From Paratinospora sagittata (Eukaryota; Streptophyta; Magnoliopsida; Ranunculales; Menispermaceae), in the NCBI GenBank assembly GCA_035771175.1, contig CM069600.1, positions 11,121,729-11,185,728 of the forward strand: a stretch of 64,000 bases of DNA. The letters are read 5' to 3'. How positions within the stretch are numbered: the first letter of the stretch is position 1; the number at the start of each line of letters is the position of its first letter. Made by a program: the position numbers and the translations under genes. Below the pieces are notes generated by a model. It saw only the letters and a program-made list of their open reading frames with translations. It searched no databases and was not told where the DNA came from. Positions 1 through 64,000 of this stretch are shown piece by piece.

Positions 1-1883
1 ATGTGCTAGAAAGTGAGGTGAGTGGAGGAGGGAATCCAATAATGTGATAGAAAGTGAGGTGAGTGGAGAGAAAGGAAAAAAAATAAAAGAAAAGAATAGG
101 AAGGAAAGAAGAAGAGAAAGAAAGAGGGAGTTGCAGAAGGAAGATCTCTGCGACGTTTTCATCAAATAGCTGGATCTTTGGGATATATGATCAGATTAAG
201 CTAAACATTTGTCAGCAAGTTCGTAGCTTATGGTTATTCATTCTGGTCGGTGGAGATCTTGATCAGAGGTTTCGTCTAAGACATCTAACCTCTCAAACAA
301 GCTGGTCAAAAAGTCTAGATTTCTCGCGTCATTTCACTCAAACTAATAGATCTCTCCATATACCGTTGGATGGATACACAATTTGGATACATAGTTTACA
401 ACTGATATTTCTGCATTCTGAACGGTGGAGATCTTGATTAGAGGTTTATTCTGAGAAATCTAACCTCTCAAACAAAGCAGGTCGGAAAGTCTGGATATCT
501 CTCGCCGTTTCGCTCAAACTTATAGATCTCCTCAATCTACCGTTGGATGAATATCAAATTTAGGTTTGTAGTTTACAACTGATATTTATACATTCGAAAC
601 GGTGCAGATGTTTATGAGTTAAGTATGTTGTGTGATATAGTCATCTAAGTTTGAGTATTTGCAGCAGGAAAAGAGAAATTGTCTAATTAGAGACTTGTTC
701 ATCAAAGATACTTATCTTTTCGGTCCACCGTTGGATTGAGCTGATATTTGGACAGAAGGTTTGTTTCTTCACACACTTCAATCTGTATGGTTAATTTTAT
801 GAGTACATATTTTTGTTGGTAGATTGATACATCTGAACAGAATATTAAATGAAGAATTGGTAGGGTTGCTTGTATTAGACCCAAATTTAGAATATAAACT
901 TAGACCTTTCCAAATAGCTTGATGTATGGTAGGATATTGATGAATGTTTCAGGATCTTGATTGGGTTGATTCGGTTTGGTGGTCGTGTGTGGTTAAATAC
1001 TCTCGCGATGCTTGGTTGTGAGTATACTTCATTTATGATTATATCTTTTATGTCATCATATCACTTATATATATTGTATGTTGAAAGAATGAATGTGTTC
1101 TAATGTTTTGAATGATGTATTGATTTGAGAAAACCTTATGACTTTGGTTGGACCCATCTATCTCGCTAATAGGGGGACTTAACATTGTCATAGGAGGGTT
1201 TTAGGGAAGGAAATGATTGGGGTCAACGGTACGGTGAAATAGACGTGCACTAGTAACCAATGCATGTGGAATGTGGATCCAATTTGATAAGCTTTTACTT
1301 GCATCGAACTTATTATAAATGCTTGATATCTATATGTTATGAGCTTTTAATCATGCTACACATTGACATGCGTACATGATATTTATTGATGAGTAGTTAT
1401 ATCTTGAGGGCCTTGCCTGCGAGAGAATCCAAGGCCTCGATGTGAGTTGAGAAGCATTTTGATTGAACTGTGTTTTAAATTATGAAGTATTATATTTTGG
1501 ATTATGTAATTATAACACTTACCACATTGTAGTATGGATGAGTTGAGACTTGTTAGATAGACCGTGTGGGCATATGACGGTTTTTATTTGTACCCACAAT
1601 TTTGGACTTTTTGTGTATGTTAATTTTAATGGACTGTAGGGATTATGATTTTATTTATGGTTCATTTTTATGGATTATCTCTTGTCTTTGATGATTAATA
1701 CGGTGGGTAGTTTTGTTTAATACCTTTTGATATTATGTCGTTGTTTGAGATAAGGCTCGTAGGGTCTCAACCACCTCACGGGAGTTGAGGAGTGGTCGGA
1801 GATGCCTACGCCGGGCGTCCCGCCCCGGCATTCCGCATCCCATTCCCTGCGGGGTTGGGGGTCCGGGGTGCGGGGTCGCCACA
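1..1883 (+). mobile_element. 5' LTR of Ty3/gypsy element A (left end outside window)
   Basis: The stretch aligns by eye with the 3' LTR at 17954..20864 and with the solo LTR at 61018..63977, and ends in the same GC-rich block GGGGTCGCCACA. It starts inside the LTR: the first base matches about 18387 of the 3' LTR, so roughly 430 bp lie upstream of the window. Compared with the 3' LTR it lacks about 475 bp at position 921 (counterpart near 19273..19746) and about 95 bp near 1397 (counterpart near 20279..20374). A second copy of a short repeat ending in 'cactagtaacc' near 1250, present in the other two copies, is also missing. These differences and many substitutions mark an old insertion. LTRs carry the promoter and polyadenylation signals of the element. 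Confidence 0.9.
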
Positions 1884-2166
1884 GTTGGTATTAGAGCCTG
1901 ATTTTACTAGGTTTGGTCTATGTATTAGACTTAGATGACTTTGACCTAGGAATTAGGTGAGAGATTTAGGTGATTGAAAAGCTTAAAGGAACTAACTTAA
2001 AAGCCTTGCTATCATATTTTCTGCGTGTATTATATGATATGGGAAGTTATGAGGCTTTGTTAATGTTTTAAATGTGTGATGGTTGCTTGTATTTCTACTT
2101 CTCAGTGTCATGAGGAGGAGCGAGACATTGTGACAGCCACGCACAGGGCCATCCGATGATGACCGG
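1884..2166 (+). other. Primer binding site and leader of element A
   Basis: Immediately after the LTR end and two bases (GT) comes TGGTATTAGAGCC at 1886..1898, one base off the TGGTATCAGAGCC complement of plant initiator tRNA-Met that primes minus-strand synthesis in many plant LTR elements. The rest is the untranslated leader up to gag; no gene is seen in it. Confidence 0.85.
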
Positions 2167-3399
2167 ATGGGGAGGATGGAGGAGATCATTCAGGCACAGG
2201 GTCGCTTGATGGCAGCCCAGACTTCACAGATACAGGCGTTAGTGCAGCAGGTTGAAGCTATTGCTCGACAGTCACCTCAAACAATACCTCAGGAGGCGGG
2301 CACTAGTGAGGCCGAGGCTAGTGGAGCTGCAGGGGCAGCAGCACCTCAAATGGCTGTACCTCAGCTTATGCCTACACGTGCTCCTATTGTTGTAGAGAAC
2401 CCCACTGATCGGCGGATCAAACTGCTAGAGAAGTTCATGAAGCTAAAGCCTAAGGAATTCACTGGTGGGGTTGACTTGAAGAATGCCGAAGATTGGCTGA
2501 AGAATGTCGAGAAGATCAGTCGCTCCTTAGAGCTTGATAATGAGTCTTAGGTCCTATGTGCTACTCACACACTGGAGAGTGATGCAGAGGATTGGTGGCT
2601 TTCAGTGTTGGTTACACAGGTGGCAGTGAAGAGTTGGGACACCTTCAAACGGTTGTTCTTACAGGCTTACGTTCCAGAGACTAAGAGACAAGCTAAGCAA
2701 CTCGAGTTTTTGAATCTCGCACAGGGCACCAAGTCAGTTAGGGAGTACAAGCTCAGGTTTAGGCAACTCGCAGTTTATGCCCTTGGGTTAGTTCAGACGC
2801 TGAGTGACAAGATTATGAGGTTTTCTTTGAACCTAAGGCCTGCTACCCGACAGGCCTTGTCTGTGACGAAGATGACTGATTTTACCACAGTGGTCCAGAG
2901 GGCCAAACAGTATGAGTTGGCTGAGCGGGTTGATGATATGTCTACACGAGCAGCTCCAGGTGAACCGACTTCACAAGCAGAGTCTGGGGGACAGTTGCAG
3001 ACTCCGTGGAAAAAGGGAAGATGGGGAAGGAAGAGAAATTTTTTTTGGAAGAGCACAGTCTGATGGTGCTCAGAGTAAGGCATCCCAGGTTCAGACTGGT
3101 ATGATGGCCTTACTAGTGGTTTCCTCAACTGTCCCGATTCCTATTCAGGCACCGAGTGCACCGAGACCCCCATTCCCACAGACTGCTGGCCGAGGTAGAG
3201 GTAGAGGCCGAGGAAGTTATGTGATGACATCTCAGACTGGGTCATTTGCGCCCAGGGCTCCGTTCTTATGTTTTCAATATGGGCAGGCTGGGCATAGGAA
3301 GTTCGAGTGTCCGAATTTTCAGAGAGCTCAGGGATTTGTGCAGCAGTCCAGTGCCAGAGAGACAGCGAAGGCAGCTACTGAGCCAGACCCGACAGCATC
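2167..3399 (+). pseudogene. Element A gag (capsid/nucleocapsid), broken
   Basis: Starts MGRMEEIIQAQGRLM and runs through a retrotransposon gag region (AEDWLKNVEKI, VREYKLRFRQLAVYA) that lines up with gag of element B. An in-frame TAG at 2548..2550 interrupts it, and a frameshift near the T-run at about 3040 moves the reading into another frame. That frame continues through a basic RGRGRGRG stretch to a zinc knuckle. The knuckle reads CFQYGQAGHRKFEC, so its second cysteine is a tyrosine and zinc binding is probably lost. Gag would have packaged element RNA in virus-like particles; this copy cannot make an intact protein. It follows the primer binding site and leads into protease. Confidence 0.88.
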
Positions 3400-5430
3400 C
3401 AGGACTTTGGTGGGAGGTACTCTTATTATTTGTGGTACTTCTATGCTTATATTATTTGATGTTGGGTCTACATTATCATTCATATCTGGACGTATGGTAG
3501 ATAGTTTGCATTTGACTCCCATTAGGGCTAGTACATGGTTAGTGGTAAGTACTGTAGCTGGGGAGAGGATCTACCCGAACATGTTCTGTAGCCAGTGTGT
3601 GGTTCAGATTGGTGATGTTGAGATACCTATTGACTTTCGAGTCCTAGAGTTTTTAGAGTTTGATGCAATTCTAGGATGGATTGGCTCGCGGCCTATCATG
3701 CAGTTGTTTACTGTTTCGCGAAGGAAATCATTTTTCAGGTCCCCGAACACCCAGTGTTTACACTACAGGGTAGAGCTTCAAACCAGACAATCACAAGGGG
3801 TAGATTTGTGACTGATGGAGATAGGGAGATTTTGGCTAGGTTAGTACCTGATGACGAAGAGACTAGTGAGGCGATACTTGAGGATATTGCCATTGTTAGG
3901 GACTTTCCAGATGTGTTTCCTGCGGATCTTCCAAGATTACCCCCGAAGCGAGAGATCGATTTCATTATGGAACTAGTCCCTAGCACGAAGCCTATCTCCA
4001 TGGCACCATATAGAATGGCACCAGCCGAGTTGAGAGAGTTGCAAAAACAGCTCGAGGAGTTATTGGCTAAGGGCTTTATTTGCCTGAGCGTGTCACCCTG
4101 GGGAGCTCCAGTTCTTTTTGTGAAAAAGAAAGATGGGAGCTTGCGGTTGTGCATCGACTATCGCCAATTGAACAGGGTGGCCATCAAGAACAAATATCCT
4201 CTCCTAAGGATTGATGACTTGTTTGATCAGTTGAGGAGAACGAGGTATTTTTCGAAGATTGATTTGCTCTCCGGGTATCATCAGCTGAGGATCAGGGATG
4301 AGGATGTGCCTAAGACAGCATTCAGAACCCGCTATGGACATTATGAGTTCCTTGTGATGCCATTTGGTGTGACTAATGCACCGGCGATGTTCATGGACAT
4401 GATTCAGAGGGTCTTTAGGCAGTATCTGGATAAGTTTGTCATCGTCTTCATTGATGACATATTGGTGTATTCCAAGACTCAGGCTGAGCATGAAGAACAC
4501 CTTAGAGTGACCTTGCAAACTCTGAGAGAGCATAGGCTATATGCAAAGCTGAGCAAGTGCGAGTTTTGGATCACCGAAGTGAAGTTCTTAGGTCATGTGG
4601 TGAGTTCTGAGGGGATTTCAGTTGATCCGTTTAAGGTCGAAGCCATTATCAGTTGGCCTAGGCCTACCACAGTGACCGAGATCAGAAGCTTTCTTAGGTT
4701 AGCTGGTTACTATAGGAGATTCGTTCAGGGATTCTCCAAGATAGCTACGCCTATGACTAGGCTCACCCAGAAAGATGTGTCATTTGTATGGACCGAGGAG
4801 TGTGAGAATGTCTTTTTAGAGCTGAAGAAAAGATTGACATCTACGCCAGTGTTGATTTTGCCAGAGGCTGATCAGGAGTTGGTTATCTATACTGATGCCT
4901 CTCGTATCGGCTTGGGTTGCGTGTTGATGCAGAAGGATAGGGTCATTGCTTATGCATCGAGGCAGTTGAAGGTGCATGAAAAGAACTACCCTGTTCATGA
5001 CTTAGAACTGGCTGCAGTGGTTTTTGCTTTGAAGATTTGGAGGCATTATCTCTATGGTGAGAGATTCACTTTGTATTCTGACCATAAGAGCCTCAAATAC
5101 TTGTTCTCTCAGAAGGAATTGAACATGAGGCAGAGAAGGTGGTTAGAGCTCCTCAAAGACTATGATTTTACATTGGAATACCACCCAGGTAAAGCCAATG
5201 TAGTGGTTGATGAGTTGAGCAGGAAGCAGGTAGAGACAGTTATGGTAGCACGCCAGATGTCTCATGAGTGGAAACTACTTGAGGCGGCTATGGTTATGAG
5301 TATATGTGCTACCCCTTCAGATCAGATTGTGATATGTGCTCAAATGAGAGCTCAGCCTACACAAGTCCAGGAGGTAATTGACCAACAGAGACTTGACGTT
5401 GATCATGAGATGTACAAGTCTTGGGCTGAA
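3400..5430 (+). pseudogene. Element A pol, N-terminal part: protease, reverse transcriptase, RNase H
   Basis: A protease-like segment ([13 protein letters not shown]; the usual DSG is DVG) precedes a frameshift near 3674, where two bases appear missing relative to element B. An open frame at 3676..5430 then carries reverse transcriptase ([26 protein letters not shown], catalytic FIDD near 4450) and RNase H (IYTDAS near 4885, [20 protein letters not shown]). The frame breaks off at 5430, where element B inserted after CTGAA, and continues as integrase at 16554. Related sequences belong to Ty3/gypsy chromoviruses, probably Tekay-like (inference from the C-terminal region). Confidence 0.92.
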
Positions 5431-8315
5431 TGTAACCACCCACTTTTCGCACCTGACGTCATGATGACGTGGACTGCCAATACGTGGTCTTGTACACGTA
5501 GTCGATGTGTAAAATACCTGTGTATTGTGTGTACGAGGTAGTTTTATAAATTTGCGTGTTTGATATGTATTAGTGTATAATGGCCTAATACATGAAATAA
5601 TCATGTGTTATGATCAATTAGGTGTTAAATTACATGTGGTATAATCAATTAGGCAATAAATCTAATACTGTTCACATGCTCATTAAATGAATAAATAATA
5701 AAATGAATAGATTAAACAAATAAGGTGGCTTGTGCATGTTATGTAATAGGTGTCTTACTCAAATTCAGCCACCATGAACTCAAATTGACACCTATTGGCT
5801 TGTATGTAACATGTGTCTTAATGAATGTAACATGTGTCTTAAGCAAATTGACACCTATTGGCTTGTATGTAACATGTGTCTTAAGCAAATTGACACCTAT
5901 TGGCTTGTATGTAACATGTGTCTTAATGTATGTAACATGTGTCTTAAGCAAAGTGACACCTATTGGCTTGTATGTAACATGTGTCTTAAGCAAATTGACA
6001 CCTATTGGCTTGTGCATGCTATGTAACATGTGTCTTAAGCAAATTCAGCCACCATGAACTCATTTAGACACCTATTAGCTTGTTGGCATGAATTGTTTAG
6101 TGGCTGAAATGTGCAAGTGAAGTGCATACCAGAATATTAAGCTAGAGAGAAATGGAGAATACGGTTGAAGAAGAAGGAGATTTTGGAGCTCCAAAGGAAG
6201 GTGAGATCCATAGTTTTAGATGTGAAAGTTTCATATTCAAACTCTCCTCTTCATTTTATACATTATATGTGACATGCGACAACTTTCCATGGCTAGTTTG
6301 AAACTGGAAAGTGATGAGTTTGGATTGAAATGGAGGTGAATTGAAGCTCAAACAATGGGGGTTTGATTTCTGGATTGTGGGTAAGTTTTCTAATGATAAA
6401 TTCATTAAGTTTCAGTGATTGAATGGTAGTAATTTAATGTATTTGAATTGATGAAAATGGGAAATGTTCATGGCTGAATTTACAGATTTCAAACCTGATT
6501 TTAATAACTGAATTCTGTTATTTTGATAAAGTTATTTGCTGGAATTTAGTCTTACATATTTGGTGACCATTTTGATGATTAAAAACACTGGTTTTTATGG
6601 GAAGAACATGATGTTCCAGCCATGTTAAAACAGGGTTTTTGGAACCCAATTTGAGTGACCATTTGTAGTCTTTTCTTATGTGTATTGATTGGAAATTGGT
6701 CTTGACTATTCTGTGATGATAAATTACAAAGATTGGAGTGCAAAGTATGTGAAATTCTGAGTTAAGGATGTATACAAGTTGCTGGAAAAAATTCAGATTT
6801 GAGACTGATTTGGTAAGATGCTTACCAGTACATTTAGGTTGAATTAGTGATTAATTGATGCTTTAGTTGATAAATTCATGTGCTGGAAATTTAGAAATTG
6901 GGCAATGGCAATACATTGGTAAGTTGGTCAATGATAGATTTTGATCAAGTTGATGGGTAATTGGCTGAAAATTTAGTGCTGGAAATGTTAGAGCATTTGA
7001 AGAATGCTTAGGTAACTTGCTTAGGGATAAAATTGATTAACTTATAGAGATGGAAATTTTGTGTTAATTTGGTGATCAAATGAATACTTTGATCATGTGC
7101 TGAAAATTCTATCTTAGTAACTGAAATGGTAAGGGAATGGGTTATGGATACTTGGTAATTAATCAAGTGATTAAATTCATTTTTCTAGAATTCATTTGTA
7201 TGTGTGTAATGTGTAATTTGCAGTGGGTGGCTTATGACTTGGATGAGGATTTGTGAACACAATTGAAGTATTGGTGAATTGGTGAAAACTTGTGGACTTA
7301 GGCAAAATTTTGTGATTTGTGAGTATTTCTCACCTTACTTCTCCATGTATAGCATTGTAGATATATGAAATTGAATTCTTGAATGATATGCATTATATTA
7401 TATATGTGCATTGTATTTATGATCATGAGCACGAATTTTATGCATTAACATGGCCTTAGGTATTTCGGATTAAATACCTTGGCATTGGATTTCTTTCTAT
7501 TTACTTGTTCTTTAGGGAAAAGTGCCTTGTGAAAAGGACTTTTCGAATCACTAAGGAATGTAAGGGTAGAAGGATTAGTTGGATAACGTGTTGGTTTGAA
7601 CCCATGGCGCAATGGGGGAAATGTAGGCAATGTTATCCTGATATGACCTCCTGTTGAGGCTTTTCTACATATCTTTTATGAAAATGATGCATAATTATAT
7701 CTTTAATTTGGAAGCATGAATCATATATTTTCTTAATGCATTTCAATTTACCAATGTTATTTCAAGTAACATACATGTTTTACATAAGTGCATATGTGGA
7801 GATTTTTGTGAAAAGTATTCACTGAGCTAGTTGAGCTCATTCCATTTTCCCTTATATTTTTCAGGATCAGATCGTAAAGGAAAGGGCAAGGCTTAGAGTT
7901 GGTGTAGTTTGCCTTACTTCTTGTTGATGTGAGTTTTGATTTGTACATAAGGAAAATAGGAGAAGATATTTGTGTTTTGTTTTGTTAATGTATAATTATC
8001 ACAGATACTATGATATATAACATATAGTTCGTGAGACAATTTTGATATGTATATGCTAAATGGAATAATAATAAAATATCCATGTTTATAGTAAGGATAG
8101 TCGAATCTTGTGGATTGGGTCGATGACCTCATATTCTGGATGATGATGCCATATCTCGGTATTTAATTCAACTATCCTGATCATATACATATTATGTCTT
8201 TGGATCGTATGTAACCTTCGGAGTAGAGGCTTATCAGTGCCTCAGGTTTGTCGGGTTGTGACATTCTCTGGGGTACTGTGCCGGTCGTGACGTCACCCGG
8301 GAAGGGGTCGCGACA
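5431..8315 (+). mobile_element. 5' LTR of element B
   Basis: 2885 bp, beginning TGTAACCACCC (the 3' copy has TGTAACGACCC) and ending GGGGTCGCGACA. Its ends form an imperfect terminal inverted repeat, as expected for integrase recognition. It contains a block of 42-bp tandem repeats near its start. Nearly identical to 13178..16062. Confidence 0.95.
5783..6045 (+). repeat. 42-bp tandem repeats within 5' LTR of element B
   Basis: About five to six copies of a unit containing TTGACACCTATTGGCTTG followed by TATGTAACATGTGTCTTAA, some with a shorter spacer. Because 42 is a multiple of three, long spurious open frames occur on both strands. The same block is at about 13530..13792 in the 3' LTR. It could be a transcriptional enhancer array in U3 (inference). 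Confidence 0.9.
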
Positions 8316-8529
8316 ATATTGGTATCAGAGCCTGAAGTTGAGAATACCTACGGTCAAGTTATAAAATCTTTAAGAAAGATAAAAGCTTTAGAATATTATG
8401 TTTTGATTGTATGGGTATTATATGGGTAGTTAGATTATGAGTAATGATATCCATAGTATGCTACCCTGCCTGATGTATTTTGCCATTGACATTGCAGCTT
8501 TTTGTAGAAAGGCAAAATCAGGGTTAGCA
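8316..8529 (+). other. Primer binding site and leader of element B
   Basis: ATAT separates the LTR end from TGGTATCAGAGCC at 8320..8332, an exact match to the initiator tRNA-Met complement. The leader extends to the gag start. An upstream in-frame ATG at 8437 would add 31 residues. Confidence 0.92.
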
Positions 8530-11500
8530 ATGGACCCTAGCGATCAAGATAGGCTGAAGAGGTTGGAGGAAACGGTTACTATCCTGCAGCAGCAGAATGC
8601 TCAACTTTTTGAGATGATTACTAAGCTGCAACAAGATAGGCCACGTGTTGATGCACCTGCTGTTCAGGGTGTGGGCACTAGTAGTGTTGGTGTCATGGCT
8701 GTCACTCCTCCTGCTGAAATTACTGTACCGACTCCTGAGTCTGGTGCAGACGTTGAGGAGAAGAAACGATATGAGAAAGAGATGAAAGCATTCAAGATAC
8801 GAGAACCTCCAACATTTTCAGGCAGTTTGAAGCTTGAGGATGCTGAGAGTTGGATTCAGCGCATTGAGGTCATCCTGAATGATATGCAGGCTCTAGACAG
8901 AGACAGAGTTCGTCTGGCTAGATTTAAGTTGGCTGATGCGGCTGATAAATGGTGGGAAACTACTCAGAGATCTCTTGGTGAGATCAAAACTTGGATGAAA
9001 TTTAAGGAGTTGTTTTATGCTACTTACTACCCGCGATCAGAGGTTGATCGGAGACGAAATGAGTTCATTCAGTTGACCCAGGGTAGTAAATCAGTTCGAG
9101 AGTACGAGCATGAGTTTACTAGACTCTCACTCTTTGCTCCAGAGTTAGTACCTACCGATGCTTTGAGGATGGCGAGATTGAGGGATGGTTTCCGGGATCA
9201 GATTCGACAGGGATTAGCTTTGGCTGGTGTGTCGACTTATGATCAGGCTTTGAGGCAGGCTATGGATTTTGAGACTGCTGAGGCTGCGGCTAGATCTAAG
9301 ACGACGACTATTCCGCCAGTACCTGTATTTCCTTCTGCTTCATCATTTCCATCGTCAGGAAAACTCAAAAAGAAGTGGGACAAGAAGCCTTGGAATAAAG
9401 ATAAGAAGCCCAAGTCCAGTGGTGGATTTTCTGGAGTTGATTCATTTGTTGCTCCTGCTTCTGTAGCATCTGTTCCAGCAGTGTACAATAAGGGAGATCA
9501 GACTCCAGTGAGATCACAGAGTCAGTCACAGACTGCATCATCAGTTCCGAGACCCGTTATTACTTGCTTCAGATGTGGTGTGAAAGGCCACAAGGCTAAT
9601 CAGTGTTCTGCGCCGAGGCAATTTTCTGCTCCAGCTATTTCTGTTACATCTGGTACGAAGGAGAAAGCTAAGGCAGTGACTGAACCAGATCCTGATGCCA
9701 GTAAGAATCTGATTGAGGGTATGATTTCTATTTGTGATATAATGTTGCATGTGTTGATTGATTCTGGTTCTACGTTATCATTCATATCTGGACATGTGGT
9801 AGATAGACTTAAATTGCCTGTGGTTAGAGCTAGTACACCTTTGATTTTGAGTACAGCTACGGGTGAGAGAATCTACCCAGACATGATTTGCATGAATTGT
9901 GTGGTCAAATATGAGGATCTAGAAATGCTTGTGAACCTTAGGGTGTTAGAGTTCCTCGATTTTGATGCTATTTTGGGTATGGACTGGTTGGCGGCGTATC
10001 ACGCCCAAGTGGATTGTTTCCATAAACAGATTGTATTACAGATCCATGGGCGGCCATCAGTTGTCTACAGAGGTATGACTTCTACCAGACCACCTACCCG
10101 AGGCAGACTGGCTACTGATGTAGAAACTGCACTCATGGCTAGTATTAGGCCATTAGAAGAAAAGGATCAAGGCATTCAGATTTCTGATATTCCAATAGTG
10201 AGTGAATTTCCCGATGTGTTTCCTGAAGATTTACCGGGATTACCACCCAAGAGGGAAATTGACTTCATTATTGAGCTAATGCCTGATACTAAACCTATCT
10301 CTATTCCACCTTATCGGATGGCACCGAAGGAGTTGCAAGAACTCAAGGTGCAGGTAGAAGAGCTTTTGAATAAAGGGTTTATTAACCCTAGTATGTCACC
10401 TTGGGGTGCACCGGTTCTTTTTGTGAAAAAGAAAGACGGGAGTCTGAGATTGTGTATAGATTACCGTCAGCTGAACAAAGTCACCATTAAGAACAAATAT
10501 CCTCTACCTCGCATTGATGATCTGTTTGATCAGTTAAATGGTGCCAAATTTTTCTCTAAGATTGATTCGAGATCAGGCTACCATCAGTTGAGGATTAGAG
10601 AAGAAGATGTCCCGAAAACTGCCTTCAGGACGAGATATGGTCATTATGAATTTCTGGTCATGCCATTTGGGCTAACGAACGCACCTGCGATGTTCATGGA
10701 TTTGATGCAGAGGGTGTTTAGACCATATCTAGATCATTTCATTATTGTCTTTATTGACGATATTTCGATATATTCCAAAACACGTGAGGAGCATGAGCAG
10801 CACCTCCGGATCACATTGCATACATTAAAAGAGCATAGGCTATATGCTAAACTCAGCAAATGTGAGTTTTGGATAAATGAGGTGAAATTTTTAGGTCATG
10901 TGGTTAGTGCTGAAGGTATTTCTGTTGATTCTGCTAAGGTCGAGGCAATTATAAATTGGCCAAGACCAACCACAGTGACAGAGATTCGCAGTTTTTTGGG
11001 TCTAGCTGGTTATTACAGAAGGTTTGTGGAGGGTTTTTCCAAATTAGCTACTCCACTTACTAGGCTAACTCAGAAAAAAGTGCCATATGTGTGGACTTCA
11101 GCATGTGAGGATGCTTTCAATGAACTAAAGAAAAAGTTGACTACTGCCCCGGTTTTAGTGCTCCCAGAACCTGGAAAAGAGTTGGTGATTTACACTGATG
11201 CATCACATGCAGGTTTAGGCTGTGTATTGATGCAGACGGGTAGAGTAATTGCTTATGCATCTAGACAGTTGAAGGTGCATGAGAAAAACTACCCTGTGCA
11301 TGATTTGGAGTTGGCAGCAGTAGTTTTTGCATTGAAATTGTGGAGGCATTACCTCTATGGGGAAAGGTTCACATTGTATTCTGACCATAAGAGTTTGAAA
11401 TACTTGTTTGACCAGAAGGAACTGAATATGAGACAGCGTAGATGGTTGGAATTCCTAAAGGATTATGACTTCACTCTAGAATATCATCCTGGAAAAGCCA

Positions 11501-13065
11501 ACGTTGTAGCTGATGCATTGAGCAGGAAACGTGTTGAGACAGGTGTGGTAGCATGTCAGATGGCCCATGAGTGGCGACTTTTGGAGAGAGTGACTATGAT
11601 GAGTGTCCTCTCTATGGCTCCACATGTTGATATTTGTGCTCAGATGCATATTCAGTTGACAGATTCTCATATTCAGAGGATTAAAGATATGCAGCAGCAT
11701 GATCCTGATCTTGGTATGTATAATTCTTGGGCGGATAGTACGGACAGAGTTGAGTGGCAGAGAGGTCCAGATGGTATCTTGCGTTATCAGGGGAGGTTAT
11801 GGGTACCCACAGATAGAGAATTGAGGGCAGAGTTGTTACAGAAGGCACACAGATCTCAGTATACCATTCACCCAGGGTCTACTAAAATGTATCATGATAT
11901 GAAAAGAACCGTTTGGTGGCATGGGATGAAGAAAAGTATAGCTGAGTACGTGCAGAAATGTGACGTGTGTCAACAAGTAAAAGCTGAACACCAGAGGCCA
12001 GGAGGCCAGATGCAACCATTATCCATTCCAGAATGGAAATGGGAGCATATTACTATGGACTTTATCACAGGGCTACCTAGATCTCAGGGTAGATATGATG
12101 CCATCTGGGTGATTGTTGATAGATTGACGAAGTCTGCGCACTTTCTTCCGATGAACACCAGAGACTCGATTGACAGACTGAGCAGATTGTATGTGCGGGA
12201 GATTGTGAGATTACATGGGGTACCTCTTTCTATTGTATCAGATAGAGATCCGCGTTTTACATCGAGGTTTTGGCAGGCCATGCAGACTCGGTTTGGTACT
12301 CACCTCCGGCTTAGTACAACATTTCATCCTCAGACTGATGGCCAGACTGAGAGGGTGATTCAGATGCTGGGAGATATGCTTAGATCTTGTGCATTAGAGT
12401 TTGGTGGGACTTGGAGTGAAAGTTTACCATTATGTGAATTTGCTTATAATAACAGCTATCAAGCCAGTATAGGTATGGCACCTTATGAGGCCTTGTATGG
12501 TAGGCCGTGTAGATCTCCGACTTGCTGGTATGAAGTGGGAGACTCACAATTATTGGGGCTGAAAGTTGTTGTTGATCATACTGAACAGATCAAGCAAATT
12601 AGGCAGAAATTGAAAGTTGCCCAAGATCGACAAAAGAGTTATTTTGATAACCGACATAGACCTTTAGAGTTTGCAGTGGGTGACCTGGTATTGCTTAAGG
12701 TCTCGCCACGAAAAGGTCAAATGCGGTTTGGGGTGAAAGGAAAACTAGCTCCCCGTTTTATTGGACCATTTAAGGTCTTGGAGAGGATTGGTCCGCTAGC
12801 ATACAAACTTGCTCTACCTCCTCAGTTAGTCGGTGTTCATAATGTATTTCATGTTTCTATGTTGAGAAAATACCATACAGACCCGACTAAGTATCCAGAC
12901 CCAACACGCATTTTAGATGTCACACAATTACAAGTTGGGGAGGATGCTACTTATGAAGAGAAGCCTATTCAGATTCTTGACAGGAGGATTCAAAAGTTGC
13001 GAAATAAAGAAATTCTTTTAGTCAGAGTCAAATGGCAATTTCATGACAATGAGGAGCAAACCTAG
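8530..13065 (+). CDS. Element B gag-pol polyprotein (nearly intact, truncated at its last residues)
   Basis: A single open frame of 1511 codons encodes the whole replication machinery of a Ty3/gypsy element. I chose ATG 8530 because it begins the gag-like heptad region ([16 protein letters not shown]). Domains by residue: gag with a zinc knuckle [14 protein letters not shown] at 346..359; aspartic protease LIDSGST with D411; reverse transcriptase with FIDD (D743, D744); RNase H YTDAS with D890; integrase with an HHCC finger starting at H1107 and catalytic D1177, D1238 and E1274. The last two are 35 residues apart, the classic DD35E spacing. The C-terminal part ([23 protein letters not shown]) is chromodomain-like, placing it in the chromoviruses. 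A TAG at 13063..13065 replaces a probable Trp codon; 16 more codons follow to TGA at 13114..13116, so the tail is clipped. Otherwise it looks capable of function. Confidence 0.95.
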
Positions 13066-13164
13066 GAGCGGGAAGATCAGATGCGGAAGCTATTTCCTGA
13101 TTTGTTCACCTCTTGAGGTAATAATTAAAGTACAATATCTAAAATTTCGAGGACGAAATTTCCT

Positions 13165-13177
13165 AAGTTGGGGAGAT
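13165..13177 (+). other. Polypurine tract of element B
   Basis: AAGTTGGGGAGAT directly precedes the 3' LTR start at 13178. Such purine runs resist RNase H and prime plus-strand synthesis. It is preceded by a TTTCGAGGACGAAATTTC motif that is also found, slightly altered, before the 3' LTR of element A. Confidence 0.8.
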
Positions 13178-16062
13178 TGTAACGACCCACTTTTCGCACC
13201 TGACGTCATGATGACGTGGACTGCCAATACGTGGTCTTGTACACGTAGTCGATGTGTAAAATACCTGTGTACTGTGTGTACGAGGTAGTTTTATAAATTT
13301 GCGTGTTTGATATGTATTAGTGTATAATGGCCTAATACATGAAATAATCATGTGTTATGATCAATTAGGTGTTAAATTACATGTGGTATAATCAATTAGG
13401 CAATAAATCTAATACTGTTCACATGCTCATTAAATGAATAAATAATAAAATGAATAGATTAAACAAATAAGGTGGCTTGTGCATGTTATGTAATAGGTGT
13501 CTTACTCAAATTCAGCCACCATGAACTCAAATTGACACCTATTGGCTTGTATGTAACATGTGTCTTAATGTATGTAACATGTGTCTTAAGCAAATTGACA
13601 CCTATTGGCTTGTATGTAACATGTGTCTTAAGCAAATTGACACCTATTGGCTTGTATGTAACATGTGTCTTAATGTATGTAACATGTGTCTTAAGCAAAG
13701 TGACACCTATTGGCTTGTATGTAACATGTGTCTTAAGCAAATTGACACCTATTGGCTTGTGCATGCTATGTAACATGTGTCTTAAGCAAATTCAGCCACG
13801 ATGAACTCATTTAGACACCTATTAGCTTGTTGGCATGAATTGTTTAGTGGCTGAAATGTGCAAGTGAAGTGCATACCAGAATATTAAGCTAGAGAGAAAT
13901 GGAGAATACGGTTGAAGAAGAAGGAGATTTTGGAGCTCCAAAGGAAGGTGAGATCCATAGTTTTAGATGTGAAAGTTTCATATTCAAACTCTCCTCTTCA
14001 TTTTATACATTATATGTGACATGCGACAACTTTCCATGGCTAGTTTGAAACTGGAAAGTGATGAGTTTGGATTGAAATGGAGGTGAATTGAAGCTCAAAC
14101 AATGGGGGTTTGATTTCTGGATTGTGGGTAAGTTTTCTAATGATAAATTCATTAAGTTTCAGTGATTGAATGGTAGTAATTTAATGTATTTGAATTGATG
14201 AAAATGGGAAATGTTCATGGCTGAATTTACAGATTTCAAACCTGATTTTAATAACTGAATTCTGTTATTTTGATAAAGTTATTTGCTGGAATTTAGTCTT
14301 ACATATTTGGTGACCATTTTGATGATTAAAAACACTGGTTTTTATGGGAAGAACATGATGTTCCAGCCATGTTAAAACAGGGTTTTTGGAACCCAATTTG
14401 AGTGACCATTTGTAGTCTTTTCTTATGTGTATTGATTGGAAATTGGTCTTGACTATTCTGTGATGATAAATTACAAAGATTGGAGTGCAAAGTATGTGAA
14501 ATTCTGAGTTAAGGATGTATACAAGTTGCTGGAAAAAATTCAGATTTGAGACTGATTTGGTAAGATGCTTACCAGTACATTTAGGTTGAATTAGTGATTA
14601 ATTGATGCTTTAGTTGATAAATTCATGTGCTGGAAATTTAGAAATTGGGCAATGGCAATACATTGGTAAGTTGGTCAATGATAGATTTTGATCAAGTTGA
14701 TGGGTAATTGGCTGAAAATTTAGTGCTGGAAATGTTAGAGCATTTGAAGAATGCTTAGGTAACTTGCTTAGGGATAAAATTGATTAACTTATAGAGATGG
14801 AAATTTTGTGTTAATTTGGTGATCAAATGAATACTTTGATCATGTGCTGAAAATTCTATCTTAGTAACTGAAATGGTAAGGGAATGGGTTATGGATACTT
14901 GGTAATTAATCAAGTGATTAAATTCATTTTTCTAGAATTCATTTGTATGTGTGTAATGTGTAATTTGCAGTGGGTGGCTTATGACTTGGATGAGGATTTG
15001 TGAACACAATTGAAGTATTGGTGAATTGGTGAAAACTTGTGGACTTAGGCAAAATTTTGTGATTTGTGAGTATTTCTCACCTTACTTCTCCATGTATAGC
15101 ATTGTAGATATATGAAATTGAATTCTTGAATGATATGCATTATATTATATATGTGCATTGTATTTATGATCATGAGCACGGATTTTATGCATTAACATGG
15201 CCTTAGGTATTTCGGATTAAATACCTTGGCATTGGATTTCTTTCTATTTACTTGTTCTTTAGGGAAAAGTGCCTTGTGAAAAGGACTTTTCGAATCACTA
15301 AGGAATGTAAGGGTAGAAGGATTAGTTGGATAACGTGTTGGTTTGAACCCATGGCGCAATGGGGGAAATGTAGGCAATGTTATCCTGATATGACCTCCTG
15401 TTGAGGCTTTTCTACATATCTTTTATGAAAATGATGCATAATTATATCTTTAATTTGGAAGCATGAATCATATATTTTCTTAATGCATTTCAATTTACCA
15501 ATGTTATTTCAAGTATCATACATGTTTTACATAAGTGCATATGTGGAGATTTTTGTGAAAAGTATTCACTGAGCTAGTTGAGCTCATTCCATTTTCCCTT
15601 ATATTTTTCAGGATCAGATCGTAAAGGAAAGGGCAAGGCTTAGAGTTGGTGTAGTTTGCCTTACTTCTTGTTGATGTGAGTTTTGATTTGTACATAAGGA
15701 AAATAGGAGAAGATATTTGTGTTTTGTTTTGTTAATGTATAATTATCACAGATACTATGATATATAACATATAGTTCGTGAGACAATTTTGATATGTATA
15801 TGCTAAATGGAATAATAATAAAATATCCATGTTTATAGTAAGGATAGTCGAATCTTGTGGATTGGGTCGATGACCTCATATTCTGGATGATGATGCCATA
15901 TCTCGGTATTTAATTCAACTATCCTGATCATATACATATTATGTCTTTGGATCGTATGTAACCTTCGGAGTAGAGGCTTATCAGTGCCTCAGGTTTGTCG
16001 GGTTGTGACATTCTCTGGGGTACTGTGCTGGTCGTGACGTCACCCGGGAAGGGGTCGCGACA
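13178..16062 (+). mobile_element. 3' LTR of element B
   Basis: 2885 bp, same length as the 5' LTR and differing at about seven positions. It ends GGGGTCGCGACA at 16062. The next five bases, ATATT, match the bases that separate LTR and primer binding site at the 5' end, not the target duplication. Confidence 0.95.
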
Positions 16063-16083
16063 ATATTATACATAAGGCCTTTT
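16063..16083 (+). other. Linker between 3' LTR of B and the palindrome
   Basis: Reads ATAT followed by TATACATAAGGCCTTTT. The first four bases equal the pre-primer-site bases at 8316..8319. The remainder is nearly the same as the linker after the unrelated 3' LTR of element A (20865..20882). There is no matching copy on the other side of the palindrome. Confidence 0.85.
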
Positions 16084-16548
16084 TGTCACACCCCAGTACA
16101 CAGCACACCGCAGTGTCTAGTACCCCCGGGATGTGATGGGTACCCATACCCCAGCCATTACGATCCATAATATTGTTATACCTCAATACACAGCCCGCAC
16201 ACAGCGTCTAGTATCCCCGAGGTTTTTCGTCCCCAAAGAGGGCCTCCCCCAAGATCGAACTCATGACCTTATATTCATAAGGTTTAAATTCGAATCTTGA
16301 GTAGCCACTGAACCATTGGCTCAGTGGTTACTCAAGATTCGAATTTAAACCTTATGAATATAAGGTCATGAGTTCGATCTTGGGGGAGGCCCTCTTTGGG
16401 GACAAAAAACCTCGGGGATACTAGACGCTGTGTGCGGGCTGTGTATTGAGGTATAACAATATTATGGATCGTAATGGCTGGGGTATGCGTACCCATCACA
16501 TCCCGGGGGTACTAGACACTGCGGTGTGCTGTGTACTGGGGTGTGACA
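16084..16548. repeat. 465-bp palindrome (foldback) with LTR-end-like termini
   Basis: Two arms of about 230 bp are inverted copies with few mismatches, meeting near 16316 around CCACTGAACCATTGGCTCAGTGG. Its termini are TGTCACACCCCAG and CTGGGGTGTGACA; the latter resembles the end of family C LTRs (GGGGTGTGACA at 36377). On the plus strand TGGCTCAGTGG (16317..16327) fits the tRNA/SINE A-box, and AGTTCGATCT (16371..16380) resembles a B-box. The other arm has the same motifs pointing outward on the minus strand. No protein is encoded. It is immediately followed by CTGAA, the target duplication of element B. Confidence 0.9.
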
Positions 16549-16553
16549 CTGAA

Positions 16554-17901
16554 AGCATTGATTTTACTGATTGACACTTGTCATCTGATGGTACCTTGAG
16601 ATTTAGGGAACGTTTATGGGTTCCCGCAGATCCACGACTCATACAGAGTGTTCTCCAAGAGGCTCACAGATCTCATTATGCTATTCATCCTGACGGAACC
16701 AAGATGTATCATGATATGAAAAGAATGTATTGGTGGTCCGACATGAAGAGAGAGATAGCGCAGTTCATTCAGAGGTGTGAGATCTGTCAAAGAGTCAAAG
16801 CTGAGAATCAGAGGCCTGGAGGGCAGATGCAACCGCTTGCCATTCCTGAGTGGAAATGGGAGCACGTCACTATGAACTTTGTTGTGAGATTACCCAACAC
16901 CCCGAGGAGACATAATGTTGTTTGGGTTATTATTGATCGCTTGACCAAGTCTGCTTACTTTCTATCGGTGAATACTAGGGATTCTATGGACAAGCTGAGC
17001 AGACTCTATATGCGGGAGATAATCAGATTACATGGAGAGCCAGTTTTGATTGTGTCAGATAGGGATCCGAGGTTTACATCGGTATTCTGGCAGGGGTTGC
17101 AGAGGCAGCTCGACACTAGACTAGATCTCAGTACCGCTTTTCAACCCTAGACTGATGGCCAGTTTGAGAGGTTGATATCAATTTTAGAGGATATGCTTCG
17201 ATCTTGTGTCCTTGAGTCTAGTGGTAACTGGGAGGAGTACATACATCTGTGTGAGTTTGCGTACAACAACAGCTATCAGTCCAGTATTGGCATGACTCCT
17301 TTTGAGGCATTGTATGGTTGACCCTGTAGATCTCCGATCTGTTGGACGGAGGTAGGGATGTTGCGATGATGGGACCAGAGTTTGTACATGAACACACAGA
17401 GAAGATTAAGAGGATCAAGCATAATATGATGGTAGCCCAAGACAGGCAGAAAAGTTACACTGATGCCAAGCGGAAGACCATAGAGTTCGAGGTGGGTGAC
17501 CAAGTTTTATTGACGGTCTCACCTCAGAAGGGCCAAACTAGATTTGGCTCGCTCCGAGATTTATTGGGTCGTTCGAGGTTTTAGAACAATTGGCCCCGTC
17601 GCTTACCGATTAGCCTTGCCACCTCAGTTAGCAGCTGTCCACAATGTCTTTCATGTGTCAATATTGAGAGTGTACAAGAGTGATTTTGATCACATCTTGG
17701 ACTGGAGGAACATTGAACTGAGGCAGGATGAGACTTATAATGAGGAACCTATTCAGATACTTGACCGGAAGGTCCAGAGGTTACGTAACCGCGAGATTCC
17801 GATGGTTAAGGTGAGATGGTAGTTCCATGGCGAGGAGCAGGTTACTTGGGAGCGTGAGGACTACATGATGAAGCACTTTGCCGAGTTCATGGGCTTAGGT
17901 A
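16554..17901 (+). pseudogene. Element A pol, C-terminal part: integrase and chromodomain-like tail
   Basis: Continues the pol frame broken at 5430. It shows an integrase zinc finger ([16 protein letters not shown], then CEICQRVK) and the core ([23 protein letters not shown]). The first catalytic Asp position reads MNFVV, so Asp has become Asn. Stops occur near 16574, 17148 and 17320, and a frameshift near 17560 separates the linker region from the tail (PIQILDRKVQRLRNREIPMVKVRW), which has a stop at 17820. Integrase would have joined element DNA to the chromosome; this copy cannot. The frame ends near 17901, ahead of the polypurine tract. Confidence 0.9.
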
Positions 17902-17940
17902 ATTTTTTAACCTTAAAACTTCGAGGACGAAGTTCATTCT

Positions 17941-17953
17941 AAGGTGGGTGTGA
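17941..17953 (+). other. Polypurine tract of element A
   Basis: AAGGTGGGTGTGA immediately upstream of the 3' LTR start TGTGACGCCCC at 17954. It follows a TTCGAGGACGAAGTTC motif like the one ahead of the element B tract. Confidence 0.65.
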
Positions 17954-20864
17954 TGTGACGCCCCAAAAATTATTTCATCTAGCCGATAACCCTATTGCAT
18001 TTTGCCCAAACTCTATGTGTTGCCTTGATATGTTTGGTGTTTGTTTGATGGTTGTTTAATATTTATATAGTTGATGCTTGATAATGTATATAAATATGTG
18101 TATTATAAATTGTATATGGGTCATGTTAAATTAAAGTATAATGCATATGTTATTATTTATGCATGGGCCCGTTAAACCATGAATTGATATGAGTTAGGAT
18201 TGATTGAATAAAAGGATAAATGAGAATGAAAATTTGGTGTATTAAATGGATTGGACATTTAAAATGCATGGAAGCATGAGATTGGTTAAAGTACATGTGG
18301 TTGGTATGGGTAGTATGAGACCAACACATGTGAAGGTTGGTGCATGAAAGTGGACAAGTGTCCCATGCCCACTTCTCTAATCCAAGAATGTGCTAGAAAG
18401 TGAGGTGAGTGGAGAGAAAGGAAAAAAATAAAAGAAAAGAAGAGGAAAGAAAGAAAGAAGAAGTGAAAGAAAGAGGGAGTTACAGAAGGAAGATCTCTGC
18501 GACGTTTTCATCAAAGTGCTGGATCTTTGGAATATATGGTTAGATTAAGCTAAAACTTTGTCAGCAAGTTCGTAGCTTATGGTTATTCATTCTGGTCGGT
18601 GGAGATCTTGATCAGAGGTTTCGTCTAAGAGATCTAACCTCTCAAACAAAGCTGGTCGGAAAGTCTAGATTTCTCGCGCCATTTCACTCAAACTTATAGA
18701 TCTCCTCAATATACCGTTGGATGGATATGAAATTTGGGTATGTAGTGTACAACTGATATTTCTGAATTCTGTATGGTGGAGATCGTGATTAGATGTTTCT
18801 TCTGAGAGATTCAACCTCTCAAACAAATCTGGTTGGAAAGTCTAGATTTCTCACGCCATTTAGCTCAAACTTATAGCTCTCCTCAATCTATCGTTGGATA
18901 GATATCAAATTTTGGTATAGAGTTTACAACTAATATTTCTGCATTCTGAACGGTGAAGATGTTTATGATTTAAGTATGTTGTGTGATATAGTCATCTGAG
19001 TTTTTGTATTTGCAGCAGGAAAGGAGAAATTGTCTGATTAGAGACTTGTACATCAAAGATACTTATCTTTTCGGTCCGCCGTTGGATTGGGTTGATATTT
19101 AGACAGAAGGTTTGTTTCTTCACACACTTCAATCTGTACGGTTAATTTTGTGAGTACATATTTCTGTTGGTAGATTGATAGATCTGAACAGAATATTAAA
19201 TGAAGAATTGGTAAGGTTGCTTGTATTAGACCCAAATTTAGAATATAAACTTAGACCTTTCCAAATAGCTTGCATGTCAACTATGTTGACCTAGTTGCCA
19301 TTGTTGATGAACCCATGATGCAAAATCAGTGATATACATGGCTGAACATGGTGACCTAGTGTAAATCGACAATATGACCTAAGTATGAAAAATTTTATAT
19401 TTTAGGGCTTTTGATGCTTTTGGCCTAGAATCATTGAATTGATGCAACTTATGTTTAATTAAGCATGATTAGGGTTGATTATGCTACTGATTTGGTGGTT
19501 GTGCCCATATCATGGGTTAGACCTACTTGTGATCAAGTGACCCAATTTGGGAATGTTTATGCCTAAGGAATTGAAAATCAGTATTTTTTATTAATAGAAA
19601 GGTTTATGTATGAGAACTATGCATTAGAGGCCTAAGTCATGTGATTTGAGTTGAATGATGGGATTAGATGGGATTTAGGCCTATTGTCTATATGTGGGCT
19701 GATTTAGGGTTGATGTGTAATGTCCATGTGATTGAGCATAGAAATTGATGTATGGTAGGATATTGATGAATGTTTCAGGATCTTGATTGGGTTGATTCGG
19801 TTTGGTGGTCGTGTGTGGTTAAATACTCTCGCGAGGCTTGGTTGTGAGTATACTTCATTTATGATTATATTTTTTTATGTCATCATATCACTTATATATA
19901 TTGTATTTTGAAAGCATGAATGTGTTCTAATGTTTTGAATGATGCATTGATTTGAGAAAACCTTATGACTTTGGTTGGGCCCATCTATCTGGCTAATAGG
20001 GGGACTTAACATTGTCATAGGAGGGTTTTAGGAAAGGAAATGATTGGGGTCAACGGTACGGTGAAATAGACGTGCACTAGTAACCCCAAATAAAACATGA
20101 TTGGGATCAACGGTACGGTGACATAGACGTGCACTAGTAACCCAATGCATGTGGAATGTGGATCCAATTTGATAAGCTTTTACTTACATCGAACTTATTA
20201 TAAATGCTTGATATCTATATGTTATGAGCTTTTAATCATGCTACACATTGACATGCATACATGATATTTATTGATGAGTATTGATAGTATATTTGAATTC
20301 TATTCACTGGGCACCGTTGGCTCATCCTCATTTTCCTCTTTCCGGTCCTTCTGTCCCGAATAACGGCAAAGGAATGGTTATATCTTGAGGGCCTTACCTG
20401 CGAGAGAATCCAAGGCCTCGATGTGAGTTGAGAAGCATTTTGATTAAACTGTGTTTTAAATTATGAAGTATTATATTTTGGACTATGTAATTATAACACT
20501 TACCACATTGTAGTATGGGTAAGTTGGAACTTGTTAGATAGACCGTGTGGGCATATGACGGTTTTTATTTGTACCCATAATTTTGGACTTTTTGTGTATG
20601 TCAATTTTAATGGACTGTAGGGATTATGATTTTATTTATGGTTCATTTTTATGGATTATCTCTTGTCTTTGATGATTAATACGGTGGGTAGTTTTGTTTA
20701 GTAACTTTTGATATTATGTCGTTGTTTGAGATAAGGCTCGTAGGGTCTCAACCACCTCACGGGAGTTGAGGAGTGGTCGGAGATGCCTATGTTGGGCGTC
20801 CCGCCCCGACATTCCGCACGCCATTCCCTGCGGGGTTGGTGGTCCGGGGTGCGGGGTCGCCACA
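17954..20864 (+). mobile_element. 3' LTR of element A
   Basis: 2911 bp from TGTGACGCCCC to GGGGTCGCCACA. The boundaries are fixed by the solo copy at 61018..63977, whose 5-bp duplication defines its ends. It keeps segments that the 5' LTR has lost and has a tandem duplication of a short segment ending in 'cactagtaaccc' (near 20035..20145). The last 120 bp form a strikingly GC-rich block. Instead of genomic target sequence, the LTR is followed by GT, a linker and a palindrome. Confidence 0.92.
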
Positions 20865-20882
20865 GTATATATAAGGCCTTTT
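20865..20882 (+). other. Linker between 3' LTR of A and the palindrome
   Basis: GTATATATAAGGCCTTTT. GT equals the two bases between the 5' LTR and the primer site of element A (1884..1885). The rest matches the element B linker at 16063..16083 except for one or two bases. Confidence 0.8.
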
Positions 20883-21547
20883 TATCGCGTCCTGACCCAG
20901 CCAAAACGCGGGCGCACCACCGCAGTGGAGAACGCCAGCCACGTATATCACAATATTGTCATATCGCCATGTAGTAACCCAACCGCAGTTGGTATACATC
21001 GAAACGATTATTTGTCTGCCACTATTCATGAATAGTGCAGGGCCTCCCTAGGAATTTAACTCAAGACCTCCATTAAGGAGTTAGATTTCGCATTCCTAGT
21101 AACCATTGAGCCAATGGTTCAGTAGCTACTAGGAATGCGAAATCTAACTCCTTAAGGGAGGTCTTGAGTTCGATTCCTAGGGAGGCCCTGGACTATTCAT
21201 AAATAGTGACAGACAAATAATCGTTTCGATGTAGACCAGCTGCGGTTGGGTTGCTACATGGCGATATGACAATATTGTGAGATACGGGGCTGACGTTCTC
21301 CACTGCGGTGGTTATTGGTTCAGTAGCTACTAGGAATACGAAATCTAACTCCTTAAGGGAGGTCTTGAGTTTAATTCCTAGAGAGGCCCTGCACTATTTA
21401 TGAATAGTGGCAGGCAAATAATCGTTTCGATATAGACCAGCTGCGGTTGGGTTGCTACATGGCGATATGACAATATTGTGAGATACGGGGCTGACGTTCT
21501 CCACTGCGGTGGTGCGCCCGCATTCTGGCTGCAGTCAGGGTGTGATA
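20883..21547. repeat. 665-bp palindrome with duplicated right arm, downstream of element A
   Basis: The left arm (20883..about 21112) is inverted at about 21113..21312, and that right arm is then repeated at about 21312..21547. Termini are TATCGCGTCC (left) and GGGTGTGATA (right); the right end reads TATCACACCC in reverse, close to the TGTCACACCCC terminus of the element B palindrome. On the plus strand TGGTTCAGTAG (21115..21125) and AGTTCGATTCC (21167..21177) resemble tRNA A- and B-boxes with 52-base spacing. Short open frames here are by-products of the symmetry. Confidence 0.87.
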
Positions 21548-22679
21548 GTTTTCCTCCCACATCACTTAATGAAGCCTTTTCCCATTCAAAATTTCATGGT
21601 GACTGCTCATTTTTTTAGCATCACTTGTGGGGTTCCCTGTGTGGGTTGAATGTGTGTGTTAACAGTGTTATTACTTTCAAAAAAATATTTAGAATTTCAT
21701 AGTAAATTAGAAAATTTTAGGTTTATAAACTATTTGTTATTTATTTAGAAATCAATAAATAATATTTATAGTTATATGTTTTATTTACCTATTGAATTGA
21801 ATTTTTATAGTTTGTTTTAGTTTTTTAACCTTAAATAATTTTGGTTATATTATGGATCCAAAAGCCTAGTTCAAAGACCCAATCAATACAACTCTTGGAT
21901 TGGGTTTGGCCAAGATTTTTTAATGCATGTCAGACTTGGCTTAGCCTGGTATTTTTTTAGACTCAGCTCGGCCAAGCCTGAATACTTTTAGGCCTGATAG
22001 GGCTTCGCCGGCCTAGTTCTAGTGGGCCAAATTGTCACCACTACCTCTTGTCACACCTTCAATCACTTATAATCTTTCAGTCCTTAACTCGTTATTTAAC
22101 CGTTCATTTAAATCTATAATGTATAAATTATAATCTGAACTATTCATTTAAATCTGAACTATGCATCCCATATTTATAATGTATAAATTAGACTTTCCAT
22201 GCAACTGAAACACTAAAATTAAACCTATAGTACAATTAGAAACCCTTCAAAAATTAAAAATTTACTTAACTTACACACTTAAACCTAAAGTATTATACTA
22301 TGCTCCTAGCCCTTAACCCGTTTTTCAACTATTCTACCCCACTTAAATCTGAACTATTTATCTCATATTTATAATGTATAAATGAAACTTTTCATCCAAC
22401 TCAAACACTAAAATTAGACAATTAGAAACCCTTTAAAAATTAGAAATTTATTCAAATTAACACACTTTCTATTTTTATTATTACACTACTAATCAACTCG
22501 GACATTTCCTATTTGACACATTAAAATTAGACATTTTCTATTTAAATTTGGAAAAAAATCTTATTATAATAAAAATATTTGAATGAGTTCACCGCATAAC
22601 CATTTTTGCTAAACTTTCAAAACTAACCCATTAAACTTATATAACCAATTTAAAATCTAATTGACTTTTGATTTGGGTT
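21548..22679. other. AT-rich region without genes
   Basis: No convincing gene is seen. A stretch at 21890..22030 rich in GGCC/AGCCTG motifs looks like decayed repetitive DNA. A possible LTR start TGTCACACC at 22049 might begin the LTR whose 3' part lies downstream, but no target duplication supports it. Confidence 0.6.
22080..22450. repeat. Imperfect direct duplication in AT-rich DNA
   Basis: About 22080..22265 recurs at about 22312..22450, sharing CTTAA(C)CCGTT, CATATTTATAATGTATAAAT, CAAACACTAAAATTA and TTAGAAACCCTT. It looks like an old tandem duplication. Confidence 0.7.
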
Positions 22680-23729
22680 TAAACATGGGTTTTTGGCACG
22701 CTTTATGGCTGATTTTCAGTTTGTGTAAACCATGTTATTTTTCAGGGTTTTGTGATTGATCTAGTAACCCATATAGTCAATTGGAGACTTTGGTACTTGG
22801 GGTGATTTGAGGCATCCTAGTGTTTCTTGTGGTAATTGGAATTGGAATTGGATTGGCTAAGCTTAGCCAATCAAGTGTTAGTGTTCTTTTACTTTTGAAT
22901 TTCTTTAAATGTGGCATTGTATTACTTAAATTGATTTGAATTGATACATATAAGTGTTATGCACGTTTTAATGTTCCATGAAATATATTTGAGCATAATT
23001 CATAGGGTTAGCAATTTGGTTAGGTCTCCTAGTTGAGATTTCCCTTAGGAAGTCTCGTAAGTCTACTGGTGATTCTCAGTTGTGGTCCTGGCAGAGGGTT
23101 TTATGGCTTGTGTATAAGTAGGCTAGCTTAGGCTAATCCTACGTGTTGCACGACCCCATAAATCTTATTAGAATACGAGTATGACATGATTATAAATAAT
23201 ATGCATTGTCTTGTTTATGACATGATATGGCATGTATGTAATCTTAATTCATCACCATGACACTTCAAATGTTTTTATGATCTTGCCATGATTTTTATAA
23301 ATGCACATATATTGTCACTTGTTAATGGCATTCACTAAGCTTGTTGTAGCTCACACCTCACCCTTTTTTTTTTTTTTTTTCAGGATCTGATAGGAAGGGT
23401 AAAGAGAAGACTTGACTGCGGAGCATCCCTTGGTTTTTGTTGATGTAGGTGTTGTACATTTTCTTTTGTATTTTGATATTATGTACATGATAACACCTAG
23501 TATATGTATATTTAACTCATAGATGGGATGTGTTGGGTTTTGTATATTTTGTGGACTTAAGAAATTTTATTTTTGGTAAATTTGGAGATGTAATATATTT
23601 ATTCATTGTTGATTATATTTAGATGGATGTTATATTAGGATTGTGTTTTATTAGGTTTAGTGTTGTATTAGGCTGACAGGACTCGGGGGTTCCGTGCTGG
23701 TCAGACGTCACGTATTGTGGGTCGTGACA
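22680..23729 (+). mobile_element. Decayed Ty3/gypsy LTR, 3' part
   Basis: Shares landmarks, in order, with the 3' half of element B's LTR: a CACTAAGCTTGTTGTAGCTCA segment (B: CACTGAGCTAGTTGAGCTCA), a T-rich run, CAGGATCTGATAGGAAGGGT, and an end reading GGGTCGTGACA at 23729. No internal region, primer site or second LTR adjoins it, so it is a solo or truncated LTR. The 5' limit is uncertain, possibly 22049. Confidence 0.65.
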
Positions 23730-23794
23730 TTCGGGCACCTTCCCGATTCGGGCAATGACCCAATTTATTTATTTATTTTTGTGTAAACCAGGGG

Positions 23795-23859
23795 TATTAC
23801 ATTTGCAATTAACTAATTTTCAGCTTTTTTCTACACCCTACATTTTTGGTTTTTTTTTT
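23795..23859 (+). repeat. Dispersed repeat, left part, interrupted by the MULE
   Basis: AATTAACTAATTTTCAGC and CACCCTACA match the start of a related repeat at about 31313. The match resumes after the MULE at 27535..27720. Confidence 0.7.
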
Positions 23860-24349
23860 GGAGCAACTAAACATACCACAATATTTAATCTTCGTACTGC
23901 ACCTAAAATTTTTTTTTTTTTTCTAAAACACCCTTGTATGAATTGTCTAAACTACCCTTAAATTAATTTTATTTCCACCCAACTCATTTTTACTAAATTT
24001 ACCCCACCATCAATCCTTACACTATTCATCTTCTTCATCCCACAAATCCCAAACTCTTCATTTTCATCCCATAAACCCTAAACCATTGTTCCATTATCAT
24101 TCTTCTATATTGCTCATACCAATCTTCATACCCTTCTTCCTCTAAACACTCTTTATAAGCTTTTACAACCATTTTTTAGGTGTTTTATAGTAGTTTTCTC
24201 AAGTGTGTAGAAGTCTCTAAGGATTCAAAAAATTCGTTCTTCACTCCATTTGAAAGCACAATGGTGGATGATTCAAGTTAATACGAAGTTCAACAATCTT
24301 TGGTGAGTTTTTTTGTGTGTATTTTGGGTTTTAAACAAGAAACATCATC

Positions 24350-24480
24350 ATCGGTTCGGGCCTGCGTGCCCGAACCTATTAAATAGGTTTGGTCTATGTA
24401 ACAGAACCTGTGTATTAGGTTTGGTCAGACAGACCGAACCTATTTGTTAAGTTCGGTTACATATGACCGAACCACTTGTT
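24350..24480. repeat. GGTTCGGT palindromes in the MULE, left cluster
   Basis: Several inverted copies of GGTTCGGT/ACCGAACC and variants (for example TTCGGGCCTGCGTGCCCGAA) form potential hairpins. Similar clusters lie at 25081..25205, 25465..25590, 25850..25980, 26238..26335 and 26860..26955. Confidence 0.75.
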
Positions 24481-24570
24481 TTCCTTTTTTTTTTAGTCTT
24501 GTTAAATGAAATTGTTTTTTTTATGTCCTTGTGATTGTTTTAATAGTTATTATTATTATTATTATTGTAG

Positions 24571-24822
24571 AACGAAGGGTCAAGCCAAGGCAATATGATT
24601 GGTTCTGATATCGTTATAGACTACATGGAGCAATTCATGCCAAACCTTTCATTCAGTACTAAAGAAGAACTTGTTGGATGGGTCCGTGAAGTTGAAAGAA
24701 GGAATGGATTAGTTCTCATTACTTGCAATTCTGATGATGGGGGTAAAGGTAGACGACCAAGAATCAACTTTGCTTGCGAGAGATTTGGTCAATATAAATC
24801 TGTTGTTGTGTACTGTAGTTAG
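24571..24822 (+). pseudogene. MULE transposase N-terminal fragment
   Basis: After a T-rich stretch ending in a splice-acceptor-like TTATTGTAG, an open frame of 83 codons contains STKEELVGWVREVERRNG and RRPRINFACERFGQY. This pattern of an 'EL..WV.EV...NG' helix followed by a '(K/R)PR..FACER.G.Y' strand is what I know from the N-terminal region of plant MULE/FAR1-type transposases. It stops at 24820..24822 with no zinc finger or DDE core downstream. It is a leftover exon, not a functional gene. The ATG at 24595 is inside the frame. Confidence 0.6.
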
Positions 24823-25019
24823 AACATAGCAATCAATTCACTCATATAGTAATTACTCAATGCTGATTAATCTTTTGTAATAAAATGATAATTTCCTGTA
24901 TCTATTTGGTTGGTGTAAATTATTGATATCAATGGCCTAGAAGGTAGTTCCTATAGTTTGAATAATACTATTGTGTTGAAATATTTTTATTGAACGTGTT
25001 ATTTTTTTACATATGTATT

Positions 25020-26390
25020 CTAGGTAGCCACCGTAACTTACTAGAGGGGCCATCTCCTTGTAAAAAATAAAAAATACAAGGTTCGGTCTGGTCCAACTGA
25101 ACATAAACTCTCAGTTCGGTTGGCTATAGCCGAACCTAATACACAAGTTCAGTTGAACCTAACTGAATTTGTGTATTAGATTTGGTTGGATCCAACCAAA
25201 CCTTGTATTTTGTGTTTTTTTAGACGGGATGACTCCCCTAGTAAGTTACAGTGGTCACCTAGCCCATTTGTTGGTGTTTTCGGTGGACTTCAATTCAATT
25301 TATGTTCCGGTGCACTGTTATCCCCTTATTGCTTCTAATCAGTGGGAAACGGTACACCGACATTCAAATGAGGTGGAATGTAGGTCGAAATGGACTCACG
25401 AGGCTTCAAGAGCCATGAAAGTATAATTACAACACAAGGATCATCGTAAAAAACCAAAAAAAAAATGTTCGGTTGAGTCAAATCGAACATAAACTCTCGG
25501 TTCGGTTGGCTGAAGGCGAACCTAATATTCAGGTTCAGTTGAACTGAACCAAACCAAACCTATGTATTAGGTTTGGTTGGATCTGACCGAACCTTGTATT
25601 TTGTGTTTTTTTAGACGAGATGGCCCCTCGAGTAAGTTACAGTGGTCACCTAGTCCAATTGTTGGTGTTTTCAGTAGACTTCGATTCAATTTGTGTTCCG
25701 GTGCACCGTTACCCCCCCTTATTGCTTCCGATCGGTGGGAAACGATACACCGGTGTTCAAATAAGATGGAATGTATTAATGGACTCAGGAGGCTTCAAAG
25801 GCCATGAAAGTGTAACTACAACACAAGGATCATCGTAAAAAACACAAAATACAAGGTTCGGTTGGATTCGACCGAACCTAATACATAGGTTCAGTTGCAC
25901 CTGATTAAACCTGTGTATTAGGTTCGGTTATATCCAACCGAATCAAGAGTTTATGTTCGGTTTGACCCAACCGAACCTTGTATTTTCGATTTTTTACGAT
26001 GATCCTTGTGTTGAAATTATGCTTTTATGGCTCTTGAAGTCTCGTGAGTCCATTTTGACCTACATTCCACCTCATTTGAATGTCAGTGTACCATTTCCAA
26101 TCGATTGAAAGCAATAAGGGGGCTAACGGTGCACCAGAACACAAATTGAATCGAAGTCCACCGAAAACACCAACAAATGGGCTAGGCGACCACCGTAACT
26201 TACTAGAGGGGCCATCCCGTCTAAAAAAATACAAAATACAAGGTTTGGTTAGGTTCAATTGAACCTGCGTATTAGGTTCGATTGTATCCAACTGAACCGA
26301 GAGCTTATGTCCGATTGAACTCGATCGAACCTTGTATTTTTTATTTTTTACTAGGGGATGGCCCTTCTAGTAAGTTACGGTGGGTACCTA
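25020..26390. repeat. Internal array of direct and inverted ~400-bp units in the MULE
   Basis: A unit beginning AGTAAGTTACAGTGGTCACC and ending CACAAGGATCATCGTAAAAAA appears on the plus strand at about 25240..25450 and 25632..25843, and inverted at about 25993..26210. Shorter inverted or direct pieces (GTAACTTACTAGAGGGGCCA) lie at 25030 and 26350. Short open frames in the units differ between copies and look non-coding or like a decayed captured fragment; I do not recognise them. Confidence 0.8.
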
Positions 26391-27534
26391 GAATTCATAT
26401 ATACAAAAATAACACGTTCAACAAAAACATTTCAATACAATGGTGTCATTCAAACTATAGGAACTACCATATAATGGTATCATTCAAAGTACACCTCCAT
26501 TTCAACGTAAAGCAAAGAAACGAATTTCAATTTGAAATTATAGTTTAGTCCAAAAGTAGTATATCATTACAACTCAAAACAAAAACTACGAGACAACATT
26601 TTTTCAGTATTAGTAATCTCTTGCGCAACATTTTGTGTGCTTGTTTCATTGATCTCTTCTTCTTCCTTCACATTGCTTTGAACATCTGGTAAATTGGAAC
26701 AGATTGGCTGAGCACATGCAACACTTTGATCGGATTGGGTTGTATCGCGTCTCCTCGTCATATCTACATACCACATCAAAAAATAAACTTACTAGAATAG
26801 TTTCTGTAATGAAAAAACCGAAAATACAAAAACAAAAAGCAAAACAAATGGGAAAATCATGGTTTGGTAGTGCCCTACAGAACCTAATGCTTCGGTTTGG
26901 TCCTGCACTACCAAACTTTGGAGACCGATTCGGCAGTGCCTACCGAACCATGGTTTTCAAGGGCTATGTTAACACTTTTGCCCTTGTTTTTTTTTTCATA
27001 CACACAAAAATACAATAAACAAATAACTGCACAATGGAAAAGGCAAAATAATCGCTCAACACATGCACAAATACATAAATGTACCCAAAATTTTTATGAA
27101 ATGAAAAATACCTCAAAAAAGTTGGAAATATTCTTCGAAGATGCTGAAACAACACCCAAACAATGGTAAAAATCTCAATCTATAAGCTTCGTTTGACGAT
27201 TTTTGGAAAAAATACGGTTCGTATCGAAGAGGAAGAAGAAGCTCGTATCAAAGAAGAAGAAGAGGAAGAACGACAATGGCGCAAGGTTCAAGCTTGAAGA
27301 ACGGCAATGACGCGAGCTTGAACAAATGGCAATGGTGGAATAGAATAGGTTGGAGGGTTTTTTTTTTTTTTTTGAATCGACGATATTTTTTTTTTGTTTG
27401 TTTTTTGTAATTGAGGGTTATTTTAGGGAGTATTGGATATTTTTTTGAGGTAAAAAAAGTAGGTTACTATTGAGTGTTGTAAAAAGAGTAAATGTGGTGT
27501 GAGGAGTAAATATTATGGTATGTTTAGTTGCTCC

Positions 27535-27720
27535 CTTTTTTTAATTTTATTTCCTAATTTATCCTTCTCACATCTAAGTTTTACTCCTAATTGCCCTCAT
27601 TAATATATTTGAATGATTTTAGTTATTTGGATTATATTGAAGACAAAAAATATATAATTCTTTTTTAAGAAAATTTATTTTGTTCTAATTATCTTTTAGT
27701 AAAAACCATGCGCGACGACA
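27535..27720 (+). repeat. Dispersed repeat, right part
   Basis: Continues the repeat interrupted at 23859. It matches about 31370..31510 through TTTACTC(C/T)TAATT, ATTTGAATGATTTTAGT and TATATAATT. Confidence 0.7.
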
Positions 27721-28032
27721 CAGCATAAACACTAGTATAAATACTACTACTACTAATAATAATAATGCCTTTAATTTGAAACTTTAATTTTAATAAAAAG
27801 AGTTCAACATTAATAATTAAAAAAAAGAAAGAAAGTGCAGCGCTATTATGCATAATATATGCATAATAGAGTTCAACATTACTAATTATAGAATATTAAC
27901 TTAAATTTTACTGGTGTTATCTTTTAGTAAAAATACTAACATAATATAGAAATGAGAGTAAAAAAAAGTTTAAAGTGATAATTGAAAAGGTTAAAATTAG
28001 AAATATATCAATATAAATTTTAAAAAAAATAC

Positions 28033-28206
28033 AGAAAATGTTAATCTAACTACAAAAAAATGTAACTTCAAGTACAACCACACAGACACAACCATTGGAT
28101 TATTTATTACACATTTTGAAATATGCAACACACATCCATCCAATTGTTATGAATGTATAGCTGCACTTAGAGTTATATTTTTTGTAGTTAGATTAACATT
28201 TTTCTC
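28033..28206. mobile_element. Small MITE
   Basis: Inverted ends GAAAATGTTAATCTAACTAC and GTAGTTAGATTAACATTTTTC enclose about 110 bp of non-coding DNA. The inverted repeat continues inward (ACAAAAAAATGTAACT against AGTTATATTTTTTGT). No clear target duplication is visible, so the superfamily is unassigned. Confidence 0.75.
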
Positions 28207-29091
28207 GTAGAAAATAGTGAGAAAAGTTATTCATAAGCTGTGACACTTCTATATCATTAAAAGTAAGCACACGCACCTTATTTGTCAAATATGAGGCCTT
28301 TTAGTAGGAGCTAAATCTCAACTCAATTCAAACAAGTTTGGCATGGTATCTTCCAACCCAACCCTACCTTAATATTCTTTATACACAACTTAACCCTACC
28401 CAAGCGAGCTCGGGTTGGTCAATCATGTTGGCTTTTATAATGATTTTAGTATAAGTTAATTAACTTCAAACAATATGAAAGTAAGGTAATTGGAAACATT
28501 TTGTTAAATAACATATCTTATCGTATAAATAAAGATATATAGTGATAAAATTTGTTAATTTAGTTTTAAATAATAAAGACATCAATACAAAGTAATGATG
28601 GATATTAAAAAGAAATCAATTTCAAGAGCTTAGTTTTAATTACAATATAATAATATTATCTTATAAAAATGATCATTATGTTGTAAAATAAAGAAGACTC
28701 TACAAATAAAATAAATAAAAAGAGACATGCTTGAGAAAAAATAGAGAAATGGAAGGAGAAATTTTATTCTCATAATATTCTAGACTTGAATAACTCTATT
28801 TTTATCAAGTGGAACATACATTGTGTTGAGTATATCATGTGAATTTATGTTGATTGACGGGTCAAAGCTGTAACATAGAGGAGACATCTTCTCCAAAAGC
28901 CAATATGAGAGTATACTAAACCTAATTAATTAGTTGAAGTATTAGGTGGAATAAAAAATACAAAACTAATTATAGTCAAAAAGCCCACTATTACATCAGC
29001 TTTTAACTTTAATACATCAAAATAACACATTTTTTAATAAACTTATAAATCTGATAAGGATGCTCTCCTCATTATTTTCCTTTTATTTTTC

Positions 29092-29248
29092 TTAAATGAT
29101 GATTAATTACAATACTTGTCTAAATAATTTAATTAATGGTTGTGATTTTTTGAACGCTGGCTCTCTATTTCTTCTCCCTATTCATTGATCGAAGCAATTG
29201 CAATTGAAATTTATTGGCGCTAATAGTTTCAATGCATTAGCACTTGAA
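29092..29248. repeat. Duplicated segment, copy 1 (3' of bHLH gene)
   Basis: Shares with 33441..33607 ATGATGATTA(A/G)TTACAATACTTGTC, TTAAT(T/G)ATGGTTGTG, AAGCAATTGCAATTG, TTTATTGGCGC and CACTTGAA, in the same order and orientation. Similarity stops at CACTTGAA, where copy 2 meets the Harbinger-type element. Confidence 0.8.
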
Positions 29249-29419
29249 AACGCACTAATTAATAAAATGCAATAATAATTTACTACTCTGAAAAAATGAA
29301 TTTTACAACAACAACAACAAAAGAGAGTGAGACAAAAAGAATAAATAAAAGCTAAAAATCTAAATAACTAAATAAAGGAAGAAAGAACCAAAAACGCATT
29401 TCCACATGCTATCATCATC

Positions 29420-30683
29420 TTATCTCTTCAGTAACTTTGCTGAACCAACACTGTCTTTGTCTTTAGAGGTTAGATTGTCTATTTGAGTCGTCTCATGATC
29501 TCTTGCAAGGGTTTCAACGAACTCTTCTGGAACCAAGCACCTCTCCTTTGAGTACAGCTTTTCTTGTATAATAGGAGATGAAAGAAGAACTTGCAGTAAT
29601 TGTTCTCCCTTTGCATAACTATGGGATTCTTCATCTTTGTTACTTTCCTGCACATCATAAACACCTACCCATTAGTACTCTTGTCCATATATCATCCCAA
29701 AGAAGAACCAAAAATAAATAAAAAATACACTGATGTGTTTAATTGGTAGAAAAGAAAATGAAGATTTTCTTGAGAAACTTAGTGGTTTTTTCTTGAGAAA
29801 ACCCTATTTTTCATGAATGCTTACAACCATAAGAAAATTATTTTTTCACGTCTAACAAATTACAAACCACGAGAAAATTTTCTTAAAAAAGTTCTCTTAT
29901 TAAGAGAATTATCTCTTATAAATAAAATATTAGCTACCAAATAATAGGATAATATATATACATATAAATACGCACCTGATCATAATGAATGAGTTGAAGA
30001 ATTCCAACTTGGGCTTGCAAAAACTTGACATACTTGAAAGCAGCTTGAAACATCTCAGCTGTATTCATCTTATTCCCACCAGGAATAAGCTTCCCAAGCT
30101 CTTGTGTCTTCTCACTGATCTTCCTTCTTCTCTGCCTTGCCGCAACACTCTGTACTGACAAATTATTACTACCCTCATCACCGCCACCGCCGCTGCTACC
30201 ATTATAATTAGATATGGGCTTCTTTTGCGCTTCATGACGAATCCCGGGAAACAAGAACTGATCATTAAGAGTACAACTAGTAGTACTACTTGAGAAATCA
30301 ATGTAATTAGATGGATTTACATGATAATACCCATTGAAGCAATTCTTCAGCAAAAAATTGTCATCTGGGTAGTTATGATAATATTCCAGCTGATTATAAT
30401 CATCAGTACTACTACCATTGCAACTGCAGCAGCTGCTTCTTGTTATCTTCTGGCGTTTTGAGTAGTTATAATTGTAAGAGTTGTAGCAGCATTCAAAACA
30501 ATCTTCGTGATCATGATCAGCAGGTGAGATTGATGAGAAGATCATTAGCTGATCAACATCTTGTATTAATGGGTCATGATAATAAGGAAGATTATAATAT
30601 AGAGGATCGGTTTGGAGATTATAGAATGAATCAGAGAGAGTGTAATTTGGGAGATTGAGGCCTAAAACTTCTCCTGTCGCCAT
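29420..30683 (-). CDS. bHLH transcription factor, two exons
   Basis: Exon 1 is 30683..29976 (236 codons) and exon 2 is 29647..29420 (75 codons plus stop), giving 311 residues. The 328-bp intron begins GTGCGT, ends TGTGCAG, and keeps phase 0. The bHLH domain (basic region SVAARQRRRKISEKTQELG, loop LIPGGNKMNT, helix 2 EMFQAAFKYVKFLQAQVG) is at about residues 176..230, ending just before the intron. The N-terminal half is rich in Tyr, Asn, Asp and Ser with a CSSCNGSS-like Cys cluster, as in activation regions. The domain most resembles the small plant subgroup containing Arabidopsis bHLH52/bHLH53 (from memory; a tree would decide). It would act as a nuclear DNA-binding dimer. It is the only apparent host gene here, surrounded by transposons. 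Confidence 0.9.
29648..29975 (-). other. Intron of the bHLH gene
   Basis: Bounded by GT (29975..29974) and AG (29649..29648) on the minus strand, 328 bp, AT-rich. It contains repeated TTTTCTTGAGAAA-like sequences near 29770..29900 that can pair with one another. Confidence 0.85.
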
Positions 30684-31312
30684 CTTTGTTTGTCTAAATA
30701 TACAACAAGATCATGTGGAGACGTTGAAGAGGAAGAAAGTAGTTTTTTGTTTAATTTTTTAAGTAATAATGGAGGAAAAAAAGGAACCGATAAGGATGAA
30801 GAAGGGAAGGTCATCCAAACTGTTGGAGCGGTTATCCTAACCGTCTCAGTTGTGGAGCAATTTCACTTAATAAGAGCTAGTTTTGGAGTACTTGATTTTA
30901 TATTGTATATTAATGTTAATTTACTTTTATACCCTTCTAAATGTAAAACTAAAAAATTATAGTATTAAAAAATCTTCAGAGGAGAAGGGGCACTTTTGGG
31001 ATTTATTTAAAAAAAAATGAAGTAATTACCTAACTTGTAGGAACGACGTGAGCGAGAGCGAGAGCGTGAGGGAGATGTAGGAGTTAAGTTAGGGCGGTTA
31101 AAAACGGTTTCTTTAACCGTTTTCTTCCTCAAACCTAAAAGGTGCTTAGGTGGAAAATTCTTGAATTTTTATTTTCATCATTTTTATATTATTAGAATTG
31201 ATGGTGAAGCCCTTTCTTTTTTTTATTATTCAAAATACCTTTAAAAAGTTTATTATATAATTAATTTTAAAAAAATTAATTTTATTGTCAATAAGGCTAA
31301 TTTAAATAGTAA
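30684..31312. other. 5' flank of the bHLH gene
   Basis: Holds the presumed promoter. On the minus strand a CAATATAAAA TATA-like box at about 30898..30907 lies about 220 bp upstream of the ATG. A purine-rich GAGCGAGAGCGAGAGCGTGAG run lies near 31050. No gene is supported; small open frames are incidental. Confidence 0.45.
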
Positions 31313-31540
31313 TTTTGTAATTAACTAATTTTTAGTTTTTCGTGCACCCTACAGTTTAGGCTTTTTTTAGTAAATTTTTTCCTTAATTTATCTTTTTAAG
31401 TTTTAAGTTTTACTCTTAATTATTCTCATCCATATTTTTAAATGATTTTAGTCATTTTGATTATATTAAAAGATAAAACATATATAATTATTTTTAATAC
31501 AAATCATATGTAGCACACTTGTATAAACATTAATATTTAT
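31313..31540 (+). repeat. Uninterrupted copy of the repeat that hosts the MULE
   Basis: AATTAACTAATTTTTAG, CACCCTACAG and the following T-run, TTTTACTCTTAATT, AAATGATTTTAGTCATTTTGATTATATT, ACATATATAATT and ATAAACA match 23795..23859 plus 27535..27720 in order. It shows what the MULE target looks like without the insertion. Confidence 0.75.
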
Positions 31541-31842
31541 TTGTTGTAGATTTTTAAATCTATACGACCCCAATAACTGTTTTTTTTTTAGTGCTGACAC
31601 AAGGTCAGAGGATACTGGCACGGGGCTAGAGGAGGCCGGGACACAACTGCGAAGGGTATAAAAGGCCAGATGGAGACTATGCGAACCAACTACCATGATC
31701 TCACTTCCACTTTCATTAGGGGAAGGAAAGTTCCTACTTATTTATAGATAACCATATGTTCAAAGTGATAGTTTTGAAAGTTTGGTAAAATTAATCACAG
31801 GACGAACTTTTTTCAAGTATTTGCATTATATATAGAATAGAA

Positions 31843-31889
<47 letters not shown>

Positions 31890-32818
31890 GTATTGAGTGG
31901 ATACAATCGAATCTTGCACAGTGTGCATCTACCTAAGGGGCATCAGGGCTCACTAATCCCTTCACCAATAATTCATTGGAAATTGAAAGGAAAACTAATG
32001 TCGAGTTTTGAACTCGGGTACTTTCTGTTCTCTAAGCTTCCCCACAACCTTCAAATAATATTAAAAAGATACAAATTTGAATTAATCCGTGAATAATTAG
32101 ATTTTTTTTGGATAAAAAATAATTAGATATTAATGTGTATATACTTGTGTAACACAAATTATTACTATTGTTTAATTAAAATTTAATTATGAGCTAAATG
32201 AAATAATTAGAATGTCCTTTTTCCTAAAAATGAGAAGTAGATAAAATAATAAAACCTAATTCTGAAAAAGGCTATAATAAAGCTTAAATGGTTAGTCAAA
32301 TTATCATTTAATCCTATAATTAGCTACTAAAGAAACGATAATAATAAAGCTTAAATGGTTAATTTTTAAACCTTTATAAAGATGGCTTTAGTGTGAAAAA
32401 CTAGGGCCTATTTTGTTGGGTATTTAAAAACACGTTTTCAAAACATAAATTTTAAAAACTGTTTTTAGAGTTCTTTTTTAGAAAATATAGAAAACAAAAA
32501 AAAATTGCTTTCTTATTTTCTTCCCAAATCTTGAAGATAAATTCAAAAACAATTTTAAAAAATTTGGAAAACAACCTAATTAAGCAATTTTTCATGGAAT
32601 CTTTGTTTCAGGAAAAAAATATTTTTAAATTTTATACCAAACATGACTTTAATTATTCATATTATATATCAGTACTATTATAATAACAAAAGGGAGAGCT
32701 TAAAATATGATGTTTATCTAGTCTTGCAAAATAGCCCTCAAAGATTTTATTATTATATTTTAATTTAGCCTTTGTCCTTTTTTTTATATATATAAAAGTG
32801 CTTATAGAAAAACACATA
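31541..32818. other. AT-rich intergenic DNA with AT microsatellite
   Basis: No gene is seen. It contains (AT)n at about 31844..31885, a less AT-rich patch at 31590..31720 with TATAAAAGG, and at 31990..32030 a possible reverse-strand SINE remnant (AGTTCAAAACTCG). Direct duplication of AATAAAGCTTAAATGGTTA occurs at 32277 and 32343. Confidence 0.6.
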
Positions 32819-33315
32819 GGTCTCGTTTGGCACACAGGATAGGATAAGATTGGACTAAATATAGTTCAAATGTTATGTTTGGGTGTGAGGTGAGATGAGA
32901 TAAAAATAATCTCACTTCATTATGTTATCCCGTTCTAATGGGATAAAATCATCCCAACCAAAATGGTGGGATAATTCTTTTTCTTTTTGGATGCATTTCG
33001 CTCCTCCTCTTCTTCTTCGTGTCTCCTCTTCTTCCTCTTCCTCATTCTTCCTTCTTTTAAAAATAAATAAATAAATAAATAAAATTCATGAACGACCATG
33101 GCTTTGTGATCGCAAAATCATGGTGGTTTTGTGTTTATTTTTTATTTTTTATGTGATTTAATTTTTTTTAATTTAAATAAAAAAATAATTATTTTTCGTT
33201 CCAATCCCAAACATATCACCGAACACATGATTACTCTATTTTTAATCTTATCCTGTCCAATCTAATCCAATTCCATAAAAATAATCATATCTTATTCCGC
33301 ACACCAAACGAGCCC
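32819..33315. mobile_element. MITE with GGNCTCGTTTGG termini
   Basis: Starts GGTCTCGTTTGGCACACAGG and ends in the reverse complement of GGGCTCGTTTGGTGTGCGG. Subterminal GGATAGGATAAGATTGGA pairs imperfectly with CCAATCTAATCC near 33257. It is 497 bp, non-coding, with a CT-rich centre. Clear target duplications are not visible, so Tourist/PIF or hAT origin stays open. Confidence 0.75.
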
Positions 33316-33440
33316 ACCATTTGAAAAAAAAAATGAGTAAAATTGTTCATGCCATAATAAAAATAAAATTGATTGAGTAGTTTAAAAGTGTTTTTGTAAT
33401 AAAAATAAAAAAGCGTACATATAGCATTACTCTTTATTTT

Positions 33441-33607
33441 TTTAAAATGATGATTAGTTACAATACTTGTCAAAATAATTTAATTGATGGTTGTGATTTT
33501 TTAAACACCTAGCTTTCTAATTCTTCGCCCTATTCAGTGATATTCAAAGCAATTGCAATTGCAATTTATTGGCGCCCCTCATTTGTTTCAATGCACTAGC
33601 ACTTGAA
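33441..33607. repeat. Duplicated segment, copy 2
   Basis: Second copy of 29092..29248, ending at CACTTGAA where the Harbinger-type element begins. The two copies bracket the bHLH gene and about 2.7 kb of upstream DNA. Confidence 0.8.
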
Positions 33608-34709
33608 GATTCTCATGTTTGTTTCACTATTTACACTTTTTTAGCAGTGAAAAAGTGATTCTCGAGAAAATAGGATTCTCACTCACGATGGGAAAGTGAT
33701 TCCCATAGGGATAAGTGATATTCACTTTCTCGAGAAAGGTGGGAAAACTTTTATTTAAAAAATAAAAAATATAAAAAAACCATGGCACCCTAAAAAACAA
33801 AATCACCCCCTTTGTTCTTTTCTTCTATTCTGGCGACGACAATCCACATACGATTTCGACGAGAGTTCATCTACATCTCTGGTGAGGTTATTTTGAATTC
33901 CATCAAGGGTTTTCGTAGTTCTGATGAGGTTTCATCGGTTCCAATTGGAGTGAAGTTCCTGCTTCGATCATCTCTATAGTTCAACTTAATCTATCTAGGG
34001 TTGAGAAGTAATCAATTTGTGTTTCTTCCTTGTGATTTGGTGGCATCATAGTTTGTTGAATATCTTGCATTTTATTTTAATAATAATTTAAAAAAAAGTG
34101 AAAATGATTCTTTGGTCCCATGGGTTTTGAAGAAGTCTATTTCCACTTTCTCAATGAGGAAGAGGTGCTTTGACGACCCCCCTCTCAATGAGGAAGAGGT
34201 GCTTTGACGACCCCCCCCCCCCCCCGGTCTCCCTCTCCATTAGAATTTTTATATTTTAATTTTAATTTTTACCGTTATTTAAGTGCTTTAATGGTCTTGG
34301 CCAACCCTTGAACTATTGTGTTTCTTTCAACTATGATCATTGATTTGTATTGATTGAGTCTATGTGTGGGTTCTTATATTTATATTTATTTTATTTTATT
34401 TTTTATCTTTACAAATTCTTGTGTTTCCTAAATTTGTCTAGTAGGATCATAATTTGTATTGCTTGGTTAATTCTCATTTATTTTATTAAAAAAATCTTCT
34501 CATTTCATTATTATATTTTTTTGTTCAAAGCCTTTTCCATTAGTTAATTATTATTATATAAGCAGATATGACTCGTGGTTGCAAAGATAAGAATTGCAAC
34601 AATCATGGTTCAATACATGAAGATTCTAATTAGGAGGCAGAGAAGTAAAAAATAACGGAGGGATAATTCTTTTCATAGTCATCAGATTTGACAACTAAAT
34701 TATCACCGA
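33608..34709 (+). other. Probable 5' part of a PIF/Harbinger-type element
   Basis: Begins where the duplicated segment ends. It includes AGATTCTCATGTTTGTTTCAC, which could be a terminal inverted repeat, and stem-forming copies of CTCGAGAAA (33660, 33731). Further in lie a leader-like stretch from 33800, a 32-bp tandem duplication at 34150..34215 (AATGAGGAAGAGGTGCTTTG) followed by a C-run, and a short frame from ATG 34568 (MTRGCKDKNCNNHG) that stops at 34631. The matching right end is not identifiable. Confidence 0.45.
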
Positions 34710-35061
34710 ATGATAAATAATAGTGATCTAGTATGTATAGAAAACACTCGCATGGATAAAAGAACTTTTTTTATTTTGTGTCACTACCTTAGAACTATCG
34801 GTGGTCTCAAGGGAACAAAAAATATAGATGTTGAAGAGATTGTAGCTGTATTTTTACATATTATAGCTCAAGATACTGAGAATAGAGTTATAAAATGCGA
34901 ATTTGCGCGTTCAGGCGAAACAATTAGCAAAAATATTGTTTTAAGAGCTTTGTTAAGACTCCATGAATTGTTATTGAAAAAGCCAGACCCTGTCCCTCAA
35001 AATTCTACTAATGCACGATGGAAATGGTTTATGAATTGTTTAGGAGCACTAGATGAAACAT
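34710..35061 (+). pseudogene. PIF/Harbinger-type transposase, N-terminal piece
   Basis: A 117-codon frame with RMDKRTFFILCHYLRTIGGL, DVEEIVAVFLHIIAQD, FARSGETIS and WKWFMNCLGALDE matches the N-terminal half of plant HARBI1-like transposases. The final Asp of GALD is the first residue of the catalytic DDE triad. The frame is cut at 35061 by the LTR of element C1. It continues at 43175 and, after another insertion and an intron, at 44699. The protein would cut and paste Harbinger DNA, or could have been a domesticated relative; it is now disrupted. Confidence 0.85.
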
Positions 35062-36377
35062 TGTAATATTCTAATTTTGCACAAAAAAAAAAAAAAAAAA
35101 AAAATGGTTCAGGCGCATTTTTCCTATTTAAAGACCCCTCCCCCTCCTCATTTCTCACACCAAAATCACTCATCTTTATGATTTTCCTTCTCTCTTTCAC
35201 TCATTTTGAGTTTTTGTCTTTTATTTTGAGACTTTCTTTCCGAGACTCTCTGTGTAGTGCAACGCGGTTCTGCCCGAGAGAAGGAGCCAGTTTTCAAAGG
35301 AGTTTTTATCTGAAAGTGAGGAACGAAACATAGGTTTGCGTGTCTTATAACTTTTATTAAAGTTTACATTCATTTATCATTATGTCTACTATTTATTTAC
35401 ATTATTGTCATACTTATGCCTATATATTTAGAGTTCATGTATTACACTGTTGTTATGCCGGATTAATGGTCAATCTGGCTCAACCAGACTTAGTCTTGTC
35501 CTCAGTAACTTTAAATAGTGAACATGAGGCAACGTGCTGCTCTAGACGATTGGTATTTAAGTAGACCTTGTGTCTCACCTCTCAACTGGAGACTGATTTG
35601 GTTGGTCTTATTTGAAAGCTATCAGCTTATACAAGTAATATTGAATGTCCTAACTTTGCACGTAGTGATACCGACCCTAATAAGGATCACCAGACGTTGC
35701 CAAATCCTGTCTAAATATTAAGTAAAGACCGGACCAGTTCATGCATTAGCATCATACATAACATCACCTAGGGACGTATGTGGTTTATGATTCACAGAAT
35801 AGTTAGAAGCGATGCTCGCTATTCATTATATTTCTCTGGAGAGAGACATACAATGAGAACCTGGCTACTCCTGGGGAGGGACATCTGTACGTGAATGCAG
35901 AGCGTCGTTCCTGAGGAGGGACATACAATGAGAACCCGACTACTCCTGAGGAGGGACATCTGAACGTGAACTCAGGCGATGTACAATCATCAAACCAATA
36001 CGAGACGGTGTCACGCATACATACATATTAGATTGATTATGATGCTCTGATGTGTATTTGAGATATTTGATTATGAAGTTTGCTTTATTAATTGTTATAT
36101 TCACGAACTATTTTGCCCACTGAGCGTGTAGCTCACCTCGTTGTTATCCAATTTTCCACAGGAGATTATGGTGGACTGGGTGCAGATTTTTGGGCCCACA
36201 TTTTGTACAATTTGTATTATTCATTGGGGATTTTTTCATATACAAATATATTCTGAAATTAATAAAATCAGACTTGTACTTAATCGTGTTTCTGCGCACT
36301 CAGTTATTGTTAAAATGAATTCGCGCCCCATCCGTGAGTGTCACGTCGGTTTAGACGCGTCCGTGCGGGGTGTGACA
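35062..36377 (+). mobile_element. 5' LTR of element C1
   Basis: 1316 bp from TGTAATATTC to CGGGGTGTGACA. It contains two tandem copies of an about 75-bp unit at 35838..35970 (GAGGGACATACAATGAGAACC and GAGGGACATCTG motifs). A TATTTAAAGACC box near 35130 could be the core promoter (inference). Relatives are at 48205..49587 (-), 59072..60359 (+) and 43363..44605. Confidence 0.9.
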
Positions 36378-36805
36378 TTTAATGGTATCAGAGCGTAAGA
36401 TCCACGGTCCGCCCAAGTCCACCAAATTAAGGGAAGAAATTATTTATTAGATATATATATATCTAGAACTATATATATATGAATTATATATAGTTGAGAT
36501 TTATATTAAATATATATCTAGAAAACTATATAGTTTTTTTTTATATATATAGTTTAGATTTATATATATATATATATATAGTATGAAAACTATATATATA
36601 GTTCATGACTAAATATATATATCTATGTATCTATGTATGTATGAAATATATATATCATATTGCTAATGGAAAATGTGAATTAAATGATGGCATAAACATC
36701 AAGAGAAAAATAAAAAATATTGTCCAATGGACAAAGCATAAATCTTAAAAATGTTAGGAATATATTTTGTGTCTTTCACAAGTTTATTTTCCTTTCAGCA
36801 AAATA
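36378..36805 (+). other. Primer site and leader of C1
   Basis: TGGTATCAGAGC at 36383 matches the initiator tRNA-Met complement, 5 bases after the LTR. At 36445..36655 the leader holds a run of TATATA blocks and ATATAGTT inverted repeats. No gene is seen. Confidence 0.85.
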
Positions 36806-38379
36806 ATGGCCTCAAGTGAAGGAACGACTTTCGGTAGTAGGGAACCAATTCCCACCAGACTCAAGGAATTGTCCAAAAGGGAGGTTATGACTATGAGGAG
36901 TATCGACAATAGAGATCTCCGCCTCCATCCGATCCTTCACAAAAACTCGCAACACTGGGGTAGTTGAATATAACAAAAGTTGAGGGTCACGTCTCTTACA
37001 ACTTGATGAAATGCTTCTACGAAGCCATGAATTGCGTAGGACTTCAAGAAGATGGGATCAACCCTGTTTTAGAGATAACGGTCAGGGGAACAAAGATTTC
37101 TATCAACGTCGAGATTATTGCACGACTCATGGAGATTCCGATTGAAGATAGAATCATTGACCCACACGAACCCTAGACAGTTGCAGAGATTATGAAGTCC
37201 AACGAACAGTTGTTCAATTCCCTCGCCAAAAACCCGTACACCCAATCAACGTACGCCCACCTCCCAAACAATCTCCTTAAACCACCTCTTGCCGGCCTTG
37301 GAAAGATCGTATTCGGCAACATCTTGCCGGAAAAGGTGACTAGAAGTGCTATGTCAAGGGCTCAACTTCTCGTGCTATATTGCATAGAGAAGAAAATTAA
37401 GGTCTCCTTACCTCACATCATCATCCAACAAATGTTGCGGATGATTCAAAACCCTTTAAGAAAGGAACTCCTAGGCTACGGAGTCTTGATCATGAGGATG
37501 CTATACGAGGCAAACGTCAACACTTTTGATGAGTCTTCGAAGCAGATCATTGAGGGGGTTACAACATCCTCTATCTTCAAGATATTTGTCACAAGTGGAG
37601 GGGTAACTAACGAGGAAGTATTCGGCGCGACTTTAGGAGGAAATATCAAAAGAATTAGTGACGAAAATGGACGTTGTTACCGAAAAAGTCGACGCAAGAT
37701 TCCTGTTAGAAAGGTACCAAATAACGAGCCAAACCAGAACCTTACGTCAAACCCAGCCTCGAATAATGATCCAACCGAGCACCTGTTCTCTGATGAAGAT
37801 TTATTTTCCAACCTAAATCAACCTCAACCAAATCAGGATAGACAAGAAGTTCCAGCAAATCCACCTTCCTGGAACATGCCAACTCAAGGCAATACTAAGT
37901 ACCAAAAGGTTTCCAACTCCTGAAGTATCGTATTGGCTAGTTCCACAAGTTCCTGTGAACCAACAAAAACAAAATTTTGCGGCACCAAATCTTGGAAGAC
38001 AGGACATCCTAATGAGCTCATTATTTCAAGACTTTTCAACCCAAGCATATCCAAATGTCCAAGGGGTTTCAGTTAGGGAATCCCCACACCTATGAGTCAA
38101 CCATACGGCCAATACTTTCCACTAATGCCTACGGCCTACCCTCCACCTATGGGACAGTCGACCCATCAACCATCGATAGGGCAATCAACTAACCCATTCG
38201 AGCAGTTAAATGTGATAGTAGCTAGTATTGCTCGGATAGAGGAGACTCAAAATGCTTTGTTAACACGTATGCAAAATGCCGAAGAACAACGAGCAAATTC
38301 TCAACCTTTTTCTAGTAGTCTTTCTGTACCTAGCAGGAGGTCTAGAAGGAGCACTAGTAGGCAGGAAAATCAGGAATGA
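36806..38379 (+). pseudogene. Extra ORF upstream of gag in family C
   Basis: A coding region of roughly 520 codons precedes gag. It starts MASSEGTTFGSREPIP, shifts frame near 36960, has a stop at 37174 and two shifts between 37900 and 38090. Its middle (VRGTKISINVEIIARLMEIP, SRAQLLVLYCIEKKIKVSL, LGYGVLIMRMLYEANV) resembles the domain named 'putative plant transposon protein' (Transposase_32 in Pfam, from memory), common in plant retroelements but of unknown function. The C-terminal part has repeated PPPMGQ/PSIGQ motifs and ends with a basic tail (RRSRRSTSRQ). The C-terminal part recurs in copy C2 at 52562..52801. It is not gag: a separate gag with a zinc knuckle follows. Confidence 0.65.
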
Positions 38380-39158
38380 TCACTGGCATTGTAAAAAATT
38401 ATTTTTGATATGAATGAAAATGTTTTGTTTAAGACTATCTTTGGTGGGCCGACTTACAACCATTCTTTCTTTTGTATCCCTAACTTTGGAGTGGTATGGG
38501 ACACAACAAAATTGGAGGATACTAAATAAAATGTGAAAGTAAGAAAACCCACGACCTTGTATGAAAAGAAACATTTGGAAAAAGTCGCATTACTAACATT
38601 ATCACTAAGTTTACACGGTATGGGATGAATAAACTTGGACGATACTATTAGTGAACTACTATTCAGCCAATGTTTTATAGAGACCGTGTTCATACAACTT
38701 ACCTTGGTTGACACCCTTATTACCAAATTCATGTGGTATGGGACACATGAATTTGAATAATAGTCCAAAAGACTAAGCGAAGGAGCTTGAATACATAAGA
38801 TTGCGATAGAACGTTAGATCAGGATATTTACCGACGCAAATCTTAGAATTTTTATGACTCGTATGGATTTTCAATGAAATATATATGTATGTTCACAAAA
38901 ACCAGAACCAAAACATTTGAAATACTTGCAAAGCTTTATACTTATTATATAAACATTCTAACCTTGTTTTACATCATGGCCAAACATACGAGCACATAAG
39001 ATTCTTTGATTCCTCAACAAAAATCTTACACTATACTTAGAAAAATAGGTGGTTTTTATATTGCAGTACTCTCGAAATTGTTGCTGAGAATACCATAACA
39101 TTATATTTGGCTACAGTTTCCTAAATCATGGTTTTATTTTCTCCTTGCCAATGAGAAA
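38380..39158 (+). other. Second leader of C1, between extra ORF and gag
   Basis: About 780 bp without a convincing gene. It is shared in order with 55591..56351 (C2) and 47793..48204 (D1, minus). Repeated ATGTGGTATGGGACACA-like phrases (38489, 38617, 38730) recur inside it. Confidence 0.7.
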
Positions 39159-40465
39159 ATGCAAACCAGGAAGAGAGGAAGGTCACGTATTGTCCGTCCA
39201 ACAGAGGAGGCACCTCCTGAGATTCAGAACCAGGAACCACCGCCTCCGACGACAGCGCAGGCCACACCTGACACTGCCATGACGTCTGGGCAGGCAATGC
39301 CACCCCAACCCACACCATTTTCCATGCCTTTGAGTATGGAAGTCTTCTTCGCTAGATTTATCGAGGCGATAAAAGTAACAGTTCAGAGGCCGTTCGTGAG
39401 ACCGCGGCCAATCAGGTTGTCACTGTTCAGGCACCTGTGAGATCTGGGTCGGAGACTCAAATCGACCAAATTACGAAGTACAAGAGGCTACAACCTCTTA
39501 CGTTTGCTGGCACCAGTGATGCTGAAGAGGTGCAGAAATGGCTGGATGAGTCAAAGAAGGCTCTCGATGCAATGAGAGTCGATGAGGCTCGAAAAATTCC
39601 ACTTGCGACCTACCAACTTGTTGGTGGAGCAAATACATGATGGATAACAGTAAATGAGGACCCAAGGGTCAACACTACGGACATGAATTGGCAATAGTTC
39701 GAGTCACTATTTATTGATGAGTACTTTCCCGGCGCTGTGAAGAGGTAGAAGCGTCAGGAGTTCGCCAAACTATACCAAGACGACATGACAGTCAGGGAGT
39801 ACTCTGGCAAGTTTAAAGAATTATCGGTCTACTCTCTCTCCACCATCTCAACAGAGCAAGATAAGACCGAGAAATTATACAATGGCCTTCGTCCTGACAT
39901 TCGACAAGCCTTGTCGATCTTGGATCTCAAGATTTACAGGGAGGTCGTTGACAAGGCCATGAGCTTTGAGCAGGAGAAGATTGTGCAGGAGCAGAGACTG
40001 AATAGGGGAAAACAGCCTGCAAAGTTTTCCCAACAGGGCTCATAACAAGGCAACAAGAAGAAACCCTACTATAATCAAAACTCAACCCTCCCAGCCCCTG
40101 TTAAAAAGAATGAGGCCACGACACCTGCGGCCAAACCATCTAACCTTGGCCATCAGGGTTTTCGCAATCATGGCCGAGGAGGCCGTAATGGCAAGGGTGG
40201 CCGTCGAAACTGTAATGGTAGAGGTGGTGGTCAGCACCACAAACAGCAGGGCCAACAGAACCATCAGCAGAAGAGGCTGACGTGTTACAACTGCGGTTAG
40301 CAGGGCCATGTAAGAAATGTCTGTCCGCATCTTCAGCAACCTATTCCCGTTGTTCCAGTCTAACAAGCACCACCTGCTGCTAATGCCCAACCCAGGCAGA
40401 ACCAACAAAACCAGGGCAGAACATTTGCTATCGCTCAACAACCCCTCCCAGACAACAATGTAGTC
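39159..40465 (+). pseudogene. Gag of C1, broken
   Basis: Begins MQTRKRGRSRIVRP, as in the other two family C copies (47792 minus, 56352 plus). A frameshift near 39430 leads to gag core sequence (AEEVQKWLDESKKALDAM, VREYSGKFKELSVYS, NGLRPDIRQAL). A basic, glycine- and glutamine-rich stretch follows and then a zinc knuckle, CYNCG-stop-QGHVRNVC, with an in-frame TAG. Several further stops (39638, 39695, 39748, 40043) make it non-functional. Confidence 0.85.
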
Positions 40466-42738
40466 GAAGGTACAATACAATGGTGCATGTCTTGTTCGAT
40501 TCGGGTGCTATGCATTCTTTTATATCGTTTGCATTGGTAAGACATTTAGGGTTGCATCCTGAACTCACAGAAATCACAATCCATGTCACATCACCTTTAG
40601 GATCTAGTACTGACATGAATTTGCAGTGTTTTCGATGTGAGCTTCGAATGGCAGAACAAATGATATATGTAGATCTTTTTGTGATGGACATTGAAGACTT
40701 CGACATCATCCTCTGCATGGACTGGCTCGCACCACTGAATGCAAAGATCGATTGCATGAAGAAGCAAGTTCAGTTAACCTTGCCCACGGGGGAGTTTGTC
40801 AAGATTCAGAGAACAAGGAAATGGATACACAACTCTACTGCTGCACTTCTCAAGGCACAGCTTCGAGTCTATCCCTTGGTGATGAAAATGAATCACCAGC
40901 ATTGTACCCTCTTGAAGTACACAATGTCCCTGTAATATCTGAATTTCCAACAGTTTTTCTAAATGACCTTCCTGGTTTACCTCCAGTTAGGGAATTCGAT
41001 TTTGAAATCAATCTCATACCTGGGACCGGGCCTATCTCAATTCCACCATACAGAATGTCAAATGTCGAACTAGTCGAATTGGACAAACAACTGAAGGAAT
41101 TAGTGAGTAATGGCTTCATCAGAAAAATTTCATCACCCTGGGGGGCTCCAGTTTTGTTTGTTCGCAAAAAGGACGGTTCGTTATGACTTTGCATTGACTA
41201 TCGCAAGTTGAATAACGTCACCATTAAGAACAGATACTCGTTGCCCAGGATCGATGATTTGTTCGACCAACTTAGAGATGTCAAATACTTCTCGAATATT
41301 GATTTACGATCCGGTTATCACCAACTTCGGATTCGAGAGTCGGACATTACCAAGAAGGCATTCAGAATTCGGTACGGTCACTACGAGTTCTTGGCCATGT
41401 CTTTCGGTCAAAAAAATGCACCTGCTGCATTCATGGATTGATGAACCGCATCTTCAGGTTATACTTTGACCGATTTGTGGTAGTTTTTGTGGACGATATC
41501 TTGATATATTCCTCAACCGAAGAAGACCATAAGATACATCTGAAGATAGTCCTCAAGACCTTGAAAAGCCACCAGTTGTATGCAAAGTTGAGTAAGTGCG
41601 AATTTTGCGCAAAGCGAGTTCAATTCCTAGGCCATGTGGTTTCAGGCAATGGCATTGAGGTCGATCCTTCTAAGGTTGAAGCGGTTTTAAACTGGAAGTA
41701 GCCTACCACTGTTGCTCAAATTAGGAGTTTTCTTGGTTTGGCTGGCAATTACAGACGCTTCATCAAGGACTTCTCAAAGATTGCTGAACCTATGACAAAG
41801 CTCACTTGGAAAGACGTGTGATTTATCTGGAATCCCGTCTGTGAAACTTCATTTCAGTTAGTGAAGAAGCGCCTCACGACGGCACCAATACTCATCACTC
41901 CAAGAAATGCACTTAGATTTTCACTATACACCGACGCCTCTTTCCAAGGCTTAGGTACCGTACTAATGCAAGAAGGCCAAGTTGTAGCATATGCCTCGAG
42001 GCAACTGAAGATTCATGAGGGCAATTACCCAACACATGACTTGGAACTTGCAACTGTCGTATTTGCACTGAAGCTATGGTGTCATTACCTATACGGTGAA
42101 CGGTTTGAGGTCTTCTCTGATTACAAGAGTCTTAAGTACATCTACACCCAGAGAGACCTAATTCTCCGCCAAAGACGATGGTTGGAATTCTTGAAAGATT
42201 ATGACTTTCAACTCCAGTACCATCCCGGTAAGGCCAATGTTGTCGCTGATTCCTTGAGTAGAAAATCTTATGTTGCTTGCACTCTTAACTTCGAAATGGA
42301 GAAGTTGGCTACAGAGATGGAGAATTTTAACCTACAACTGATTGAGGAGGGTGCAAGATCACGAATTTCTCAATTGTCAGCCAACTCTGAGTTGGTTCGA
42401 AAGATTTCAGCAGCTCAAGCCAACGACCCTATGTTAATGGAGAAACGCGAACTTCTACTCATCGGACAGGACCTTCCTCACTGGTCAGTCTCTGAAGACG
42501 GGACCATTTTCTATAAAAAAATGTCTATGTCTACCGAACGATCCTGAGGTTCGGAAAGAAGTGCTCATTGAGATGCACTGTTCCAGGCTCGCTATGCATC
42601 CTGGGGGTGACAAGATGTACAAGGATGTCAAGCGACAATTCTGGTTTTATGGAATGAATAAGGCGATCGGACACTTCGTTGCTCGATCTCTCGTTTGCCG
42701 GCAAGTTAAGGCAGAACGAAGACTTCCCTCTGGACTTT
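40466..42738 (+). pseudogene. Pol of C1: protease, RT, RNase H, start of integrase
   Basis: Protease VLFDSGAMHSFIS near 40485; RT with [31 protein letters not shown] near 41490 (FVDD rather than FIDD); RNase [17 protein letters not shown] near 41930 and [16 protein letters not shown]. The integrase zinc finger HCSRLAMHPGGDKMYKDVK breaks off near 42738 in LTR sequence. Stops at 41185, 41440, 41700, 41820 and a shift near 42540 disable it. The integrase core and downstream ORF are missing here but present in the other copies. Confidence 0.88.
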
Positions 42739-43174
42739 TCCTGGGGAGGGACATCTGTACGTGAACTCAGGCAATGTACAATCATCAAACCAATACGAGA
42801 CGGTGTAATGCATACATACATACTTGATTGATTATGATGCTCTAATGTGTATTTAAGATATTTGATTATGAAGTTTGTTTTATTAATTGTTATATTCACG
42901 AATTATTGTACCCACTGAGCGTGTAGCTCACTCTGTTGTTATCCAATTTTTCACAGGAGATTAGGGTGGACTGGGTGAAGATTTTTGGGCCCACATTTTG
43001 TACCCTTTGTATTATTCATTGGGGCTTTTTGGGAGAATGTTCCCTTAACTATTTCATGTACAAATATATTCTGAAATTAATGAAATCAGACTTGTACTTA
43101 ATCGTGTTTTCACGCACTCAGTTATTGTTAAAATGCATTCGCGCCCCGTCCGTGAGTGTCCCGCCGGTTTAGGC
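42739..43174 (+). mobile_element. 3' LTR remnant of C1
   Basis: Matches the 5' LTR from its second CTGGGGAGGGACATCTG repeat to GCCGGTTTAGG, then stops short of the usual GGGGTGTGACA end. The junction with pol shares TCCTGGGG-like bases, suggesting recombination during or after replication. Confidence 0.8.
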
Positions 43175-43362
43175 TAATGTTCCCGCATCAGATAGACCTA
43201 GGTACCGAACTGAGAAAAATGAAATTGCTACCAATGTCTTGGGTGTGTGTTCACAAGAAATGGAGTTTATTTATGTCTTGCCTGGATGGGAGGGCTCAAC
43301 GCTGACTCTAGAGTGTTACGAGATGTTATATCTAGGAGAGATGGATTGAAAGTACCACAAGG
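43175..43362 (+). pseudogene. PIF/Harbinger-type transposase, middle piece
   Basis: Resumes the frame cut at 35061: [33 protein letters not shown] and PGWEGST. After about 43290 the frame shifts by one and continues as [19 protein letters not shown], whose first Asp is the second catalytic residue. It ends at CAAGG, which is duplicated around the following LTR-derived insertion, next to the splice donor. Confidence 0.85.
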
Positions 43363-44605
43363 TGTAATACCCCAGATTTGCACACAAAAAATGAACTTAG
43401 GGCACTTCCCTAACGGATAATTTATGTGAGGGAACATTCTCCCCAAATCTCCCTTTAATTAATAAGGGTTACAAAATGTGGGCCGAAAAACCTCCACTCA
43501 GTCCACCCTAAATTCCTGTGAAAAATTGGATAACAACAGGGTGAGCTATTGCCTAGTGGGTAAAATAGTTCGTGAATATAACAATTAATAAAGGAAACTT
43601 TATAATCAAATATCACGTAAACACAACAAACATCATAAATAGTACAACATGTATTTATGCATGACACCGTCTCGTAATGGTTCCATGATTGTTCGGTGCC
43701 CTGAATTCACGTACATATGTCAATCCCTAGGTAAACTCAAGTTCTCATTGTAAGTCCCTCCCCAAGGTCGTCGCCCTGGATTCACGTACAAATGTCCATC
43801 CCCAGGTAAACCCGGGTTTTCATTGAACGTCTCTCTCCAGGGAAATATCAAGAATAGTGAGCATTGCTTGTAACTATTTTGTGGATCATGAACTACTTAC
43901 ATACCTAGGTGGTGCTTATGTATGATGCCAATGCATGAGCAGGTTTGGTCTTTACTAACATTAGACAGGATTTGGTAGCGTCTGGTGATTCTTATCAGGT
44001 CGGTATCACCACGTGTAAAGTTAGGATGTTCAGTATCACTTATACAAGCTGATAGCTTTCAAATAAGACCAACCAGATCAGTCTCCAGTTGAGAGGTGGG
44101 ACATGAGGTCCACTTAAATACCAATAGTCGAGAGCAGCACGTTGTCTCCCGTTCACTATTTAAAGTTACTAGGGACAAGGCTAAGTCTGGTTGAGTCAGA
44201 TTTACCAATAATCTGACATAGTAACAGTGTAATACATGAACTCCAAATATACAGACATAAGTATGACAGGTACGAGCATTAAATTCAATAATGCAGTGTA
44301 AATGAATAGTAAAAATAATGATAAATGAATGTAAACTTTAATAAAAGTTATAAGACACGCAAACCTATGTTTTGTTCCTCACCTTCAGATAAAAACTCCT
44401 TCTTGAACTGGCATTTTCTCCCTAGCAGAACCGTGTTGCACCGCAAAAAGAGTCTTAAAAAGAGAAGAGAGAAATCACAAAGAGAGCAGGAGATAAGAGA
44501 GTGATTTGGTGCGAAAATAACAAAAGAGGGAGGGGGGAGGGCTCCTTATATAGGAAAAGGAATGCCCAAAGTTCTTTTTTTTTTTTGCAAACCTGGGTTA
44601 TCGCA
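43363..44605 (-). mobile_element. LTR derivative of family C with inverted identical-type ends
   Basis: 1243 bp flanked by CAAGG at 43358..43362 and 44606..44610. From about 43440 onward it is a family C LTR in reverse orientation (compare 48360..49587). The left end is not the expected LTR terminus but TGTAATACCCCAGATTTGCAC, which is the LTR start in forward orientation. The right end (GCAAACCTGGGTTATCGCA) is the same LTR start in reverse. Both ends are therefore U3-start-like. It carries no coding sequence. Confidence 0.8.
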
Positions 44606-44609
44606 CAAG

Positions 44610-44698
44610 GTAAATTCTTATTTTTTTTTATTAAACTAGTATAGTATTGTAATAATGCTTTTTTATTATATTATAATATTTTATAAAATATTTTGTAG
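44610..44698 (+). other. Intron of the Harbinger-type transposase gene
   Basis: After CAAG a GTAAATTC donor, an 89-bp AT-rich stretch and a TTTTGTAG acceptor restore the reading ...VPQ-GYYYLCDAGY. This shows the gene was spliced. Confidence 0.75.
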
Positions 44699-45160
44699 GA
44701 TATTATTATCTTTGTGATGCGGGATATCCTAATGGTGAAGGCTTCTTAGAACCATATAGAGGACAACGATATCATCTAAATGACTGGGGTAACCCACCTA
44801 CTACTGCTGAAGAGCTTTTCAACATGAGACATTCTTCAACAAGGAATGTAATAGAGAGGGCGTATGGACTATTAAAAAGACGTTGGGCAATTCTAAGAGG
44901 TTGTTCATTTTATCCAGTCAAAGTACAATATCAAATTATTGCCCTTCTTCACAACTTAATTAGAAGGGAAATGTTTGTAGACCCATTAGAACAACAATTA
45001 AATGAGTGACAACAGTGATAAATATGAAGAAGAAGAAGATTTAAGCGGTTTAGGAGCTGATCACTATACACATATTGAAACATCAAATGCGTGGAGTACT
45101 TGGAGAGACAACTTGGCCCATGAAATGTTTGAGCAATGACAAGAAAGTCGACATGCATAG
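44699..45160 (+). pseudogene. PIF/Harbinger-type transposase, C-terminal piece
   Basis: YYYLCDAGYPNGEGFLEPYR, GQRYHLNDWGNPPTTAEE, RHSSTRNVIERAYGLLKRRW and LLHNLIRREMF are characteristic of the C-terminal catalytic half of plant Harbinger transposases; the Glu of NVIER is the third catalytic residue. A TGA at 45007 interrupts the acidic region, and the tail (HIETSNAWSTWRDNLAHEMF) is still visible in another frame up to about 45143. With the N-terminal and middle pieces it makes one gene split by two retrotransposon insertions. Confidence 0.88.
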
Positions 45161-45257
45161 TTGCATTTATTATTATATGATGTATTCTTTATGTTTATTA
45201 TTTAAGACAATTTATTCAATGCATTCTTTGTGTTTCAAACTCATTGATTGTTAAATA
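45161..45257. other. 3' flank of the Harbinger-type gene
   Basis: Short AT-rich stretch ending where the reverse-strand family C copy D1 begins abruptly, inside that element's downstream ORF. No terminal inverted repeat is recognised. Confidence 0.5.
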
Positions 45258-45698
45258 AGGCCCCTGAATAGCACTGTGGCCGGTGAAATCCTCTATATCA
45301 TCAAACACTGGAGAGCAAAATGAGTCAGATTCATTCTCAGAAGGTTCTGACATTTGCCTCACAAATGGTGGTGTAGGGCTCTGCAAGTTGCAGCGTTTCA
45401 GGGGAGGTAGGTTGAGCGGCGGAATGCTTTTTCATGTTGTTGCCTGAATCCGGCCCCCTGGCAATTTTGGTAGGAGATCTTGCCAGGATGAGAGTACAGG
45501 ATTGTTTCGGACAAAATTGTTAGGAAAAAGCCATGCACGCTCTGGCGATAAGGATCGCTTTCTGTGGGGCGATAGAGTTGGTGATGTAAAGTAGTTGTGG
45601 CTTGACTCAGATCTTGAAGGAGTCGCCACAAGTTGCCAAAGAGGCCATTGCGTGTGTGCATCATTACCTCCATTGGCCTTATTTTCAAACATCTGCAT
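45258..45698 (-). pseudogene. Downstream accessory ORF of D1 (truncated)
   Basis: Starts MQMFENKANGGNDAHTQWPL and carries the same phrases as in the other two copies: HRKRSLSPERAW, SSWQDLLPKLPGGRI, then (after a stop) KSIPPLNLPPLKRC. Truncated before the end by the copy's breakpoint. Function unknown; see the most complete copy at 58515..59035. Confidence 0.7.
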
Positions 45699-45786
45699 AG
45701 TTATTTAAATGAAAGAATATATTACGATATTGCAAACAAAGTTCCATCATTTTATTGATAAGTGAAAAATACAATGTATCACATCA

Positions 45787-47164
45787 TCAATTATTACTAG
45801 AAAACAATTCAGGGTATTTCTTTTTAATTGTTGTCTCTAGTTCCCATGTTGCTTCCTCTACTCTGTGGTGATCCCAGAGCACTTTCACAAGTGATATGCT
45901 ACGTCGCCTTAGTTCTTGAATTTTTCTATCCAGAATCTGTATTGCTCTATCTTGATACCTATTTCCTTCCTCAACCCAAACCTCGATCAGAGGGATGATA
46001 TGCGAAGGATCAGGACGATACTTTCGAACCATGGATACGTGAAAAACGTCATGAACTTTAGACATGAACGATGGAAGGGATGGACGATAGGCTAGTTTGC
46101 CAATACGTTCAATGATATGAAATGGACCGATATACCGTGGGGAGAGCTTTCCTTTGATCCCAAAGCGTTTGACACCTCTTGTAGGCTGAACTTTAGAAAA
46201 ACCAAGTCCCCATTGTCAAATTCTATGAGTTGTCTGCGCTTGTCAGCATAGCTCTTCTGGCAACTTTGTGCTACAAGAAGTCGTTCCTTTACTAGTGTGA
46301 TCTTCTCAGAAGTTTCTGAAACTAGTTCAGGCCCCAACTGCGGTCGATCTCCCATATCTAACCAACATACCGAAGATCTGTAAGGGCGACCATAAAGAGC
46401 CTCATATGGTGCCATGCCGATACTGGTTTGGTAGCTGTTGTTGTTTGCAAACTCAGCCAAATGTAAGTGTTTTGCCCATCCGTCATAAAAATCCAAAATG
46501 CATAAACGTAGCATGTCTTCCAAGATCTGGATAAGATGCTCTGACTGCCCGTCAGTCTAAGGATGAAAGGTTGTGCTCATGGTGATCCTGGAGCCCATTA
46601 TACTCTGGAAGCTCTGCCAAAATTTTGATGTGAATCGAAGGTCTCGATCAGATACGGTCGTGAGTGGTATGCCATGGAGGCGCAGGATCTCTCTTTCATA
46701 CAATTCGGCAAGCTTGGCGGGGTTATCTGTGAACTTTATTGGCAAAAAGTGTGCAGACTTTGTAAGTCTGTCAATGATAACCCAGATAGCATCTTGCCCT
46801 TTATTATTTCGAGGCAAGGCCGTAGCAAAATCTATTGTAATATTCTCCCACATTCATTCTCCAATAGGTAAAGGCTGGAGCAGTCCAGAGGGAAGTCTGC
46901 GTTCTGCCTTTACTTGCCGGCAAATGAAACATCGAGCAACGAAGTCTACAATCGCCTTCTTCATTCTAGAAAACCAGAATTATCGCTTGACATCCTTGTA
47001 CATCTTGTCTCCCCCAGGATGCATGACAAACGTCAAACAGTGCATTTCAGTTAGCACTTCTTTCCGAACCTCGGGATCGTTCGGCAGACAGAGGCATTTT
47101 TTTGTAGAAAACGACCCCGTCTTCAGAGACCGACCATGCTGGAGCAATCATTCTTTGAACCCGA
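45787..47164 (-). pseudogene. Pol of D1: integrase and chromodomain-like tail
   Basis: Right to left: part of the pre-integrase region, zinc finger residues, core [48 protein letters not shown] (DPRF changed to DLRF), then LCILDFYDGWAKHLHLAEFA and DKRRQLIEFDNGDLVFLKF. A frameshift near 46190 precedes the tail MSKVHDVFHVSMVRKYRPDP and IQILDRKIQELRRRSISLVK, ending PELFSSNN. Stops near 46556 and upstream show decay. The tail resembles a chromodomain, supporting a chromovirus assignment. Confidence 0.85.
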
Positions 47165-47792
47165 CAACATGTTCTCTGACTGTCATGCTGCCCTGGTATA
47201 GCCTGGCGAACTCCTGGTGCTTTTGCCTCTTCATAGTGCCAGGGAAGTACTCATCGATGAACAATGACTCGAATTGCTGCCAAATCATGTTTGCGGTATT
47301 GACCCTTGGATTTTCCTTCACCGTTATCCATCATGTACTTGCTCCACCAACAAATTAGTAGGACACAAGTGGAATATTTTGACCCTCATTGCCTCGAGAG
47401 CCTTCTTTGACTCATCAAGCCATTTTTGCGCCTCCTCTGCATCAATGGTGCCAGCAAAAGTAAGGGGTTGTAGCCTCTTGTACTTCGTGATCTAGTTGGT
47501 TTGGCTCTCCGACCCAAATCGTACAGGTGCTTGTACAATAACTACTTGGTTGTTTGCAATCTCACGAACGGTCGTCTGAACAGTTACCTTCATCGCCTTG
47601 ATAAATCTGGCAAAAAAGATTTTCATGCTCAAAGGCGTGACAAAGGATGTGGGCAGAGGTGGCAAAAGTAATGGCAGTGTCATGTGTGGCCTGCTCTATC
47701 CTCGGAGGCAGCAATTCCTGATTTTGAACTACAGGAGGTGCCTCCTCTACTAGACGGGCTGTGCGTGGCCTTCCTCTCTTCCTGGTTTGCAT
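47165..47792 (-). pseudogene. Gag of D1, N-terminal part
   Basis: Starts MQTRKRGRPRTARLVEEAPP like the other family C gags, shifts frame near 47600, and reaches the core near 47480 (KYKRLQPLTFAGT). It then joins pol abruptly near 47165, so the zinc knuckle is gone. Confidence 0.8.
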
Positions 47793-48204
47793 TTTCTCAC
47801 TGGCAATGAGAAAATAAAATCATGATTTAGGAGCTGTAGCCAAGTATAATGTTATGATATTCTCAGCAATAAGTTCAAAAGCACTGCAATATAAAACCAC
47901 CTATTTTTTTAAGTATGGTGTATGGTTTTTGTTGAGAAATCAAAGAATCTTATGTGCCTCGTATGTTTGGCCATGGTGTAAAACAAGGTTAGAGTGTTCA
48001 TATAATAAGTATAAAACTCTGCAAGTATTTCAAATGTTTTGGTTCTGGTTTTTGTGAACATACATATATATTTCTTTGAAAATCCATACGAGTCATAAAG
48101 GTTCTAAGATTTGCCTCGATAAATATCATAATCTAACGTTTTATCGCATTCTTATGTGTTCAAACCCTTTCGCTTAGTCTTTCTGACTATTATCCAAGTT
48201 TGTG
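47793..48204 (-). other. Leader of D1
   Basis: Reverse-strand equivalent of the stretch before gag in C1 (38741..39158) and C2. It meets the LTR end at GTGACACA, a phrase that also occurs at the matching place in C1 (GGGACACA), suggesting a microhomology deletion. No gene. Confidence 0.7.
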
Positions 48205-49587
48205 TGTCACACCCTGCCCGGACGCGCCTAAACCGGCGGGACACTCACGGACGGGGCGTAAATGCATTTTAACAATAACTGAGTGCGTGGAAACACGATT
48301 AAGTACAAGTCTGATTTCATTAATTTTAGAATATATTTGTACATGAAATAGTTAAGGGAACATTCTCCCAAAAATCCCCAATGAATAATAGAAATGGTAC
48401 AAAATGTGGGCCCAAAAACCTGCACCCAGTCCACCCTAATCTCCTGTGAAAATTTGGATAACAACGGGGTGAGCTACACGCTCAGTGGGTAAAATAGTTC
48501 GTGAATATAACAATTAATAAAGCAAATTTCTTAATCAATTATCTTAAAAACACATAAGAGCATCATAATCAATCCAATATGAATGTATGCATGACACCGT
48601 CTCGTATTGGTTTGATGACTGTACATCGCCTGAGTTCACGTACAGATGTCCCTTCCCAGGAGTAGCCGGGTTCTCATTGTACGTTCCTCCTCAGGAACGA
48701 CGCTCTGGATTCATGTACAGATGTCCCTCCCCAAGAGTAGTCAGGTTCTCATTGTACGTCCCTTTCCAGAGAAATATAATGAATAGCGAGCATCGCTTCT
48801 AACTATTCTATGAATCATAAACCACATACGTCCCTAGGTGGTGCTATGTATGATGCTAATGCATGAACTGGTCCGATCTTTACTTAATATTTAGACAGGA
48901 TTTGGCAACGTCTGGTGATCCTTATCAGGGTCGGTATCACTACGTGCAAGGTTAGGACATTCAATATTACTTGTATAAGCTAATAGCTTTCAAATAAGAC
49001 AACCAAATCAGTCTCCAGTTGAGAAGTGAGACACGAGGTCTACTTAAATACCAATCGTCTAGAGCAGCACGTTGCCTCCCATTCACTATTTAAAGTTATT
49101 GAGGACAAGACTGAGTCTGGTTGAGCCAGATTGACCACTAATCCGGCATAACAACAGTGTAATACATGAACTCAAAATATACAGGCATAAGTATGACAGT
49201 ATGAACATTATACGCAATAATGTAGTGTAAATGAATAGTAGACATAATGATAAATGAATGTAAACTTTAATAAAAGTTATAAGACATGCAAACCTATGTT
49301 TCGTTCCCCACCTTCAGATTAAAAACTCCTTTGAAAACTGGCGCCTTCATACGGGCAGAATCGCGTTGCATCGCATAGAGAGTCTCGGAAAGAGAGTCTC
49401 AAAAGAGAAGACAAAAACTCAAAATGAGTGATAGAGAAAAGGAAAATCACAAGGAGGAGTTATTTTGGTGTGCGAAATGAGGAGGGGGGAGGGGTCTTTA
49501 AATAAGAAAAATGTGCTTGAACGTTCGGGCGCCTAGTGCGGGCAGGTACCTGAACCATTTTTTTTTGTGCAAACGTAGGGTATTACA
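48205..49587 (-). mobile_element. Family C LTR, minus strand (3' LTR of D2)
   Basis: 1383 bp; on the minus strand it begins TGTAATACCCTACG (49587) and ends GGGTGTGACA (48205). A polypurine tract precedes its start (49588..49606), so it is the 3' LTR of the copy to its right (D2). It contains the duplicated GAGGGACAT units. Left of it lies the D1 leader without a primer site. Confidence 0.9.
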
Positions 49588-49621
49588 CTCTATCCCCCTT
49601 AAAAGGATTTCGCCCTCGAAA

Positions 49622-50140
49622 TCAGTCCAAGTAGTCATGATAGTTATCTGCGTGAGATTCACGGTCGTTGTCATCGTTTGCTAATTCAGGGTAATGCCTG
49701 TATGGTCCCTGAATGGAACTGTGGCCGATGGAATCCTCAACATCATGAAACCATGGAGAGCAAATGGAGTCGGAATCGTCCTCAGAAGATTCCAACCTTT
49801 GCTTAATAGATGGTGGTGTAAGGCGCTGGTCACATCGTTTAAGGGGATGTAGGTTGAGCGATGCGATGCTTTTTCTTACTATTGCTCGAATCCGGCCACC
49901 TGGCAATTTTGGTAGGAGATCCTACCAAGATGAGGGCATGAGATTGTTTTGGGTAAAATTATTATGAAAAATTCATGCGCGCTCTGGCGATAAGGATCGT
50001 TGTCTGTGTGGTGATGGAGTTGGTGATGCAAAGTAGTTGTGACTAGACTCAGATCCTGGAGGAGTCGCCACAGGTGGCCAAGGAGGCCATTGCGTGTGTG
50101 CATCACTATATCCATCGATATTATTTTTAGACATCTGCAT
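49622..50140 (-). pseudogene. Downstream accessory ORF of D2
   Basis: Starts at a minus-strand ATG at 50140 (MQMSKN) and ends at TGA 49622. The reading frame is kept through SPHRQRSLSPERA, LLPKLPGGRIRAIVRKSIAS, LKRC, SSEDDSDSICSPWFHDVED and SIQGPYRHYPELANDDN, with two nonsense codons that replace Trp or Gln codons of the other copies. It lies between pol and the polypurine tract. Function unknown. Confidence 0.72.
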
Positions 50141-50235
50141 AGTTATTCAAGTGAGACGATGTATTAAGATATTTGTAACCAAAGTTTCATCATTTTATTG
50201 ATAAGTGAAATAATACAATGTATCGCATCATCAGT

Positions 50236-52561
50236 TATTACTAGAAAACAATTCAGGGTATTTCTGTTTAATTGTTGCTTCTAGTTCCCATGTTGCTTCC
50301 TCTACTCCGTGGTGATCCCATAGCACTTTCACAAGTGGTATGCTACGTCGCCTTAGTTCTTGAGTTTTTCTATCTAAAATTTGTATCGCTCTCTCCTGAT
50401 ACCTATTTCCTTCCTCAACCGGAACCTCAACTAGAGGGATGATATGCGAAAGATCAGGGCGATACTTTCAAAGCATGGATACGTGAAAAACGTCATGAAC
50501 CTTAGACATGGACAATAGAAGGGACAGACGAAAAGCAAGTTTGCCAATACGTTCACTGATCTGAAATGGATTGATATACCGTGGGAAGAGCTTTCCTTTG
50601 ATCCCAAAGCGTTTGACACCTCTTGTGGGCTGAACTTTTAGAAAAACCAAGTCCCCCTTATCAAATTCTAGAGGCTGCCTCCGCTTGTCAGCATAGCTCT
50701 TCTGTCGACTTTGTGCAACACGAAGTCGCTCCTTTACTAGTGTGATCTTCTCAGAAGTCTCTTGAACTAGTTCAGGGCCCAACTGCGGTCCATCTGCCAT
50801 ATCTAACCAGCATACCAGAGATCTGCAAGGGCGACCAAAGAGAGCCTCGTACGGTGCGATGCCGATACTAGTTTGGTAGCTGTTGTTGTATGCAAACTCA
50901 GCTAAATGTAAGTACTTTGCCCATCAGTCATTAAAGTCCAAAATGCAACACCGTAACATGTCTTCCAAGATTTGTATAAGACGTTCTGACTGCCCATCAG
51001 CCTGAGGGTAAAAGGTTGTGCTCATGGTGATCTTAGAGCCCATTCTACTCTGGAAGCTTTGCCAAAACTTTGATGTGAATCGAGGGTCTCGATCAAAGAC
51101 GATCGCGAGTGGTATGCCATGGAGGCGTACGACCTCTCTTTCATATAGTTCGGCATGCTTGGCGGCGTTATCCGTGAACTTTATTGGCAAGAGTGTGCAG
51201 ACTTTGTAAGTCTGTCAATGATAACCCAGATAACATCTTGCCCTTTATTATTTCGAGGCAAGGCTGTAACAAAATCCATTGCGATGTTCTCCCACTTCTA
51301 TTCTCCAATAGGTAACGGCTGGAGAAGTCCAGAGGGAAGTCTTCGTTCTGCCTTAACTTGCTAGCAAACGAGACATCGAGCAACGAAGTGTGCGATCGCC
51401 TTCTTCATTCCAGAAAACCAGAATTGTCGCTTGACATCCTTGTACATCTTGTTACCCCAAGGATACATAGCGAACCTCGAACAATGCATCTCAGTGAGCA
51501 CTTCTTTCAGAACCTCAAGATCGTTCGGTAGACAGAGACGTTTTTTATAGAAAACGGTTCCATCTTCAAAGACCGACCATTGAGGAAGGTCTTGTCCGCT
51601 GAGTAGAAGTTCGCGTTTCTCCATTAACATAGGGTCGTTGGCTTGAGCTGCTGAAATCTTTCGAACCAGCTCAAAGCTGGCTGACAATTGAGAAAGTCGT
51701 GATCTTGCTCCTTCCTCAATCAGTTGTAGGTTAAAATTTTTCATCTCTGTAGCCAACTTCCCTATTTCGAAGTTAAGAGTGCAAGCAACATAAGATTTTC
51801 TACTCAGGGTATTAGCCACAACATTGGCCTTACCGGGATGGTACTGGAGTTGAAAGTCATAATCTTTCAAGAATTCCAACCATCGTCTTTGGCGAAGGTT
51901 TAGGTCTCTCTGGGTGTAGATGTACTTAAGACTCTTGTGATCCGAGAAGACCTCTAAGCCTTGCAGAGAGGCGTCGGTGTATAGTAAAAATCCAAGTGCA
52001 TTTCTTGGAGTGATGAGTACTGGTGCCGTCGTGAGGCGCTTCTTCGATTCCTAAAATGATGTTTCACAGGCGAGATTCCAGATGAATCGCACGACTTTCC
52101 GAGTGAGCTTTGTCATAGGTTCAGCAATCTTTGAGAAGTCCTTGATGAAGCGTCTGTAATAGCCAGCCATACCAAGAAAACTCCTAATCTGAGTAACAGT
52201 GGTAGGCTGCTTCCAGTTTAAAACCGCTTCAACCTTAGAAAGATCGATCTCAATGCCATTGCCTGAAACCACATGGCCTAGGAATTGAACTCACTTCGCC
52301 CAAAATTCGCACTTACTCAACTTTGCATACAACTGGTGGCTTTTCAAGTCTGGAGGACTATCTTCAGATGTATCTTATGGTCTTCTTCGGTGGAGGAATA
52401 TATCAAGATATTGTCCACAAAAACTACCACAAATCGGTCTAAGTATAACCTGAAGATGCGGTTCATCAAATCCATGAATGCAGCAGGTGCATTTGTTAGA
52501 CCAAACGACATGACCAAGAACTCGTAGTGACCGTACCGAGTTCTAAATGTCGTCTTGGTAA
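50236..52561 (-). pseudogene. Pol of D2: RT (partial), RNase H, integrase, tail
   Basis: [22 protein letters not shown] and FVDNILIYS (second catalytic Asp changed to Asn), [17 protein letters not shown]; RNase H with LLYTDAS joined directly to [12 protein letters not shown], a deletion that removes its centre. Integrase finger [19 protein letters not shown] and core [14 protein letters not shown], then VQPTRGVKRFGIKGKLFP and a tail ending PELFSSNN. Stops at several places. Non-functional. Confidence 0.88.
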
Positions 52562-52801
52562 CTACCCTCCACCAATGGGTCAACATTTTCCAACAATGCC
52601 TACAACTTACCCTCCACCTACGGGACAACTAGCCTACAATCCGTCGATGGGACAACCTGCTAACCCACACGACCAGATGCAGTTTATGATGTCTTGTATG
52701 GTTGAAATACGTGACGGGTATAGATATATGGTGAATTGTATTCAGACCTTAGAAAAACAGCAGAACGCCCCTCAACCTTCTTTTGGTAGTCACTCCGCAA
52801 T
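52562..52801 (+). pseudogene. Upstream ORF remnant of C2
   Basis: [20 protein letters not shown] and following residues match the C-terminal part of the C1 upstream ORF (PPPMGQSTHQPSIGQ). Interrupted by the solo LTR at 52802; the remainder (TSRRTRWNSRRRN-like, 55527..55580) lies on the other side. Confidence 0.7.
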
Positions 52802-55258
52802 TGTAACACCCCGTAGTTTTAATTATACACCTACGTTGACTGATACATATATCAACGTGTATACGTACGCATATACGTATGTAGGAGTTAAATGTATGTG
52901 TGTATAAACATACATGAATTAAGTAGATTGTATTATTAAATGCAATAATATCACTAGCTTATAAAATATTATATAAATGAACTTCATAATGAAGTAATTT
53001 AATGAAGGAGGAGTTGTTAAAGTAATTGAATAGTTGAATAGTTTAGTTGAATATGAATGAATAGTTGAATGAATTAAATTAAGATGGAGAAGTTGGTTTG
53101 CTAGATTACATGGGGAGCATGAGATCATTTTTAACACTTATCTCTTATTTTTAATCTCTCTCTCTCTTTCCAACTCTCTCCAAAGTGAAACAAAAACAAA
53201 AACAAAAACAAAAAATAAAAAATAAGAAAAGAAAGAGAAAAGAAGAAACGAAGAAGAAAAGAGGAGAAAACGGGGTGAAAGCCAAATTGGGACACACGGT
53301 AACTGATTTTCACTCTATTTCTTCATGAAATTAATATTTAAGCTAGACATAACGTTTCTCTCGGAGTAATTTTGCTATGGGAGTTGTTTTACGATGTTCC
53401 TGAAAATTGGGGTTTCGACCCAACTTGAATGAAAATCAGCTATGAAGGTTGAAAAACACTTCCTAGGTTGTAGGAATCTTAAATATATGGTTAGATTGAA
53501 TTTATTTGTTAGTTTGTAATTTTTATAGTTGTTAGAAGTTGGATTTGATACTGGATTTCTTTGGAACCCTTAGATTTGATATTGGAAACCTTTGAAACCC
53601 TAGTAAAACCCGACAAAACTATAATTTGAGACTGTAAAAAGATAGATCTACTAATTTCGGACATTTCGATGTTAAGATTATGATTTTTGGATATGATTTG
53701 ATATTTTTAGTAACTAAATATATAGTTTTGGTGAGTAAAATTGACTTTGGTGACCCCCGCAAACATGTAAAACCTCAGTAAAATATCTGTTGAAGGTAGT
53801 AGAATGGTAGTATGACTGATTTTACACATGTCGATGTGGATAGAATAATCTTAGGAATGTCCTACATTTTTAATAAAATTGATATATTTTTCCAGTAAAA
53901 AAATAAAATTGAGAATTAGTGAAAATATGAATTGGAAATCTATTTTCACTGTTTCTTCTTGTGGAAATAGCTAGATTGACCGTAGAAACAGTATAATAGC
54001 GTTTTCAATTGCTTATTGGTTCTAAATTCAGTTGGAATCTAAATTCATAGAATGTGTATAATATTTTTCAGGTTGCTAAAGTAAGAATTAGTGATGAATG
54101 AGCAAGACTTGGATCAAATGAAATGTATTTGAATGGATAATACAAGTAGGTAGAGTTAAGTGAAATAGATTCGAATTATACATGCATTGCAAATGTTTAT
54201 TGGTAATTTGAAGTGAGTTAGAAAATTAAATATGTAAAGAAAACTCTGTATTTACACGTAAAATAGATATGAATAAATAAAATTGAATTATATGACAGGT
54301 TGAGTTAATTGGATTTCAATTAGAACTGGACTCGAAAGCGGCGGTGATTGTATTTAAGTTGGAAAGGCTTGTCCTATGAGTATATTTCTTGATTTTGGTT
54401 CTTGTATGACATTGTTTTGATATGAAATGTTTAACTCTAGGCATGTTATGTATTTAAATGCATTGTGTTTTATTGATCATTCATAAAAGATTTTGGCATT
54501 GGAGTATGCGAGACGTTCGAAGGCAGATCACATATGATATCATTTCGTTAGGAATTAGTCCCGGATGAGTGTTATGCGTAACCTCATTGTCAATAGGACT
54601 ATCCTAACAAGAATTTTAGGTCCTTGAAATGATTGTGAATTGGGTAACGGGAGGTTGTGGCTACCTTGTAACAGCCATACAAGGGTTAGACCTTCTCTAT
54701 ATTACCTTGAAGGAGGGAGATTGTGGATTTCGATGAAAACTTTGTATTGTTTTATTGCACAAGCATAAACTTTATATTGTTGGCATGTATGTTATCTTTG
54801 TTGAATAATGCATGTGCGTTTCATAAATGTTTTGAATTACTTTAAATGTCATGTTTTCCTAAATGCATATGATTGCCATATCAAGATATATATTCATTGA
54901 GCTTGTTGTGTGCTTACTCCATTCCCTCCAATATTTCAGGTACAGAATCGAAAGGAAAAGGAAAAGCTAGAGAGTGATTGACACTTGATCCAGATCCTTA
55001 TCTTGTTATGTATGTATGCTTGGAGGAATGGTTTATACACATTTTATTTTGCTATGTATAATTATCACCTGACTATGTATCTAATATCACATAGATTGGA
55101 TGGGTTGTATGGTAATGGATTATAGTTGAATATGTTCGTTTGTGAAATACTTGGTGATGATGTATATAATTGTGTGATTAAATGGTGGATAGAATGGTCG
55201 GAATGGTTAAATGCGTACATGAGATAAATGAATGAATGAGATGAATATTGTGGATGAT

Positions 55259-55333
<75 letters not shown>

Positions 55334-55526
55334 TGGATTTGATTTGTGGTATATCAGGAAAAATGTGAGATGTCCAAATTTATGGGGACATGCTGTCAAA
55401 ATTTTTGAAAATTTTGTGAAATTCTGTTGAGGCTGACAGTGTATTGTATATTGTATACAGGGTATGTACAGTGTATAGTACACTATGCCGGTCATGATGT
55501 CAGTCTACGTCAAGGGCGTCATGACA
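52802..55526 (+). mobile_element. Solo LTR of another Ty3/gypsy family
   Basis: 2725 bp from TGTAACACCCCG to GGCGTCATGACA, flanked by GCAAT (52797..52801) and GCAAC (55527..55531), a 5-bp duplication with one change. The host sequence joins cleanly across it when compared with C1 at about 38325. Internal landmarks (GAGCTTGTTGTG, CAGGTACAGAATCGAAAGG near 54940) match LTRs of element B type. It includes an A-rich stretch at 53185..53270 and (TG)n at 55264..55326. Confidence 0.88.
55264..55326 (+). repeat. (TG)n microsatellite
   Basis: About 30 TG dinucleotides in the solo LTR. The long open frames across it on both strands are a by-product of the repeat. Confidence 0.98.
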
Positions 55527-55590
55527 GCAACTAGTAGGAGGACTAGGTGGAATAGTAGGCGGAGAAACTAGGAAAATTACTGGCATTGTA

Positions 55591-56351
55591 AAATTTTTCT
55601 TTTATAAATGAAATGTTTTGTTTGAGACTATGTTTGGTTGGCCGACTTAAAACCATTTTTTTTTGTATCACTAACTTTGGAGTGGTATGTGACACAACAA
55701 AATTAGAAGATACAAAATAAAACGTGGAAGTAAGAAAACTCACGAGCTTGTGTGAAAAAACACCTGGGAAAAGTTGAATTACTAACATTATCACTAAAGT
55801 TTACAAGGTATGAGACGAGTAAACTTAGACGATACTATTAGTGAACTACTCTCCAGCCGATGTTTTGTAGAGACCATGTTCATACAACTTAACTTGGTTG
55901 AAACCCTTATTACCAAATTCATGTGGTATGGGACACATAAATTTAGATAATAGTCGAAAAGACTAAGGAAAAGAGTTTGAACACATAAGAATGCGATAGA
56001 ACGTTAGACCAGGATATTTACCGAGACTAATATTAGAATCTCTATGACTCGTATGAATTTTCAAAAAGGTATGTATGTTCACAAAAACCAAAACCAAAAC
56101 ATTTGAAATACTTTCAAAATTTTATACTTATTATATAAACACTTTAACTTTGTTTTATACCATGGCCAAACATACGAGGCACATAAGATTCTTTAATTCC
56201 TCACCAAAACCTTACACTATACCTAAAAAAATAGGTAGTTTTATAATTGTAGAACTCTCAAAGTTATTACTGAGAATATCATATCACTATGCTTGGCTAC
56301 GTTTCCTATAGCAGAGTTCTATTTTTTTTGTCTTTGCCAGTGAGAAAAAAA
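55591..56351 (+). other. Leader of C2 before gag
   Basis: Matches 38380..39158 of C1 in order, including the ATGTGGTATGGGACACA phrase. No gene is seen. Confidence 0.75.
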
Positions 56352-56945
56352 ATGCAAACCAGAAAAAGAGGAAGGTCACGCACAGTCCGTCCAACAGAGG
56401 AGGCACCTCCCGAGACACAACATCAGGAACCACCGCTTCCGAGGACAGAGCAGGCCATACACGACACTGCCACTACTTCTGGACAACCAGTGTCACCTCA
56501 ACCCGCACCCTTCGTCATGTCTTCGGGCATGAAACATTTTTACGTTGAATTCATTAAGGCAATGAAAGTGACAATACAATCGATTGTCCTTGAGACTGCG
56601 GCCAACCAGGTGATCACCGTACAGGCACCTGCACGATCTGGGTTGGAGAGCCAAACCGACCAAATCACGAAGTATAAAAGCCTCTAGTCCCTTACCTTTG
56701 CTGGCACCATTGAGGCTATGGGAGTCGACGAGGGTTGAAAAATTCCACTAGCTTCCTGCCAACTTGTTGGTGGAGCTAACACTTGGTGGATAACAGTGAA
56801 GGAAGACCCAAGGGTCAATGTATAGACATGACTTGGCTGGAGTTTGAGTCACCGTTCATTGATGAGTAGTTCTCTGGCGCAGTGAAGAGGCGAAGACACC
56901 AGGAGTTTGCCAGGCTCTACGAGGGCAGCATGACAGTCCGAGGGA
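56352..56945 (+). pseudogene. Gag of C2, N-terminal part
   Basis: MQTRKRGRSRTVRPTEEAPP through SQTDQITKYKSL, then a TAG at 56685 and several further stops. Near 56945 gag sequence (MTVR) joins pre-integrase pol sequence, removing the zinc knuckle through RNase H. The D1 copy has a similar but not identical deletion. Confidence 0.8.
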
Positions 56946-58426
56946 GGAAGATCACGCCTCTCCCAATTATCAGCCAACTCTGAGCTTATTCTAAAAATTT
57001 CAGCTGCTCAAGCCAACTACCCCATGTTAATGGAGAAAAGAGAACTTCTCCTCAGCGGACAGGACCTTCCCCACTGATCGGTCTCCGACGACGGGGCAGT
57101 TTTCTACAAAAAGCTTCTCTGCCTACCGAACGATCTTGAAGTTCAAAAAAAAGTGCGCTCACTGAAATGCATTGCTCGAGGTTTGCTATACATCCTAGTG
57201 GAGACAAGATGTACAAAGATGTCAAGCGACAATTCTAGTTCTCTGAGATAAGAAGGTTATTGTAAACTTTGTTGCTCGATGTCTCGTTTGCCAACAAGTA
57301 AAGGCAGAATGCAAACTTACTTCTAGACTTCTTCAGCCTTTACCCATTGGAGAATGGAAGTAGGAGAACATAGCAATGGATTTTGTTACGACCTTACCTC
57401 GAAATAATAAAGAGCAAGACGCAATTTGGGTTATCATTGACAGACTTACAAAGTCTGCACACTTTTTACCAATAAAACTCAAGGATAACCCCGCCAAGCT
57501 AGTTAAATTGTATGAAAAAGAGATCGTGTGCCTTTATGGCATACCTCTCGCGATCATATCTGATCGAGACCCTCGATTCACATCAAAATTTTGGTAAAGC
57601 TTTCAGGGTAGAATGGGCTTCAAGATTACCATGAGCACAATTTTTTACCCATAGACTGATGGGCAGTCGGAGCGTTTAATCCAAATCTTGGAGGACATGT
57701 TACGATGTTGCATATTGGACTTTCATGACGGATGGGCAAAACACTTACATTTGGCTGAGTTTGCATACAACAACAACTACCAATCGAGTATCGACATGGC
57801 ACCATACGAGGCTCTCTATGGTCGCCCTTGCAAATCTTCGGTATGCTGCTTAAACATGGCAAATCAATCGTAATTGGGGTCAGAACTAGTTCAAGAGACT
57901 TCTGAGAAAATCAGACTAGTAAATGAGCGACTTCGTGTAACACAAAGTCGACAAAAGAGCTATGCTAACAAGCAGAGACAACATTTAGAATTTGACAAGG
58001 GGGACTTTGTTTTTCTAAAAGTCCAGCCTACAAGAGGTGTCAAACGCTTCGGGATCAAACGAAAGCTCTCTCCACAATATATCGGCCCATTTCAAAACGT
58101 CGAACGTATTGGCAAACTAGCCTATCGACTATCCCTTCCCTCATTCATGTCTAAAGTTCATGATGTTTTCCATGTATCTATGTTTTGAAAGTATCGTCCT
58201 GATCCTTCACATATCATCCCCCTGGTCGAAGTTCTGGTTGAAGAAGGAAACAAATATCAGGAAAGAGCGATATAGATTCTGGATAGGAAAACTCAAGAAT
58301 TGAGGCGACGTAGCATTCCACTTGTAAAAGTACTTTGGGATCACCACAGAGTAGATGAAGCAACTTGGGAACTAGAAAAAATAATTAAACTGAAATACCC
58401 CGAACTGTTTTCTAGTAATTATTGAT
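56946..58426 (+). pseudogene. Pol of C2: integrase and chromodomain-like tail
   Basis: Pre-integrase region ([20 protein letters not shown]) leads to a damaged zinc finger, then the core [44 protein letters not shown] and QSERLIQILEDMLRCC, so the three catalytic residues are present, separated by stops at 57595, 57653 and 57871. The linker (LVQETSEKIRLVNERLRV, FGIKRKLSPQYIGPF) and a tail with stops at 58186 and 58273 follow, ending PELFSSNY. Confidence 0.88.
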
Positions 58427-58514
58427 GATGTGATACATTGTACTATTTCACTAATCAATGAAATTATGAAACTTCCTTTACAATATCTTAAGATATCGTT
58501 TCATTTAAATAACC

Positions 58515-59035
58515 ATGCAGATGTCTAAAAAAAACACTGACATGAGTAATGAACCATACACGCCATGGCCTTCTTGGCAACCAGTGGAAACTCCTTCAAG
58601 TTCTGATACAAACCACAACTTCTTTGCATCAACAACTCTCTCGCCTCAGCGTCAACGATCCCTATCGCCAAAGCGTGTATGGCTATATCATAACGAGATT
58701 ACCCAAACAATCTAATGCCCTCATCCTGGCAGGATCTCCTACCAAAATTGTCAGGCGGCCGAATTCAGGCAACTGTAATAAAAAGCATTCCGCCACTTAA
58801 CCTACCTCCCCTGAAACGCTGCAACTTGCAGTGCCCTACACCACCATCCGTTAAGCAAATGTCGGAACCTTATGAGGACGAATCCGATTCCATTTTTCCT
58901 CCATTGTTTAATGATGTCGAGGATTCCACCTACCACAGTATAATTCAGGGACCTTACCAGCATTACCCTGATCTTGTGAATGATGACAAAGGCAGTGAAT
59001 CTCACGAAGACAGCAATCAACACTCCATGGACTGA
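58515..59035 (+). pseudogene. Downstream accessory ORF of family C (most complete copy)
   Basis: About 173 codons between pol and the polypurine tract, with one frameshift near 58712. It starts MQMSKKNTDMSNEPYTPWPS and includes SPQRQRSLSPKRVWLYHNE, SSWQDLLPKLSGGRIQA, IPPLNLPPLKRC, an acidic stretch EPYEDESDSIFPPLFNDVED and IQGPYQHYPDLVNDD. Two more copies on the minus strand (45258..45698 and 49622..50140) share frame and phrases despite stops. The protein would be Ser/Pro-rich, basic then acidic, with no transmembrane segment and no motif I recognise, so nothing suggests an envelope protein. Whether it was translated, perhaps from a spliced RNA, is unknown. Confidence 0.7.
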
Positions 59036-59050
59036 AATTTTTAGGGCGAA

Positions 59051-59071
59051 ATTCTTTTAAGGGGGGTAGAG
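59051..59071 (+). other. Polypurine tract of C2
   Basis: CTTTTAAGGGGGGTAGAG directly precedes the 3' LTR, as in D2 (49588..49606, minus). Expected plus-strand primer. Confidence 0.8.
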
Positions 59072-60359
59072 TGTAATACCCCTGGTTTACACGAAAAAAA
59101 AATTTGAAATGTTTGGGCATGTCTTTTTCTATAAAAGACCCCCCTCCCCCTCTCATTTCTCACACCACTCCTCACTCTCTCTCCCTTTTCTAGAAACTTT
59201 CTCTCTCTCTCTCTTTTGAGACTCTTTCCCTTTTTTTTTAGACTCTTTCTTAGAGACTTTCTTTGCAGTGCGAAGCGGTTTTGCTCTAGAAGAGGTGCCA
59301 GTTTTGGAAAGAAGTTTTATTTGAAGGTGGGGAACGAAACATAGGTTTGCATGTCTTATGACTTTTTATAAAGTTTTCATTCATTTATCATTATGTCTAT
59401 TATTTACTTACACTACATTATTGTATATAATGTTTATACATGTCATACTTAAATTTGGAGTCCATGTATTATACTATTACTACACCGGATTAGTGGTCAA
59501 TTAGACTCAACTAGACTTAGTCTTGCCCTCAATAACTTTGAATAGTGAACGGGAGGCAACTTGCTACTCTAGAAGATGTGGTATTTAAGCGGACCTTGTG
59601 TCCTACTCTAGACCTGGGGACTGTTCTGGTTGGTCCCATTCAAAGCTATCTGCTTGTATAAGTAGTATTGAACATCCTAACGGCACACGCGGTGATGTTG
59701 ACCCTGATAACTATCACCAGACGTTGTCAAATCTGATCTAATATTAAGAAAGACCGGACCCACACATGCATAGTCATCATACATGAAATAAGAACCACCT
59801 AGGAACATAAGTGGTTTGTGAGCTATGGAATAGTTATTGGAGCAATGCTCACTATTATTGATATTTCCCCTAGAGAGGGATGTACAATGTGAACCCAGGA
59901 TTACGTGGGGATGAACATATGTACATGAACCCAGGGCGATGAACGATCACATAACCATTACGAGATAGTGTCATGCATACATTTTTGTTAAGCCATGTTG
60001 TACTGTTTATGATGCTATGTTGTGTATATGTTATGTTTGATTATGAAGTCTTCTTTATTAATTGTCATATTCACAAACTATTTTACCCACTGGGCAATGG
60101 CTCACCCCGTTGTTAACCATTTTTACAGGAGTCTAGGGTGGATTGGGTGGAGGTGTTTGGGCCCTCATTTTGTACCCCTTGCTTATTTATTAGGGAGATT
60201 TTGGGAGGATGTCCCCTCAATTACATTTTCTTACAAAATACATTCTGAAATTAATGAAATCAGATTTGTACTCAATTGTGTACCTGTGCACTCGGTAACT
60301 GTTATAATGCATTCGCGCCCGGCCAGTGAGTGTCCCGTCGGTTTAGGAGAGGTGTGACA
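59072..60359 (+). mobile_element. 3' LTR of C2
   Basis: 1288 bp from TGTAATACCCCTGG to GAGAGGTGTGACA. It has only one GAGGGATGTACAATG unit where C1 has two. The next bases (TAACG) are the presumed target side. Confidence 0.9.
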
Positions 60360-61017
60360 TAACGTAAAACACACCAGGATTTATAGTGGTTCGGCCAAGC
60401 CTACGTCCACTACCTAATCTCCCGATTAGGATTTTCTCAATCCACTAACTTATTCTCTTACGGGTGAGAACCAAACCGTTATACATGTCATTTTACAGGT
60501 TCAAGGCAAACCTATCCTTTTGCGGGTTAAGGATGAACCGATTTCCTTTTTCTGGGATGAGAAAAAACCCATGTTCCTCTTATGGGATAAGGAAGAACCA
60601 TTTTTCTTTTGCGGGATAAGGAAGAACCGTTATCGTTTCTCTTTTACAGGTTAAGTGATAACCTATCCTTTTATAGGTTAAGGGCAAACCTATCCTTTTA
60701 CGGGATTAGGATGAACCGGTTTCCTACTTACAGGTGAGGATGAACCTTAACATGATTTCGTCCATGAAATTATTAAGTGAATTACATTCACTTGACCTGA
60801 TTGTTTCAATCTAGAAACATACCAGCATTACAACACTAATAATGTTGGTTCAAACTGAGCATAACACTCTACAATTAAGCTCATGTGCATAACATTACAA
60901 AGATGTATAAATTTGAATACGTAATGCTAAGAGACATACACTTACAGTCTTTTACCTTTCAATGTTCGGTATTCCTCAAGTGCAGTTTTGAAAAGCGTGA
61001 ATACTATGCAAATCAAT
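60360..61017. mobile_element. Fragment of another element with degenerate tandem repeats
   Basis: Starts with AGGATTTATAGTGGTTCGGC and CCTACGTCCACTAC, phrases I know from LTR ends of plant copia-like elements (memory only). It continues with repeats at 60455..60745 of about 30 bp, variants of CCTTTTGCGGGTTAAGGATGAACC. No gene is seen. A family A solo LTR interrupts it at 61018. Confidence 0.55.
60455..60745. repeat. Degenerate ~30-bp tandem repeats
   Basis: Eight or so diverged units alternating CCTTTT(G/A)CGGGTTAAGG and ATGAACCG/AAACCTAT. GGTT and AACC at unit ends make each partly self-complementary. Confidence 0.8.
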
Positions 61018-63977
61018 TGTGGCGACCCCGCGCCCCGGACCACCAACCCCGCAGGGAATGGCATGCGGAATGCCGGGGCGAGACGCCCGGCGTAGGCATC
61101 TCCAACCACTCCTCAACTCCCGTGAGGTAGTCGAGACCCTACAAGCCTTATCCCAAACAACGACATGATATCAAAATGTACTAAACAAAACTACCCACCG
61201 TATTAATCATCCAAGACAAGAGATAATCCATAAAAATGAACCATAAATAAAATCATAATCCCTACAGTCCATTAAAATTGACATAGACATAAAATCTAAA
61301 ATTGTGGGTACAAATAAAAACCGTCATATGCCCACATAGTCTATCTAACAAGTCCCAACTCACCCATACTACAATGTGGTAAGTGTTATAATTACATAAT
61401 CCAAAACATAATACTTCATAATTTAAAACACAATTCAATCAAAATGCCTCTCAACTCACATCGAGGCATTGGATTCTCTCGCAGGCAAGGCCCTCAAGAT
61501 ATGACTACTCCTTTGCCCTTATTCGGGACAGAAGGACCTGAAAGAGGAAAATGAGGGTGAGCCAACGATGCCCAGTAAATAGAATTCAAATATGCTATCA
61601 ATACTCATCAATAAAAACCATGTATGCATGTCAATGTGTAGCATGATTAAAAGCTCATAACATATAGATGTCAAGCATTTATAATAAGTTCGATGCAAGT
61701 AAAAGTTTATCAATTTGGATCCACATTCCACATGCCTTGGGTTACTAGTCCACGTCTATTTCACCGTGCCGTTGATCCCAATCATGTTTACTTGGGTTAC
61801 TAGTCCACGTCTATTTCACCGTGCCGTTGATCCCAATCATTTCCTTCTTAAAACCCTCCTATGACAAGGTCAAGTCCCCCTATTAGCCAGATAGATGGGC
61901 CCAACCAAAGTCATAAGGTTTTCTCAAATCAATGCATCATTCAAAACATTAGAACACATTCATGCTTTCAACATACAATATATATAAGTGATATGATGAC
62001 ATAAATGATATAATCATAAGTGAAGCCTACTCACAACCAAGCCTCGCGAGAGTATTTAATCACACACGACCACCAAACCGAATCAACCCAATCAAGATCC
62101 TGAAACATACATCAATATCCTACCATACATCAATTTCTATGCTCAATTACATAGACATTACAAATCAACCCTAAATCAGCCCACATATAATTAATAGGCC
62201 TAAATCCCATTTAATCCCATCATTCAACTCAAATCACATGACTTAGGCCTCTAATGCATAGTTCTCATTCATAAACCATTCTATTAATCAAAAATACTGA
62301 TTTTCAATTCCTTAGGCATAAACATGTCCAAATTTGGGTCACTTGATCACAAGTAGGCCTAACCCATGATATGGTCACAACCACCAAATCAGTAGCATAA
62401 TCAACCCTAATCATGCTTAATTAAACATAAGTTGCATCAATTCAATGATTCTAAGCCAAAAGCATCAAAAGCCCTAAAATATGAAATTTTCCATACTTAG
62501 GCCATATTGTCGATTTACACTAGGTCACCATGTTCAGCCATGTATATCACTGATTTTGCATCATGGGTTCATCCACAATGGCAACTAGGTCAACATAGTT
62601 GACATGCAAGCTATTTGGAAAGGTCTAAGTTCATATTCTAAATGTAGGTCTAATACAAACAACCCTACCAATTCTTCACATGTATTATTCTGTTCAGATG
62701 TATCAATCTACCAACAGAAATATGTAATCACAAAATCAACCGTACAGATTGAAGTATGTGAAGAAACAAACCTTCTGTCCAAATATCAGCCCAATCCAAC
62801 GGTGGACCGAAAAGATATGTATCTTTGATGAGCAAGTGTCTAATCAGACAGTTTCTCCTTTCCTGCTGCAAATACCCAAACTCAGATGGCTATATCACAC
62901 AAAATAATTAACGTACAAATATTTCCACCGTTCAGAATACAGAAACATCTGTTGTAAACTACATACCCAAATTTGATATCCATCCAACGGTACGTTGAGG
63001 AGATCTACAAGTTTTACCGAAACGGAACGAGAAACCCAGAAATTCCGACCAGCTTTGTTTCAGAGGTTATATCTCTTAGCACAAGCCTCTAATTACGATC
63101 TCCACCGTTCAGAATGTATAAATATCAGTTATAAACTACATATCCAAATTTGATAACCATCTAACGGTAGGTTTAGGAGATCTATAAGTTTGAGCGAAAC
63201 AGTGCGAGAAGTCCAGACTTTCCGGCCAGCTTTGTTTGAGAGGTTAGATCTCTCAGAAGAAACCTCTGATCAAGATCTCCACCGACCAGAATGAAGAACC
63301 ATAAGCTACGAACGTGCTGACAAAATTTGAGCTCAATCTGACCGTAAATTCCAAAGATCCAGTTCTTTGATGAAAATCTCGCAGGGTTCTTACTCCTGCA
63401 ACTCTCTCCTTCTTTCTCTTCTTCTTTCCTTTCTCTTCTTTTCTTTCTCTTCTTCTTTCTTTTCTCTCCACTCACCTCTTTCTAGCACTTCCTTGATTCC
63501 CTCCTTGATTCTCTCCTTGATTCTCTCCTTGTTTTCCTCTCCTTGGTTCCCTCCACTCATTCTAGCACTTCCTTGAAGAAGACAAGTGGGCATTGGACAC
63601 TTGTCCACTTTCATGCACCAACCTTCACATGTGTTGGTCTCATACTACCCATACCAACCACATGTATTTTAAATGTCCAATCCATTTAATACACTAAATC
63701 TTCAATTTCATTTATCCTTTTATTCCATCAATCCTAACCCATATCAATTCATGGTTTAATGAGCCCATGCATAAATAATAACATATGCATTAAACTTTAA
63801 TTTAACATGACTCATATACAATTTATGATACATATATTTATATACATTATCAAGCATTAACTATACAAACATTAAACAATCATCAAACAAACACCAAACA
63901 TATCAAGGCAATACATAGAGTTTGGGCAAAATACAATTGGGTTATGGGCTAGATGAAATAATTTTCGGGGCGTCACA
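61018..63977 (-). mobile_element. Solo LTR of family A, minus strand
   Basis: 2960 bp. On the minus strand it begins TGTGACGCCCC (63977) and ends GGGGTCGCCACA (61018). It is flanked by TCAAT at 61013..61017 and 63978..63982, a perfect 5-bp duplication. It retains segments lost from the 5' LTR of element A and also has the tandem duplication seen in the 3' LTR (61738..61850). The CT-rich region at 63395..63560 gives misleading open frames. A solo LTR is what remains after recombination between the two LTRs of a full element. No palindrome adjoins this copy. Confidence 0.95.
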
Positions 63978-64000
63978 TCAATTAAGTGCTTCTTCGAAAA

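Follow-up and report, generated by a model that had tools for sequence, protein, structure and literature searches.

The 64,000-nucleotide stretch of Paratinospora sagittata DNA analysed here, referred to below as the window, contains an LTR retrotransposon (element B) inserted into the pol frame of another (element A), and a solo LTR (Table 1). Element B encodes a single 1543-amino-acid frame in which reverse transcriptase (RT, residues 664-823) and RNase H (913-1011) lie ahead of the integrase zinc-binding domain (1127-1184) and core (1204-1299, scoring slightly under the Pfam cut-off), and this order within one pol frame is that of Ty3/gypsy elements. Its near-identical direct LTRs (7 of 2885 positions differ) and a primer-binding site (PBS) at 8320, which we take to be of the initiator tRNA-Met type, place it among LTR elements.

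Table 1. Positions of the elements, their joints and their target duplications in the window
Feature	Position	Strand	Remarks
5' LTR of element A	1..1883	+	LTR start 492 bases upstream of position 1, after GTTTT
Spacer GT and PBS, element A	1884..1897	+	TGGTATTAGAGC
Target duplication CTGAA, left copy	5426..5430	.	sequence and empty-site test
5' LTR of element B	5431..8315	+	TGTAACC...GTCGCGACA; LTR comparison
LTR-to-PBS spacer, element B	8316..8319	+	ATAT
PBS, element B	8320..8331	+	TGGTATCAGAGC
Open gag-pol frame, element B	8434..13065	+	gag, protease, RT, RNase H, integrase zinc finger and core
3' LTR of element B	13178..16062	+	
Retained spacer	16063..16066	+	ATAT, untrimmed cDNA end
Linker	16067..16083	+	TATACATAAGGCCTTTT; read as hairpin-RNA 3' end in copy
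Hairpin left arm, element B	16084..16315	-	antisense to the inferred RNA
Central base of the palindrome	16316	.	
Hairpin right arm, element B	16317..16548	+	A-box-like start TGGCTCAGTGG; end GGGGTGTGACA is the integrated right end
Target duplication CTGAA, right copy	16549..16553	.	sequence and empty-site test
3' LTR of element A	17954..20864	+	
Spacer GT and linker, element A	20865..20883	+	ATATATAAGGCCTTTTT; T possibly the first base of the linker
Palindrome of element A, left arm onward	20884..21547	.	end GTGTGATA; right arms 21115-21312 (first) and 21316-21547 (second)
Target duplication GTTTT, right copy	21548..21552	.	left copy just outside the window
Solo LTR C, A family	61018..63977	-	flush duplication ATTGA, without hairpin; internal contrast

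The unit inserted at the element B site

The bases directly 3' of the 3' LTR of element B are ATATT, of which ATAT is the element's own LTR-to-PBS spacer. The right copy of its target duplication adjoins not the LTR but a 465-bp palindrome, whose two arms flank a single central base, and no LTR-flush duplication is present at B, the duplication enclosing the hairpin. Both the duplication and the palindrome, from which the earlier note had started, are read directly in the sequence. The palindrome folds as RNA with a z-score of −52. Its arms differ at 4 of 232 positions and are more diverged than the LTRs (Fisher p 0.0065), which weighs against the explanation favored below, though two of the four differences lie no more than 12 nt from the centre, at sites that also vary between the arms of A. 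LTR and palindrome share a terminal GACA.

In an empty-site test, 180 nt of each flank were joined after removal of 5431-16548 and one CTGAA. The join restores the pol frame of the host element A as a single frame that aligns to element B pol (60 of 121 residues, E 5e-35) without a gap at the join, as had been proposed; the sole gaps (3 positions) lie upstream of it and one stop codon just downstream. LTR element, linker and palindrome were integrated as a single composite unit, and what the earlier note had suspected of B is true of A as well, and of four further B-family units described below. Element A is built like B: the linker recurs behind its 3' LTR and is followed by a palindrome related to that of B. 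The extension at 20865-21547 is homologous to the linker and palindrome of B, and the duplication GTTTT likewise spans from LTR to palindrome. In B, A and the four other units the right end is GTGTGACA, which agrees with the LTR-like end attributed to the palindrome; that an integrase uses it we infer. An assembly artefact is an unlikely source of the structure in the window, because members of the hairpin family, exact duplications included, are seen at many separate places.

Hairpins alone and ordinary copies of element B

The palindrome is not the own terminus of element B, as had been assumed, but forms a repeat family in its own right that apparently becomes attached to the cDNA ends of LTR elements, because ordinary B copies have flush duplications and hairpins alone carry duplications of their own. 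Twenty B copies were tried as controls and the 3' end was located in ten, seven of which show a flush duplication while none is followed by the linker. Stand-alone hairpins have their own 5-bp duplications at 16 of 39 fetched places, although one of these matches, L020, is a neighbouring hairpin. Duplications of 6 bp were seen twice and of 3 bp once, with none of 4 bp or of 7-9 bp; shifted decoy positions gave no match, and 23 of the 39 places were without a duplication in this simple test. Flush B copies together with independently duplicated palindromes are what the earlier note had named as contradicting its reading, yet other B-family units do carry duplications that span both parts.

A search with one exact word recovered 66 arm starts in 40 stretches, 22 after the linker and 44 without it, and where the linker is present it begins raggedly, at its positions 1-8. 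These two kinds of arm start fit an RNA 3' end and an integrase-trimmed end, respectively. By-eye counts over 31 centre rows gave 12 with a switch at unit positions 248-251, adjoining the palindrome centre, and 10 with the same asymmetric 17-nt centre in either orientation; the recurrence of this centre suggests that full palindromes are more probably inherited than formed anew at each insertion. Tandem linker repeats were observed in L021.

Like MITEs, the hairpin has terminal inverted repeats (TGTCACACCCC...GGGGTGTGACA). The direct terminal repeats and PBS of TRIM/SMART elements are absent from it, its arms being inverted, and so are the variable long duplications of LINE type that mark SINEs, over the covered lengths of 3-9 bp. 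PBS-type motifs occur in the window only at 1886, 8320 and 36383, none inside a hairpin. Both arms of B contain an A-box and GTTCGA, a combination equalled in 23 of 20000 shuffles, and the arms of A contain one box each or none; ARAGORN found no tRNA. Matches to plant microRNA precursors of Rfam were all under the gathering score, apparently caused by the fold, and were discarded. Among viral contigs, a pattern search returned one unrelated contig and a pol search no match.

Joints between LTRs and hairpins

Genome searches, with the best 40 candidates of each scored, revealed seven further B-family LTR ends with linker and palindrome in the plant's own genome. Duplications of 5 bp spanning from LTR to palindrome, which the earlier note had recommended looking for, are exact in four of these seven (L050, TATTC; L051, ATCAA; L052, TAAAA; L055, CCTAC). 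L053 and L054 are one insertion that has been duplicated, and here just three of the five bases of the target agree; the left end of L056 was not located. None of the seven B-family chimeras with both ends located has an LTR-flush duplication. ATAT lies directly 3' of the LTR in all eight B-family chimeras, window B included; it is separate from the linker's own TATA in six and overlaps it in L051 and L052, where, as for one of the two bases in A, retained spacer and linker are indistinguishable. L056 keeps ATAT plus TGGTATCA, 8 nt of the PBS. The predominance of linker-first joints is partly query-made, the query for B-family chimeras having held spacer and linker.

Copies of a different LTR family, E, also bear the hairpin, the LTR being cut at differing positions. 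L011 keeps TGGTAT at such a joint, and L015 has the duplication GAAAC at the LTR start, the clearest of three matches among six places where an upstream copy of the duplication, with TG behind it, was sought; none was found at L010 and L012 in this test. Several units consist of LTR and hairpin without an internal region (L052, L055, L053/L054 and L015). The palindrome subfamily varies among B copies, and the attached hairpins therefore derive from several events. More complex arrangements were also observed: an inverted LTR E after the hairpin in L025, with an ambiguous duplication ATATA; a hairpin end followed by an LTR E piece and another hairpin in L026 (duplication CCTTT), which was excluded from the LTR-to-hairpin evidence; and, in L039 and L040, joints between other parts of hairpins or LTRs.

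From these sequences it appears that LTR and hairpin were united at the cDNA stage, ahead of integration, and template jumping onto hairpin RNA is the probable route. We favor, as likely though far from certain, a non-autonomous hairpin element that exploits LTR retrotransposons, its RNA being copied onto the cDNA end and the composite integrated; the RNA intermediate, the jump between templates and the part played by the integrase of the LTR element are all inferred. The hairpin RNA would be about 250 nt long, with its 5' end at the palindrome centre and its 3' end at ...GTGTGACAAAAAGGCCTTATGTATA. Reverse transcription of the LTR element would reach the U5 end of the cDNA (LTR plus spacer, sometimes a few nt of PBS or tRNA complement), DNA synthesis would carry on from there onto the 3' end of the hairpin RNA, and a second template switch at its 5' end would add the opposite arm. 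The composite cDNA would then terminate in GTGTGACA in place of its own U5 end, and integrase would trim there and insert the composite with a 5-bp duplication; a lone palindrome, with two such ends, could integrate by itself. For Ty3, plus-strand strong-stop DNA is reported to end after 12 nt of tRNA have been copied or at the U5 end, with an accumulation of dead-end products (PMC5371799), which fits both joint types and the LTR-hairpin units devoid of an internal region. Hairpin RNA as an ordinary primer at the PBS was rejected, as its 3' end pairs poorly with the PBS in a by-eye comparison.

Alternatively, host repair might have end-joined double-stranded LTR cDNA to double-stranded hairpin cDNA, with the integrase using the outer ends. 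End joining accounts for a spacer left untrimmed, for a PBS complement that varies over a few nt, for the ragged linker ends and for the joints of L039 and L040, but the repeated use of the linker end, the tandem linkers of L021 and the frequent switches by the palindrome centre resemble copying, a point weakened by the linker bias of the query; on balance we hold this explanation to be unlikely. Far less probable is a later nesting, in which B inserted flush and linker and palindrome then entered at the exact 3' LTR border with a short duplication GACA, the motif that terminates both LTR and palindrome. The same border would have to be hit in A and in eight B-family copies, and hairpins alone duplicate 5 bp, with 0 loci at the 4 bp of GACA; we reject nesting because spacers are retained at the joints, the pre-PBS spacer between LTR and linker being clear in six of eight, with TGGTATCA in addition in L056. 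The presence of the hairpin on both window elements might indicate that a subfamily of B regularly ends in it and passes it on as part of the element. This idea is contradicted by the ten control 3' ends without hairpin and by the differing hairpin subfamilies among B copies, and the varied LTR positions at which LTR E copies bear the hairpin, and its abundance alone, also tell against it. Inverted ends and 5-bp duplications would also suit a MITE-like DNA transposon with LTR fusions as secondary rearrangements, which we consider very improbable as it leaves unexplained the spacer-keeping joints with spanning duplications and the two kinds of arm start.

Relation to known elements and implications

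Element B shares with Ty3/gypsy elements the gag-protease-RT-RNase H-integrase order, the LTRs, the tRNA-Met-type PBS and the 5-bp duplication, but its unit has a foreign hairpin as right end and an untrimmed U5 end inside. TRIM/SMART elements are small non-autonomous LTR elements with TG...CA ends, a 5-bp duplication and no coding capacity. The hairpin shares these three features; unlike them, the hairpins of the window lack both a direct LTR pair and a PBS of the TGGTAT type, and their arms are inverted head to head. The A-box-like start and B-box-like core in the arms of B recall SINEs, which have LINE-type duplications and a tail where the hairpin shows exact 5-bp duplications and TG...CA ends. 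Aberrant retroviral integrations can retain primer tRNA sequence at the U5 end, and thus likewise add sequence there, although the addition is the tRNA primer in their case and a mobile hairpin with a putatively usable end in ours.

In LINE chimeras such as WEIRD/Mg-SINE/MGL of Magnaporthe, template switching is reported to have combined several RNAs into a single cDNA, and direct repeats flank the whole unit in one such chimera (PMC2104539). Compared with these LINE chimeras, the present units involve an LTR retrotransposon, are joined where the cDNA ends in U5, and carry 5-bp duplications. HIV proviruses with asymmetric LTRs are also on record (PMC9278108), and plant LTR elements are reported to have a weak preference for palindromic targets (PMC6911290), which might account for an insertion close to a palindrome, though not for a duplication spanning it. 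Among the matches listed from titles and abstract openings of the open-access literature, none concerned an LTR retrotransposon with a hairpin end. The hairpin could represent an undescribed class of retroelement, a proposal whose chances we judge to be evenly balanced: one short RNA that mimics an LTR right end and is self-palindromised by template jumping would acquire two integrase-usable ends, and would spread by itself as well as in place of the right terminus of full-length LTR retrotransposon cDNA from several families.

If this is true, reverse-transcription intermediates such as untrimmed U5 ends and partial PBS or tRNA copies are preserved as chromosomal insertions. LTR finders that expect an LTR-flush duplication would misjudge hairpin-ended copies. 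Our results also suggest that short hairpin RNAs may exploit the machinery of LTR retrotransposons as SINEs exploit that of LINEs.

Right ends of elements A and B

Element B is a young Ty3/gypsy-type LTR retrotransposon that interrupts pol of element A, an older relative. When the short flanks are joined with 5431-16548 and one CTGAA omitted, the pol frame of A is continuous across the join, which bears out the earlier note's claim that the inserted unit comprises the LTR element, 21 bp and the palindrome. The ATAT found 3′ of B's 3′ LTR is the spacer that separates the LTR of B from its primer-binding site (PBS; 8316-8319). The pre-PBS spacer of element A is GT, and GT is also found directly 3′ of its 3′ LTR, where the T may be a linker base instead of spacer. 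In both elements the spacer is followed by the 17-nt linker TATAYATAAGGCCTTTTT, which has two matches in the window at ≤3 mismatches versus 0.02 expected, and then by palindromes that are related to each other. The left end of A lies 492 bases outside the window, in fetched flanking sequence. The five bases preceding it, GTTTT, also occur right after A's palindrome (21548-21552); therefore A, like B, integrated with the palindrome as its right end. The A family is also represented by solo LTR C, whose ATTGA duplication is flush (directly at the LTR ends) and which is without a palindrome.

Features of the window, in coordinates relative to its start
Feature	Position	Description
Element B LTRs	5431-8315 and 13178-16062	7/2885 positions differ
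Element B open frame	8434-13065	one frame: gag, protease, RT, RNase H, integrase
Overlapping inverted repeats	24938-26473	densely clustered; arms ≤226 nt, 71-90% complementary
bHLH gene	29937-30710	kin to plant bHLH52/53; top-scoring relative 50% identical across about half of the protein; its relatives mark the host as a flowering plant
LTR D end	36369-36394	GGGGTGTGACA, then TTTAA and PBS

Hairpins joined to LTR ends

A genome query made of the B LTR end, spacer and linker returned 1593 candidate places, an unscored first-look count, of which the best 40 were scored. The match extends through the linker in 8 of these 40 (the window and seven others); in the remaining 32 the LTR end is matched and the match halts at ATATT, as before a PBS. 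ATAT directly follows the LTR in all eight linker-bearing places, being extra to the linker in six and overlapping its TATA in L051 and L052, and at the L056 joint TGGTATCA is additional after ATAT. The attached hairpins come from several subfamilies. Both outer ends were found in seven of the eight fusions (the left end of L056 was not located), and none of these seven has an LTR-flush duplication. The duplications spanning LTR to palindrome that the earlier note proposed to seek in other B copies are exact in L050 (TATTC), L051 (ATCAA), L052 (TAAAA) and L055 (CCTAC), in addition to CTGAA around B itself. The outer flanks of L053 and L054 match at 3/5 bases, and these two loci represent one event because 941/942 of their bases are identical. 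Since the LTR start lies only ~2.4-2.5 kb upstream of the LTR end in L052-L055, these units consist of an LTR and a hairpin without internal region. The L050 unit extends over three LTRs.

As controls, we used 20 of the 32 B-family places matched without the linker. The 3′ LTR end was located in 10, none of which carries a linker; seven have flush 5-bp duplications, two have no located left end, and the left flank of the last is element sequence. A copy of LTR E, another family met in the genome, is likewise flush at L018 (GTGAA).

Several further arrangements were observed. B-family LTR ends are regularly spaced on C11 (36025045-36044100), and C12 and C15 have hits at intervals of ~7.7 kb, a spacing that we read as tandem LTR-internal-LTR-internal-LTR arrays; the C11 array terminates in a hairpin, and a duplication encloses the whole array. 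In L040 (440-700), LTR B's first bases, in reverse complement and terminating GTTACA, come after a hairpin end. In L015, GAAAC flanks a unit made of an LTR of another family, cut 301 bp before its end, and a hairpin. L011 (1154-3101) is organized as hairpin, LTR E piece, hairpin, with ATAT and TGGTAT retained at the LTR E end ahead of the linker and outer 5-mers differing by one base (GGTGC versus GGTAC). In L025 (2623-5900), two LTR E copies form an inverted pair with a hairpin at its apex; the first copy begins TGTAACACCCC and is preceded by ATATA, and the arrangement looks like another reverse-transcription mosaic. In L028 (4362-6971), an LTR E copy has a flush GTCAA duplication and a hairpin ~40 bp past the LTR start, joined at a TATA common to LTR and linker.

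The hairpin family across the genome

Searching the plant's own 1.29-Gb genome with one arm gave 1924 candidate places (again an unscored first-look count); the best 40 were scored and sorted by hand into 40 sites, of which the 39 besides the window's were fetched, 20 with ~4.4 kb of flank per side and the other 19 with flanks of a few hundred bases. No LTR A or B end lies directly at the central hairpin in the 20 longer stretches. In 16 of the 39 stretches, a TGTCAC...GTGACA pair is bordered on its outer sides by equal 5-mers, the pair in one of them (L020) being a neighbouring hairpin; this test revealed no duplication in the other 23, and in L021, where the end motif is altered, a CGGAC duplication was recognized by eye. 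Duplications of 6 bp were found in two loci and of 3 bp in one, none of 4 or 7-9 bp was found among the 39, and decoy offsets gave no match.

Hairpin copies are built as mosaics from a single unit used in both directions, some with partial arms. Among 66 arm starts (one exact word, 40 stretches), 22 are preceded by the linker, whose onset falls anywhere in its first 8 positions, and 44 are without it; a switch adjoins the palindrome centre in 12 of 31 centre rows compared. Based on these features, we read the copies as probable cDNA of a short RNA made with repeated template jumps. In L021 (4752-4829) three tandem copies of the 17-nt linker unit stand ahead of the next arm, which would fit repeated copying of the RNA 3′ end.

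The arms of B's palindrome differ at 4/232 positions, versus 7/2885 for its LTRs. Two of these four differences lie ≤12 nt from the centre, leaving 2/220 outside it, and the same two sites also differ, swapped, between the arms of A. The left arm of A differs from its first right arm at 16/198 positions, and the LTR pieces of A show 2.4-8.2% difference. Given this pattern, and the recurrence of the exact 17-nt centre in either orientation in 10 of the 31 centre rows, the centre looks old and inherited.

Origin of the composites

Integration of an LTR element ordinarily removes the spacer. Its retention here argues that the hairpin already sat on the end of the LTR cDNA when integration took place. 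Where LTR and hairpin meet, the LTR side stops at the U5 end or runs on into the PBS complement by ≤8 nt. In Ty3, synthesis of plus-strand strong-stop DNA halts either at the U5 end or once 12 nt of tRNA have been copied, and strong-stop DNA accumulates as a dead-end product (PMC5371799). A jump by reverse transcriptase from an end of this kind to the hairpin RNA's 3′ end would explain both types of joint as well as the LTR-plus-hairpin units. The main rival is that end joining of cDNAs made the composites.

Hairpin ends are similar to LTR ends, and the last 11 nt of LTR D, a further family in the window, are also the last 11 nt of B's palindrome. We infer that the integrase of the LTR element would act on the hairpin end, and this 11-nt identity makes LTR D a candidate source of the integrase moving the lone hairpin. 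The palindrome form would provide one RNA with two LTR-like ends.
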